A DNA stretch of 64,000 bases, taken from contig BGZK01000091.1 of NCBI GenBank assembly GCA_005406025.1, forward strand, positions 682,001 through 746,000, in the 5' to 3' direction. Numbering within the stretch: position 1 is the stretch's first letter; every line of letters begins with the position of its first letter. Below, piece by piece: positions 1-64,000 of this stretch. This stretch comes from Eumeta japonica (Eukaryota > Arthropoda > Insecta > Lepidoptera > Psychidae). The notes beneath the pieces are model-generated. The model made no database searches, was not told where the DNA came from, and saw only the letters and a program-made list of their open reading frames with translations. A program made the translations under genes and the position numbers.

Positions 1-1
1 T

Positions 2-899
2 TTATTATAGATATATGCTATTCATTCGACAAAATTCTGCCTGTTTCGCCGGAGAATCGCGGGTGTGTAAACTTATTGCTTACTGTGAACTTTGGTGTGT
101 ATGAGTATTCCACCTAGTTGTACGTCCTAAGGACAAGGGAGTTCCCGGCAGATCGGATAAAGGTACGCCGCGAGCAACGAAAGCTTTATGGGATTTCAGA
201 GACAGTGTTACAATTCCTGATTCCTATCCTCGAGCTGTCTCACACTTATGCATCCACTTTACGTGCCTATTAAATTTCTAAGGCCCTTTATTATAACCAC
301 CTTTCATTATAACCTCTTTTGCAGATAAAGTCATAACGTATAGATTTCCGTATGTTGCGATTTTCATTGCCAAAAAAAAATTATATGCTTAAATCTTAGT
401 GTGCCAACTTATTTTAAAATCATCAAATGCATTTCGAAACAATATAGAAATGTATATGAAGTTGAAAACTATAAATTAAAAGTAAGAAATTTCGGTTACC
501 TTTTTTTTTTGTAATGGATGACATTTGACAGATTGCACTAGTTTGATATTGGAGAATATCTTTTATTCTAATGGCGAAAGGCTACACTATAATGACATGA
601 TGCCTGACAGAAATTCGATTCCGGAAGTTCGCGCGTTAAAAAAAAAATTGGTGAAATTTAATCACTATTTTCCATATGTCTAAATTTATTTTATTAATAG
701 AATTTGCCCATTATATTAAGTATTCGATCTTGTACAGTATCAATGGATATAAATTGAAATGATAAAATTTGACAAGTACATGCAATACTAGTCGCACGGG
801 CAAATGCAAGTAAAGGTGATGAAGGTCAAGGGCCAAGAGGGGTTTTCCGACGTCAATGAGATGATAAAGAACCGTAGCAATGGAAAACGAATTTAAATT
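2..899 (-). other. polycalin intron after module 16 exon B
   Basis: AT-rich, with no recognisable exon C on either strand. The terminal exon should lie beyond the left edge. Confidence 0.6.
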
Positions 900-1080
900 T
901 TCCAAGTCCTTCCAAAAATGGAACATTCCTCCTCTATCACCTTTCCTCCTCCTCATCCTTCCCCAATCCCCTTCCATCACATATTCCATTCCAAAAGGCT
1001 GGCAACACACTGGTGACTCTTTGGTTGCGTGTGTCAATGGACAGTGATGACCACCGATTCTCTTGTGGCTCGCTAGCTAG
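900..1080 (-). mobile_element. dispersed SINE-like repeat, family 1, copy 1
   Basis: Read on the minus strand it contains GTGGTCATCACTGTCCATTG, then CACCAGTGTGTTGCCAGCC and a G-rich GGAAGGGGATTGGGG run. The same order of phrases is found near 18640, 36335, 48045 and 55560. The phrases match a repeat commonly seen across moth genomes, from general familiarity. Confidence 0.6.
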
Positions 1081-1140
1081 TTTAGTCATCGAAAGCACTT
1101 TAAAAGAATTGATTTCATTATTGACGTAAAATATACTTAC

Positions 1141-2720
1141 CGACACGCTGAAATTCATTGATGTTACTACAGCTGTACAGAAGGATGTGGCTGGCGTACT
1201 CCACATCAAGAATGTACACTTGCCTCGTAGCTGTGTCTGTGGAAAAAGGAAAGGTAGATATATATTGTTTATTTACCACACGAAATTCAACAAGTTCAAA
1301 GGGGGTATTATCATTACTCATTGATCATTATTAAATTTATTAAGCAGTAATCTCTGACTTAATGTTTAATTAGCTTGTGCCCGCGGCTCGTGTGGATAAA
1401 CTTGATCTTCATTAAATCCCTGATGTTAAACTTTATGTCGATTCCATTACCAATTCTCATCTTGGTCCCATTGTTGATCTTAAATCGACTCCTTTTCTAT
1501 CTTACTCCATCTTGCTCCCACTTTTCTTCTTTTCTCCACTCTCATTTCTCCTTCATCTATCTCAGACCGCTACTTAACTACTCTTACAAATTTCGGTTCA
1601 TTTACATTTATAATTGTCTCATGAAAGCTTTTCGGTTTCGGCCGGTTACAGTTTGTCTTTCTTTTAATATGTTCTAGTTTTTTTTGGACAAAATTTTTGG
1701 CTTTGTAGATTGATTTTATCAATTGCTATTTAGTTTTTATTTTTTCCATTCTAGGCACTGTATCTTTTAAGTCGTTTTGTTACTTTGTTATTTATATAGA
1801 GAGGAATTCTATTTGCAATAAAAAATCAAAGCTATCTTAGTATAAAAACATTTCTTTTGACGTGAAACGTCTTTTCATTTCGGTCAGTAGACGGTCACTT
1901 ACGAAAACCAAATGATACGAACTACGTCATGACATGATCATTTATTAGTTTGGAAGTATAGCACTTACCGGCGTTATTTTATAAACATTATTTCGATGCT
2001 AGAAGCCATTAGTGGGTGTGCACGTTTCTATCGCAAATGGCGCTGTAATCGCCCGCAGCACGACGCATTTGAAACTAAATTTACCATCGCGCATTGTGTT
2101 TATTTAGTGATTACTCAGCAATACATTGATCGATTAGAACGGAACTGGTCGCATTTGACAGCGCACTCGATGTTATAGTAGTAGTGATACTTTAATGCTT
2201 ATGGTTGTGATATTATATACAAATCATAATATAAGAATATCATTGAACAAAATGTGAAAAAACGTATAAATAAATATTACTTGGGTGTAGGCACTTGTTT
2301 GTTTACTTATATATGTATATATTACTGTATTATTCTATATTCTCTAGCTTGCACAATAATTTTTTCGTACTAAGGTTAAATTCCTGATACAGCCTATATA
2401 TTACTTGTTTATTTATTTTTTACTCTACAGACAAACACAAATTTATAAATAATCTTTATTTCTAGATCAATTATTGAGTAAAACAAAAAGGATATACCAT
2501 TCGTTCCAGGAACAGTCATCGTAAAAGTAAGTCTGCCGCTGCCGTCCGCCGGTATTGTGGCTGTTCCATCGCTGGTCACCAGCTCACCGTCTTGTACCTC
2601 CCAATATAAAACTTGCAGTGTATTAGAATTATCGGTGATTTCTGTGAAACGGGTACCCACGCAAGTTCCACCCTGGGTGCCATCAGGGTATTTCTCGATT
2701 TGGTACCAAATTCCTGTGAT
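1141..2720 (-). CDS. polycalin: polycalin module 16, exons A and B only (C outside window)
   Basis: Exons: A 2498-2720 (223 nt), B 1141-1236 (96 nt). Exon A opens ITGIWYQIEKYPDGTQGGTC, with Ile in place of the usual aromatic first residue. Exon B reads RQVYILDVEYASHILLYSC, so the TDY motif has become VEY. The LLYSC ending resembles the single-domain lipocalin gene upstream. No exon C was recognised between 1 and 1140, so the gene runs off the left edge. This may be the C-terminal module. Confidence 0.85.
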
Positions 2721-5700
2721 CTGAAAAAGCGAGTTCCATTTTCAAATATTCAATCGTTGACAAATATTTAAAATATAGAAAAAGTAGCAATCGATTATTT
2801 CGTCCAAAATTATACAGCGAAGATGCGTCTTCATTTGAACTAATAAAATATTTATATATATTCGACTATTAGGTATTTAACTTTCATTTAGGTATGGTTT
2901 TTAGGTTTTGCAAGTCGTTTAGATAATATATTAGATTATATAACAATATAGTTATATACATAATATAACATACAAAAGAACTCCCTGAAGTGAGTACTGA
3001 CCCGTAGATTGTCTACTGAAGATAAAACAGGAATATTTGTGTCACACTGTCCGGGTAAAATGATCTCATCGGTCGTTTGATCTGGGTAATGGAAACAGGC
3101 GGAAACAGATTGGTCGACGGGCACGTAGAGGCTGTTCACCAGCACGTTGTGTTGTTCCATAGTCTCGTTTATGGCAGCCACGGCGTTAGCATTTAACTCT
3201 CTGACTTTGCTGTGTTTAGCGCTCCAGACTGCAACCGAATAAGTAGTTCCATATTAGGCATCTAATAAATTTTAGTGTTTAGGTATTTGGAGTAATTGAT
3301 ATTACCTAAACGTTTATCATCTTCCACATTCTGGCAGTAGTAAATGAGGGAGTAGCTGTCGTAATCTGTAGCCAATACCCACATATCTGTAAATTGCACA
3401 ATCCAAAAGTTTTAGTACATTCCAATAATGATATGCGGACGTCACATTAAATTACGATTCCATATATGCTCCTGGAAATTATGAAACAGTTTCATATTAT
3501 TCTATAAAAATTGTATAACAGCAAGAATTATAAGATACTTGCCAACAACTTGTCCATCAGATAAAGTTTTCCTAAGTCTTCCTGGGTACGCGGCGGACAC
3601 TTGAACTGGTGTGGTGGTCACGTCAGCTGTAAGGCCGGTGACGCTCGTGTGCACAGCTGAGAACTGATTTCCGCTGACCTGGTAACGGGTACTCAAACAG
3701 GTGCCGACAGGGAAGCCGTAAGGGTAATGCTCTATCTCATGCCACCAGCCCAGGTACTGAAATGTTGTTATCAATTGTATTATTACACGTTCTGTCGGCT
3801 GATATTCTTCTTGAACCTACACTCAAATGGTAAAGTACTTCAAATAGTGGGCGTAAGTGAACAATTATGATTTTGGAACTTTAAGAAAGATTACGTTCAT
3901 CAAATTAAAAAAAAATCGGTGCACTAATTTAGTACTAGTGTACTGCTAATTTTAATCAATTATTCTCTTTGGTTAACAAAATTTGACATTGCCAATTCTG
4001 CACCAACTCTATCCATCGCGTCTTATAATCATAGATACAGAAAATTATGAATTGATTTCAAACGGAACTGTTTTATATTTACAACGATTATTGTAGCACT
4101 ACAGTTTATAAACCTACAAATTTAATATAAATTCAGCATTTTCAAAATCCCCGACGTATAAACTGAACCTATGAAAATTAAAAAAAAAATGCTATTTTTT
4201 AATTATTTTGATTCCTAAATGCGTCAGCTGAGTGTTAGGTAAACAGAATAAGTCGCTAAAAGTGACGAAGTTGAACAGTAAAATAACAAGACCAAATTAC
4301 AACATGATGTAACAATAAAAAATACGAATTTAAACAGAATTGAAGACTTGGCTTATCTTTTACAATTATTACATGTATTATTGCGCATGACATTAGTGCC
4401 GCCTAGTATTAGCAACATATCGACAATGATCACATATTTTCATAAATTATAAAATATATTGTTAATTTATATTTTTATTTGAATAGTTTTCTTTTTAAAA
4501 ACACGTTAACACTTTTGTTTTACTTCTCACATCAAAAATAAAGATAACATTGCTGTTTTCAATAAAGATTATAGTCTTTGGTAACTAGATAATTATCTTA
4601 TTTGGATCTTACAGCAATTTGCGGGTTATTATCTTCATTAGTTACATGAGACTTAAAATAAATAAACTCTCCTGGAATAATCACCATACTAAGCGGTGAA
4701 CTACTTTTTAGAATGGATGTAAAAAATTATATAATCTTGTGTTGTTGAAACGAAACAATAAATTGAACAAATGGATCAAGTGTAATAAATAACAATTATG
4801 TACGTATAATAGACTTTTCCTTAAATTGCATTGAAAATTTTGTTTGTCCAAAAAATTAATTGTAGCAAGGGCTGTCTTATAAAAAATGGATCAAATGTGC
4901 TTGAAGCTTTGTTTCTGTGAAGATCAAACTATTCCAGTCTGTCCCACGTGTTCTGGATATTGCATGATTCATAATGCGTGCCATTCGAAAGTGCTTTATG
5001 ATAGAAAAATTTCTTTCACCTCTAGCCAGCAACTATTTCTGCCGCTGTACTCTCGTTAGTACGCGAAAAGGGTAAATTTTCGTATCATTGTGTGCACGTG
5101 ATTAAGTGAAAAGTAATTGTATCAGCTTCGAAAGACGATTTGATGTGAACAAACGAAAAAACATCAAAATAGTTTACAAAACTGATCTCGTCAATCAGCT
5201 TTGCAGAACTTAAAAATACCATTACTTGTGAAAATATTAATTAATTTAAACAAATTTTTTATTAGCTGCTTTAGAATTAACGCAAGTAGTTTTCCATCGA
5301 AAATGGCTGTAAATATATTTCTTCGTACTATCTGTTTCGAGAGATTGGGTTCTAATAGATGGTAATTTTATTTTTACTTTAAAATATTAATATTGATAGC
5401 ATTCATTATATATTTTTTGTTTTATGGTAAATTTTTACAAAATAAATTAAGGATTTTTAGAAGCGTGGAATTTAGAAAATTATTGTAATATCGAAACGTT
5501 TCATTTAACATTCATTAATATTTATTATAAAATATTATATATGTATTAAGTTGAAAAGAAAAAATGATGCGTGCACATTTGGATTTTCTAAAATTTTACA
5601 TCTATTTGAAGATATCTTAGATTAGCCAAATTTCAGTGAGTAATGTATTTGTCCATTACTTTTCCATTTACCAAAAACAAATAATCTGTCTTATTCCGAT

Positions 5701-8700
5701 AACATTGATAGTTCGTACAAAAGTTCGTACAAAATATTATCGCAATGTACTCATCGCAATGTACTCGCACTCACAGTATACACCAGAAAGTATTCACATT
5801 TCTTGTAAACTATGTGCTTCGATCGATTTCATTTCCACCATCCTATAATTTAAATTTTTTATATTTAGATTACGTAAGTGTTGTAACAAACAATTTTTTT
5901 TTTAAGTTCAGCTGACTTATAACTATTGCATATAATATTTTATTTAAGACCCCCCGACGCATTAAAGGGACAAAAATAATTAGAAACTACATTTTTTTCA
6001 CTTTAAAAGTCTTACTTCTTTACAAGCGAGAAGCTTCTAAGGAAGCTTAGAAGATTCTAATCTCTGTTATAATTTGAAAAAATGTATTCGAGACGGAATT
6101 AGATATCAATTGAAAGCCGCAAACCTGTTGCATATTGAAGTTTGGAACACCGGTTAAGCTCTCATCGCATTGCCCTCTAAAGAGAACCGGTTGATTAGGA
6201 TCCAATTCTGGTATATAGAAGCAAGCTTCATCGGATTGGTCGGAGTATATGTAATAGTCTTCCAATAGGCCTTGAGTGTTTTCAATTATTGGATCCATGA
6301 TGGCGTCGAATTGGGAGTCGTAGTTTCGCTGTCTGCTTAGTTTCCAACTGGATACTGCGAAAAAAAAACATCGATATAAAATTGTGGATATTTTATTACA
6401 TTCATTCAATGTTTTATTCCATTCGCCTATATCACGAATAGAGATGTTGAAGGTTGAAGCTTCAAAATTTGTAGTTATAATATAGGTAAAATGAATGAAA
6501 TAGCTATTCAGTCTCGGTTGATATTGATAATCATCGGATAAACAGTAGTCTTTAGCCACAGGGCTGTTATTAGAGTGTCTTATATACTCTAAAAGTAAGT
6601 ACCAATTGATACCATTAAGAGCATTGGTAGAAGATTCTTACCGATTCTGCTGTTGGTGTCGGTGTTACGGCAGCTGTAGACTAAAGCGAAATTCGTATAG
6701 TCGGTCTCCAAGACGTAGTAGTTGGCAACGTTCGGAACTGAAATAGAATATTCGATTTGAGTCAATACATCAAGTTTGTATCATCTCATTTCGGAGGGAT
6801 ATACCCCGCCACATTCTTTTGTTTCAGACTGAGCAACTCAGAACTCGAGTCTTTTGCGCCGGCTCAGTATCAATTGGGAATCACTAACGACCGATGTTTC
6901 CAATACAATGTCAACGCTTCGAACCGACGGCTTGAAGTACACTCCCGACTGAATGGTTAAAATTGAGTTAAGTTAAAAATGAATTGGTGAATTTGGTTAT
7001 GGTTAGTATTCAAATGCTCTAACAAAAAGTGATGCTGTGACGTCTATACCATTAATCTGTATTAACATTAACTCACGATAGAGGAACGCATCAATCTTAA
7101 TCTCTGAACGAAGATTATTATTAAGACTAATTGGGATTTAAATTGATTATGTTATTTAAAAAATATATAAATTTGTGTCAATATCAGGTAACGCAGGCGT
7201 GAAATACATGATGATATTATTACGTATTCGGATGAAGTCACGAACCAAGTTAGTTTGCCAAAGAAGAAATAACGTCCCGTATGTTTTATTAATTGTATAA
7301 AAATTACAACACTGCTAAATTAAGAAAAGAAAAAAAAAGTGCTATCGAAATTTAAATAAGCGCATTAAGAGGCACTTATTATTTTTAGACTACTATATAT
7401 ATTGCTTATAATTAGGTTCAAGATGTTACTGAAAATTATAATGATTTATAATTTCCTTGTTGTGAATATATACATATATTAAAAAATGAAAATAATAAAA
7501 CAGTAGCAACACAGAAGGAATAGTTACCGCCGTTGACGATGAATGTGACTTCAAGGAGTCCACTGTTGTCTTCTGTGGGTACTATTGTCGCAGTTCCTAA
7601 TACCGTTTCAAGTTGCTGTTGGTCAACGACAGTGTTGACCACGTCGATGACGTCTCCCACAAGAGAGTAATCTGCGCGTGCGCACTCCCCGACTTGGAAT
7701 GGTTGTGGAAAACGGGCGACTTCGTGCCACAGACCTAAATACTGTTAAAAGTTATATACATGTTTAGAATATTTAGTATCATTCAGAGTATTCTATTTGA
7801 TACGCTTAGTATAATTTTGAAATTGTAAAAGAATGTTGTAAAAGCTCTTAAATTTGGTAAATTATTTTTAAAATTGAAACCTGATTTAATAAGACTCGGC
7901 CACAATCAATTATTTTTATAAGTTATGTAAATAAGTTCAACGTGATTTGGATAAAAAATTTATCATTGAATATTTATATTAAATTCACGTAAATCAATTT
8001 TTCTCTTTAACGATATTTTTTTTTTTACAGGAAAATAATATGCCCTACATGTTGTGGTGTAGCAAGTAATTTACATAAATAAAAGACTCGCATAAGTGCG
8101 AGTTGAACTCGAGTGAATAGGGTTCCATGCGACAAATATGTTATTTAATATGTATTTCTTCTGTCCCAAAAGGTTTGTGGTAACTAAAATCATTGTTAAT
8201 GACATCTATATGCATAATGTTGGGAAATTTAACATGTTATTTGAAGATCATGGAGTTTCCTATAAACAATTATTTACTTTATTATTTTCAAAATTTTAGA
8301 TTCAGTAGTTGCAAAGATAAAAGGGAATGATTAATTTTTATCTATTTTCCTATATAAAGCTATATGTATTTTAAATTATGAAATATAAAAAAAATATATT
8401 TAAGACTAAAACATTCATAATAAGCCTTCTTGTTTGTACGTGACACGAAACAGTTTTCAATTTTTTTTATATGTTATAATTTACCCCCCTAAAAGTCACC
8501 TCCATATTCGAAAATGACTTATTTGAGTGGCACATCCGTATTCGGGTCACAGAAATTCGTACACGTACGGACTTTTCAACCTAATCGGTCTGGTAGATTC
8601 GGGAAAAATCGACTCTGACAGCCGGCCAAAAAAACACACGAGTGACCCTGTAAGGGTCTGGTTTTTTATTCGGACCTACGGAACCTTAAAAAAGTTGACA

Positions 8701-10502
8701 GAATTTCGCTTAAAATTTATTTACCGCTGCAAAGTCGAAGTCGGGCTTAGCCCGAATCGTCCCGTCGCATAGACCCGGCAGTTCTATGAAAGGTGGGTCA
8801 ACGAACTCAGGGTAGTGGAAGCAGGCGTCGTCGCTCTGGTCCGTGTACTCGTAGTAGCCCTCGAAGAGCGACATCTGGCTGGAGACTATGGAGTCTATTG
8901 CCTCGTTCGCCTGTCCGGATAGCGCCGTGCCCCGTCCGAGTTTCCAGCTGTAAACTGGAGGAAAACAAGGATAAGCAACCCCGAAATGTCATGTTGCGAA
9001 CTTGTTTTCTGTAGAAAATTTCGAAGTTTGCTGTTTGTGATGGCCCCAAATAATGGGCATGCACTCATAAATGCACTTATGTGCGTGTGCGAACAGTGGT
9101 TTGTTGACTTGTACATGAGTTTCGAATTTTTGGTAGTACAAGGATTTGCTAATATAAGTTATAAATTTCATGAAGATAATAAAATTAATAAGACTGTAAT
9201 TTTGTTATGTAAAACAGTAACAGAAAAAGTGGAATACAGACATCATAAAAATTCCTTATCCTTTTTGACAGCTTACATATTTTTCATTAGTGTAGTGAAA
9301 TAATTTAGATCATAAAATAATTATAATGGAATAATCCTATTTAATTTCAATATTTTTTGGAACGTTGCCAATAAATTTTAGTTAAATATCTTCGGTTATA
9401 AAAGCAGATGAAAATATAATACTACATTATAATGTTGTACATCTTAAAACGGACCAAGAGATAATTGTAATTAGATAGTTTTGGATCTAACAGAAAACTA
9501 AACAAATGCATTTTAGTTTTACCTTTCTTATAGGTTGCGTCGAGATTGACACAGCTGTAAATTAGCGCGTATTCCGTGTAATCCGTCGCCAGAATGTAAT
9601 ACGTGCTTTGTACGGGTTCTGTAAGAGAAACATAATCCTTTTAATCACGCGCATCCAAGAAGCTAATGCTGACTTATTCTAAAACACATAAAGAAAATAA
9701 CTAGGTCTGCATTCTGTTAGGCGTACACAGGAGACGTCCTCTTTCACTAAAAATTTTGCTCGTCAAATTTCATCGGAAACTATGATGATAGAATTTAATT
9801 TCTCCGAGTAAAATTTACACGTGCCGAGGTGGGTGAAGAAAACGGGTTTAATAATTAGAATAAAAAAAAACGAATCCTTGTATTGCATTTCTGCTATTTT
9901 TCAATAATTGTAGATTCGGAAGAAATTATTATCTGTCATTAAACGAATTTTGAGCTGTTTTTTGTTTAATAATTAGATTATTATTGTTCCACAAACGCAC
10001 ACATATGCGTACACCTTTTACTCGTGAAGGTGATCAAAAGTAGCAATTTTTGACACGATTAAAATTTATCTCTCTTTTCATCCCATACCGGGCCGGTAAG
10101 CCTGGTCAATCATCAATTATTATTTTCCCACGTGACGTTAAGTCCCCAAACTTTGTTGTTCGCTTCACCCGCCCGTCTAAGCATATTACCTCCGCGCCGG
10201 ACACATAAGCTTTACGTTAGTGCCACCCCGAGGGAGTGGTTTTAGTGGTTAAAAATCCCACATAACCCGGCCCCTAGGTCGCGTGGCCGGCGCGGCGTAC
10301 GTAATATTTTATTGCCAACCTATCAACAGCATTGTTGACTTCTACACGCCTCTACTTTATATCTTATCATTTACAGAACCTTGAAGAACTCAGTAATGTT
10401 GAAGATACGTTGGATAAAATATAAGAAAAATATTTGTATATTAAAATCTGGTCTTTGTATAAATAAATTTTATATAAATACCTATCTCTTATATATATAC
10501 AT

Positions 10503-10564
<62 letters not shown>

Positions 10565-13500
10565 GTATATATGTATATATACATATAAGAGAAACACTAC
10601 TGACTGACTCATCACTAGATCTTCGAAACTATAGGTCCGATTGGCTTGTACTTTGGCATTGTTACTATTTTTGGGACATAGACGCTCAATAAGAACGAAT
10701 CTTACGCAAATACTATACAAAAAAAAAAATACAATTTTATGACCACTCCGAAACTACAAAAAAAAATTTTTCCATCGTTTTGTGTCTATACAGATGAAGC
10801 CGCGGAAAAATCTGAAATATTGTAATGAACGCAAAAAACTTAAATTTATAGGACTTACAATCAGCTACATGTATCGAAGAGTATTTACAAGTTTTTATAA
10901 ATAAAGAGAACTCACCCCCGTTTTCATTGGGGAATGTAGAAATCAATATTCCCCTATTGCCGCTGGCAACCTGAGCTTCGCCCAGGACTGTCGACATCCT
11001 CTCGTCGTGCACGATGGTGTGTGTCATGCTGAACGTGTTGGTGGCGGCGTTGTATTCGTAACCTCCGTTAGCGCACTGGCCGGTCTGATGCTCGAACGGG
11101 AACCGTGCTATTTCCCGCCAGGTGCCGGCGAACTGTGCGCAAGATCATCGTATAAGACAGGATCAGGGTATCATCGGTCAAAGGATTGATAATGATAGAC
11201 GAATCTGTTTTGTCAAGAGGAAAAATAGATAAAGGTAATTAGTAATAAATGGGAATTAGTAATAAAAAAGTAGGATAAACATTTTTTTTTCTTAGGTCGG
11301 ATATTCAATTGTTTCGAATTGCTTGACGTAGTTTCTATATTAATTGTGTATTGATAAACCATGCACATGTATAGATGGATGAAATACTCCGTTCGCCTAA
11401 AATAAATTTTCACTTATGTCAAGTGGCTTATAGCTAATTGAATGCTTTTATTAAATATCAATAATAAAATTGAATATTTCGGAAATTAAATCAAAATTAC
11501 ATTTCAAATTGCACAATGAGCGTAATTAAGTACTGCAGCAGTACTTAATTTTTTTTCTAATTCATGAGCAGCTTGAAAATATAAATTTTGACTCCCTTTG
11601 ACAATGATGAAATTTATGTGATAACACAGGATGTCGAAGAATGTTATTAGAATTTTTAAAGATCTGTTAAATCGCCAATACACAGTGGACCAATATAGGA
11701 TTTACGGCTCAATCCAGATCTTAGATAAGTTCTGTGCCAGCAGTGAAACGTTATACAAATTATGACTGATATTGAACTTGAGTTGGAATTTTTTGATACT
11801 CACTAGACTTGGATTGAAGTCAGTAACGATTTGAATTTCGTCCTCAGTTTCGCACTGTCCTTCTAGAACTACGGGCTCTCCATTATTGTCGGGGTAGAAG
11901 AAACAGTCTTCTTCTGTGTGGCCTCTTTCTTCGTAATACTGTTGCCTTAGAACCGGAATGGTGTCCATAATACCGTTAATGATCGATGTAGAGCTGGCAT
12001 CCAGAGTAGGTGTTCTGCTTAGTTTCCATGATGATACTAAAAAAAAAAAGCTACATATTAATCTCGATTTCTATAGATATAAAGATCAAAATTCTATAGA
12101 TCTAAATAAATTTCAATATAGGTATGCATTTGACGTCCGTATTGTCTTCAACATACGTATTTCACGTCTGTACTGCTTTATATTTTAAGCTTGCATTAGC
12201 AAAGTTGAAAAACTTTTCGCAACTTCAGAATAGTTACATAATATTAGTCTAAGTTTGTAAGCGCTTTTATAGTACAATTACATGTAGAATGCAACCTGAA
12301 TACTGGATATTATAGCTTTAGAGATCAGTGATCTACTGACTTACCAACACGTTCGTCTCCATCCAGGTTTCGGCACGAATACACCAAAGCGTAATTGTCA
12401 TAATCAGTGTCCAAAATCCAATAGTCCGACTCTGTTGTGACTGAAAGTACGTGAACAAGAATTTAGAATCAGGTACTCTTTAGATAGGGACCTTATGGAT
12501 TTTTATAAGAGGGTTTACTCACAATTAGTTCCTGCAATTGGGAATGATACAATCAGTTTTCCTTCGCCATCACCGCTAGCCGGTACGGCGGTACCTCTGA
12601 TCTCGTCTAGTTGCTGTGCAACGACTTGTGTGTTGTACACGTCAACGCCTTCTTCGCCAGCGCTGTAGTAGGCTATGGGGCATGTTCCCTGCTGGAATGG
12701 TTGTGGGTAGCTCTCGACGTCGTACCACGTACCCAAGTACTGATAATGGACGAAAAGTTTTATAAAAGTATTAGTAAACATTCGCGTTTAAAAATATTAC
12801 CAAGATATATTCTTTTTAAATAAATTCTATATATAATCTAATATCAAGCGATTTGCAAAACATAGAATGTACTCATTTCTCTTTCTGAATCAAACGGTTA
12901 TAATGTAGATTATGAGTTAATTTAGGGAATTAATATTGCTAAAATGACATATATTAAAACTACATCAACAATGTTTAAGTTTTAGATTTTTTTACTTAAA
13001 AAATGTTAAAATTCGGTGTTTATTTCTTTGCAGAAATGTCAGGGCTGTTTTTCTCATGGACTTCAAATTTAACACACTTATATAACTTATTTATATGTAT
13101 GTATATTTGTATAGCGTGGATTTCGAATAGAAATTTAAATATATAATCAATTAATACATAATTTTTATTAACTTGGACAGATATAAATTCCATGCGAGGA
13201 GCTTAGCTTATATATAAAGTATATAAGCTAATTATTGAAATAATGGAATAAAAAGAAACGGTCTAATTTCAAGTAATATGAATTAAAATATACTTACTCT
13301 ACCGACATCCAAATTCTGCAGCACTTGGATGTTTTCATCACATTGTCCCCTGAAGACTACAGGTTCTCCGGGCACCGGTTCCGGATAGAAGAAGCAATCA
13401 TCATCGGAGTGTATCCTTTGTATATAAAACCTCTCATTCAGCTCACGGACCCTGCCGATCACTTCGTTTATAGCTTGAGTCGACTCAACCGATAGCTCTC

Positions 13501-16500
13501 TTTCGCGGCTGAGCTTCCAACTGTAGACTGCAGGAAAAATGTTAGATGTACTAAATTGCTAATATAATTTAGAGTTTATTGAAATCTTTTCCGATAAGAA
13601 ATGTCATAAAATGATTCTACTATATAAAAAAAAAAAATTCTATTGATCGATATTCTGATCGTTCAAAATTAGTCCTAATGTTTTATACCAGGTGAAAACT
13701 TTAGACGCTTTTTCTATAAATATTAATAGATAATAAATAAATAATAACTAACGTTAACACTATTATTTATCGTCTGTATTTGTTTTTGATTATTATATAA
13801 CACAATCATAGGAATTTCGATATAATTATATACGGAGTTTAACTAATAATTAAGCCAGAAATTTTGAAATAAATTTACCTCTTCTGTTGCCGTCAGGTAA
13901 GTTGGCGCAGGAATACACCAGAGAATACGAGTCGTAGTCTGTGTCCAGTATCCAATAATTAGATTGTGTGGTTTCTAAGAGAAAAAATAGTATTACAAAT
14001 TAATTATAATTTATTAAGTAATAGTAGTAAAATTAGGATTTATTTTAAGTGAAACATTAGCTTTTTCTCATGGCTCCGTCTACAATCTTGTTTGATATTT
14101 TAGTCTTTATTAAAACCTAGACTCTAATTCCGATCTTGATCCATTACCGATTCTGATTCTGATCCTATTACCGATTTCAATTCATCTTCTTTCCTCTCTC
14201 GTATCTTTTTCTCTCTCTCGATCACCGTCTCGCTTTTGTTCGCGGCACATTCGCTTTCTCTATTCATAATCCTCTCACCTCATATCTCTTTCTCTTCCTC
14301 CTCTACTCAGTCCTCTCTCTCTCAGTCCTTAACTCTGTTCCTTTAAGCCTCTAAATAGAGAATAGAGATAAAGAATGAGAGAGAGAGAGAGAGTGAGTGA
14401 AGTGGAAAACAAACATAGCCGCCAAAATATAATTAAAAAGTGACGTTTCAAATATTTTTTCTAGAACTTGAACATAACTTATCATTATAATATATAGCTC
14501 ATATTTATAAACAGACGGGCAGATATGCATTAGCTTATATTTTGCATAGACAAACAAACAGACTTACGTTTTAGGCGTCGATATGCTCTATCCGTTTAGT
14601 AAATTTTATTGAAATCCATGTGGGTAGAGTTGTAGGGCATTATGCATTATTAATTATAGCATATTATTACATGCGTAGAACACTCACACACATCAATCTA
14701 AACATGAAATGCTGCATATAGCCACTCCGTAGTGCGCTTGCGCTTAGCCATGATTTATCTTCACGATCACAATGAACTAGAATTGTTACTGCTAATACTC
14801 TAGACTACTTAATATAAACAAATATATATTAAAACTTGCTCAAGTAACGTATTTCTATACTAAAGAAAAAGTTATACAAGTCTTCCGAACGGTTATTGAG
14901 CCATAAAAGTGTAATATATAGTAGGCGGACATACAGATAGATAAATCGACTTAATGTCCATGGATACGCCTAAAACTGAAAATTATACGATTTTTTAAAT
15001 AAACGATAATTTAATAAAAACCTATGGAGAAAAGACTGAAAAATGAACTATGCCATAAGGAAAATGACAAAGTTAAAAAAGAAGTACTGAAAGAATGAAA
15101 AAGAAATTGTTACCACTGTTAAAGACAATATTGCCTTTAAATGTATTTTATTGTTCAAATTCGACATTTGATAATATACTAACTAATAAACTTATACTAA
15201 TAACTTATTTAAGAAATATCGCTCATCTTTCGTCATTGAGTATTAAGCAATATTACTTGTGACTTTATTTCTGTGATTTCGTTATTTTTACACATTAAAT
15301 AGGTATTTATGACACCAAGTTAATTAGAATAATAAAATTATGGGTTAAAAATAAAACATAAAGAAAATCACAAATTAAACTTAATTTCCCTGCACTTAAA
15401 CATCGTCTCTATTATCTGAAACTTTATGCCATCTTTTCTTGTCTCCATAAGTTACGCTACTGCGAGCCCCATTCCACGCTGGATGACGTTACAATTCACA
15501 AAAACAACTTCGTCATATCGTTAAAAGATAACGTGGAAGAATCACAGAAGTAAGCATTCATGAGTATTAAAGAAAACCGTACCAGCGGCGATATAAACAA
15601 TACGCCGACTGTTCACTACACAGATGCAACTTATGCAGTTTGTATTCACAGTGAAAATTTTCTGCACTGTTTAAGGTCCCTCACCATTGGTATCGCCGAT
15701 AGGGAACGAAACGATGAGCCTGGCGCTGCCGTCGTCGCCGTCCAGGACGGCCGTCCCCGAGATGGTGTCCAGGGTTTGGTCAACGACTTGCGTGTTGAAA
15801 ACGTTGACGACGCCATCCACGCCCAAAGTGTAGATGGCTTCGTTGCAGGCGCCCCCTTCGAATTCTGACGCATAGCTTTCGATCGATCTCCATAGACCTT
15901 GATACTGAAATGTTTGATAATTTATTTTATTGTAACATACCCAAAAAATTGGATTGAGTAGAAGATTATTAATACTATAAATACCGTCAAAAGCGTCATA
16001 CAAAAATATAGTGAAACTTAATGCAGTTAGTTTATAATATGTAAGTAATATGAATTATGTGTGATGTGGACTGAGAAAGAAGCAGGTTTGAAAGCAAGAT
16101 CGGGAGTGGGGCCAATCCGTAATTCAATCGGAATTCAGTATCAAGTTCTAATTTAGAAAAGGATTACTGTAAAATATAAGATGAAAAACCTTATTCTGTA
16201 TTTACACATGCGAAGTCGGAGCCGGTCACTAATCTTTTTTAAAACTCCTAATATTTCAGCATTAATTGAACAAATTAATGTGCATCGCTTTTAAAACGAT
16301 TGGTACTTATTAAAAAAAAAAAGCATTTATATACATATGCTCAGATAAACATGCCCAAAGAATGATTGTTTATAAACAGTTTATTTATAGCCTGATCATT
16401 CTTAAAATAATTTAACAAATCTATAAAGTAATTTGAACGACAACATTAATATTAGTACCTGATGTTACCCCACATAATCGAGATTATAGAATGCTTACAT

Positions 16501-19500
16501 CGTGTAGTTTGAGGTTTAGATAATAAGTTAGAAAAATACTTTTAAAAATGCATATTATGCTTATGAGTTTCTTTGATTGCTTTTCGAAGTAGCGTCTTTG
16601 TTAACTTACGCGAATCGGATTGAAGTTTTCCATTACAGGAATAGTGGGGTCGCAAGGGCCGTCGATGATTACTGGCTCTCCTGCTGGCACGTCCGGGAGG
16701 AAGAAGCATGCGTCATCTGACTGATCTGTATCCTCATAATACTGGTCGGCTAAAACTTGGATCGATGATATAACTTCATTTATGGCTTGGTTTGCTTCGG
16801 AGTTAAGTCCCGATCTGTCTCGACTAAGCTTCCAACTGTACACTGCAATGGAAAATTAAGTTATTATGTAATCTTAGGTAAATTGTGGTTCTCAATACGA
16901 ACAAGCAATTTTAATATTACCTCTCAGATTTATTTAAATGATACTATTTTCAAACTGCCTACTTATTACTTTATGATTACAGGTTTAACGGAACTTGTCT
17001 TTCTTAAATATCCCATAAAACATCAAGTTGTCAGTGGTGATTTGTGGTGAAATCAAGAGTGAAATCCTCACACTACAAATCATGATTTTGAGTTCAATCT
17101 CAATTGCATTGTATATTTGGCATTTAAATAGCTACTACAACAATACATCAAAAAATGTTTTTGCGTTTCCATTTAATGATTCGAATGTAATCAGAATTGA
17201 TGAAGGGACTGGATTGAAAATCGAAAGTGAAATTGCGATTGAAATCGTCTATAGATCAAAAATCCAGAACGTGTTTGACAGTGATATAAATAAAGACGAA
17301 AGAATTAATTTTATGTCTGTGATAGCGAGTTACAAATAAAAACCGCTTGCAGTATTTCTGTCAAATTAAGTTAAAGTTCTATTTGTTTTACGAACAACAC
17401 TTTAGATAATCAAGAATTTAATTTGACACTCAAAATTATTTTTCCTCACCTTGTCTCCAGTCTTGGTCGATGTTAATACAACTATAGGCAAGAGCGTAAT
17501 TGTCGTAGTCTGTGGCGAGAATCCAATAGGGGATACGAGTGACTGCGAAGAGAATGCACATATAATTTGTAGAAATATTCATGCATTTACAATTATAATG
17601 TTACAACAAGAAACAAACGTTCAGTTTCTACCTGTTCCGTCTTGATTAATCATCTCGATTTCGAATTTGGCACTGTTGTCGTTTGATGTTCTGATCGCAC
17701 CAGATGTTATCGAATCAAGGAAATAGTCCACTACTGTCGTCAGTTTAATGTCGAAACTATTGGCAGAAGTACTCGAATAATCGAAGGATGGACATTCCCC
17801 ATTTCGGTTGTAGGGATAAGCCGCTACCTCACTCCAGACTCCGCTGAACTGCAAAGAAATGAACTGATCAGAGATTCCGCATTTTGATAACGTGTCGATT
17901 GTTATGCAGTTGAACGCGAATTTGCTCTAAGTAACGTGCATTCGTAACTTTCGTCATAAAAATGCATCTTCAGGTTGGTGTTAAATGACTTAGGGCTTGG
18001 ATATGAAACTAGTAAATAGAAATTATAAAATTTGAAATTAATAAAAATTAGATATTTTACATTTATTATCCCCTTTTTTCCGTTTATCGTGTTGACGTAT
18101 TAATTTAAATGAACACCGTGTCAATTTTTGACGCAGTACGTTTCTTTGTGAAAGGTAAAACTAATAACTATAATAAAAAAATTCAATTGATTTTGAGGAC
18201 AACATTATTTAGACTATTTTAGAAGCGCTTGTGGCATTTATTCATATTTTTCATACACGACCATTTTAATGACTTGCCTAATGTATGAAAGGCAGTACTG
18301 CGGAGAGATCAAGCTGTATCTCTGGTTCTACCCAATCGAATTATATGAAATATAGTATGTTAAGTTGGGCCCCAAACTAAGAAACTGTGAAAACTTCATC
18401 AAAAGTTGTTCGGCAGACAGACAGATAGACATTCATTCTATAAACGGTTGTTTTGGCTTTTGTTGTTCTAATAAAAACCCCCCATATAAGTTTTTTTTTA
18501 AATATTTATAAAGTATAGACATCTGCTTGTTACAATTTCATTATATATATATATAGATTAGCATGTAATATAGATTTATGTCCGTTAATGTGTAACACCA
18601 AGATAATACTTTATTATTAGCATTTTCAAGAGACATACAAACGAACCACCAGGGAGTAAGTGGTCATCATAGCCCATGGACACTCACAACTCTAGAGGAA
18701 TTACTACTTCATTGCCGGCCTCTTGTGTAGGAATAGGACATTCGATGGAGAAGGGACCAACGGAGGAGAAGTGCAGCGATGGCGAGTGGAGTGGGGCATC
18801 TCACTCACTGGACGAAACGAAATAGCGGAAAATGTTACTTCATAAATGTATTATGTGAGAGTGTGGCATCTCACCGTTAGTAGACAACAGAATAACTTTG
18901 CCGCTCAATACAATATAACAGTGTTATGACTTCATTGCAATTTAACCACGTTACGAAACCAGGCTTCAAAAATCAGACTTACTCTGTTTATGTCGAAATT
19001 AGGAACAGCTTGGATGCTCTCATCGCACTGGCCGGGGAATACAACTTGTTGGCCCAATATCGGTTCAGGGAAAAAGAAGCATCCTTCGGGTGTTTGATCT
19101 CTCGTTTGGTAGTATCTGTCGTCAAGGACCGGTATGGACGCAATTATGTTATCCATTATGGCATTTTCTGCTTGGGTTAGTTGTTTTCTTCTACTTAGTT
19201 TCCAAGACCAAACTGCAAATTAATAAATTTTGATTTGACGTAGAAAATAAAATGGAGGTTGCATTTATATATTAAATAAAATCATTTTGATAGAATATTA
19301 ATTATTATCAAGAAGAAGAAGAATTGCAAGAAACTTCTTTAAGTCTATTTTTTAAAGTTTGATATTTAAATGTATTATATCGATATTAAAATGTTATCGT
19401 CGTTTGAAAATTCATTGACAAAACAATATACCACTTTGGTGACTTATTTCTAAATGCAGTTGTTAAATTGGTTGTTATTTAATTTTTTCTTATGAATTAC

Positions 19501-22500
19501 GTTAAACAAATTTAGTCACCCGTAAAATAATTAATTAATATTTGTCATTATAAATCGAATGTATGTTACTTCATAGTTTTATACAAAAAATGTTAAAAAC
19601 GCTTAATAATTAGAAAAAAATGAATAATAAAATTCTCTTTTAATATATAAATTAAAGAATAATAAAAGTAATAATCTATGAGGTTATTAAAAGCAAGAGA
19701 GAAATAACTTAATTATTTCCATGTTTTTTACAAATATCAGGTTCAAAAATTATTTACATCAAGTATGAAAAAAGTTCTCTTCATTATCAAAATTAATTTA
19801 TATGGCCGGTAAAATCAGAATTTAAAACTAAATATGTTATTTACTATTGAGTGGTAAATAACATGTTGAATGCATTTTTTGAAGATGACTTGAGTTTTAA
19901 AAACAGTGGGAAAAGTCGTTTTAAAAATCAACGGCGCCGTGTTTTTCATATTTAAATTAATCATCAATTATTACGTACAATAAAAGTATTTCACAATACT
20001 AAAAATAACGTTCTTGAGTGTTCAATAATATGAATACAAATGGTTGTATTCATATTTTTGAATTTATTTAACCTTGAATCAAAACGTATTTGAGAAATGG
20101 TTCCCAAATATGTTTTGGTTCAGAGCAGAGTCTTCACGAGTTATCCATTCAAGAGTTGAAATATTATCCATTTTGGAGTTGAAGTATTATCCCTTCGACT
20201 TCACACTCACCTCCTCGACGGTCTTCGTCGATCTGGGCGCACGTGTACACCAGAGCGTAGTTGTCGTAGTCGGTGCCGAGCACCCAGTAGTCCGTATCCG
20301 TCGTCCCTGTAAGACATGCCTTCATTTGTACTTCTAGGAATTGTTATAAAATTTCAAGCACTGTATATTTTCATTTGTAATTTGGCTGATTTTTTTTTGT
20401 GAGTGTATTAGGAGAAGGTTTGCATGAAAGAAAAGAACCCATGTAAATTTTTTTGTTTGTTTGTTTGCTCTGAGTATCTTCTGAACAGCTAAACTGATCA
20501 CGATTCGATTTTCACTGGACGGTTGAGGAGCTTACTGGATTACATTTAGATTACTTTTTAACTAGGAAATATTTAGAGTTCTTGCGTAAAAACTAGAAAA
20601 CCCTTTGAAGTAGGATAAACTATCAGAATTGAATTAAATTTGGAACCAGTATCGAAATTGGCGACAGAACCGGAATTGGGATTGACGTCAAGGTGAAATC
20701 GAGGACGAGGAGCAGAATAGGGATATAATGGACGCAGTGTCATCAGCTTATATGAAAGACGTCAGAATTTGTTCTATATTCACATTGAATATCTATAATA
20801 AAAATTATCGGGGGTTTAATTATATATTACATATAATTTATTTACACGATTATAATTTATTTAACCAATTTTAATAAAAGTTACCACGGTTACACTTAAA
20901 ATAAAAAGGCAATTCGTAAATGTAAAATTAACTGACAGATTGCCCATGACCATACAATACATATCATATATTGCGGATTACGTTACCGAAATACATTTTT
21001 GGTTTTGGTGCAACTCGCCGTTAGTACGGACAAAGCTGAAAGTCAATAAGAGAATGTGTGATAATTTGTTAGGGCTCTGTGGGAATTACTAAGAACCCTT
21101 ACAGTTTAAATGATTTCAATAGAATTTTGTATGGAGATAGCTGTAAATAAATGAAAAGATGGAAACAGCTGGGAGTTAAATGTACAGGATATTTATTTTA
21201 TGTATCTCGAAAGCCTAAGAAGGGATATCCGATATATTTTTAGGGCTCCGTGAGAATTACTAAGAACCCATATAGATTAATCAATTTTAATAAAATTTAA
21301 AATGGTGATAGTTGTTAACCAATTAAAGTACTTACGATGAGTTTTGAGGGTTCGTGAGAATTATTAAAACCCTTATAGTTTAATCGATATCAGTAGGAAG
21401 TTGGTATAGAGACAGCTTATACAAAATATCAGCGAAATCGGTCAAACTTATAGTTTGACCGATTTCGATGATATTTACACTCGTTTTTCTTCTTAGTAAA
21501 GAAAGAGTGTTTCGAGTAGCTTATTGTTGCGTGGTTATGTTTTGCGAGATTAACAAATCTTAAATTAAAATTTGAACGATTTCCATAAAATGTATTTATA
21601 TATGGGTGATTCCGTTCTGTGATTTTTAATGTTCTGCATTGTTTGTTCTGTTTTTTTCTCACTGGCAAATAGTTAATAATCTATTAAAGAAAATTTTGTG
21701 TTAATTGGATAATTATAAACATATTTAAACATTATTTTTATATAATATAAATTGCCACTGAGAGAAAACTTTTATTGCATCATTTAAATATCATTATCGT
21801 GTCCAGTATTAATTATTCACCAGTGAGAACAAACAGAACAAACAATACAGGACATTAAAAATCACAGTTAGAATTGAATCACCTATATATTAAAAAATCG
21901 ATATAGAGTACTTAATTTTTGTGATTACGTGAATAGCCTAATAAAATTCACTAAAAAAATTATTACAATTTAACTAATGTCAATGAAATTTCCGGTTTTC
22001 TCTTATTAATTTAGTTAGTAATTTGAAATTATGAAGGAATGATTATGAACTACTATATTTCATTTTATTTATCAACAAAAAAAGACTGGAACAAACCAAA
22101 AGCGAAGGTGTAAGAGAAAGCGTACTACAGGCAGTGTACAAGCCAACGTGGGAGCCGCGACGCGATAGCTACTACTAATATAAATCTGTTTAAGAGACTG
22201 GCGCTACGGAAGAAATAAAAAAAAGTCTCTTGTAACTATATAATTGTCACATTTTATTGAGTAAATCGTTTACGCCAATGATGATTTTTTTCAGAAAGCT
22301 GGCTTCTTCATTTTATTGCAGAATAAGATATGAGAAAATGTTCAAATAATAAACAAAAAAAAAGCCACACTAACACAATAAGCGGAATAAATGAGAAAGC
22401 TTAGTCTACGCGGGAAAAGCTACTTGTAAAATCAATTTACATAACTAAATAGTTTTAAAAATACTTCACACGTCATCGTATAGTTTAGGTATAGTTAGCT

Positions 22501-25500
22501 AAGACACCAAAAGTGATCCGGATTAAAACCGTAACCGGTAACTGAATCGAAATATAAAACGGCATGGGAAGTAGAATTGAAAAATGTATGATTTCTCAAG
22601 GATAACAGTTTTAACAAATTTTGTGGTTGGTTAACTAATTTGAAGAGCGAGATATCGATGAAAATTGAGAGGGGAAGATGGGCTAGGAATCAAGAATAGT
22701 GCTAGGGCCTGTGTCGTAATGGAAAGAGATTTCGTCTGATATAAAAGATGAAAAAATTCATCGTATTACATATCCACGCGGACGTCACCGTTAGCAAAAT
22801 CTTGTAATAAACAATTCTGCAAACTGCTTTTGGTGCGATAAAAATGATGATAAAACATGAAAATAATCTGCAAGTGTTAAGGTGTATTCAAAATATCTCA
22901 CAGTTGGTCCCAGCGAGGGGGAAGGAGACGACGAGCTTGCCGAGCCCGTCGTCGGGCGACGCGAGCGCGGCCGAGCCGTAGATGTAGTCCAACCGCTGGC
23001 CGACGACCTGCGTGTTGTACACCTCCACGCCGGCGTCCGTGAGCGTGTACCGCGCGTTGTTGCACGTGCCCGTTTGGAACACCGACGGGTAGCTCTCTAT
23101 CTCGTGCCACACGCCCATGTACTGGAGTGCGAAATTGAAACGTAATAAAGTATTTTGTCTTTATTTTTGCGAATAGATGCATCGAAGATAAGGATTCAGC
23201 ACTATTATTTTAACGAAAACAATGAAGTATTGTTTCTTTTTGATAACAATTCTGAAATTTCACTATGAAATGGCAATAATATCGTACAGCCATGTCAATT
23301 TAATTATTTTCACTTTCATATAAAGTGATTTTGATTTTGTAAAATAATTATCTGCTCAGATCGCTGGTAGCTAGAAGATTAATTAATCCGGATTTTATGG
23401 GTATTATAAAGTTATTGTTATTCCACCAGTTAAATTAAGCTTGAAAGAAATAAATTCTCCGGGAATATTTGTAAAATAATAAAAATTGTGGTACCTGTTT
23501 ACGAAATGGGAGTTACATCTACTACTAATTTATTTCTAATGCTGTTGCTGATAGAATACCAGATTCATTGGAACAACATCAAGATTTTCTAACATATATT
23601 AGGACAATTATTGCTATAGTTCAATTTAGCACAACATATTATGTTGTGCTAAATTGAACTGAAAATTCAAATGCATTAACTTTCTCTAACAGAAACATTA
23701 AATTAATTGATGTAGTGGTTGTGTTGTAAAATTAGATTTGATTTGATGCTTGCCAATTTCGGCGACTACTTCAGCTTCGATTCCTTTTATATCTTTGGTG
23801 AAATCTTTTTGAAATAAATTTCGTGCTGATTGCGGGTACGTAAGCATAATATACTTGTAATTGATTGCTGCTCTTGGTAAAGCTCTTGACTCATCTCACA
23901 TTGAGTCGCTTTAAAATTGTAAAATCTGGATTTACTCAGAGCTCTCAGCTCCGAGTAATGAGTTGCTAGTATCTTCCACTAAGAGAAGTCTATACTGTGA
24001 CATTTGGCATATTGTAGTTTCTGAGGAATTCGCTTTGCTTACACCTGTCTTTCTAAATTTCAGAATAAAAATCTATTTACATATTTTCTCCTACGCCATC
24101 CATGTCATGTAACTACATCACCGAAGTTGTCACCGCATGAAGGAGGCCTCAATACCACCTCCGCTGGCAAAATGTAGTATTCCGGAGTTCCTCATACGGT
24201 CAAATCATCCAGGTTTTTGTGCATTTCAGATAAAATCGGTACAGTATGTATAAGTGAAGAAGCTGTATAGTTTATTTTTTCGCAAAGGATAAGAGATTAG
24301 AAAGCCTGAATACTATATAAATAGAAGTTTTAATGGCCAAATTCCGGTTGCAAATGTAAAAAATTTGGTATATAAAGGTCTTCATTGTTGACCGACTTCA
24401 GAGAAGACTTTGCATGGGAGCTTGTGATAATCAATTTGTTCAACTTAATTTTAAAATTTCACGAGCCGGTGTCATTTTGTTACCATTGTTCTTACGTTTC
24501 TTTAAAAACTTCACACATTTCGTTGTCAATCTGTTAGAAGAACTTCTGGTTTACTTTCTAGGGTCTTGGGATACCTCTATCTTCGTTCCATGCGCTGTTT
24601 TTGCACCAAGTCTGTCCATACTGATGCCTATAGGCTTTGAGTTGATTTTAGCGCCTAGACAAACTTCCTCCACAAAGATCGATAGAGTCGCTCTTAGCTT
24701 TATTCGCTTAATCAGACATCCAATCCATCACGCTTAACCCAAAAGTTGATGGAGTCTACTAAAGTTTGGTCTCTGCATGCACTGCAGTTACTCGATTTGC
24801 TGATAAAATTTTATGTGATGCTTACGTTCAGTGGAGTTTTGTATTTCTCAGTGAAAAGATCGATAGAGTACCACAGTGTTCTTAGTAGTGTTAATACCCT
24901 AAGATACAACCGGATTGGAAAAAATATACTTGAAGCTGTAGGTCAGTGAAAACTAAAGCGTTAGTATGCCTTTTTATATTATGTTCCGGCGTATTGTGTG
25001 GTTTGTATATTTCTGATATTTTAGGTTAATCACTTTTTATTGAGCTAAGTACTGCCATTATTTTACTGTTTAAATCAATGAATATTATGCACATTAGTAT
25101 AATATTGATAATTGTACCAGTACCAAAGATTCCCAGAAAATTTAATTAAAACGTACTGCATCCGAAAGCTTTCACAACTCTGCAACAGGGTAGATTTCAT
25201 TCATCCATGTCAAAGTTACAGTAAAAACAAAAACGCATCAAAGGGAATTGGTATACAAATAATTGGATAACGGAAAATATCTTCTAAAAATCAATACTAA
25301 CTCTAGCAGCGTCGAAATTTTGTTGCACTTGGATGCTTTGGTCACATAAACCTCTGAAAGTGACTGGTTCGTTGTACACAGGGACCGGAAAGTAGAAACA
25401 GTCTTCATCTGAATGTAATCTACGCGTGTAGAATCGTTCGTTTAGTACGCGAACTCTGCTAATAACCTCATCCATAGCTTGTATTGCGGAGTTGGATAGT

Positions 25501-28500
25501 TCTCGTGTGCGACTCAGCTTCCAACTGTACACTGTAAATATACAACTAATCAATGATGTCGATATAAAAAAATCAAATGATGTTCTTTGTACAAGGTATA
25601 TGAAAAAAAAATATCATATTCTTAGGCGGTATTGAAATAAGTGTAAGTTAAACTGAATCTAATTAACTTAAAATTACTGACATCAAGTGGAACGTAACGT
25701 CCGTGAGTATCTAAGGCTCACATACTAGATACTGGAGAACTTAGAGCTGTATTGCTAGAACGCTTGCAATTGATGTTCTTCATTATTGATGACAATTCAA
25801 AAAAAAAATAATAACGGTTGTTACGAGTAATCATAGTAGTAATAAATGATTTGTTTCTTTAAAAAATATATAGCCTTATAAATATAAATTTGTAAATATT
25901 ATAATATTAGGCAAATACTTAATTTCTGTTTCTGTATACACAAAATCTGTTGATTATTATACTAATGCAGATACGTGTTAATTTCAAAAATTCATACCGT
26001 TGTACACAATTAGATTTTTTCTATGTGTTGTATTTATAAGGGCAAACATTAGGTACGTTTCTAAAGTAATAACTTTACCTCGCATAGTGTAATCATCCAC
26101 GTTGGAACAGGAATATACTAAGGAGTAAGAGATGTAATCGGTCCTGAGTACCCAATATGTGCTTGTAACTGAAACAGGAAAATAATGATAGTTTGTCTAA
26201 TCATAATAAGTAGATTAGAATGAAAGTCAAATAGCTTTCGCAGTAAGAGGCTTGTCCCACAGTTTTTGGGTCTTATTTCTCATTAGAAAAAAAAATTAGT
26301 ATTTTTTTTAATGTCATCGCATTGATGCTTCTATACCTTACGTTGACCCATATGAAATGGTTTTCAATATTTATATGTAATAATGTTATTGTTTTGATAT
26401 GATAGCTTGTTTGAAGAAGTTAAAAAGATCAACAAAAGCAAACTTATCAATTATATATTGTCAATGCAATTTATTAATAGAGCAATATAGAATGTAGTTC
26501 TCTTAATACTTAGAAATATAATAACACAATTTACCGTTAATTCCCCCAACTTCAAATGTAACGAGCAGTTTGACGCTGCCGTCATTGTATTGTAAAGTAG
26601 CTCGTCCATAAATATCGTCCAGAGTTTGGTTAACAACTTGGGTATTATAGACGATTACTTCTCCGCTTGAGTTTATGGTGTAATTGGCCTCATTGCAAGT
26701 ACCATCTTCGAACTCTGCCGCATAACTTTCAATGTTTCTCCACAATCCTTCATACTGAAACATATAGCACAATGCAAGAGTGCTTATGTGATACATGCAC
26801 ATTAACGGTTTGGTTTTGTAACATTTGTGAATAGTAGAATTGAATTGCAAAAGAAATTAGTCTCACATATCACAAAATTGTAATGTAAAATAAACATATT
26901 TCCCGGAAGTTAGAATTATTATTGTCCATACAACATGGTATATCATTCATCATATATATAAATCTCGTCACTTTCGTCGCATCATAATAAACTATTTTTT
27001 TTTTTTTGTAAAACAAAATTTAACTGTTAGTAAACTAAACTTTTACAAGTTTGGAGTTTCATTTGAGTTTTACTAAAAAGATTGTATAACAGAAAATCTA
27101 AAGAAATGGATACAATAAAATGTTGACGAACTGCTTTGGAAAATAAAAAAATAAATTTATAAAATAATTACCCGACTTGGATCAAAGTTCATCTCAACCG
27201 GTATAGTGAGATCACATTGTCCATTAAGGATTACTGGTTCTCCTGGTGCCAAGTCTGGCAAATAGAAACAGGCATCGTCCGATTGATCGGTAGTTTCAAA
27301 ATAGTCATTGCTCAATACTTCGATAGACGACATTGCTTGATTTATCGCGTTCTCAGCATCAGCCGATAATCCAGAGCGAGATCGACTGAGTTTCCAACTT
27401 CGAACTGACAAACAGAAAATCAATTATAGATTGGTAAAAAAAGTTTAAACTTTACAAAATATTACTTCTAATTTTTAATATCAGTCTTTAGTGCATTTAA
27501 GTTTTTAAGCAGAAAAGTGGATGTGATATCTCCATGAAAAAAATTTAATGCTATTTGGTAGATTTGCAGATGGCAGAGTACATAAGTAATGAGGGTAGGT
27601 ACATTAATTACAAAAAATAAGGTATTTATGCACCACCCCTTGCCTAAATTAGTGTCTTCAGGGAGGCCTCTCCTTATCGCTGTCTTATGCGATATTCATA
27701 AAAATGTTTTGTTTCTGTATAATTTGCAATTTTGTCAAATAGGCAAAAAGGTCAAAGGTCAAAATTTGTATAGTGAAACTATCTCAGTCACCGTTATACC
27801 GCTTCTGTCGCGTTGTATATAGGATTTGTAATGAGCCTGCATCCACGTGTGGTGTTCGTAAATATCGCTTTTGACAAGTGAGAGATCTAATCTGACGTTT
27901 CCCACTTTTTATACTTATATGAGGTAACTGCCTTTTTATTTTTCGTACTGAGCCAAATAAAAAAGTAGTTACTTTAATTATACTACAAAATGTTTAGAGT
28001 AACAGAAAGTTTTCTAAAATAGCAGGAGGGGCTCTGCAATTTAACAATTCCTGTAAGATAATTTTTTGTGCCGTGGTGTGAATTTTGATGATGAGTAAAT
28101 ATTTTTCATTAAATATTATTAGTAAAGATAATCGTTATGTATGAGCCTGAACCGTCTCTACATTTTCATATTAGTTATTTATTTACAACGCTAGCGAATA
28201 TAATAAGTTTTATAAACTCATGGTAGAGGTGAAGGTTTTGTCAATATCGAATTGAAGAAAAAATGTATGAGTAGTCTACAAAGTCTATAGTTAAATGACA
28301 TGGTACGGTACATTTTTACATATTAAACGAATTGAAATTATTGTCAATATTTATATGTAATAATGTCATTATTTTGATATAATAGCTTGTCTGAAGAAGT
28401 AAAAAAATCAACAAAAGCAAACTTATCAATTGCATATTACATATGGATGATATCAATAAAAACAATTTAAATAAATTATTACGACTTCATTCATTCGCCT

Positions 28501-31500
28501 ATGATTTTTAGAACGATTTGTTATGAATACATATTAATTCCAACTTACCTCTTCTCCAATCTTCATCGATGTTAACACAACTGTAAACGAGTGCGTAGTT
28601 ATCATAATCAGTAGCCAAAATCCAATATGGAATCGTTGTAGCTGTAACAAAGCTTACATTTAATAATCGATACTTATATCGGAACTTCACTAAAATTAAA
28701 TAAAGTCACATCCTTACCAATTCCGTTTATGACTAGATCAACATCAAATTTGGCGCTATTGTCATTTACAGTCCTAACGACATTAGATGTTGAAGCGTCC
28801 AGAAACTCATTTACAACCGACGCCCATCGGAGACTGAAGGCGTTGTTCGATGTACTAGTGTGATCTAAAATAGTACAATCACCTTCACGCTCATAGGGAT
28901 AAGCAGCAATTTCGCTCCATACACCTGCAAACTCAAAAAGAAGTGAGCTGTATAGGTTAGTTAGTGATCGAAATAATACAATAGTAATAACAATATTAAA
29001 AAAATGATCTTACCCTATTAAGGTCGAAATCAGGAACAGCTTCAATGTTTTCATTACATTGTCCAGGAAACACGACCGGTTCACCTAAAACTGGTTCAGG
29101 GTAGAAGAAACATCCCTCTGGAGTCTGGTCTCTGATTTGATAGTATCTCTCGTCCAGAACGGGTATAGAATCTATTATGTCATTCATAATAGCATTGTTT
29201 ATGTTCGATAACTGTTTTGTTCTACTCAGTTTCCAAGACCAAACTGTAAATAGAAATCACATTTTTTTAATATATAGTATAAATCTTAAAACAGTTTTTT
29301 ATCATAACACAAATTAGACATTTTGGAGAAGAAGTTGTTTAATTTTATAATTGCACAATTCTTTCTAAATTACCTCCTCTACGATCATCTTCGAGTTGAG
29401 CGCATGTGTAAACCAAAGCGTAGTTATCATAATCTGTAGCGAGGACCCAATAATCTGTTTGTGTTGTTTCTGTAAGAAAATTTCATCTTAATAGAAAAAT
29501 CTGCGACATGTTTTTATTAATTTGGTTCATAAGTCTATTTTGGTTCACAAGATTGGTTTATAAAAGGTTTAGTAAAAGTGATTAACTCGGGAGTGACTAA
29601 AGATAACGTAACTCAATTAAGTATTTCTATCGAGTAAAATGTACATGAAGTGTGATAAAAAGTATTTTATAATGTACTCGATAAAAGTCAGTAGCTACAT
29701 TATTTATAAATATACCGAAATTTGCAAAGTAAACTTTTAGGTTTTGCGACAATTTAAGTCGTGAGAAATCATATCATAGTGTTCTAGTAACTCCAATATG
29801 AGATCAGTTCAAATAACGAAATATTTTTTTTGGAATTGACATTTAATAAGCTAAACAGTAAAAGAAAGTTATGTTTATATGAGCAAACCTGCAAATCTTT
29901 TTTGTCTATAAAGGTAATCACAAAATAACGTGCAGAAAGGTTCATATAAAGTGTTATTGGAATAGGGTCTTTGGGAGGAATCTAGCAAGTGACAGGGGCA
30001 TTGATGAGTTATCAAATGATGAGTTAAAAATAAAGCCTTTACTTACGGTTGGTCCCAGCAATGGGGAAAGAGACGACGAGCTTGCCGAGCCCGTCGTCGG
30101 GCGACGCGAGCGCGGCCGAGCCGTAGATGTAGTCCAATTGCTGGCCGACGACCCGTGTTGTACACCTCGACGCCGGCGTCCGTGAGCGTGTACCGCGCGT
30201 TGTTGCACGTGCCCGTTTGGAACACCGACGGGTAGCTCTCTATCTCGTGCCACAAGCCCATGTACTGAAATGTAGGGACGAAATTTATTTTGGTAGTCTA
30301 CTTAGACTTTCATTGCCTTTTTTTTCATTTCTCGTCATATAAATTCAAAAGAAAAGTGAGAAAAATTATGAATTTTGAAAAGGCAACTTTTGTAGATAAA
30401 ATATCGTTACTTACTCTTTCAGCGTTGAAGTTTTGTACTACTGGAATAGTTTGGTCACAAACTCCTCTGAACGTAACTGGTTGATCCTCGACATGGTCCG
30501 GATAATAGAAGCAATCATCATCCGAATGCAATCTCCTTGTATAGAATCTCTGGTTTAGCACACGGACTCTGCTCATGGCTTCGTCTATAGCTTCTACTGA
30601 AGCTTGTGTGAGTTCTCTAGTACGGCTCAGCTTCCAGCTATATACTATTAAAAATGATCATCTCAGAGATTTTCATAAAAGTCGTTATAAATAAAAAAAT
30701 TAAAAGACATAACAAACCATTTTATTGTAATCTTAATATTATGTATTTCATAATTCTCAAGGACTACTGGATTTTGATACCATAAGCAGTTATTGCGTTT
30801 GAGTTGTGATAAAATTCTAGAATATAAAAACTTACCTCTCATGTAATTGTTGTCCAAATTCGTACAGGAGTATACCAATGAATAAGAAACATAATCAGTG
30901 CTGAGAACCCAATAAGTAGAAGTAACTGAAAGAATAAAGTAGTGTATTTTTTTGTTGGAAATTTGTAATTGTAATACAGTGCCATCATAGGCTGTTGACG
31001 GTATAAAAGTATTGTAATGTTATTAAAAAATCACCATTGAATCCTCCAACTTCAAAGGTAACGATCAATTTAGCACTTCCGTCATCGTACTCTAAGGCAG
31101 CGCGCCCTGTGATGTCATCTAAGGCCTGGTTTAGCACTTGTGTGTTATAGACTATCACTTCTCCATTTGTATCTATCGTGTACGTAGCTTCGTTACAGGT
31201 GCCATCTTCGAATTCAGCAGCATAACTTTCAATGTTTCGCCACAAACCCTCATACTGAAACACAATTACACAAGGTAAATAAATTATTCTATACTTTATT
31301 AGAGAAAAAGAATAAGTCTTCTAATATTAAATTCATGTTAAACTAAAAACAAGTGATTTCGCAACTTGTGCCATGGGACTGCTTTATTAGAGTAATACTT
31401 TAAAGTTGTGAGCTACTATATTTTCTTATACTTTTGGGACTTCATTTGGATGCTTTCGTTGATAATATACATGTGGACAATTCGTTCGTTTCTTGCTGTT

Positions 31501-34500
31501 TAGTTATGTTTCTATCTAGTTGTGATTGCTTTTGATTCATAAAACACAGCGTTTGAGTGCTGGACATCGGTGAATTGGGCTTTGAATTATTAACTTAAGT
31601 CAAATTAAATTACTAGTTCCACGACTCCGCGAGCATATAAAGCAATCGATTACGAACGTTCTTATTGCCTTTGTGATAACTTTGTTCAAGACCTTCTACA
31701 CTGGGCCAGCTTTAAGCCATAAGTTCCAAGTTAAATAATTTATCTTAAAAAAAGACATAAAGTTGTACAAATTATGGTATGTCTCAAATTATTTTTTATA
31801 TTAACTCAATATCCCACATGCCTTTTTAATTGTTGTTACAAATGACGAAAAAAATGGTATTCTAATGGTATCCCTCACTCGGAAATATAAAGATTGTACG
31901 TCTCAGCAATGAGGTAATAGAAATCTGATACGACAATTAAAAACTAAGAGAATCGGAAAATATGATATGAAAATTTTGTTTCGAATTTCGTCTTCAGTAT
32001 CGAATTGAATTAAGATCGGAAGCATAAATATATTTTGTGTCCATACGAATGAAATTTTAGGTAATGGTTAGTTGCATTACTTTAGTATTTTATTATCTAA
32101 TATTCTAGAGACGTACTGTATTTCATAAAGATATGCCAGTTTTCATTACTAAAATATTTAATGATGAAGAAGATAAATCAAGTAAAAAAAATATTTGAAT
32201 TAAAAAAAAAACGTCATACATACACGAAATGGATCAAAGTTCTGTACAACAGCTATGCTGGTATCGCATTGACCCTCAATTATAACCGGTTGTCCTGCAG
32301 GTATGTCCGGCAAGAAGAAACATCCATATTCAGATTGATCGGTGGTTTCGTAATATTCATTACCTAGAACTTGAATGGAGGAAATGATCTCGTCCATGGC
32401 CTGATTGGCTGTTGTCGATAACCCTTCACTGGAACGACTGAGCTTCCAACTGAACACTATAAGGTAGAAAATTGACATGAGATTTCAAAGATGTTTCTAG
32501 AAGTTGAGTTAAAAATGTGGTTCTTACCTCTCCTCCAATGTTCATCGACATTGACACAGCTATATGCAAGAGCGTAATTGTCGTAGTCGGTTGTGAGAAT
32601 CCAGTACGGCATAGGTGTTGCTGTGAGAACATTAACAATTTTAGCAAATGTGTAAATTGTATGATTGTTAAGAAAAAGTTAAGAACGTATTCATAAATAG
32701 TTAAGAAAAGATTTACGTAGAGTGTATATAAATTTTTAGCCACAATTTTTTTTCATATAATAAACATGAATTTCGTTTTATATAAATATAGCGCTTTTTG
32801 GGACCAATTTAATATGGTCTTACGATACGATGATATGCGATTGCTTATAGTGTTGTTGTATTTTCTACTAAAAATTGTTTTTGGTAGTGCATGTTGAGCC
32901 CAATGAATAATTCGTCAGAGTTGTATTCGAAGTCTAAGTCTAGAATTCTGATATCTTCATAGTTTTTAATTATAAATGGATATACGACTATTTGTGATTT
33001 ACACAGGTAATTTTGATTTGAACGCACTGTTAAATTAATTGTATTATAGAAACGGTTAAAATGATACCTTCGCCACCAATATTCAAACTGAGCTGGAATT
33101 TGCCGGTACCATCGTTTACACTCCTCACAGCGCTTCCAGTTATGATTTCGCGAAAGTCATTTATCACTGACGTAATCGTCATGTCGAAAGTGTTGGCAGC
33201 GGTGTTAGTGCAGTCGAAGTTAACACAGACGCCGGTCTGAAGCTTCGTGTAAGCTGCTATTTCATACCAGACGCCCCCAAACTGGAAATGTGAAAATTAT
33301 CAATATTTTTATTATTTTAATATTACGATGAACAATACTGTTGATGTTCATTTCTTTACACAGAAAACTCACTCTGCTGACTTGAAAATCTGCGGCGGCT
33401 TGAATAGTTTCGTCGCACTGGCCGGGGAATACGACAGGTTGTCCCTCGACCGGTTCAGGATAAAAGAAGCATCCTTCGGGTGTTTGATCTCTGATCTGGT
33501 AGTAGCGATTGTCAAGCACGGGTATCGAATTGATAATGTTATTCATGACGTCGTTCGCTGGTGCAGATAATTCTTTCGTCCTACTCAGCTTCCATGACCA
33601 AACTATAAAAACAATTTTAAATTATTGGCGCCAAAGAATGTTTCTAAAATATGTTCGTTATTTAACCGTTAATTTATTTAATATTAACACTCGAACGAAC
33701 TTCATGGTTTTATGTTTTGATTAAATTTCTTACCGCTTCTGTATTCGTCGTCTATTTGACTGCACGTATAAACCAATGCATAAGAATCGTAGTCGGTGGC
33801 TAGCACCCAATAATCGGTTTGCGTTGTTTCTATAAAAATCATAAAAAATAATAAATATACTATTTAAACATTAAAGAGGCGTATAATTTGTATTTATTAT
33901 AATACGTCAACAAGATTTTATATTTGTATACTTATTTACACAATATTAATATACTTATCTGAAATGTATTTTTTTTTTAATAAAGTGATAAGAATTTATT
34001 AATCGTTTTTTCATTGCATCGTGTGAATTAAATAAATGTATTGTGTAAAAGATTGTCACTGCAGATTTTTATTTACTTTTAATTCAAAATCTGAAATATT
34101 TTCTTTCAACATTCATTCATTAGTTATCTAATTGCATCAATTTAGATTTTCTTTTGTTTTTTATTCGCATTAATTGATTTTTTGCTAGTGTCACAGGACT
34201 CATTTTTTATTTTTATCATTTTTTAAAACTTAGAAAATTGTCTCACGGTTGGTCCCAGCGATGGGGAAGGAGACGACAAGCTTGCCGAGCCCGTCATCAG
34301 GCGACGCGAGCGCGGCCGAGCCGTAGATGTAGTCCAATTGCTGGCCGACGACCTGCGTGTTGTACACCTCCACGCCGGCGTCCGTGAGCGTGTACCGCGC
34401 GTTGTTGCACGTGCCCGTTTGGAACACCGACGGGTAGCTCTCTATCTCGTGCCACACGCCCATGTACTGGAATAAAATAGGAGATATGTATTATGTGTTT

Positions 34501-37500
34501 ATAAATATGTCTAGTTCAATGAGCCTTAATTAAAACTTTAAAAGAAAAGAAGGTTGGAATGATGGAATATAAGTCATATTATATACCATTATTTTTACAA
34601 CAAATCTATATATGTATATCTAATTATATTACTCTAACGTAGTTTTTTTTTATAATTTGTACATTTTTAAGTATGTAAGCGCATATGCACGTACACACCA
34701 CGCAAATCGTAATTCTCACAAATGCATCTGTATGTATATGTATGTAGTGCGCTTACATCCGTATGCGTGCATGGACGCTTGTGAACCCGCATGTACGCAC
34801 GCAAATATTTATATATGCATGGTACTAATACCTACTCTCCCTTAAGGCGATACCGCGATGAGAAGAGGGATGTCCCTTACACACCAATAACGGACATCTG
34901 TCCGATGAGCAAGCTAGTAAGATTATTACTAATAGCGCATATTAATTAATGAAATAGTAGTAGAACGCGCGGCCTCACGGCAATAAAGACGTAAGCGCCA
35001 ATCCATATAAAGTTCATTTAAAATAAAACGACGCCAATTAAAAAAAAATATTTTACCAGTTTGTTAGAAATTGTTAGTACCTTTATCCTGAAAAAGTAGT
35101 ACAAAGGAATGCATTATCGATTTCGCATAACAACGAAAAGGACAAATTATCAGGGTCGATTTTGAAATTTAATTCTAACGAGAAATTTTTGTCGAATCGT
35201 GTATTCTTTTTACAGTTCAATAACTTAAATAATGAAAAATATATACCAAAAAATCAAACTCCTAACTCATACATTTATTGAGATCGAAGAAAAAACAAAG
35301 CTCTATTTTTTAACACTTAAGGGATTTGGTTCACGGATAAGGCCAAATATACAAAGCTATTAAAAATAAATATAAACACAAACAATATATATATCAGTAT
35401 AACAAAAAAAATAGTAGATAAAATTATTATGTTTTTGTGACGTCACTTGTGAGAATTAATACTGATGAAAAGACTGGAAAAATGGTTTTCGTTTTTAAAT
35501 AATGTTTTCTAAAATGGCTTACAATTGATCGGACCTGATGTATAATTAATTGATTTGGACACCTTGTAAGAGTCATCACATTCGCCTAAGTATTTACATT
35601 AAATCGATTTTAATAAATGATACATAAATTCGCAAAAAAAAAAAACAACTTATTAGACGTCTTTGGGTTAATAAAGTAAATGACACTCACCCTCTCCGCA
35701 TCAAAATTTTCAACGACAGGTATGTTTTGATCGCAAGTCCCTCTGAAAACCACGGGCTGGTCCTCAACATGTTCGGGATAGTAAAAGCAGCTCTCGTCCG
35801 ACTGATCGGCCACTTGGTAATAGTGATCGTTTAGTATAATCAGGGAATTCACGGCGTCATTCAAACCGGATTCTGCTGCTGCCGGAGATGGTCTTCTGCT
35901 TCTAGTCATTTTCCAACTCCATACTGGAACGACATGAGAGCTGTACCGTTTCTAAATCTGTTTCGATTTGAAGTGAAGGAAGATGCGATATGACTGTTTC
36001 TTTCGTCTATCATCAATCACGAGCAAATGAACGAAGTTCGGACGTGTATTTTTTATCACGGGTTTGGTTATTATAAAGCTTCATTTAAAATGAGTTGAAT
36101 ATACTCGGCTTGGAAAATTTTACTGGTGTTCTATTACATAACACGAACATATGTAAAAATGTAAATTATACACGGATAAAATTCCCTACGCACATGAAAA
36201 CTGATATCAATATCTGTTTTGTAGTTTGACAGTTTGAGAATAACATTTTTGAAAATTAGGTACGTGATTAAAAACTCCGCTTTTATTATTGGTTTAAATA
36301 AAGATAAATGAAAAAAAAAATCATTTGAATATGGTAGATCCATGCTGTTAGCTATCTTGGCTAAAAATTGGCCAGCTAGCCCGGAGCGATACCACGCTCT
36401 CACAGATTCCGGTGTGAAGTTTCGTCCAGTGAGTGAGAGTTACGGTGCTGCACTTCCCCTCAATTATCCCTCTTCCCGCTCCATCAGACTTCTTCTCGCA
36501 CCATCTGATATCTTATTCCTAAATAAAAAGCCGGCTGTTTTGTTGTTTGCGATTTGTATCTTTGGGGTTACGAATGTCCATAGGCTACGGTAATTATTTA
36601 TTTTCTGGTCATTTGCTCGTTTGCCCTCATAGAAATACTATACAAATTACAATTGTTGAAATGGTTTACCTCTCATTTGGTTTTCGTTAACATTTCTGCA
36701 GGTATAAGTCAGAGCGTAATTTTGATAATCCGTTGCCAGAACCCATAGTTCGGTTTGAATCATCTCTGCAAAATTATGCATAAATTAAAGATATAGCAAT
36801 TAATATTCCATTTAATATGCGTTCAGCTATTCACGATATACTTATAAATAATACAATTGCATGCTTTAGTAAAAGTTGTGTATTACTGGAAAAATATGTC
36901 AGTAGTATTTATGTAAAGTACAACGCACGAAACTTTGCCGATATTAGTTGCCTTCAAACGACGTATTGCGCAGGTTTAACGCTCCCCAACCCTTCCGTCT
37001 TTCCCCTCGCGTGATACTTTTGCGCAATAGTGATGCTTTCCTGACGAACTTCACAGCGGCAAAGTTTCATGCGTTGTGCTGTATTATTTATGTGTTTTGT
37101 GTGGAGCGGCTTCCAAGGACAGACGTAGGAACAGTGACATTAGAAAACCGACTGATTTGAAAGATAGAGCAACCAGAGTAGACAATGACGTGTGGAGTTG
37201 ATTCAGCCATCTGGAAAGGATAAATTAAAGCAGACTGGTGAAAGGAACCTATTTATTATTCCTACATGCTATTACAACAGACCCTAGAAAAAATTATGTG
37301 AACTAGAATAGTAACATGTTAAACGACGACCGAACGCTATGTACAGAGACTTAATGCTGCAAGAAACGATTAGTGGACGTCACAGAACCGAAAAATATAT
37401 GTGACAATTACGATTTTCGTATGGCGTACGGTATGCCATACCATGAGAAAGGTATTAATCCCATTAATAAATAGAATTGTGACTGTTATGTTATGCCACG

Positions 37501-40500
37501 TCATGTCAGGGGGAGGATTTGAACATTTGCCGGCAGTAGACTATCCAAATTTTGCCGCCTCTATTGACCTCTACAATTCGGTACCCTGGTTCATAATCAT
37601 GTTCTATGATTGTGAACTAGAGCATTAATGTGTCAGTACCTAGATAATATTTACAATGCAACTACTGAATGCCCTAATTATACATAAGAGACTCGTGTAG
37701 AAAAAACATGAGCCGTTTCAACGTGAATAAAGAAGAATGGACCGCATTAGATCAGAAAACATCAGAAAGAAATTAGAAAGGCTGATGATGAACTTTGTCA
37801 ACTCTCAGAAGCTAACACTGAAGATTTGCACCAAGCGAAGAATATAAAGAATAAAAAAGTAACGGAAGAATTAAGATAGAAAAGGAGGATTTCTTGTATG
37901 AAGAGCTGGACACCATCTACTTAACACCATTTCAATACCTACAACAATAGAAAAAAAAGTTGAATGTCATAGTTACACGTGGCAGACTCGTGTAAACAAG
38001 ACACGATCTAACGCAACAGGAACAAAGAAGAATGAACCGTATTAAATTAGAGGAAATCGGATATTAAAATTGCTGCTGCTGGACTACATCGATCTTTAGA
38101 TGGATACTGAAAACTCTGTACCAAGTGAAAAAAAATAAAGAATGCAAGATTGACGAAAGAAATTAATTAGGTGAAAAAGATGGAGGGCTTGATATTACTT
38201 AACTCCGCTTAAAGACATACTAAAACCGAAAGTTAATTATACTTGGGAGACACGCTCAAACAAGACACGAAATATATATTATGACAGGAACCGTAATGAA
38301 TGGACCACATTCATTACGGTCCCACAAAGAAAAGAAGCGACTAAAAATGATTTTATTTTTTAAAGAACAGCTTGTGTCATCGTTTACTTAATTCCGCTTT
38401 AAGATCTACTACTACTGAAATATAGTTATACTCGAAGGAATCACTCAGATAAGACAAGAGTTACTGTCACAGGTACTAAGAAAAATGAACGACATTATCA
38501 CAGAACAAACTAGAGATTACAAAGATTGTGGATGATATTTACCAATTCTCAAAAATAAATATTGAGAATCTGCACTAAACGAGGAAAAAGAAGAATGAGA
38601 GATTAATGAAAGAGAGAAATTAGGAAATAAAGATTTCTTTCAAAACACGAGTTTGACATCATCTAATAAACACTGTCTTAAAATCTACTACAACAGAAAG
38701 AAAAGTTGAACGTCCTAGTCACACATGAGAGACTTGTGTAGACCGAACTACTACAACAGGAACCATGAATAAGAGCCGGTATTATATAGAATAGTACAGA
38801 GAAAAGCGGAAACTAAAAAGGTTGGCGATGAACTTTGTCAATTCCTAAACGGATGCTAAAACTTCATTCAAGTTGAGAAAATAAAGAATGAAAGATTGAC
38901 GGAAGAAAAAACTAGAAACGATTTGTTTAAAAGCTCGACATCATCTACTTAACTCTGCTTTAAGAATTTCTGCAATGAAAAGTTATTCCCACTTCGAAGA
39001 TTCGCTTAACAAGACAGTAGTTTTTACAACAGGAACCAAGAAAAATAAACAACATTAGCACAGAGTAGTACAGTATAAATTAAAAAGTCTGCAGATTAAC
39101 TGTTCTAACTCCCAGAAATTGACGTCAAAGCCTGCACCGAGCAAAGGAAACGATAAACGAAAGAGAAACGAAAGGATCATACTCTTACCCCTATATTTAT
39201 TGACACACTACTATAGTGTCTATTACCTATCCCAACTACAGTTTCTGGCTAAAGGTTACACGAATACCAGCTGGCCCTACACTCCAGTCACTCCTAATAC
39301 AGACTAAAACCTGCACTTTTTTCTATAATTACGTTCCCTTCTGTGTATCCGGACTTGTCCCTTTCAGTCATTGCGACTGATTAAAGGTTCAGCGATGATG
39401 ATAATGATGATACAAAATTTATTCATACGTACTCCAATAGTTAACCCTTATATAAACGAAAGAGTCCCTACTATATATGTACTTTATATTTAAATGAAAT
39501 TCAATAAATACATGTAATATTTACAAGTCATCTGTCAGTATGTTAAATGGTCGTGGGTCAATTACTGTATTAATTTTAATCTAAACTTACCGTTATCAAC
39601 CATAAGGTTCACATTAAGTCTAGCACTACCATCTGTAGATGCTAGAGTCGCTGTATCGTATACTATGTCTAAAGCTGTATTTATGACGCGATAATTTGCG
39701 ATATTGAAGCCGTTTTGATTCGTGACGGTGTAGGTGGTCCTGTGGCAATTACCCACCACACCTTCCGTCTCGTAGCTGGCTATTTGGTGCCACAACCCAG
39801 AAAACTGGAAAGACATTTTACAATTGAATAATTTTTTTAGAAAATCGATCGAGAACAGTGCATGGGATGAGTGGACTTCCTGTTTTCTATAAAAGGGAAA
39901 GTGCTATAGATTAGCAGTCGTACTAGTTAATGTATATATACAAAACGAAAAGTTTCTCATTTACTTTCTGATTAAGAACATAAAATAAAATTGGCATTGC
40001 AGTCTTGACCTCTTAGATTAAAAAGTGTTGAATAAAGCGGTCCCTGAATGCAATGATGATTTTATCTATGTTTAGTTGGTGAATAAATTAGGGATGTTTA
40101 GTTTTGTATATACAAATTTGCTAATAAGACTTGTTTATTAGTATTTAGTTCGCTTTTAGGCAGGGCAGTCATGTTTTTTAATTTTCTTAATTATTTATTC
40201 TTATTCTATACATTTTCGTGACAAGTTATATTTTAAAACACAACGTGCTAAAATTTAATTTTTAAACACTAAAGTCGGTTTTGTAGTCGGACGGGCGAGG
40301 AGGTGCCGGGGCCCGCTTGGTCGCGTCGACTCGCGCGTACTTGTACAATACAACGCACGAAACCCTGGCGTTCTGTATTGCCTGCGAATAATGCAATGCG
40401 CAGTTTCAGCGCTCCCCGACCCATTCTTCTTCTCCCCCGCATTCCTGTCTTACGCCATTGCGACACTTTCGTGACTAAGTTCACGGTGGCAAAGTTTCGT

Positions 40501-43500
40501 GCTTTGTACTATACTTGTGCGATAATGCAGTATAACTCAATTACCTACGAAACCATTCCCTCATTTAGACAGACATTCGCGTTCTTACTAAAGCCTGGTT
40601 AAATCATTTGGCTATAACTTGACTCTACTGTACGTTTTTGTATAGTATTATCAAATATTTGATTATTGTTTCTCATATTACAGTCGTATTATATTACTTT
40701 TCTTCAAAATTAAGTAACTGTTTAGAGTTATTAAGCATTTTGTACATAAGAAATAACTCATACAACACGAAAAGAATGAAACGAAGTAAGACAAGTTGTA
40801 TAAGCAAGTGGTTTTAATCTCATTAAATGAACATTTTGTTGATATTCGTTTCGATGGTAGTCACACAATTAGATCGTAAGACTACTGGTAATCATACGAT
40901 CAATTCGTAAGACTACTGGTAATCGTACGATCAGTTCGTGTAACTACCATCGATAGATTTTATATATGTATTACGGTGAATGGATATTAGAAGCGAGTTT
41001 CGCTTCCAGGTCTCTTTGGCCAACGCAAAAACGCGAATATTGGCGGAATCACTACCCTTTTGAATATAGCACCTTTGTATTTCGACAACACTTGTGAACC
41101 AACCTGACCCTTATTTTGAAGACTTATCACATTATATTACATGCATACGATATAATTATGATAATAATTAATATTGGTGAATAACTATTATAATTTAACT
41201 TATAAGTAATGAGTATAAATGTGGTCATCCTCTTAAGTCTTCTATTTTTCGTCAATAGTCATAAACATAGTCATAAAATATAAAAGAATGTTATAAAAAA
41301 ACGCCATCATTATTGTGTGGCTAGTTATCCAGTTTGACTCGTCAGTAATTAAATATAAGTCATCGCTTATTTATTCACGATGATAAACAATACTTTTAAT
41401 ATTTTAATTGCAATAAATACATAGAGTAAAGACATGTACCCTAAATTCTGACATGTCGTATTTGAATTGTGCAATTTTACAATTTATGAGCAAAGGTTAG
41501 ACAAAATACACGAGGGCGAGATATTTTATTTTATGACGACTTGTAACATCCAACAGCTACGTTGGACCGGTAGGTATACTAACTTGATCCAAATTGAAGT
41601 TGTTCACGACTGCAATGTTGGAGTCGCACTGGCCGGGCAGTATGACCGGATTTCCCTCTTCAATGACCGGCAGTTCGTAGCACGCCTGCTCGGATTGATC
41701 CACGTCTATCATAGTTTCGGAGGCGTTGACGCCGAATTCTCTCATTATTATAGTGTCCAAATATATATGAATGTTGTCATTCTCATAAGCGGAATCTCTG
41801 CCGAGTTTCCAGAATATAACTGAAAATTTTCCGTTTCATTATTTATCGCATCACTTTGTCTGAGGCGCGTTACTAACGGCCCGGTAACTGTGTATGATGA
41901 TTGCGTTATGCATAGATTTAAATAACAAATTGTAGTATGAAGCATTATTAAATTATGTACCTATAATAAGTCTTTCATTAAACATAATAGATTATAATGT
42001 ATTATGTTTATTGGAATACTAAAACTAGATGTTCAATAAATATTGAATATCTAGTTTTAATTTGTAATGAGAACCCGATGTATAACATGATAGTAATTGT
42101 TATGTAATAATAATAAACAAAAGTTAAACTATGAATTGAATAATTATGTACCTTAAAATTATGGAAATTATAGACAAATTCATCTCTATTTTAAGCGTTG
42201 GGGAGTTACCCTAAAAACTTTTTTCTTGAGATTATATTTTATCACTTAATAGGGGTTATTAATATTTATGCTATGCCAAATCACGACTTTTTAGTACTAA
42301 GAGTCTTCGAGCTAAGTCGCGGACTGATAGATGGACAGACGGATTTGGCATGGTTCAACTATAAGGGCTCCTTGTTGACTATGAAACATGAATGATATAG
42401 AAAAAAATAAAATTAGAATATAGTCCATGGTAGTTAGACTAGTTTTTAGTAGAGATTATAATCTACATCCAAATAAACAGATAGAATTTAACTTTTATGA
42501 TATTAGTGTAGCTAAATATTTATTTATTCGTAAGCAAATATATTTAAATTGTTTTGATACCAGTCATAGGCAGTGGTCGATCACTTGGTTTGTGGTTTCC
42601 TTTCGGACCAGAACCTAACAGTTTCGATTTCCGACTACATTTAGACGACTTGACTAATGAGTTTTTTTAACTTTTAACTATTGTATGTTTAGATAACTTC
42701 AACTTTAAAACTACCGCTTGCTTCTTGCATCGACGAGCACGTAAATTCGTCGGGCTTTGAAATTATCACCGCATTTGTGACGACGGTATTTAGTACCGAC
42801 CCGCTCTACGCCGGTGTGACGAGTTTAAACTTCTAGCCCTCGATCTCCATATAAAATCTACAGTCTGAATAAATATTAAAAATATTTTGTTATTTTTACG
42901 ATTTTATTAGTGTGTGTATTGTATATAAATTTTGTATATTGTATGTGTATGTTTTTTTTTTTATAGTAAAGAAGAAAAAGTGCGTGTATATGCGTTAGAA
43001 ACTCCTTGTAAATAAATATGATTTTATTTCATGTGATGTTTAAAATCATTAGGATAAAAATTTTGAGTAAAAAAATATTTTATTATTAAATAAACGCAAT
43101 TTTGTTGGTGAGATAAATACAAAAATTGTAATGTATTGTAGTTATTAAAATAAATTATTTAACTTCGTATATGATAAAGGAATTATTACACGTCTATCCA
43201 ATCAAAGGTTTATGGTAGCTAAAATGGAATAATATGTTTCAAATTCAACATGATTCAACCCTCGTGACGGGCACATGTGACGCACGAATGTGTCGTGTTT
43301 CTTTTTTATAGTAGAAACTTTTCCTTCAACGCACCTAAAGAAGTTTCACTTCAATAATGAAAAAAATAACATATCAAAACTTAATCACATATTAAGGTAC
43401 TCACCCCCCTTCTGCGTAGGACTGACGTTCCGGCAGATGGCGGTCAGCGCGCACAGCGGATGCAACACGTCGACGATCGCATAGAAGATAGCTGAAACAT

Positions 43501-46500
43501 AACAATTTAAGAAGAATGCGTTGGAGTATCACTTTTTAAGGTGTTGGTTTTCGATCAACAGTCAAAATTAACTATGTCGTGTATTTCAAAATATAAAATT
43601 CTGAAATGAAATTGTTCGTCAGCTCTGAAGGAAACAGTTTGTGACACGCGGGTAGACGCACATATCATAAGAATTATTACGTAATAATTATTGTCGTAAA
43701 TGAGTACAAAAATACAGTAATAATATTATTTATAAATTCTAGTCGGATTTTTATTTTAGGAGATTAAGCTCTTTTCCGTGGACTGATTTTGATGAAGAAA
43801 ATCCTGCATGTTGCTCCAAGATACGCTCAAGTCACTCGTGAAAACACCAAGGAAATTGGTCTAGTAGCTTTTTATATCAGCCCGTTGAGGAAAATAAAGT
43901 TTTTAAAAACCATCTTATGATATTCTGTTATACCCTAATTCCTTTTTGGCAAATATTTTCAATTTGCAGACACGGCGGTTCTACAGTTTGATTGTATGTT
44001 TAGATATTTATTTTTCCAATATTAAAAAAATAAAATAAATTAAAAAGGATTATTTAATGGAAATTAAAGTGTACTGTTCTTAATTGACATTAATTTATTT
44101 TTAAATTAAATCTACGTACTACAGTATAATGTTATATGTGATACGTACAGACAAATGTAATTTTCCTGAAGTGAAATTTATTAATCATTTTAAAATTCTA
44201 CACAATTTGCATATGTGCTTGATACGTTTAAAAAAGGTCATACTAAAAAAGGTTACACTTCACATACGAGCAAACTTTTCACCCTTCCCTCTTATTGCTG
44301 ATAATAAACAAAAAAACTACAGGCACCTAATGGAAATTTGACCCATTCCATAATAATACCAGTTAATAATTAATCGTGGTCATTTCTTATAACAAGGGAT
44401 CATGAAAGGTTTCGTATTACATCTAAGGAAATACAAGAGATAACAAACCTTCAGTGGCGCTGGATAGATTGAGGTTGAACCTCGCGGAACCGGTGGACAC
44501 CGGCTCCAGGGTCCCGTTGATAGTCTGTGCGAAGTTAGCGTCCACCGTGTTGACGCTGACTTCGAGCGCTCCATTGTTGTAAACGAATTGGTAACTCACG
44601 CATTCCCCCGACTGATGCTGATTCGGAGTCCGGGAGATTTCATACCATACGCCCGCGAACTAGAAGAAAGTACTTGTTTATAGAGCGCATATTCCAGGTT
44701 ACAATCATATAAAATACGGTTTATACGGTTTATCTTAGATATAATATAAATTGTGGCCCTTTAGACCTATGCGCTTAATTAGATCCATGGAGAGAATGAA
44801 TAATTCTTAGATTATTATAAAAAAAAAGAACAGGCGTTAAGTCAGGCTGTGTGGACTTCCGACAGAAGTGAAAGCTTAAAACTATGAAATAACAATGCTT
44901 TCTTTCGGATTTTTAAATTAATTATAAAATCAAAAGTTAAAGCAATAAAATTTATAAATTCAAAATATTAACTTTCGATTTGTTTTCACATCTATCGATA
45001 TCGCACAACAATAATGTACATTTTCATACGGTTTATTTATAAATCAGAATATGTAATGGGCTGCGCATGCGCAGTAAATTTGAAATAAATATCAATGTGC
45101 ATGTTAAGACTTGAATGGCACGATTTAATCCTTTCAATTTGATCAAAATAACTATAATGTTAAACTGAAGTGAATTTAAAAATCTAATTTTCAGGTTTCC
45201 AAAACTTTTTCATATATGCTTTTAATTTACATACAGTACGTAAATAAATAGCACCACACCTTCCTTTCACATTATACAGTATAATATGTTGATTACAATT
45301 TTTTATATTGTAAATAATGTCACAATAGCTTCACGTTAGCATAGTAAATGAGATATGAGATAGGTAAGGCGCTCCAGACTTTCCTGTAGAGTCCTAGAGC
45401 TTTATAAAGCTCAAATATGTTGTGGTATAGATCAAGTGGCGACGGAAATTTTCTAATACGTTGTTAAATCTAATACTAACATTGTTTAAACAATCCCTTC
45501 TATTTTTCATTAATTTATGCGTATACGAGATTTTGCCTGTGGGTCCACGCGCATAGACATAAAATGAATGCCTTCATCTTGTATATCGCCCCATCGCGAA
45601 ATCAATATCCCAATCGTTATCCTAGTCTCGATTATGATTTCTTTAAATCTCAATTCCGATCGCGGCCTCACTTTAAATTTTCATATCAATACTGCTTTTT
45701 ATTTTGATTATGGTCATGTTTTAATTTTGACCCTACCCTCGATTTTGACCTCGGTCTCATTCTCGATGTCGATCCTGGTCTCGACTGTGATATCTATTTC
45801 TCGTTCTGTGTGCAATTTCAATTCTGCTACCCGCTACGGTTCTGATTTGGACGAAGATGTAGCAAATGTGTCAAAATAAAGCTTAGTCTATATAACTAGG
45901 GGATAGGGCAACTATGATTCCACTCATAGAAATAGATGTAAACGATTTAGTGGAAGAGTTTTTAGACTTTTTACTTGCAGAAATATAAAGATGAAGAGAA
46001 GTTTAATTTGCGAAAACTCGTTTGCGCGTACAATGTAAAGCTAGTTTTACGATAACCGAACAAATGGTTCAAGCACGCAAAAAAAAAAACGGACAAAATA
46101 CACATAACGGTTTCGATTTTCCATAAAATATTTTATCTCTTACTCCACTATCTTAGAGCTACATTTCCAAAAATTATACATGTCGTTATTTTTCAATTGT
46201 AATGAGGAGCTAAAATATAAGTTCTGTTGTTAATAGCTTCAGCGGTTTCGTTTTTTTATGTGAAAATTTCTATACTTATTTTACCCTTTAGGGTTGCTTG
46301 TAAGAACGATGCGCGTCATTATTTTTTATTTGTATTGTTTAGGTAAAATGTAAATTTTGACATAAATAGCTTCAGCTGTATCGATCTATCATTAAATATT
46401 TCATCCCGCACTTTACCCCGTTTAAAGCGTAATTAAAAAAAATATATTTTTTTTTTAATTTAGCATCTGTAGCTTCCACGGTTTCGATACTAAATACAAC

Positions 46501-49208
46501 AGTATTTCACCATTTTCATCCCTTTAGGGGTTGAATTTCTAAAAAAATACATTCTTAGTGCTCGCCTACTTACAAAAGGAAGCTCACTACAAAATTCTAA
46601 AAGTCTAGACTCAGTAGTAAGAGCGGTGCGTGGATATATCAGTCAATTAATTTATATATTATAGATAGTTTATATCGTTCCACTGCAAATAAAATTTAAA
46701 TTCACACCTATTGTATGTATAAGTCTAGCTTACATAAATAAGGTAAACATGATCTACTATGTAAAGAAGTACCAATTTTAAGAAGAATGCTACTGATTTC
46801 GATAAGATTAATATTTTAAAAGTTGTCAACGTTTAAAATAATGTTGCTTTACTACATCCGTGTATATAGGCTAAAATAATCCGAAGAGTTTATGAAGAAC
46901 TTATTCATGGACGAGTCCTATGTTACTAGATGTAAATTTTTTCAATGAAGTTTGTTTTTTGTTCTAATGTTAAGTATAAAGTACGTGGACACCGGATCAT
47001 TTTTCTGTGTTTTTTGAATTTGCCGTGGGAATTTTTCATATTTCAAATGAATATTTAAATACATAATATAATATACTATGTAATTACCAAATTTACCTAC
47101 TCATTTAATTTTCGTAATGTCTTCTACAGGTTCTGGTTATATCATGTTATGCTATTTCTTGTTGAGAACCAAAAGTAAAAAACAGTGCAATCACGTTAAA
47201 ATTCTACAAAATAGCGCTAAGTAAAGCAATGTATAGATTTTTTTTCTTGCTTTTTAATTTTTATATGGATTACCTTGAAAAGAAAAATTTTATCAAAGCA
47301 CAAATGAAAACGTTAGGGTCGAGATTGTCACACATAACTTAAAGTAGAAAGATAAATATTATCTGTTGTAAAATTAGCAATAGCATTCCTTGAGCGTGAA
47401 GAAAGCGATAAGCGTACACACGCGAAGTCGGGCCATAAAAGTAAACGGTGTGCGTGCATTTTATTGTGATACGTCTTATGCACGCATTAAATTTGCTTAT
47501 ATTTACAGTCGAAAGAGTATCAGTAATACAAGAATAGATTATATTATATAAGATTTATTTTTGAAGCAAAAAGGAAAAAAAATGGTTGAAAATCAGGGAA
47601 CGGTACATGTACACTGTCAATTAAATAATTATATGTATTTTATCTTACATTCTCGTTAAGTTTATCTTATCTGGTCTCCTAAGTCAGCACACCTGATTAT
47701 TAGGGATCAATCGGCAGTAATTAAGATAACGTGCTATTTTTTGACCAAAAATTATTTGTTCCACAGTAAAATATGGCCTGTGAACATCGATGTCTTAAAA
47801 TGTGATGGAACGCAAGGACAATTTAGAAATAAAGGACGAGATGTACGGACGATGAAATAATTGTATGTTAAATGCATTGTTTTCATCTTACATGTTATTA
47901 GAAGATATATTACAAGAAATCGGAGGTGATCTAAATCGATGCCACTAAAACTGCGGACACAAAATACTATAATTAACAGTTCGTTACAGATTAATGTGCT
48001 TGGATGAAGATGAATTAGAGAAAGTTTTTTATAGCATTTTCTAGGGGCAAATGAACATGCGGGCCCAATGAAGTTTATAGTGCGTTGCCAGCCTCTTAGC
48101 TAGAAAGAGCTTAGCTAGCTGATGGAGGGTATAGAGTGGGTTGATAGAGTAGGAGTGGTGGTGATGGAGGAAGATGGGGTGAGGGAGGTGGGAATAAGAA
48201 GATGGAGGGGATGTGGGGTGATAGAGAGGGAGTGAGCCACCGGAACACTCACTCACTCAATGAAATACAACAGCGGAAGCTGCTACTTCGGTTTTGTATT
48301 TTGAGAGAGTCAAAGAAAAGTAAGGATTACTACGCGTGCTCCTGGCATGATTTTGATACAATTCCCACTGAGAACGAATGAAAACTTTATCTTTTACTAG
48401 GTTGGACTTTTTTAACATAGTTCCAAATGTTAAAAAGGTAGTAGTTTTATTGGAAACGTTTTAAAAGATAGTAAATCACGATATGACAAGGAGATCATTG
48501 ATTTGAAATTCTTGAGAAACAAAAATCCAACACGAATAAATTTATAATCATAATTTTATCAAGAATGTTTGGCGTTATGACACCTAAAACATAAACTTAT
48601 ATAAGCCTATCAGATAAGCTATAAGAATTAGCTAAGCATAAACTAATATATCATCAGATAACTATTGCTGCTAATCAGAATAAGTATCTAATTTTTGCGC
48701 GCTGAGTTAGACATCTTTGTCTTGGAAAATTTTCAGTTGCGTAATGTATAAACACATTTCTTCCCTGTTTGCGTAACTTAGAATTCGATATCAGCCAATT
48801 TTTTGAATGTTAAAATAAGTATCTCGTTTCTTCGTATTTCGTGTATTTCGCAAAATGTACAAATTAATTGATGGAAGAATTGATTATTTTCTTTTCCAAT
48901 AAAGAAGGGCGATATCGGCGACAGCAATTTTTAAATAAACGCAATTAAATATTGAATATATATTATTAGTTGTACAAATATAAGAAATCTGTAGAAGTTC
49001 AGAAAAAAAATAGATAGAAATATCGCTTTCACTACAAACACAGCTATCTTGTGATTGCATTTAGACGTGTAGATAATGTACCCACTTGTTCTATGTCGAA
49101 GTCCGCTTGGAGAGGAAAATCTTCATCACACTGCCCGTCTAGTATCGTCTCCCCGACAGAAGATCCAAAAAGGCATAGAGTGACTAAAACTAAGTACAGT
49201 TTACACAT
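1141..49208 (-). CDS. polycalin: polycalin-like giant multi-lipocalin gene, 48 exons visible, 3' end outside window
   Basis: A signal-peptide exon is followed by sixteen tandem lipocalin modules, each built from exons A, B and C with fixed intron phases 0/1/1. All visible exons have matching phases and GT-AG borders, with one GC donor (module 15A) and one 2-nt frame break (module 6A). Each module repeats the lipocalin signature: GxW in exon A, TDYDxYAL-Y-C in exon B, WKLSR in exon C, and four cysteines that probably form two disulfides, as in insecticyanin and bilin-binding proteins. The visible coding length is about 8.55 kb (about 2,850 codons). The known family match is polycalin, the secreted or membrane-held midgut lipocalin of moths, described in Bombyx as a 15-domain chlorophyllide-binding protein and in several moths as a Cry1A-binding protein. 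Sixteen modules here exceeds the Bombyx count. The last exon, where a GPI signal might lie, is outside the window. Ligand binding is inferred from the family. Confidence 0.9.
1237..2497 (-). other. intron between module 16 exons A and B
   Basis: About 1.26 kb, AT-rich. At 1435-1560 there is a cryptic simple stretch of TTGGTCCC/ATTGTTGATC/TTACTCC type. Otherwise I see nothing in it. Confidence 0.7.
3002..3756 (-). CDS. polycalin: polycalin module 15, with a GC splice donor after exon A
   Basis: Exons: A 3543-3756 (214 nt), B 3306-3386 (81 nt), C 3002-3228 (227 nt). Exon A opens YLGWWHEIEHYPYGFPVGTC. The only donor that keeps phase 1 is GCAAGT at 3542-3537, the classic non-canonical GC-AG form. 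Exon B is the shortest of the array, missing the residues before WVLATDYDSYSLIYYC. Exon C has lost the WKLSR motif, reading VWSAKHSKVREL, but keeps both C-terminal cysteines (ACFHYP, LPGQCDTN). This module is evolving away from the consensus. Confidence 0.87.
3757..6124 (-). other. intron between module 14 exon C and module 15 exon A
   Basis: About 2.4 kb and AT-rich. It holds the cysteine-rich plus-strand ORF at 4886-5059. Nothing else recognised. Confidence 0.7.
4886..5059 (+). other. 57-codon cysteine-rich ORF in an intron, status unknown
   Basis: ATG to TAG encodes MDQMCLKLCFCEDQTIPVCP and on to CSGYCMIHNACHSKVLY, with seven cysteines in the first 32 residues. There is no signal peptide, and the strand is opposite to polycalin. 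It lies in the intron between module 14 exon C and module 15 exon A. I do not recognise it. It may be chance, an exon fossil, or a small gene. Confidence 0.2.
6125..7741 (-). CDS. polycalin: polycalin module 14
   Basis: Exons: A 7528-7741 (214 nt), B 6642-6737 (96 nt), C 6125-6354 (230 nt). Exon A opens YLGLWHEVARFPQPFQVGEC. Exon B reads NYYVLETDYTNFALVYSC, again Tyr for Trp as in module 13. Exon C carries VSSWKLSRQRNYDS, YSDQSDEACFYIPELDPNQ and FRGQCDES and ends FNMQQ at a GTTTGC donor. Shared YY in exon B and the ARFP wording pair this module with module 13. Confidence 0.9.
6757..6960 (+). other. GC-richer plus-strand ORF in the module 14 A-B intron, status unknown
   Basis: The open frame ends FRLSNSELESF, then RCFQYNVNASNRRLEVHSRL and a stop. 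A splice-acceptor-like TTCTTTTGTTTCAG lies at about 6815-6828, so it could be read as a terminal exon. The CFQYNV-LEV wording is faintly like the strand A-B region of a lipocalin, but there is no GxW. It is probably a fossil or chance. Confidence 0.2.
7742..9522 (-). other. introns flanking module 13 exon C
   Basis: Two introns (7742-8724 and 8955-9522) on either side of the GC-rich exon C at 8725-8954. Both are AT-rich. Open frames here on either strand are shadows of the exon or chance. Confidence 0.7.
8725..11132 (-). CDS. polycalin: polycalin module 13
   Basis: Exons: A 10916-11132 (217 nt), B 9523-9618 (96 nt), C 8725-8954 (230 nt). Exon A opens FAGTWREIARFPFEHQTGQC. Exon B reads STYYILATDYTEYALIYSC, with Tyr in place of the usual Trp. 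Exon C carries VYSWKLGRGTALS, YTDQSDDACFHYPEFVDPP and LPGLCDGT and is GC-rich. The A-B intron contains a retrotransposon-like fragment and a long AT microsatellite. Confidence 0.9.
10080..10330 (+). mobile_element. GC-rich retrotransposon 3'-end fragment
   Basis: A 250-nt GC-rich island in the module 13 A-B intron contains GGGAGTGGTTTTAGTGG, AATCCCACATAACCCGGCCC and GTGCCACCCCGAG. These phrases recall 3' tails of non-LTR elements in moths. No ORF remains. The family name is uncertain. Confidence 0.5.
10513..10560. repeat. (AT)n microsatellite
   Basis: About 22 uninterrupted AT units, flanked by ATAC- and ATGT-rich sequence, in the module 13 A-B intron. Confidence 0.95.
11133..13878 (-). other. 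small introns around module 12
   Basis: Introns 11133-11803, 12037-12344, 12740-13297 and 13528-13878 are AT-rich and show nothing beyond splice sites. The module 12 A-B intron is only 82 nt. Confidence 0.7.
11804..12739 (-). CDS. polycalin: polycalin module 12
   Basis: Exons: A 12523-12739 (217 nt), B 12345-12440 (96 nt), C 11804-12036 (233 nt). Exon A reads YLGTWYDVESYPQPFQQGTC and shares VYNTQVV-QQLD wording with the alpha type. Exon B reads SDYWILDTDYDNYALVYSC. Exon C carries VSSWKLSRTPTLD, GHTEEDCFFYPDNNGE and LEGQC, with a short acidic insertion (ETEDE) after the last cysteine. It ends FNPSL, not the usual basic residue, at a GTGAGT donor. Its alpha-like exon A suggests that blocks may have expanded from around here. 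Confidence 0.9.
13298..15904 (-). CDS. polycalin: polycalin module 11 (block 3, type gamma)
   Basis: Exons: A 15685-15904 (220 nt), B 13879-13974 (96 nt), C 13298-13527 (230 nt). Exon A reads YQGLWRSIESYASEFEGGAC and is GC-rich at third positions. Exon B reads SNYWILDTDYDSYSLVYSC and is two codons longer than in modules 5 and 8. Exon C carries VYSWKLSRERELS, QRIHSDDDCFFYPEPVPGE and FRGQCDEN. This is the last member of the third three-module block. Confidence 0.92.
13975..15684 (-). other. intron between module 11 exons A and B
   Basis: About 1.7 kb. It contains a cryptic hexamer run (ATTCCGATCTTGATCC-like) at 14115-14175 and the CT/GA tract at 14190-14400. The rest is AT-rich with nothing recognised. 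Confidence 0.7.
14366..14400. repeat. (GA)n microsatellite beside a CTCT-rich tract
   Basis: GAGAGAGAGAGAGAG at 14376 onwards, preceded at 14190-14330 by a pyrimidine-rich TCTCTCTCTC tract, in the module 11 A-B intron. Confidence 0.85.
15905..17449 (-). other. introns around module 10 exon C
   Basis: 15905-16609 and 16843-17449 are AT-rich. At 17195-17260 there is a GATTGAAAATCGAAAGTGAA type cryptic hexamer stretch. Nothing coding. Confidence 0.7.
16610..17848 (-). CDS. polycalin: polycalin module 10 (block 3, type beta)
   Basis: Exons: A 17632-17848 (217 nt), B 17450-17542 (93 nt), C 16610-16842 (233 nt). Exon A opens FSGVWSEVAAYPYNRNGEC. Exon B reads IPYWILATDYDNYALAYSC. Exon C carries VYSWKLSRDRSGLN, DTDQSDDACFFLPDVPAGE and IDGPCDPT. 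The A-B intron is only 89 nt, like module 7 (76 nt). The intron before A is 1.13 kb here, against 91 and 82 nt in modules 4 and 7, and it contains a SINE-like insertion that may account for part of the growth. Confidence 0.92.
18340..18450 (+). mobile_element. retrotransposon tail remnant
   Basis: GGGCCCCAAACTAAGAAACT, CTTCATCAAAAGTTGTTCGG, then (CAGA)n-like CAGACAGACAGATAGACA. This order is typical of RTE-type non-LTR 3' tails in insects. It lies in the module 9-10 intron, next to a SINE-like copy. Confidence 0.5.
18640..18890 (+). mobile_element. dispersed SINE-like repeat, family 1, copy 2
   Basis: Contains GTGGTCATCATAGCCCATGG, TTCATTGCCGGCCTCTTG, a G-rich middle, and CTCACTCACTGGACGAAACG plus ATAGCGGAAAATGTTACTTC. 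It is inserted in the intron between module 9 exon C and module 10 exon A, where the paralogous introns are under 100 nt. Confidence 0.7.
18983..23121 (-). CDS. polycalin: polycalin module 9 (block 3, type alpha)
   Basis: Exons: A 22902-23121 (220 nt), B 20211-20306 (96 nt), C 18983-19212 (230 nt). Exon A reads YMGVWHEIESYPSVFQTGTC and is nearly identical in DNA to modules 3 and 6. Exon B (TDYWVLGTDYDNYALVYTC) is also GC-rich. Exon C carries VWSWKLSRRKQLTQ, TRDQTPEGCFFFPEPILGQ and FPGQCDES. The A-B intron (2.6 kb) holds degenerate tandem repeats and a MITE. Confidence 0.92.
19213..20210 (-). other. intron between module 9 exons B and C
   Basis: About 1 kb, strongly AT-rich. I see nothing in it. 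Confidence 0.7.
21064..21420 (+). repeat. three degenerate direct repeats of about 75 nt
   Basis: Segments starting near 21068, 21240 and 21347 share TAGGGCTCYGTGRGAATTA, CTAAGAACCC, and a tail with ATGGAGATAGCTG or similar. The wording resembles dispersed non-LTR retrotransposon tails common in moths. No ORF. Confidence 0.6.
21433..21467. repeat. perfect inverted repeat, 16-nt arms
   Basis: CGAAATCGGTCAAACT, loop TAT, then the exact reverse complement. It follows the degenerate direct repeats at 21064-21420 in the intron between module 9 exons A and B. Confidence 0.75.
21597..21890. mobile_element. MITE-like element with about 80-nt inverted arms
   Basis: The left arm (21597-21680) and the inverted right arm (21808-21890) share long runs such as TGATTTTTAATG, ATTGTTTGTTCTG and CTCACTGG, with a few mismatches and small indels. 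The centre has no ORF. The element lies in the intron between module 9 exons A and B. Confidence 0.75.
23122..25301 (-). other. intron between module 8 exon C and module 9 exon A
   Basis: About 2.2 kb. It contains the perfect palindrome at 23618-23660. A GC-moderate stretch at 24414-24950 is open for 107 codons on the plus strand but resembles no family I know. Probably degraded mobile DNA. Confidence 0.6.
23618..23660. repeat. perfect palindrome, 21-nt arms
   Basis: AGTTCAATTTAGCACAACAT plus A, a single central T, then the exact reverse complement. It lies in the intron between module 8 exon C and module 9 exon A. Confidence 0.8.
25302..26754 (-). CDS. polycalin: polycalin module 8 (block 2, type gamma)
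   Basis: Exons: A 26535-26754 (220 nt), B 26079-26168 (90 nt), C 25302-25531 (230 nt). Exon A reads YEGLWRNIESYAAEFEDGTC, identical to module 5 over this stretch, with potential N-glycosylation sites (NYT, NSS, NQT). Exon B reads STYWVLRTDYISYSLVYSC. Exon C carries VYSWKLSRTRELSN, RRLHSDEDCFYFPVPVYNE and FRGLCDQS, ending in FDAAR. Confidence 0.92.
26340..26460 (+). repeat. intronic duplicated segment, copy 1 (pair with 28335-28440)
   Basis: About 105 nt including CAATATTTATATGTAATAAT and ACAAAAGCAAACTTATCAAT is shared with 28335-28440 at roughly 90 percent by eye. This copy is in the module 8 A-B intron; the other is in the module 7 B-C intron, so module duplication alone does not explain it. 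Confidence 0.75.
27172..28931 (-). CDS. polycalin: polycalin module 7 (block 2, type beta)
   Basis: Exons: A 28718-28931 (214 nt), B 28549-28641 (93 nt), C 27172-27404 (233 nt). Exon A opens FAGVWSEIAAYPYEREGDC. Exon B reads IPYWILATDYDNYALVYSC and VNIDEDWRR. Exon C carries VRSWKLSRSRSGLS, TTDQSDDACFYLPDLAPGE and LNGQCDLT. The introns before A (82 nt) and after A (76 nt) are among the shortest in the gene. Matching short introns occur next to the other beta modules. Confidence 0.92.
28335..28440 (+). repeat. intronic duplicated segment, copy 2 (pair with 26340-26460)
   Basis: Same segment as at 26340-26460, in the same orientation, with a handful of substitutions. Probably a dispersed repeat or a local duplication. 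No ORF. Confidence 0.75.
29014..30264 (-). CDS. polycalin: polycalin module 6 (block 2, type alpha), exon A frameshifted
   Basis: Exons: A 30047-30264 (218 nt), B 29374-29469 (96 nt), C 29014-29243 (230 nt). Exon A begins YMGLWHEIESYPSVFQTGTC and matches modules 3 and 9 until the VYNT segment. There two bases are missing near 30153 (codons for T-Q), so length is 218 instead of 220. Past this point the protein similarity continues in another frame. Exons B (TDYWVLATDYDNYALVYTC) and C (VWSWKLSRTKQL, QTPEGCFFYPEPVLGE, FPGQCNEN) are intact. The deletion is either an assembly error in a GC-rich repeated exon or a real break that would truncate the protein after module 5. Confidence 0.85.
30415..31254 (-). 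CDS. polycalin: polycalin module 5 (block 1, type gamma)
   Basis: Exons: A 31035-31254 (220 nt), B 30836-30925 (90 nt), C 30415-30644 (230 nt). Exon A reads YEGLWRNIESYAAEFEDGTC. Exon B reads STYWVLSTDYVSYSLVYSC. Exon C carries VYSWKLSRTRELTQ, RRLHSDDDCFYYPDHVEDQ and FRGVCDQT, ending in FNAER. Its closest relative is module 8, with the same sizes and near-identical motif wording. A short 150-nt intron leads to module 6. Confidence 0.92.
31255..32223 (-). other. intron between module 4 exon C and module 5 exon A
   Basis: 0.97 kb, AT-rich, with a short GAATTGAATTAAGATCGGAA hexamer-like run near 32000. Nothing else seen. Confidence 0.7.
32224..33281 (-). CDS. polycalin: polycalin module 4 (block 1, type beta)
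   Basis: Exons: A 33068-33281 (214 nt), B 32528-32620 (93 nt), C 32224-32456 (233 nt). Exon A opens FGGVWYEIAAYTKLQTGVC and has one extra cysteine a few residues on. Exon B carries MPYWILTTDYDNYALAYSC. Exon C carries VFSWKLSRSSEGLS, TTDQSEYGCFFLPDIPAGQ and IEGQCDTS. Exon sizes 214/93/233 are shared with module 7, and module 10 differs by one codon in A. This marks the beta type. Confidence 0.92.
33373..34466 (-). CDS. polycalin: polycalin module 3 (block 1, type alpha)
   Basis: Exons: A 34247-34466 (220 nt), B 33734-33829 (96 nt), C 33373-33602 (230 nt). Exon A reads YMGVWHEIESYPSVFQTGTC and is very GC-rich against an AT-rich intronic background. Exon B carries DYWVLATDYDSYALVYTC. Exon C carries VWSWKLSRTKEL, RDQTPEGCFFYPEPVEGQ and FPGQCDET. 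This is the first of three alpha-type modules (3, 6, 9). Its exon A differs from those of modules 6 and 9 at only about seven positions. The intron to module 4 is only 91 nt. Confidence 0.92.
34467..35690 (-). other. intron between module 2 exon C and module 3 exon A
   Basis: 1.2 kb. At 34670-34820 it has an alternating purine-pyrimidine stretch rich in TGCATG, ACGTAC and ATGTATATG. At 34850-35000 a GC-richer piece looks like mobile-element debris. Confidence 0.6.
35691..39804 (-). CDS. polycalin: polycalin module 2
   Basis: Exons: A 39591-39804 (214 nt), B 36670-36765 (96 nt), C 35691-35923 (233 nt). Exon A opens FSGLWHQIASYETEG with GNC. Exon B reads LWVLATDYQNYALTYTC. Exon C opens VWSWKMTRSR and contains DQSDESCFYYPEHVEDQ and FRGTCDQN, ending in FDAER at a GTGAGT donor. 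The EHVEDQP segment is closest to module 5 exon C. The 2.8-kb intron between A and B holds a MITE and a degenerate tandem array. Confidence 0.9.
36335..36560 (-). mobile_element. dispersed SINE-like repeat, family 1, copy 3
   Basis: On the minus strand: GCCGGC, a GGAATAAGAT phrase, G-rich GATGGAGCGGGAAGAGGGAT, GAAGTGCAGC, CTCACTCACTGGACGAAAC, then TCTGTGAGAGCGTGGTATCG. This matches copy 2 and extends its 3' end. It lies in the intron between exons B and C of module 2. Confidence 0.65.
36917..37080. mobile_element. MITE-like element, family 2, copy 1
   Basis: A 164-bp element with 24-nt terminal inverted repeats (left starts AGTACAACGCACGAAACTTT) showing about two mismatches. The interior has CGCTCCCCAACCC. 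A second copy lies at 40347-40510. It sits in the intron between module 2 exons A and B. Confidence 0.7.
37687..39120 (+). repeat. degenerate tandem array, about six units of 190-300 nt
   Basis: Units start near 37687, 37985, 38248, 38440, 38728 and 38999. Each opens with a GAGACTCGTGTA-AACAAGACACG type phrase, followed by ACAGGAACCAAGAAGAATG, a run of AGAAAGAAATTAGA type sequence, and ATCTACTTAACTCCGCTTTA. Copies are strongly diverged and full of stops. The array fills most of the intron between exons A and B of module 2. Confidence 0.65.
40347..40510. mobile_element. MITE-like element, family 2, copy 2
   Basis: Same inverted ends (CAACGCACGAAAC ... AAAGTTTCGTGC) and a similar interior (CAGCGCTCCCCGACCCATTC) as the copy at 36917-37080. 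It lies in the intron between exon C of module 1 and exon A of module 2. Confidence 0.7.
40852..40952. repeat. small inverted-repeat element with two internal direct repeats
   Basis: The ends CGATGGTAGT and ACTACCATCG are inverted. Between them a roughly 31-nt unit containing GTAAGACTACTGGTAATC occurs twice in direct orientation. It is probably a MITE or foldback element in a polycalin intron. Confidence 0.65.
41584..44659 (-). CDS. polycalin: polycalin module 1 (divergent lipocalin domain)
   Basis: Exons: A 44449-44659 (211 nt), B 43405-43491 (87 nt), C 41584-41819 (236 nt). Exon A opens FAGVWYEISRTP and has the expected cysteine after GE. Exon B is the most divergent of the array. It lacks the YW-L-TDY core, reading IVDVLHPLCALTAIC, and has an extra cysteine. 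Exon C keeps a partial WKL motif (FWKLGRD), the DQSEQACYELP segment and LPGQCD. The first module may be under different constraint from the rest, or may have lost its ligand pocket. Splice sites and phases still fit. Confidence 0.85.
41820..44448 (-). other. introns of module 1
   Basis: 41820-43404 and 43492-44448. The first holds a retrotransposon tail and a GC-richer 120-nt patch at 42720-42840 with CGACGAGCACGTAAATTCGT. An inverted repeat on TAAAACTAGAT lies at about 42006-42060. No exon-like sequence. Confidence 0.65.
42270..42390 (+). mobile_element. retrotransposon tail remnant
   Basis: Contains CTAAGTCGCGGACTG, GATGGACAGACGG and AACTATAAGGGCTCCTTGTT, phrases frequent in moth RTE-like element ends. 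It lies in the module 1 B-C intron. Confidence 0.5.
46105..46545 (+). repeat. degenerate tandem repeat, about 120-nt period
   Basis: Four segments near 46105, 46236, 46361 and 46468 repeat TAGCTTCAGCGGTTTCG, then an ATATTTCATCCC-like run and CCCTTTAGGGGTTGAATTT. This phrase is common in insect non-LTR retrotransposon debris. It lies in the large first intron of polycalin. Confidence 0.55.
48045..48310 (+). mobile_element. dispersed SINE-like repeat, family 1, copy 4
   Basis: Contains GTGCGTTGCCAGCCTCTTAG, a long G-rich GATGGAGG tract, and CACTCACTCAATGAAATACA followed by AGCGGAAGCTGCTACTTCGG. It lies in the first intron of polycalin, about 0.8 kb downstream of the signal exon. Confidence 0.65.
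49086..49208 (-). CDS. polycalin: polycalin exon 1: signal peptide and N-terminal strand
   Basis: The exon is 41 codons and ends in phase 0 at a GTGGGT donor. MCKLYLVLVTLCLFGSSVGE is a typical signal peptide: a short basic start, a hydrophobic core, and a small-residue cleavage site near SVG. The mature part contains LDGQCDED and ends in DFDIEQ, which aligns with the tail of every exon C (GQCDxx ... FDxxR). Exon 1 therefore supplies to module 1 what each exon C supplies to the next module. I saw no longer in-frame start upstream. Confidence 0.9.
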
Positions 49209-49221
49209 TTTCGTAAAACAT
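49201..49221 (-). promoter_or_regulatory. short upstream ORF overlapping the polycalin start codon
   Basis: An ATG at 49221-49219 opens a six-codon frame (MFYENV) that ends in TAA at 49203-49201, so it spans the main ATG at 49208 in another frame. Both ATGs have a purine at -3. If the mRNA starts near 49272, ribosomes would meet this ATG first, and translation of the main frame would need leaky scanning or reinitiation. Confidence 0.5.
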
Positions 49222-49295
49222 TACACGGAAGTTTTCTAACACAAACACCACGACCAATATTTTTGGCCGAATTATTAGTTATCGCAGAGATAACC

Positions 49296-49315
49296 TTTAT
49301 ATAAGGAATCTTATC
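49296..49315 (-). promoter_or_regulatory. polycalin core promoter: TATA box with adjacent GATA motif
   Basis: On the minus strand, TATATAAA lies at 49303-49296, about 90 nt before the start codon. A GATAAG motif sits directly upstream at 49315-49310, and a TTATCT (inverted GATA) lies just downstream at about 49293-49288. Transcription would be expected to start near 49272, giving a 5' leader of about 60 nt. GATA factors are established regulators of insect midgut genes, which suits a midgut protein. The link to this gene is inferred from spacing alone. Confidence 0.6.
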
Positions 49316-50036
49316 ATACAATTACTGTACGAAAAATCGATATGAATGGTAAAAGAAAATGTGCGAATACAATGGGTTTTAGTGATTAAGGTTCCGCAGG
49401 TAACATATTTATTTATTATAGTAGAGAAAATATTGTAGATAGAGGTTGTAGGTTTCCACATGGTACAATCTTTGCATATCTCTCTTGCCTCACTGACATC
49501 TATTAACTTTTTCATGCAAGTTCGTCGGTTTCATGTGTTTAAAATTTGGCCCTTTTTTAATAAGCCACCAATGTGGTCTGCATAGGATTTTCTAGTTTGA
49601 CCATGGCCGACTTTTCCATCTATGCTGGAAATTTTTAGTCTCTGCCTACCCTTCTGGGAAATAGACGAGAGTTTATATTATTATTTATTATTAATATAAA
49701 AAGCATTGTCATGATTTATTATTTAGCTACAATAATAACAGCCATTTCTTTTGCAGAATGCTGCCTAGGTTCATAGACGCTTCGAAATCCATCCATTCCA
49801 CAGCCTGTACAACTCAGAGTATAAAAGTAAGTTTGAAAAGCGCATTGTAGAATACACAATTGTATGCTTATTATGAAACATTTTGTTTCATTTACGATAA
49901 GCGTAAGAGGATGATATTGTTTTCTTTTATTGCTGTATATGACCTCGTCAAACATAACGAATACATTAGACGTGAATAAAAAATTAAATACATGGCTGAC
50001 CATTTTTATTTCATTTAACATATATTATTACTCAAA

Positions 50037-50092
50037 ATATATTATTACACAAGCTTAAAAGTAAAAACTTTTAAGATTGTGTAATAATATAT
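50037..50092. repeat. inverted repeat, 26-nt arms
   Basis: The left arm begins ATATATTATTACACAAGCTT, and the right arm is its reverse complement with one mismatch across a very short loop. It lies 0.7 kb upstream of the polycalin TATA box. Confidence 0.7.
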
Positions 50093-51553
50093 CTTTTTGG
50101 CCACTTCAGAGGTTACAATTATGTCCTTTTCAATGATATGAAGAATTTTTGTAGATGTTCCCGCTATTATTGTTTATAGGTATACGTAGCTCAATGCCCT
50201 ACACCTGATACGTGGTAACAATTGGCGTTAAGAAGCTAGTATGCGACAACGCCGACGGATCGTTTTCGCTTTATTTACAAAGAATTATTCTTTATTATGA
50301 AAGTAGTAATCAGATGAATACGTTTAACAAACATTCAATGTCGAATAAGCGTCTATTTCCAGAGTTGCGCCTCAACGAATCCATTGTAATAGTTCTCAAA
50401 TCGCTTGGTTGAATAAAATTGGATGATCATCTTGAGGAACATTAAGGCACAGGTATGTAAAAAATAGTTGAATATTAACCATTAGAAGAAGAACCTCGCG
50501 TACGGTATTAGTATTCACTTGTGATGGTTTAAGAAACTATGACTATATGATTTTGATATGTCAATTGTAGAACTAAAAATGGTGATCTGGGTTTTGAGCA
50601 CATATTTGTATCAGGAATAGTACATTCGTATGTACGTATCACAAAGCGCCTGCCGATGACAAACTCAAGTGTCGTTGAAGTAGGCTGATCGGGTCACAAG
50701 TCCAAACAGACGCGACTAGATAAGCAATCGGCAGATGTATGAGCTTACTGTTGTTCTCTTAGTGGGACCATTCGAAGCTTAAACGGACTAATGGAAAATG
50801 TCAGTTTCAGCCGTTGAGCTTCTACTGATAGAAATAAGCCTTACCTCCCAGATTTCCATGAGGTTTTAAGTCTTAGGCCAATTAGTGGTGGCTTCCAACT
50901 TTCATCAGGTCGTGAGTCCACTTAGTGCAAGGAAGCTTTACGCTGTGACGTCTATGAGTTTGAACAGTTTTCGCGGACTTCCTAGTATTTAAATGGCTTT
51001 TAAATATTATTTGTAAACAATCTAATTTCAATCATAAAGGTGCCTTATGGTAGCGTCGAGGATTCGATAAAATGTGTGCTCATTTTTAACGTCTGACTCT
51101 GAGTGAAGAGAGTTTCCTGTGAATTTGTGCTAAGTCGAGCATTCGCCGATGGGGAGGTCTCATTTTTTTGAATAGTCGTACTGTTCCTGAATCTTCAACC
51201 GATGTCTATTTGACAAGTAAACTGAACTTAGCACTATAACATAAATCCGGCGTGTGCAGAGTAAGCAAAGCTACAGCCGAAATAAAGGATAAAGCGATTC
51301 GTCGAGGCAGTGTTACAAATTCCAACGAGAAAGACAATTAAATTAAATCACTGACATAAGTGCGAATCGAATGCAGAACGGCATAGAATTATGAGGTGAG
51401 ATGAAAAACATAAGGTTTGTGATTTTAAGGATGAAACGCTTATCAATAGAAACGAACGTCCTAAGAATTAATCTGTTTCGGTTTACATAGTATAGCGATA
51501 GCAAAATTAAAGCAATGAAATACGTGGCTATCTGAAAATCACTTTGTTGTTTA

Positions 51554-51658
51554 AGACATGTTACTCCAAAGTCCGGAACTGGGCCCACTTTTGTGGATAT
51601 CAAATATTATATGACGTTGCACAAAAGTGGGTCCAGTTCTGAACTTTGGAGTATGTCT
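51554..51658. repeat. hairpin element with about 40-nt arms
   Basis: The left arm 51554-51594 (ACTCCAAAGTCCGGAACTGG and on) is the reverse complement of 51621-51658 with a few mismatches and a 26-nt loop. It lies between the polycalin promoter and the single-domain lipocalin gene. It is probably a short MITE; nothing coding. Confidence 0.7.
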
Positions 51659-52418
51659 ACTGTAATCGTGTAATCCTTGGCTTCGCTATTCGTTTTATTT
51701 CTGAGCAACCAGCGAACGAAGTAACTTACCACTATTTTCTGTAGATTCTTCAGCTCACTTATATTGACGACTCTCATAGTCATACACTAACTAACGCTTT
51801 TTTGAGAGCTTAGTGTTACAACAAAGCAGTAAGTAATTTTTTGAATTTCTTCTTGGGCTAGCAATTTCGCACTGGACATCATGTTTTTTTTGTAAATCGA
51901 ATAACCAAAACCTAGCGTGCGTTGACACCTAATGTGTCTTTCGGCGTGTACGAGTGCAAGCGTGTGCACGCGCGCATATGCCTTGTGTGTTTACGTTATC
52001 AATTTGTACTAAAGTTTTATTGCGAATTGTATTCCAAAAAAAGATTGTATGTAATTAGTCTAAGAACTAGTATAATCAACTGATTACTTAAAAACAGTTT
52101 TGTAAACTTATTATTCATAATAAAAAAAAAAAATTGGTTGCCTGTAAAGTCGGTATACGGGCGAAAGTTTTACGTGACAACGACTTTGAGTGGTAAAATC
52201 ATTTTAATGTGAATATTCATTCGTATAGTAGGAAGAAGGATGAAATAATAGTAACAATTTAAAACATTTATTTATACAAAGAATTATATTTAAAACATTA
52301 ATTTATACAAAGAATCTCGCACTGAATTTCATATTGACAAAATTTTATTTTTACCTTTACACATACATACGTATTTATATACAAATATACATACAATAAC
52401 TTGCAATACATTTGCGTC

Positions 52419-52555
52419 TCTGTCTCTCTGCTCTTAGGCGGGCTAACTGTGCTCGAGTGGAAGGGACGCGTGCCTTTCACTTTTTATGTCTGTCTCTCTC
52501 GCTCTTAGGCGGACTAACCATGCCCGAGTGGAAGGGACGCGTGCCTCTCACTCGC
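52419..52555 (+). repeat. tandem duplicate of about 65 nt in a GC-richer island
   Basis: Two copies (52419 and 52490 onwards) share GCTCTTAGGCGG, CGAGTGGAAGGGACGCGTGC and flanking CTGTCTCTCT. The island continues to about 52620. It is intergenic, 3 kb upstream of polycalin. It could be repeat debris or a regulatory duplicate. Confidence 0.7.
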
Positions 52556-54209
52556 TCTCATTGTGAGCGCATAACGTGAGCGGAGCGTAACGCAGTTTCT
52601 TGAAGTGTCACCCGGCAAACCAATTTATAAGACGTTGTCACGTCAAAAAAAATTGTTTTGAACTTGTGGAACCCTAAAGATTGATTTCACCATAGTAAAA
52701 TTGTTTTCTTTTATATGTCATACACTTTTTATTCGTGATATTCGTTGTAATCTTAAGTAGATAAAAAGAACCACCTTCATTCAATAGTTTCCTTTAATAC
52801 ATTTGTAAAACTTCTAACTTACTTCAGCTTTTTTTCGGACCAATAATTATATCCATAAAATGTGTGAAATCCATAAAATGTGTAAAATCCATAAAAAATA
52901 TTTTGATAAATTATATATGTCATAAATACCGAAGAATTCCGTGTCCCGGATATATTATCATTTATGTTAACGTTTATGACTACTGCGATAAATAAATTAA
53001 CGTATTATCTAATGATAAACTTTGGTTTACTATTCATGCTCAATTCATCCATCAAAGATAACAAATTGTGCTGCAATATTTTTCGTCGACTTTTTCTCAT
53101 TTCTCCGCTTTGATGTAATTTTAGAAGCACATTTTATTATATATTTTTTTCGTATCAAGAAGATGCACTACGGATGCTAAAATGGGTATCAGTTGTGATA
53201 AGGTTTGATAAAGTTCAAAACGAACACTTCAGGGATAGTTAGAAGGTTGGTCCGATGGAAGACCAAACCACGAAAAACTGGTTTAAGATGGCACACCACC
53301 TATGCCAATCGACAACATGATCGATTATATCGATATTCCACGATATGTCGTGGAATATCCCAAAGAATTCATATTTCTGCGGCCTTAATAGTATCCAACA
53401 CCAGGGCAGTAGAAGAAAACACCAAGCTGTTTGGTGATCTAGTACGTACAACAACCCACTACTTGTATCCATTCCAATTTATAAATGGAACAATGCAGGA
53501 AGGATAGTACTGGTATATAATATTGAAATGTTTCGACCCCGGTTAATGAAAAGAGCACCATCAATGGCGACGAACAAGAGAACTGTTGATTCAAAAATGA
53601 GTTTCGTTTTTTTACTATTTTGCATAAAATTTTGTTAAGTGAAAACTTTTACTCAATACTATTTGCTTAGTAGTTAGCATTTTTAAATATTTTCAAGTTG
53701 TTTGTCATCTCTATTTTCTTTTTTCTTTCTTCATTTTAATTTTCGTCATCTAACTCTTCTTATCTGGTTTCAATCGAAGATTTTTGTTTGCTTTATTTCT
53801 AAATCATACGAATAAATGAGAAAAACTATATTTTTTTTCAATAATTATCATTTATTTTGCGTCAATCAATGCTGTTTTAGATAAAGTTTCAGATATTTTA
53901 GATCAGTTTAATAATTTGGAAGTAATTAAGAAAAGTTCAAGATATAACTTCGAATCACAGGCTTATCAAAAAAATGTAGAAATTTATTTTAAAGTGTCAT
54001 TTATTTCTTGAACAGGTATATGCGTCAAGATTACCTATTGCAAAAAGAGTGCTTTTTGTTGAGATTAATATGCGTAAATATTTTCTTCAGAATGTGTATT
54101 ATTAAATATATGAGAAAATGTTAAATATTGACTTCAGCAAATAATTTTATGTGAAACTGCGCTTCATAAAAAACTCCGGATTAAGACAATTCCACATAAT
54201 TAGTATAGA

Positions 54210-54215
54210 TTTATT
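54210..54215 (-). terminator. candidate polyadenylation signal of the single-domain lipocalin gene
   Basis: AATAAA on the minus strand, about 145 nt after the stop codon of the terminal exon. It is the first canonical hexamer I see downstream. AT-rich DNA yields such hexamers by chance, so support is modest. Confidence 0.4.
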
Positions 54216-54356
54216 TGGTCTCGCGCATAAGGAATTTTTTTTTAGTTTTATCTAAGAACACGAGTCCTAATTAATCAGGTATTAAATAGTTTGAAGATTT
54301 TTTTTAGTATTACAATACGTTTGTAATTTAATCAAAAACTTTTATCATATACATAT

Positions 54357-57300
54357 TTACAATAATATTTCTTTGGCCAATCCTGACGTCACAGTAATTA
54401 GAATCACAATTCCCATGGAGAAGGTGCTGGCTCCATTTAAACAGCTCTCTCTGCTGTTGTTGAAGGTTTTCAAACTGGTGCCACCCAAGTTGACGGATGC
54501 TAGTGTGGCGTTTACATGGCTCAAGTATGTCTCGTTCAAATCTCGCGTATGACTGAGCGTCCATATTTGGTCTGGAAGGTAAGGAATAATATAATTATTG
54601 TCATTATGCATATAACAAAACTAATTAAGTAATGTTCGTGACTCAAATTGATTACGAAACAAAAAAGTACTATAAACATTGACGTTAAATTTCAGTAATG
54701 CCTTATATAGCATGAACCTATTCTTCGACATCTTCAGGGGTATACAGAAGCTTGTCTTCTCCTATATCAATATCGCAGAAGAAACTATAGTGATGGAATA
54801 AACAATTATCATTACCTAAAATAAATGTTATTTCTCCATTTATCACCACTATATACGATCGGCGAGATATTTTGAATGCGTATTGTAATATTGTCGCCAT
54901 ATATTTGTTGAAACATGTCATTTTATTGACACTCTTCTTGAAAAGACTCTTGTTATCTATACGTATAAAAGTATCGAATCTGTTGTCCGTAAATTGAAGA
55001 TGTGTTTGAAAAATAGAGAGGGGCCGATAAGAGAAAGGTAACATAAAAGAAAATAATAGTTTTAAGTTTTTAGTCCATCTGTTTATTTAAATCCTTGAAA
55101 TTACTCAGTGTTTTTTAATACAGTTTTTACGGGATAGAGTTTAATCTAGAGTAAAAATATAGCCTTTATTTGATTGGAATCGGATGTCAAAAAAATATGC
55201 TCATTTAAAGATTTAACATGGAAAGTAACAAAGGCAAAGAAAAGTTGTTAACGTCGAAGACTTATAGGTATCAAAATATAAACGGACAACAACGTTCAAA
55301 AAAAATTAATAGGCAATGAGGGGCTGTCAACAGAAGCGAAAACTTAAAACTACGAAATATTTTTTTTTAGGAATTACTAAATAGAAATATCATAAATTAA
55401 ATGAAATTTATTTGTATGGTTTTCACGTCTATCGGCATTCCTAACAATAGTTATATACATTTTGACATAGTTTTTTTATAAATCAAAATACGTGTTCCGT
55501 TTAACCACCTTTTATTTTGTAAGTGTTTTGAGGGAAAACGAGGAGGTGAACGATCAGAGAGTAGATGGTTACAGCCGCTCACTATGGTTAACGTTGGTTA
55601 TCGTCATTCATAGCCCCAGAGGGGTCACCAATGTGTTACCGGCCTCTACGGAGGGAATAGGATATCTAATGCTAGAAGGATTGAACTGATAGTTGCTAGA
55701 CTGCTGACAGCAGCTTCTTTACGTCCGTATTCTGTGAGGGTATGTCGAGCCGGCCTATTTTTCTACTACAGCCAAGTTGGCCACATAATGGCTATAGTAA
55801 GATTATTGAACTACTTATTTAAGGATATGCAAGGAGCGGGGAGGGCCCCTAGGGGTAGTGGATCGGTGAGTGAGGGAGAGAGTTGGATTACAATAAATAC
55901 TTTATGTGATGAACCGAATTCGAAGCGGAGCGAAGGCGCACGCGAAAACCTAGTTGATCTATAAAATACGTTGCTTCTATATTACCCGCATACAATGATT
56001 GTATACATCTATTTAATTACACGTAAAGATATTGTGCAATCGAAATTAGTGAATGCTGCTTTACGAGTATTATATTTACTGCCTAATTTCTGCCTTATGT
56101 TATCTTCGTCCACCTGGTCATAGATTAAAGTACTTCGTATTTTACATCGATTTCTTTCCAGTTCCCCATCACGTTTTGCTCTTATTTTTAAGTTAAATCT
56201 TTGTTTGTATTCTGGCTTCGATACTAATTACGCTTTCGCCCTTGATTTATGTTCTTTTATTGCTTTTTTTTTAGATTTGGATTTACTTATTTGTGTTTCG
56301 TATTTTTAATCACCTCACTGCTGAGGTTTACTTATCTTCAGTAATCTTATTTTAGCTTCATGGGCTTACAAATTAATTCCTTTGAGTTGGATCAATAGAA
56401 ATTCGGGCTGTTAATGACTGTTGTCACCAGTGGGATGACAACATGTGGGACTCATTCCACCACAGTTCAATTCCCTTGCTATAAAGCGATGTCTCTTTTA
56501 ATCATCAAGCCATGAGCGTCGTTGTACAGAGCACTATTTTTTCTTAGACGTGTCGAATTTTGCGCATTGAAATTATACAGTTGAATATCTTTTTCTATAC
56601 AAGGTCATCGTAAACTATGTACACGGTCTATTAATGACTGAGTCATAATCTCTGATTTTGATACTTACAATCACTGCTGTTATCAGCGGGCACGTCGACG
56701 CAGGAGTACAGCAGCGCGTAATGGCGGTAGTCCGTGTCGATTACCGAAACGTTATAGTTTGTGTCTGCAATTAGAAAAAAAGATCATTGTAATAGTAGTA
56801 GCTGGGATGGACTGAATTATGTAAATCACAAGGAGGTGGCAACCCTAGCTCATAGTGATCCTTCCCTTTGCATTCACGCTCAACGCAGGCATAAAAAAAT
56901 ACATGAATTGTTTTATCACATATATGTAAGTCCAAAGTAATTACGATCTAAAATTAAAAAAAAAATTAGAACGCAATTACTCTTTTATTCATATATGTGA
57001 ATATTTCTTCGATCAATGACTTCTTTTCTCTCTAGGCATGCGCGTGTGAACGCAACGTGAACTGTTGGTAGTAGAGACCAGAATTGACAGTTTTGCCTTT
57101 GTAAAGACTTGTAATGAATCCCACCATAAACATAGCATCATCACCCTTTCAATCCCATCATACACATAGCATCGATTTACTGCGAGTTAATCCGGGTTTT
57201 ACTATAGCTTCGTTTTTGACCATGACTTTTTTTGTACGTTGTTGTTGTAGATAATCCATTTTTCATTACCACTGATCAAGCATTTCAAAATCGGTTCGGT

Positions 57301-60300
57301 TTCATAACGTTTCAATAGAGAACCGCAAATGAGTACACAATTAATTAGTTTTCTTTCAGTGAGCTTGTATATGACCCAAATATAGAGCTTTTTTGTATAT
57401 CCACCTTTATTCAAATGGGTCAAAATTGTTTTTTGATCAATCATCAGCTCTTCAGCTATGTAATAAGAACTAATATACCGATTTTTCTCTACTTTTTCTC
57501 ACTCAAAAACAATAGAAAAATGACGTGACACCGTTTTAATTTTTTTTATGTTATCTATTTAATGTTATCAAAACTAGCCAGTTACAAACAGCACAACCAA
57601 TGAAATTTTACGGCAACTTCTTAGTTATAAAATACGAAAAAACCTTTTCCCCGACTCTATATTAAGTCATTAATATCAGTATAGATTAGTTCCACAGTTC
57701 AACGTATGTGAAGGTATGTAAAAGGTATTAAATTTATATATCAACTAGCTGTCCCGGCAGACGTCTTCCTGCCCGGAAAATCTTTAAGCGATATGCCGAC
57801 AGCAGCGCCACCTACCGGGCCCAATTGTGTTTTGATATCATCCAGGGACCCATTGGAATATATGAAAATTATGACATTGCAGCGTTTCGTTTCAATTCGA
57901 TGTTTATTGAAGTGCTGTGCGATACACAATATGTCTTGTTTTTCCATCTGGTGCGTAAACGAATAAATCAGAAGGTTTTCCGACGCGTGAGCAGGCTACA
58001 TAGAGCTGCCCATGTGAGAAACATGGATTCTCTAAATTTAATCCACACATTTGCAACGATTGTCCCTGTGCTTTGTTGATAGTCATCGCGAAAGCGAGTC
58101 GCATCGTAAAATTGCAAACGTTTGAATTCGAATGGCATATCTGTCGGGATCATTGGAATACGTGTCAACAGTACGTCTTCATCTTTGAATTTTCTGGTCA
58201 AAATTGTTGCATCGATAACATTGCTCTTCATTTTCTTGACTGAGAGTCTGGTTCCGTTGCAAAGTCGTGGTGGATTTATGTTTCGAAGAAGAATTACGGG
58301 TACGCCAATTTCAATGTAAGAACGTGTGATGGCATGCCTGGCAAATCAAGCGAATTGAAGAATTCAGTTGGATAGTTGACAACTTCGTCTTGATTCACCA
58401 CAGTATCGATGGACTTATAGTTGCCGTTTCGCTGGGTATATCATTCTGAATAGTGAAGTTGATGTTACTGACATCGATGTTTTTAGACGCTAATATAGCA
58501 CGCGTACTAAGCCACTGACGATTTTTGTAGTTCTGTGTAATATGTGGGAAAACTTTTTGCACCAACTTGTCTATGCTTTCTGTGATCTTACAGAAGTTTG
58601 CTGGCAAGGTGATACATTGCGTAGATTCATCAATTTGGATTCGCCCGTTTCCAATATCCATTAATTATTTTGCAAAATTTCCAGTCGATGCATTCCGTTG
58701 CTGTTGTACACGCATTTCGGTACCTCAGAATAAAGTATGGTCTTTGCAAAAAGATCATCTCGGCACAATAAGTAAAATGCAGTTAGAGTTGTTGCCGGTG
58801 GAACCAATGCTCTTGCACGTACATTATCTGCTGTGAAGTACACGCGCTGTCCATTCTCTAGATGCCCCGCAAGTGTACGACTGTTAGATGTCGTTCATGA
58901 ATTGGAAATGATAAGATGCGCTATACTACTTCATTGCTGCTAATGTAGCGTCCAAGTTGATATTGGTTGATTTCATCTAGCGGCGCGGCCACATTTCCTA
59001 CTCTGAAGGCTACCATGTCGCTTCCTTTGCTGACGTATTTGCAAATGTATTTGATCGACCTCACTGAATTGCAATACTCAACATTAATGTGTGCTTTGAA
59101 GGTATTTGAGAGCAACGGTGAATATGGCACAACCTAAAGATTATCGACTTCAATATCAACGTTTCGTACTTTCAGAGCGATGTATTTGCCACCATCCTCA
59201 ACTGATCGTCGACGATACAGTGGGTATCCGTTATTTCCAGTGACGGTATCAGAAACCAAGTTTCTTAGGTATCGTTTTGTGCATTTCCCATCAGACATGC
59301 ATGGTGAATTGTTGTTGAATGCACCACATGGTCCATGAATAATATTTTTGGTAACGATGTCGAATAAGTCTGGATCAATGTTCTTATCTAGTATTTCTGC
59401 TGAGACGATTTGGTCAATTCAATATGGTGTTATTTTGTTTATTAACCAAACCAAAATATGTACATGTGGCAATCCTCTTTTCTGGCATTCAATGCAACAT
59501 CCAGCAGCGTGTTTCTCCAAAAACGTAATGCTTGCTACTAAAATCCGTCCAGGATTTCAATTTTTGTTTAAATACGCGTGCGGTAGTGTCATGGCGGTCC
59601 GTCGTATGAGCGATGAATTTCGGAGACTCACTGAAGGTCACCACTTTTGCGATGAAAATTATGTCGCGCGATTCGAATTCTTCGCCAACTATCACGATCG
59701 CCACTTCATCGATTGTTGATGCATTGAACTGTCTTTCGTATTGGCCAACGGGTCTTTTGTCTGCTTTAATTACAACTGCGTAGTCATCGGCTGGCATTCG
59801 TTGAATGGTGGTTTTAAACAACTGAACTAATTCATTGTGTTGATCGAAAAGTGCTTGAAACGCAGCCACGATTTCTCGTCTAGTTCCCGCATTGTAATGA
59901 CATCGTTTTTCAATTAGTTCATCACTTTTTGCCATGAAATGAATTTGAAGAAACTTGTGATCTGCGTCCGGCAATGGTAGAAGCGATCCGGCACGATGAT
60001 AAATTTACCCTTGGACTCTGAACATTGGCATGTAATTTTCGCGCACAATGTTCTTTACACCGAACGATGTCATTTGAAAACGTTAATTGTATTTGCGGAT
60101 GTTTTCCAAGAAATGCTTCGAGTCACGTGTAACACTTGATAGAAACGTTGATAGTAATTCGGGTGGTGGATGAAATTCTGGCAGTTTAATTTTTCCACTG
60201 GCGTAGCATATTCTTGGTGTTTCGTTCTAAAATTTGAGGGTGCTACAATGCATGCAAATTTTATCCATTTTTCTAATGACAATGACGACACTTGAATGAA

Positions 60301-62342
60301 GACTTTAATCATTATTACTGTCATAATGGAATGCATCAAGATTTAAATCAGCGTGCTGTGTTCGTATTGATTGAGCGGTGTTTATTCGAACATTTTGCAG
60401 CCTTCTTTCCCGTTGTTTAGTTGTCTCAGACGAACGGGTTTGAGTAGTACGTATTCAATCAGTTTCTAACCTCTCCTCTCGTTGTTCAGATGATTCAGAC
60501 GATCGACTCTCAGCGGCATACACTCGAAAATTTTCCAGCCTTAACGCTGGTTGCTCGTCTGATTGAGGCTCGTAGTGCTTTTTTCTTCCCTGCTTGATAT
60601 GTAGATCGACCCATTGCTTGTCGCTTTGGAGGCATAATTATACGGGAACGACGTGAAAAACGCGTTTGAATTTATTAGATATCAATCAGCAATCCGAATC
60701 TCACTATGTATCCAATTCAATTAAACCGGCTATTCACACACGGATGGAAATGTCAATATTGACGGTGATCACCAATTTGCTGAGGAAAATTTGAAGTGAA
60801 AAAAATCAGCGTTTTAGAATTGTTGAAATCGATTTGAATTCCACTCACGATGTTATCCGAAAAAAAACTGCACAGCAAATGCGTTCGGAATTTCAATCAG
60901 CAGTCAGATCCTTCACTATATATATAAGCAATTGTTGCTTAGCAACCGTTTTTATTTATTTATTGTCTCCATTTACATTGGAATGATTTGTCGAAAATTG
61001 ATCATACTAACTCAGAAACGTTCTTTGGCTCATGCACAACAACTTTGCTAAAGATCATCACATGATTAAATGCATAGTTTACGATTCTATAAAGGACATA
61101 CAGACAAACAGGCATTTTTATATATATAGATAGATAGTGCCAAAGAGACTATAGTCATAAGAAATACAATTCTTCAGTTCCTTGTTTATTTTTTTTGCTT
61201 TTGTATATTTAAACATATTCACACGGCTCACGCTTTGTTTATAGTGCTTTGTACAGTTTTGTACAACGTTTTAAAGAGCGCAAGGCGACAATAATACAAG
61301 AGCGCATATCATGTCATACTACGCCGACGTACGTGGGTACTACGTACGTCGGTGGATCCGTTGACAAATGGAGGAAATAAACTTGTTAGGAAAGATAATT
61401 GTAAGTTTAAAATACGACCATGATTCCTTCGTTATCGTCGATGTATAAAATGAATCGGTTGTTAAAAACCCTGCACAACCTTACGTTGATCAATACAATC
61501 AGCCTGTAGACATTGCGTTTGAAGAATCCAATGAAACGAAAGTAATCTTTTCGTGATATAAGGGACTATAAATTTATGATATCTGTACATTATACGCACT
61601 AAAAGAAATCATAACATTAGTCAATGATTTTTTCAATTTTTTCATATATAATTGTATTAGTTCTATATCCAGAAAAGTGTTACTCGAATATGAATAGGTA
61701 TTTAAATTGCGTTTCGAGCTTAATTTGAAGTATGATTTATATTTTATTGAAATATTAATCAACCCAGCAGAGGTTGGTCTGCCTTTTTTGGTAAGTGGCG
61801 TGTCTGTAAAATATATACGTTCTACTCCGCCCGCAATGAATATATCTATATGTATTTACATTGCAATATAATGGGATCAGAGGCGGAAGAAGAAAATGAT
61901 GTTAGCGTGTCAATTAATTACTCATCAGCTATCGATTATTTTACCTGAGGCGATAATGAAAGAGTTAGTCATGATGATTTTACAGAAAAAAAGGTATGCT
62001 GCCAACAGATAAGCAATGATCATAGTCGAGTGTTACAGGTAGTTCTACAAAATAAAAACTTTGCTAAACCAGTCAATGACGCGCTTAAAGCATTGGGATA
62101 ATTACTTGTTGAAATTAGTACTCATATCAGAACATACCCGGATAAGTCAGATTTAACGTCGAAGAACTATAGTTCAAAAGATTTCCACTGCCTTTATAGT
62201 AATATCTGTTCTTCTTGTCCATCCATCTGTTCGTCACGTTGTAGACACCACCGTCCGTCGACTCCATAAAAGTCATAGTTGCGCAAACTCCAGAAGGCTT
62301 TGCATCGCTGGTTGCGGAGATAATATACCATTGTTTTTCGAA
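54357..62342 (-). CDS. single-domain lipocalin with C-terminal GPI-type tail, last three exons (5' end outside window)
   Basis: Exons: A 62138-62342 (205 nt, phase 0 to 1), B 56669-56764 (96 nt, 1 to 1), C 54357-54571 (215 nt with stop TAA at 54359-54357). The exon plan and phases equal one polycalin module. Exon A starts [13 protein letters not shown] with SGVC. Exon B has [15 protein letters not shown]. Exon C has [13 protein letters not shown]. The tail SCLNGASTF followed by [13 protein letters not shown] looks like an omega site plus hydrophobic GPI signal. Exon C lacks the usual CF and GxC part. Several N-glycosylation sequons occur (NVT, NLT, NSS, NET, NAT). It is probably a secreted, GPI-anchored lipocalin on the cell surface; the ligand is unknown. 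The signal-peptide exon was not found and probably lies beyond 64000. The A-B intron hosts a Helitron. Confidence 0.8.
55560..55960 (+). mobile_element. dispersed SINE-like repeat, family 1, copy 5
   Basis: Contains ATTCATAGCCCCAGAGG, CACCAATGTGTTACCGGCCT, GGAATAGGATATC, AGCAGCTTCTTTACGTCC and TCTGTGAGGGTATGTCGAGC. The last part matches the 3' end of copy 3. It lies in the B-C intron of the single-domain lipocalin gene. A 65-residue frame here is repeat sequence, not a gene. Confidence 0.6.
57100..57444 (-). pseudogene. mariner-family transposase fragment
   Basis: The translated fragment contains [38 protein letters not shown] and [20 protein letters not shown]. This matches the linker and first catalytic Asp region of mariner transposases (GDEKWI, where GNEKWI here has lost the Asp). 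After a stop, weak similarity continues (NPD, CLWWD) to about 57100. Both ends of the gene are absent, so it is a dead fragment. It lies in the lipocalin A-B intron next to the Helitron 3' end. Confidence 0.75.
57904..58661 (-). pseudogene. Helitron helicase C-terminal remnant
   Basis: The segment at 58661-58395 ([17 protein letters not shown]) and the segment at 58104-57904 ([32 protein letters not shown]) are the conserved C-terminal half of the PIF1-like Helitron helicase. They are separated by frameshifts. The central helicase domain with Walker A and B is missing: the Rep-side sequence joins directly to this part near 58660, which indicates an internal deletion. Confidence 0.85.
58921..59974 (-). 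pseudogene. Helitron Rep (HUH endonuclease) remnant
   Basis: The reading frame at 59974-59489 starts [14 protein letters not shown], a conserved Helitron N-terminal segment containing [13 protein letters not shown] and [14 protein letters not shown]. It continues after frame disruption into [12 protein letters not shown], where HVH (59466-59458) is the HUH metal-binding motif. A TGA stop follows in frame at 59421-59419. Further on, [14 protein letters not shown] carries the catalytic Tyr region. The chain then degenerates. The protein would nick and join single strands in rolling-circle transposition, but this copy cannot encode it. Confidence 0.85.
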
Positions 62343-62371
62343 CTGAAATTAATGTAATGTACTAAATAAGA

Positions 62372-62600
62372 GCAGTGACGGTCGAGTGGTAATTGTGTTA
62401 GATTCAGATCATGAAGTACAGAGTTTGAATCCCGATCAAGAGCGAATACATGAATGAGTTTTAAACTTAGGTTAGATTAAATCACTCGGTCTGCTCTTCT
62501 GAGAGCATACGGGCCAACTTGTCGTTTGATGCCGCCGGATGTTGTCACTGCATCGGTGACAATAGTTGTTAGCAGCCTCAGAATTCTACTGTGGGAACAT
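62372..62600 (+). mobile_element. tRNA-derived SINE
   Basis: A box A-like GGTCGAGTGGTAA and, about 45 nt on, a box B-like AGTTTGAATCCC form an internal RNA polymerase III promoter. The flanks do not pair into an acceptor stem, so this is a tRNA-derived SINE head, not a tRNA gene. The body continues with TCTGCTCTTCTGAGAGCATA. It begins just upstream (on the minus strand) of lipocalin exon A. Confidence 0.6.
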
Positions 62601-64000
62601 GGAGAAATTAAGGTTTTAGCATATCGATTTCAAATAAAGAAATCTTAAAAGGATTTGGACGTAATGGGATGATAAAAACCTGCCACAACATCTAATGAGT
62701 TGTGCTGAGAAGCATAAAATAAATCAGCCATTTCTTATAAAGAAAAAATCATATTGTTGTTATATCACAATTCAAAAAGTATGATATTACAACAAGCAAT
62801 AGTGAATTTTTTTTAAGTGAAATACAGTGATTTTTACAAACGTGATAAATCACACACATTTTGATTAATGAAGTTAATTTTAGAAACAAATGTCGTTACT
62901 GTTCTTTTTCATAAGCTACTATTTATAAAGGTAAAACCAGTAAACAATTTCTCATTTTTTTTAAGATAAAAATGTACCTCAGTCAAATGTAATATCTGGT
63001 GTCAGTTAAGTCTCGGGACGGCTGTATCTTTTCTCAGGTAAAGAATTTTCGAAAAAGTTCATGGGCATTTCTTAAGTAACTTTCAACGAGAAATCCAATG
63101 GTAATCTTCAATTTGACCAGGGATTTGTCCTTCAAGGTTATTTTAAGGTTAACTTGTTTTTTTTTTAATAAAAATCCCTGTTGTTTACACAAGCATTCGA
63201 TAGAGTGGGAAATTAGATGTTCAAAATGGTATTTAGAGCGATCTTTAAACAGTAAAATCAAGTTAAATTGTAGAAAATTTTACAAAAGAGTGTTGTCTTC
63301 AAGCTTTAAAGAATTTATGAAAGAACAAATGTTTAGAGACCAACAATATTGAACACCATGACTTTGAGATCAACTTTGAACGTTATTTGAAAGTTACTTC
63401 TAAAATTGATAACATTACGATCGTCCTAATTCTTACTTTTAGCGTTACCCAGAAACAACCTTGAGGTGACTGATTAGCAAATGTCGTTTTGCTATTTCAC
63501 TAATGAGTCGCTTGCGTAAGATGAAGTTTCACGATTTTAGGGGTTCTACTAACTTCGAATCTAGTAATTTTAAAATTCATTAATCTACAAATCCATCACT
63601 CTCATCATTGGATTCGTCGTTAAAAGTTATTTAAGAAATGACCTTCATATTTTTCAAAAATACTTCAGTTTACTTCTATAAAGTAATTTTGAAATATACC
63701 GGTTGTTATTTATATAATTATTATTTTTATTAATTATGAACTTTACTATTTACATAGAGGTCAATACATATAGAGTAGAAGCAAAAAAAAAAATACATAA
63801 AAACTCCACTGGGTCAAATAGACTAAAAATTAGAAGCCAAGCTTTAGTTTGACATTTAAACTTATATTTTTCAATTAGTAATAAAGGTGTGTTTTTCCAA
63901 CTGCTTTCGGTTTATAAGAGATTAACGAATACTATTTTTATACTCTAGCATGTTTAACAGACAGGTTTATATAATACAAGTTTATATTTTTAGATTTTTG
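62601..64000 (-). other. intron or upstream region of the single-domain lipocalin gene
   Basis: AT-rich. No ATG-plus-signal-peptide exon with a GxC motif was found on the minus strand, so the first exon probably lies past the right edge. Confidence 0.5.

Follow-up and report, generated by a model that had tools for sequence, protein, structure and literature searches.

Near-identical exon A copies in three diverged lipocalin modules of a Eumeta polycalin gene: probable gene conversion confined to one exon

Gene conversion is usually pictured as acting on tracts of DNA that ignore gene structure. A locus of Eumeta japonica (Lepidoptera, Psychidae) raises the question of how one exon can be almost identical in three modules of a single gene while the introns and the other exons of the same modules have diverged. 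The window, by which we mean the whole stretch of 64,000 nucleotides analysed here (contig BGZK01000091.1, positions 682,001 to 746,000), carries the polycalin (multi-lipocalin) gene of Eumeta variegata/japonica, whose relatives include proteins named polycalin. Exons from 16 modules were located in it, all but 1B, 16C and the gene ends. The gene belongs both to the lipocalin family and, having many modules collinear with known polycalins, to the lepidopteran polycalins: modules 3 and 9 reach 42-49 bits with the Pfam lipocalin profiles PF00061 and PF08212 (cut-offs 23-24), and module 3 matches the apolipoprotein D structure 2hzq at 3e-15. The modules are organised in a three-module higher-order repeat, and modules 3, 6 and 9 are the same-class (alpha) members of three of its blocks. 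The features that matter here are the following.

1145..44659, minus strand: polycalin gene from module 1 exon A to module 16 exon B, annotated protein P0001
34247..34466, minus strand: homogenised exon A of alpha module 3 (220 nt, phase 0 to 1); 97% identical to 6A and 9A, GC 0.64, GC3 0.90
30047..30264, minus strand: exon A of module 6 (alpha), 218 nt, homogenised, with a frame-breaking 2-bp gap at alignment columns 112-113
22902..23121, minus strand: exon A of module 9 (alpha), 220 nt, homogenised; GC3 0.96, the highest of 42 exons modelled
33734..33829, minus strand: exon B of module 3, not homogenised; 72% to 6B, 67% to 9B, pS 0.73-0.76
29374..29469, minus strand: exon B of module 6, not homogenised by identity and synonymous divergence
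20211..20306, minus strand: exon B of module 9, not homogenised yet GC-rich (GC 0.61, GC3 0.81)
33373..33602, minus strand: exon C of module 3, not homogenised; 68% to 6C, 73% to 9C, pS 0.66-0.93
29014..29243, minus strand: exon C of module 6, not homogenised by identity and synonymous divergence
18983..19212, minus strand: exon C of module 9, not homogenised by identity and synonymous divergence
30415..33281, minus strand: modules 4 (beta) and 5 (gamma) of the first block, whose A exons are not homogenised with those of 7/8 and 10/11
25302..28931, minus strand: modules 7 (beta) and 8 (gamma) of the second block
13298..17848, minus strand: modules 10 (beta) and 11 (gamma) of the third block

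The three exon A copies differ very little, and their likeness ends where the exon ends. Of the 220 columns in their alignment 11 vary, and 6A has a 2-column gap; there are 7, 7 and 8 substitutions between 3 and 6, 3 and 9, and 6 and 9, respectively, which bears out the seven to eight differences that the sequence-only reading had counted by eye. In the same order of pairs, nucleotide identity is 97/97/96% in exon A, 72/67/73% in exon B (the strong divergence of the partner exons that had been claimed) and 68/73/74% in exon C. The longest exact words shared within the exon A trio measure 85-127 bp, whereas none of 33 further A, B or C pairs examined exceeds 31 bp. Splice acceptors and donors fit at 34466-34247, 30264-30047 and 23121-22902, so that the exon borders first proposed were right to the base. 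Within the 60 bases outside each exon A edge, 18-25 of 60 match between copies, which is the background level (in 88 control pairs, a mean of 21.0 with sd 3.5 upstream and of 20.2 with sd 3.7 downstream); what does match there are the splice-consensus positions and the first six intron bases common to 3A and 9A. None of nine introns tested matches another by blastn (E<=1e-3), and the same settings join all six B and C pairs; the flanking introns are thus unalignable, as had been noticed. Exon A identity therefore stops at the splice sites or within a few bases of them.

As assembled, exon 6A is 218 nt long, so the frame breaks and a stop is reached at module codon 87, inside exon 6B; the annotated protein P0001 carries an out-of-frame stretch at exon 6A. 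This frameshift had been overlooked by the earlier reading.

The homogenisation extends to silent sites. Synonymous divergence (dS) in exon A is 0.116, 0.074 and 0.075 for pairs 3-6, 3-9 and 6-9, some nine of every ten silent sites are unchanged, and dN is 0.006-0.019, whereas in the B and C exons of the same modules pS is 0.66-0.93 and dS is saturated or above 1.5. Other exon A trios of the gene behave like B and C: the A exons of 4/7/10 and 5/8/11 have pS of 0.79-0.84 and saturated synonymous sites, and identities of 52-56% (4A-7A-10A), 75% (5A-8A) and 61-62% (5A/8A-11A). At columns polymorphic within the family, mismatches number 6-7 of 141 in exon A as against 84-100 of 227 in B and C together. 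The alignment and permutation check once proposed for the conversion claim came out in its favour, since for none of the three exon A pairs did any of 20,000 permutations give a matching run or a segment score as high as the one observed. A tract of low synonymous divergence flanked by saturated sequence, which is a hallmark of gene conversion, is what exon A presents, and nucleotide-level homogenisation of this exon is supported.

We consider it probable that inter-module gene conversion copied exon A among the alpha modules 3, 6 and 9, while the introns and the B and C exons of these modules drifted apart. A broken exon A could have been repaired from the sequence of another copy. With no detectable homology between the introns, the repaired strand could have returned only inside the exon, which would make the exon the unit of conversion. 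The A exons, near-identical and GC-rich, might then have become the best conversion substrate in the gene and so have stayed alike. To this extent exon-confined conversion stands as the best-supported reading, but the word 'recent' that came with it is doubtful, as a dS of 0.07-0.12 amounts to millions of generations and is not very recent unless conversion continues. Two further points bear on the process. The replacement spans exon A from edge to edge with no unconverted remnant on the 5' side, which counts against conversion; the differences cluster towards the 3' end, where the final 53 of 220 columns hold 7 of the 11 (binomial 0.006, post hoc). Conversion is also inefficient between sequences that are about 28% apart and share only short words, so its start stays unexplained unless exon A never diverged. 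A more elaborate scheme makes the exon the exchange unit of a self-reinforcing island of alpha A exons, each replaced whole from one splice site to the other, with a spliced RNA or cDNA template or microhomology at the splice sites, GC3 above 0.9 through GC-biased repair, and, as the outcome, a three-copy concerted family inside an otherwise diverging gene; as a whole we regard it as a tentative and rather unlikely elaboration.

Base composition sets the trio apart as well. The GC content of 3A, 6A and 9A is 0.636, 0.638 and 0.659 against 0.34 in the window, which agrees with the GC-rich exons first reported, and at most 0.1% of 220-nt segments, those over the exons included, reach this level. 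A per-exon GC3 comparison, likewise suggested at the outset, gives 0.90-0.96 in the trio, while 39 other exons average 0.49 (sd 0.12), and fourfold sites carry G or C at 37 of 40, 36 of 38 and 41 of 42 positions against a mean of 0.47 (sd 0.16) in those 39. It is plausible but unproven that a GC bias of repair would account for these values. The raised GC at silent sites favours the GC-biased conversion invoked in the sequence-only reading; GARP content and the polarity of changes in 3A and 6A lend it no clear support. In GARP amino-acid content the trio is only slightly raised: of 76 alpha A exons from other species, 21, 10 and 10 have as much or more, and exon 12A of Eumeta, which is not homogenised, ranks higher (1 of 76), so that GC-biased gene conversion is weakly supported. 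By majority-rule polarity, 6 of 7 changes in 3A and 6A go from GC to AT and none of the 7 is GC-ward, which does not look like ongoing GC-biased conversion, whereas 3 of 4 changes in 9A are GC-ward (Fisher 0.033 against 3A and 6A, post hoc). Module 9 is a possible donor, given these GC-ward changes and its own GC-rich exon B.

Comparison with other polycalins helps to place the trio. We surveyed 60 polycalins, namely the window gene and 59 of 113 proteins; from 64 named proteins we left out P0001 (the window gene), P0051 and P0112 (species already represented), and P0076 and P0110 (second loci rich in near-identical modules), and 49 further proteins outside the survey were short or partial, isoforms, other loci or non-lepidopteran. 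Corresponding modules in different species were set by class and tree assignments. In a protein-level tree of exon A (227 sequences from 15 species, no close sister species among them) the Eumeta trio forms a clade with support of 0.99, and at that level the clustering expected under conversion is what we see; tree distances among modules 3, 6 and 9 are 0.03-0.06 for exon A as against 0.31-0.43 for B and C together. The proteins have 13 to 23 modules, and polycalins are regular alpha-beta-gamma arrays with three-module differences between species. Isolation of exon A was judged by identity of at least 90% in A, below 85% in B and below 80% in C, together with the exon C that precedes A. Nine module pairs combine the A, B and C values across the 60 polycalins, and six of them lie outside the window; in all six the preceding exon C is also at 89% or more. 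By this criterion, isolated exon A homogenisation occurs only in the window and in none of the 59 other polycalins, a result that depends on the threshold, since the Dendrolimus pair 6-9 just misses it (A 90, B 73, C 80, preceding C 59). Elsewhere alpha A exons at 90-100% sit inside longer near-identical runs, which mostly reflect three-module blocks because polycalins are regular (alpha-beta-gamma)n arrays. In Spodoptera frugiperda, the near-identity of 6C-9C and 7A-10A forms one run of three consecutive exons, unlike the window.

The main rival to gene conversion, in our judgement improbable, is an assembly artefact in which cDNA polishing of nanopore contigs overwrote the exon A copies with reads from one module. 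The part of the published E. variegata account used here describes a Canu assembly from about 6.56 Gb of nanopore data (genome size about 0.72 Gb), polishing by Pilon once with MiSeq reads and twice with cDNA reads, and a result of 731.8 Mb in 12,720 contigs, and names DDBJ PRJDB7096 for the public reads; we infer that the assembly analysed here (701.7 Mb, 5067 contigs) is the published one. Reads from cDNA act on exons only, which fits the exon-exact borders, and the frame-breaking 2-bp gap in 6A points the same way. Against this, such reads are unlikely to map to a paralogue that differs by about 28% and might supply the last few percent of identity, not the step from 70% to 97%. The copies moreover still differ, and synonymous and nonsynonymous differences stand at 6:1 between 3A and 6A, as expected of selection rather than read error, though only at 4:2 and 4:3 against 9A. 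Exon A alone is affected, though cDNA of an expressed gene would be expected to cover every exon.

Still less probable is a donor outside the gene, either a retrocopy or a second polycalin gene, that supplied exon A more than once. Exons 9A and 9B are both GC-rich around an AT-rich intron, as if they came from a spliced GC-rich donor, but a DNA search of the own genome with 3A (701.7 Mb, 5067 contigs) matched only the trio and no fourth copy, at a sensitivity where query 3C reached 9C (76%) and missed 6C (about 72%). Among proteins of ~100-320 aa there was no near-identical relative of module 9, the best being 63% identical over 43% of the query. A donor that was lost or left unassembled may have escaped these searches.

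Strong purifying selection on the protein, holding one face of the alpha lipocalin identical, was the other cause that had been offered, and we give it very little weight, even if it may add to conversion. It agrees with the very low dN of exon A and with the finding that, among module pairs with a mean identity of 60-80, A is more alike than either B or C in 45 of 116 for the alpha class, against 14 of 75 for beta and 20 of 90 for gamma. Selection for an identical binding face cannot explain homogenised silent sites, however, in a gene that shows saturation at those of B, C and the remaining A trios, and purifying selection as the sole cause is ruled out by exon A dS. Alpha A exons are also just 39-69% identical within each of 12 polycalins from 11 other species, by global alignment to 13-module proteins in which module numbers past ~8 do not correspond.

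The two weakest alternatives are scarcely credible. A young triplication, after which B, C and the introns diverged unusually fast, could appeal to how common duplications of three-module blocks are in polycalins, yet it is ruled out by B and C dS: their silent sites are saturated or nearly so and the introns are unalignable, which positive selection would not bring about, and silent-site divergence is just as high in modules 4/7/10 and 5/8/11 of these blocks. Nucleotide-level constraint on all three copies (codon usage, splicing or RNA structure) would suit the high GC3, but the A exons of modules 5, 8, 11 and 12 lack such identity, and independent convergence on 97% is implausible.

If gene conversion is the cause, it departs from the usual picture: where homology survives only in exons, the exon becomes the conversion unit. 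The locus lends itself naturally to testing the limits of length (220 bp) and divergence within which a sequence can still serve as a conversion template. No paper combining polycalin with gene conversion was found in the search made here; among the literature matches listed on exon-limited conversion or polycalin duplication and conversion, some precedents were found and this case is absent, and the titles and abstract openings listed hold no report of regular alpha-beta-gamma polycalin arrays. The closest precedent is that of the avian Z/W gametologs, where, in the portion of PMC4278454 consulted, conversion signals likewise lie in exons parted by extremely dissimilar introns; there two homologous genes on different chromosomes and several exons are concerned, whereas in Eumeta the exchange would be among modules within one gene and at one exon. 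The silkmoth chorion family is also a lepidopteran tandem family for which gene conversion and concerted evolution are discussed (PMC4639761, in part), but it consists of separate genes, some with conserved flanking non-coding DNA, in contrast to one exon class between unalignable introns. The nebulin triplicate region, eight exons repeated three times, resembles Eumeta in having a multi-exon block repeated in a giant gene; as the excerpt of PMC9109913 presents it, it is a segmental duplication, and such sequences are highly identical, whereas the Eumeta blocks have diverged and one exon class is alike. The same kind of gene, with tandem lipocalin modules, is represented by the Bombyx polycalin P0061 and the Plutella chlorophyllide A binding protein, the Plutella gene having at least 49 exons (PMC10145054, in part). 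According to the same portion of that source, polycalin relatives bind Bt toxins in other moths, and conversion in Eumeta would show that recombination, rather than selection, can keep part of a relative of Bt-binding proteins uniform. It is this isolated homogenisation of exon A that distinguishes Eumeta from the 59 other polycalins under the survey criterion, with Dendrolimus coming close.

The finding concerns a minus-strand gene, the polycalin of the bagworm moth Eumeta variegata (Eumeta japonica in one source). Sixteen lipocalin modules are represented by exons from ~44.7 kb to ~1.1 kb of the window; exons 1B and 16C were not found. Modelled modules consist of exons A (~220 nt), B (~96 nt) and C (~230 nt) with phases 0-1, 1-1 and 1-0, and the 41 modelled exons besides 6A are open reading. 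Modules 3 and 9 belong to the lipocalin family by Pfam, and module 3 by PDB comparison, with apolipoprotein D and insecticyanin as their nearest lipocalins. One search aligned P0001, the annotated protein of this gene, to the typed window modules at 94% across the searched region; a second gave 100% over 55% of that region. The weak lipocalin-like exons that precede module 1 are perhaps neighbouring lipocalin genes, and the non-coding repeats in the window are perhaps mobile-element remnants:

49086-49151, weak lipocalin-like exon
54441-54563, weak lipocalin-like exon
56679-56765, weak lipocalin-like exon
57050-57118, plus strand, weak lipocalin-like exon
62208-62330, weak lipocalin-like exon
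36912-37083 and 40342-40513, non-coding repeat pair (172 nt, 72%)
26353-26426 and 28333-28406, non-coding repeat pair (74 nt, 89%)
21594-21890, non-coding inverted pair with 63-nt arms

Exon A of modules 3 (34466-34247), 6 (30047-30264) and 9 (23121-22902) shows nucleotide homogenisation of a single exon in three copies, with the splice sites as borders. The sequence-only reading had estimated seven or eight differences among these copies, and alignment gave 7, 7 and 8 pairwise substitutions over 220 columns. The divergence it had seen in the partner exons was borne out as well, with nucleotide identity of 67-73% in B versus 96-97% in A; the C exons of these modules share 68-74%. Exon A of the beta (4A/7A/10A) and gamma (5A/8A/11A) trios is 52-56% and 61-75% identical, respectively. 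The flanking introns are indeed unalignable: none of nine tested introns aligned to another by blastn, under settings that linked each of the six diverged pairs of B or C exons. In the 60 nt beyond each exon A edge, matching is at background except at splice-consensus positions; the first six intron bases are common to 3A and 9A. A search of the genome assembly found no fourth copy of exon A, in a type of search where an exon 3C query found a 76% relative and missed one at ~72%.

A serious rival explanation is that cDNA polishing of the assembly mimics the exon-exact identity of 3A, 6A and 9A. The accessible part of PMC6488591 describes an assembly of ~6.56 Gb of nanopore reads by Canu, followed by three rounds of Pilon polishing, one using MiSeq reads and two using cDNA reads. 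Such polishing touches exons only, and exon-exact borders could result. We infer that the assembly analysed, 701.7 Mb in 5067 contigs with the window at C90:682001-746000, is the published one, although contig counts and total lengths differ. Polishing could not easily raise 70% identity to 97%, and 3A differs from 6A by six synonymous changes to one nonsynonymous, which looks like evolution; the counts against 9A (4:2 and 4:3) are less one-sided. The size mismatch and these 9A counts shift confidence very slightly from conversion towards the artefact, with conversion still much the likelier. Overall, the homogenisation of exon A is probably real. Exon 6A, 218 nt as assembled, has a 2-bp gap relative to 3A and 9A in the 220-column alignment; the frame of module 6 consequently stops, as assembled, at codon 87 of the module inside exon 6B (29374-29469), and P0001 has an out-of-frame stretch at the 6A position. 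The gap is perhaps a genuine null allele; alternatively, it may be an assembly error left behind because near-identical exons are hard to polish. Exon 15A (~3756-3386), left out of the exon models, is without an in-phase GT donor, which may be another frame anomaly of this gene.

Silent sites distinguish conversion from selection. In exon A of modules 3, 6 and 9, dS is 0.07-0.12. Their B and C exons, and likewise exon A in the beta and gamma trios, are at or close to saturation, with a proportion of synonymous differences of 0.66-0.93. Selection on the protein, proposed earlier as the alternative, is inadequate alone because it cannot yield low dS in A beside near-saturated B and C. In a GENECONV-like check on columns polymorphic in the family, the result was 0 of 20,000 permutations for each of the three pairs.

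In other species, aligned A exons are 39-69% identical within a protein (12 polycalins from 11 species, two from Plodia; these are 13-module proteins whose "9A" corresponds to Eumeta 12A). Exon A of alpha modules, the class of 3, 6 and 9, can reach 90-100% elsewhere, but inside longer near-identical runs. At the protein level in predicted genes, nine module pairs in 60 proteins had A at least 90%, B below 85% and C below 80% identical, three of them in the window. In the other six (Aricia, Leptosia, Brenthis) identity is likewise 89-100% in the preceding exon (C of the module before), which makes these pairs edges of longer runs. By this criterion, exon A alone is homogenised only in the window. 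A looser cut-off gave single-exon A runs in a further six species (Pararge, Euphydryas, Vanessa tameamea, Pieris rapae, Dendrolimus and Leguminivora); exon C of those pairs, if scored, is at least 80%, and exon B is the outlier. The closest case is Dendrolimus 6-9 (A 90, B 73, C 80, preceding C 59).

The GC richness noticed earlier was confirmed: GC3 is 0.90, 0.92 and 0.96 in 3A, 6A and 9A, where 39 other exons average 0.49 (sd 0.12) and reach 0.81 at most; this is compatible with GC-biased conversion. The GARP amino-acid content counts against it, since the trio is not extreme (21/76, 10/76 and 10/76) and the unhomogenised 12A is higher (1/76). By majority-rule polarity, six of seven changes in 3A and 6A are GC to AT (the seventh G to C) and three of four in 9A are AT to GC (Fisher 0.033, post hoc, on small numbers). 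Exon 9B (20211-20306) has GC of 0.61 and GC3 of 0.81 between AT-rich introns, with no near-identical B among the exons modelled. These opposite directions of change in 9A and in 3A and 6A, together with the adjoining GC-rich 9B, suggest, on small numbers, that module 9 is the donor and the recipients are decaying.

Polycalin turnover appears to go by blocks of three modules. With modules of 60 polycalins classed by three profile models, most form regular strings, bg(abg)n plus two terminal modules; the profiles were trained by module index on five species, including Eumeta, and the strings of these five are thus partly circular. Window excluded, 52 of 59 polycalins have 3n+1 modules (13, 16, 19 or 22). 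Of the 60 proteins, 34 contain intragenic exon runs with at least 88% identity; counting the window, there are 76 such runs, of which 73 join modules 3, 6 or 9 apart. In Eumeta, three such blocks have modules 3, 6 and 9 as their alpha members. A B+C tree has clades 3/6/9 (support 0.72), 4/7/10 (0.97) and 5/8/11 (0.92), and places Eumeta 12, 13 and 14 nearest other species' 12, 13 and 14, or the equivalent 9, 10 and 11 of 13-module proteins. In P0110, a polycalin-like protein of Zerene cesonia, modules 2-12 mostly resemble one another whatever their spacing, with no period of three. For module pairs of the 60 proteins with a mean identity of 80-97, B is the least similar exon in 13 of 25 pairs of the alpha class, versus 2 of 27 in the beta and 2 of 20 in the gamma class; exon B of alpha modules may have diversified.

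Exon-confined gene conversion, as first proposed, is the most likely reading, and a GC bias in it is plausible. It would proceed by homologous repair between the three A exons. If the introns are without homology, the repaired strand must come back inside the exon, which would set the borders at the splice sites. Exon A is the best substrate today of the pairs examined, because its longest exact common words are 85-127 bp versus at most 31 in the other 33 pairs of A, B or C exons; a self-reinforcing loop, in which near-identical A exons stay the preferred substrate, is plausible. The start of conversion at ~28% divergence is unaccounted for, unless A stayed alike since the blocks arose. Seven of the 11 variable columns lie in the last 53, at the 3' end (post hoc test), the pattern expected of conversion tracts that extend to this edge less frequently. 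Assuming neutral silent sites and an end to conversion, dS of 0.07-0.12 divided by 2 x 2.8e-9 per bp, the Drosophila mutation rate in the accessible part of PMC5854123, here taken as per generation, would correspond to ~13 to 21 million generations.

The confinement of homogenisation to exon A is unusual; the kind of event is known. As far as the accessible portions of these sources go, gene conversion is under discussion for moth chorion genes (PMC4639761), and avian gametologs provide a precedent for exon-specific conversion (PMC4278454).
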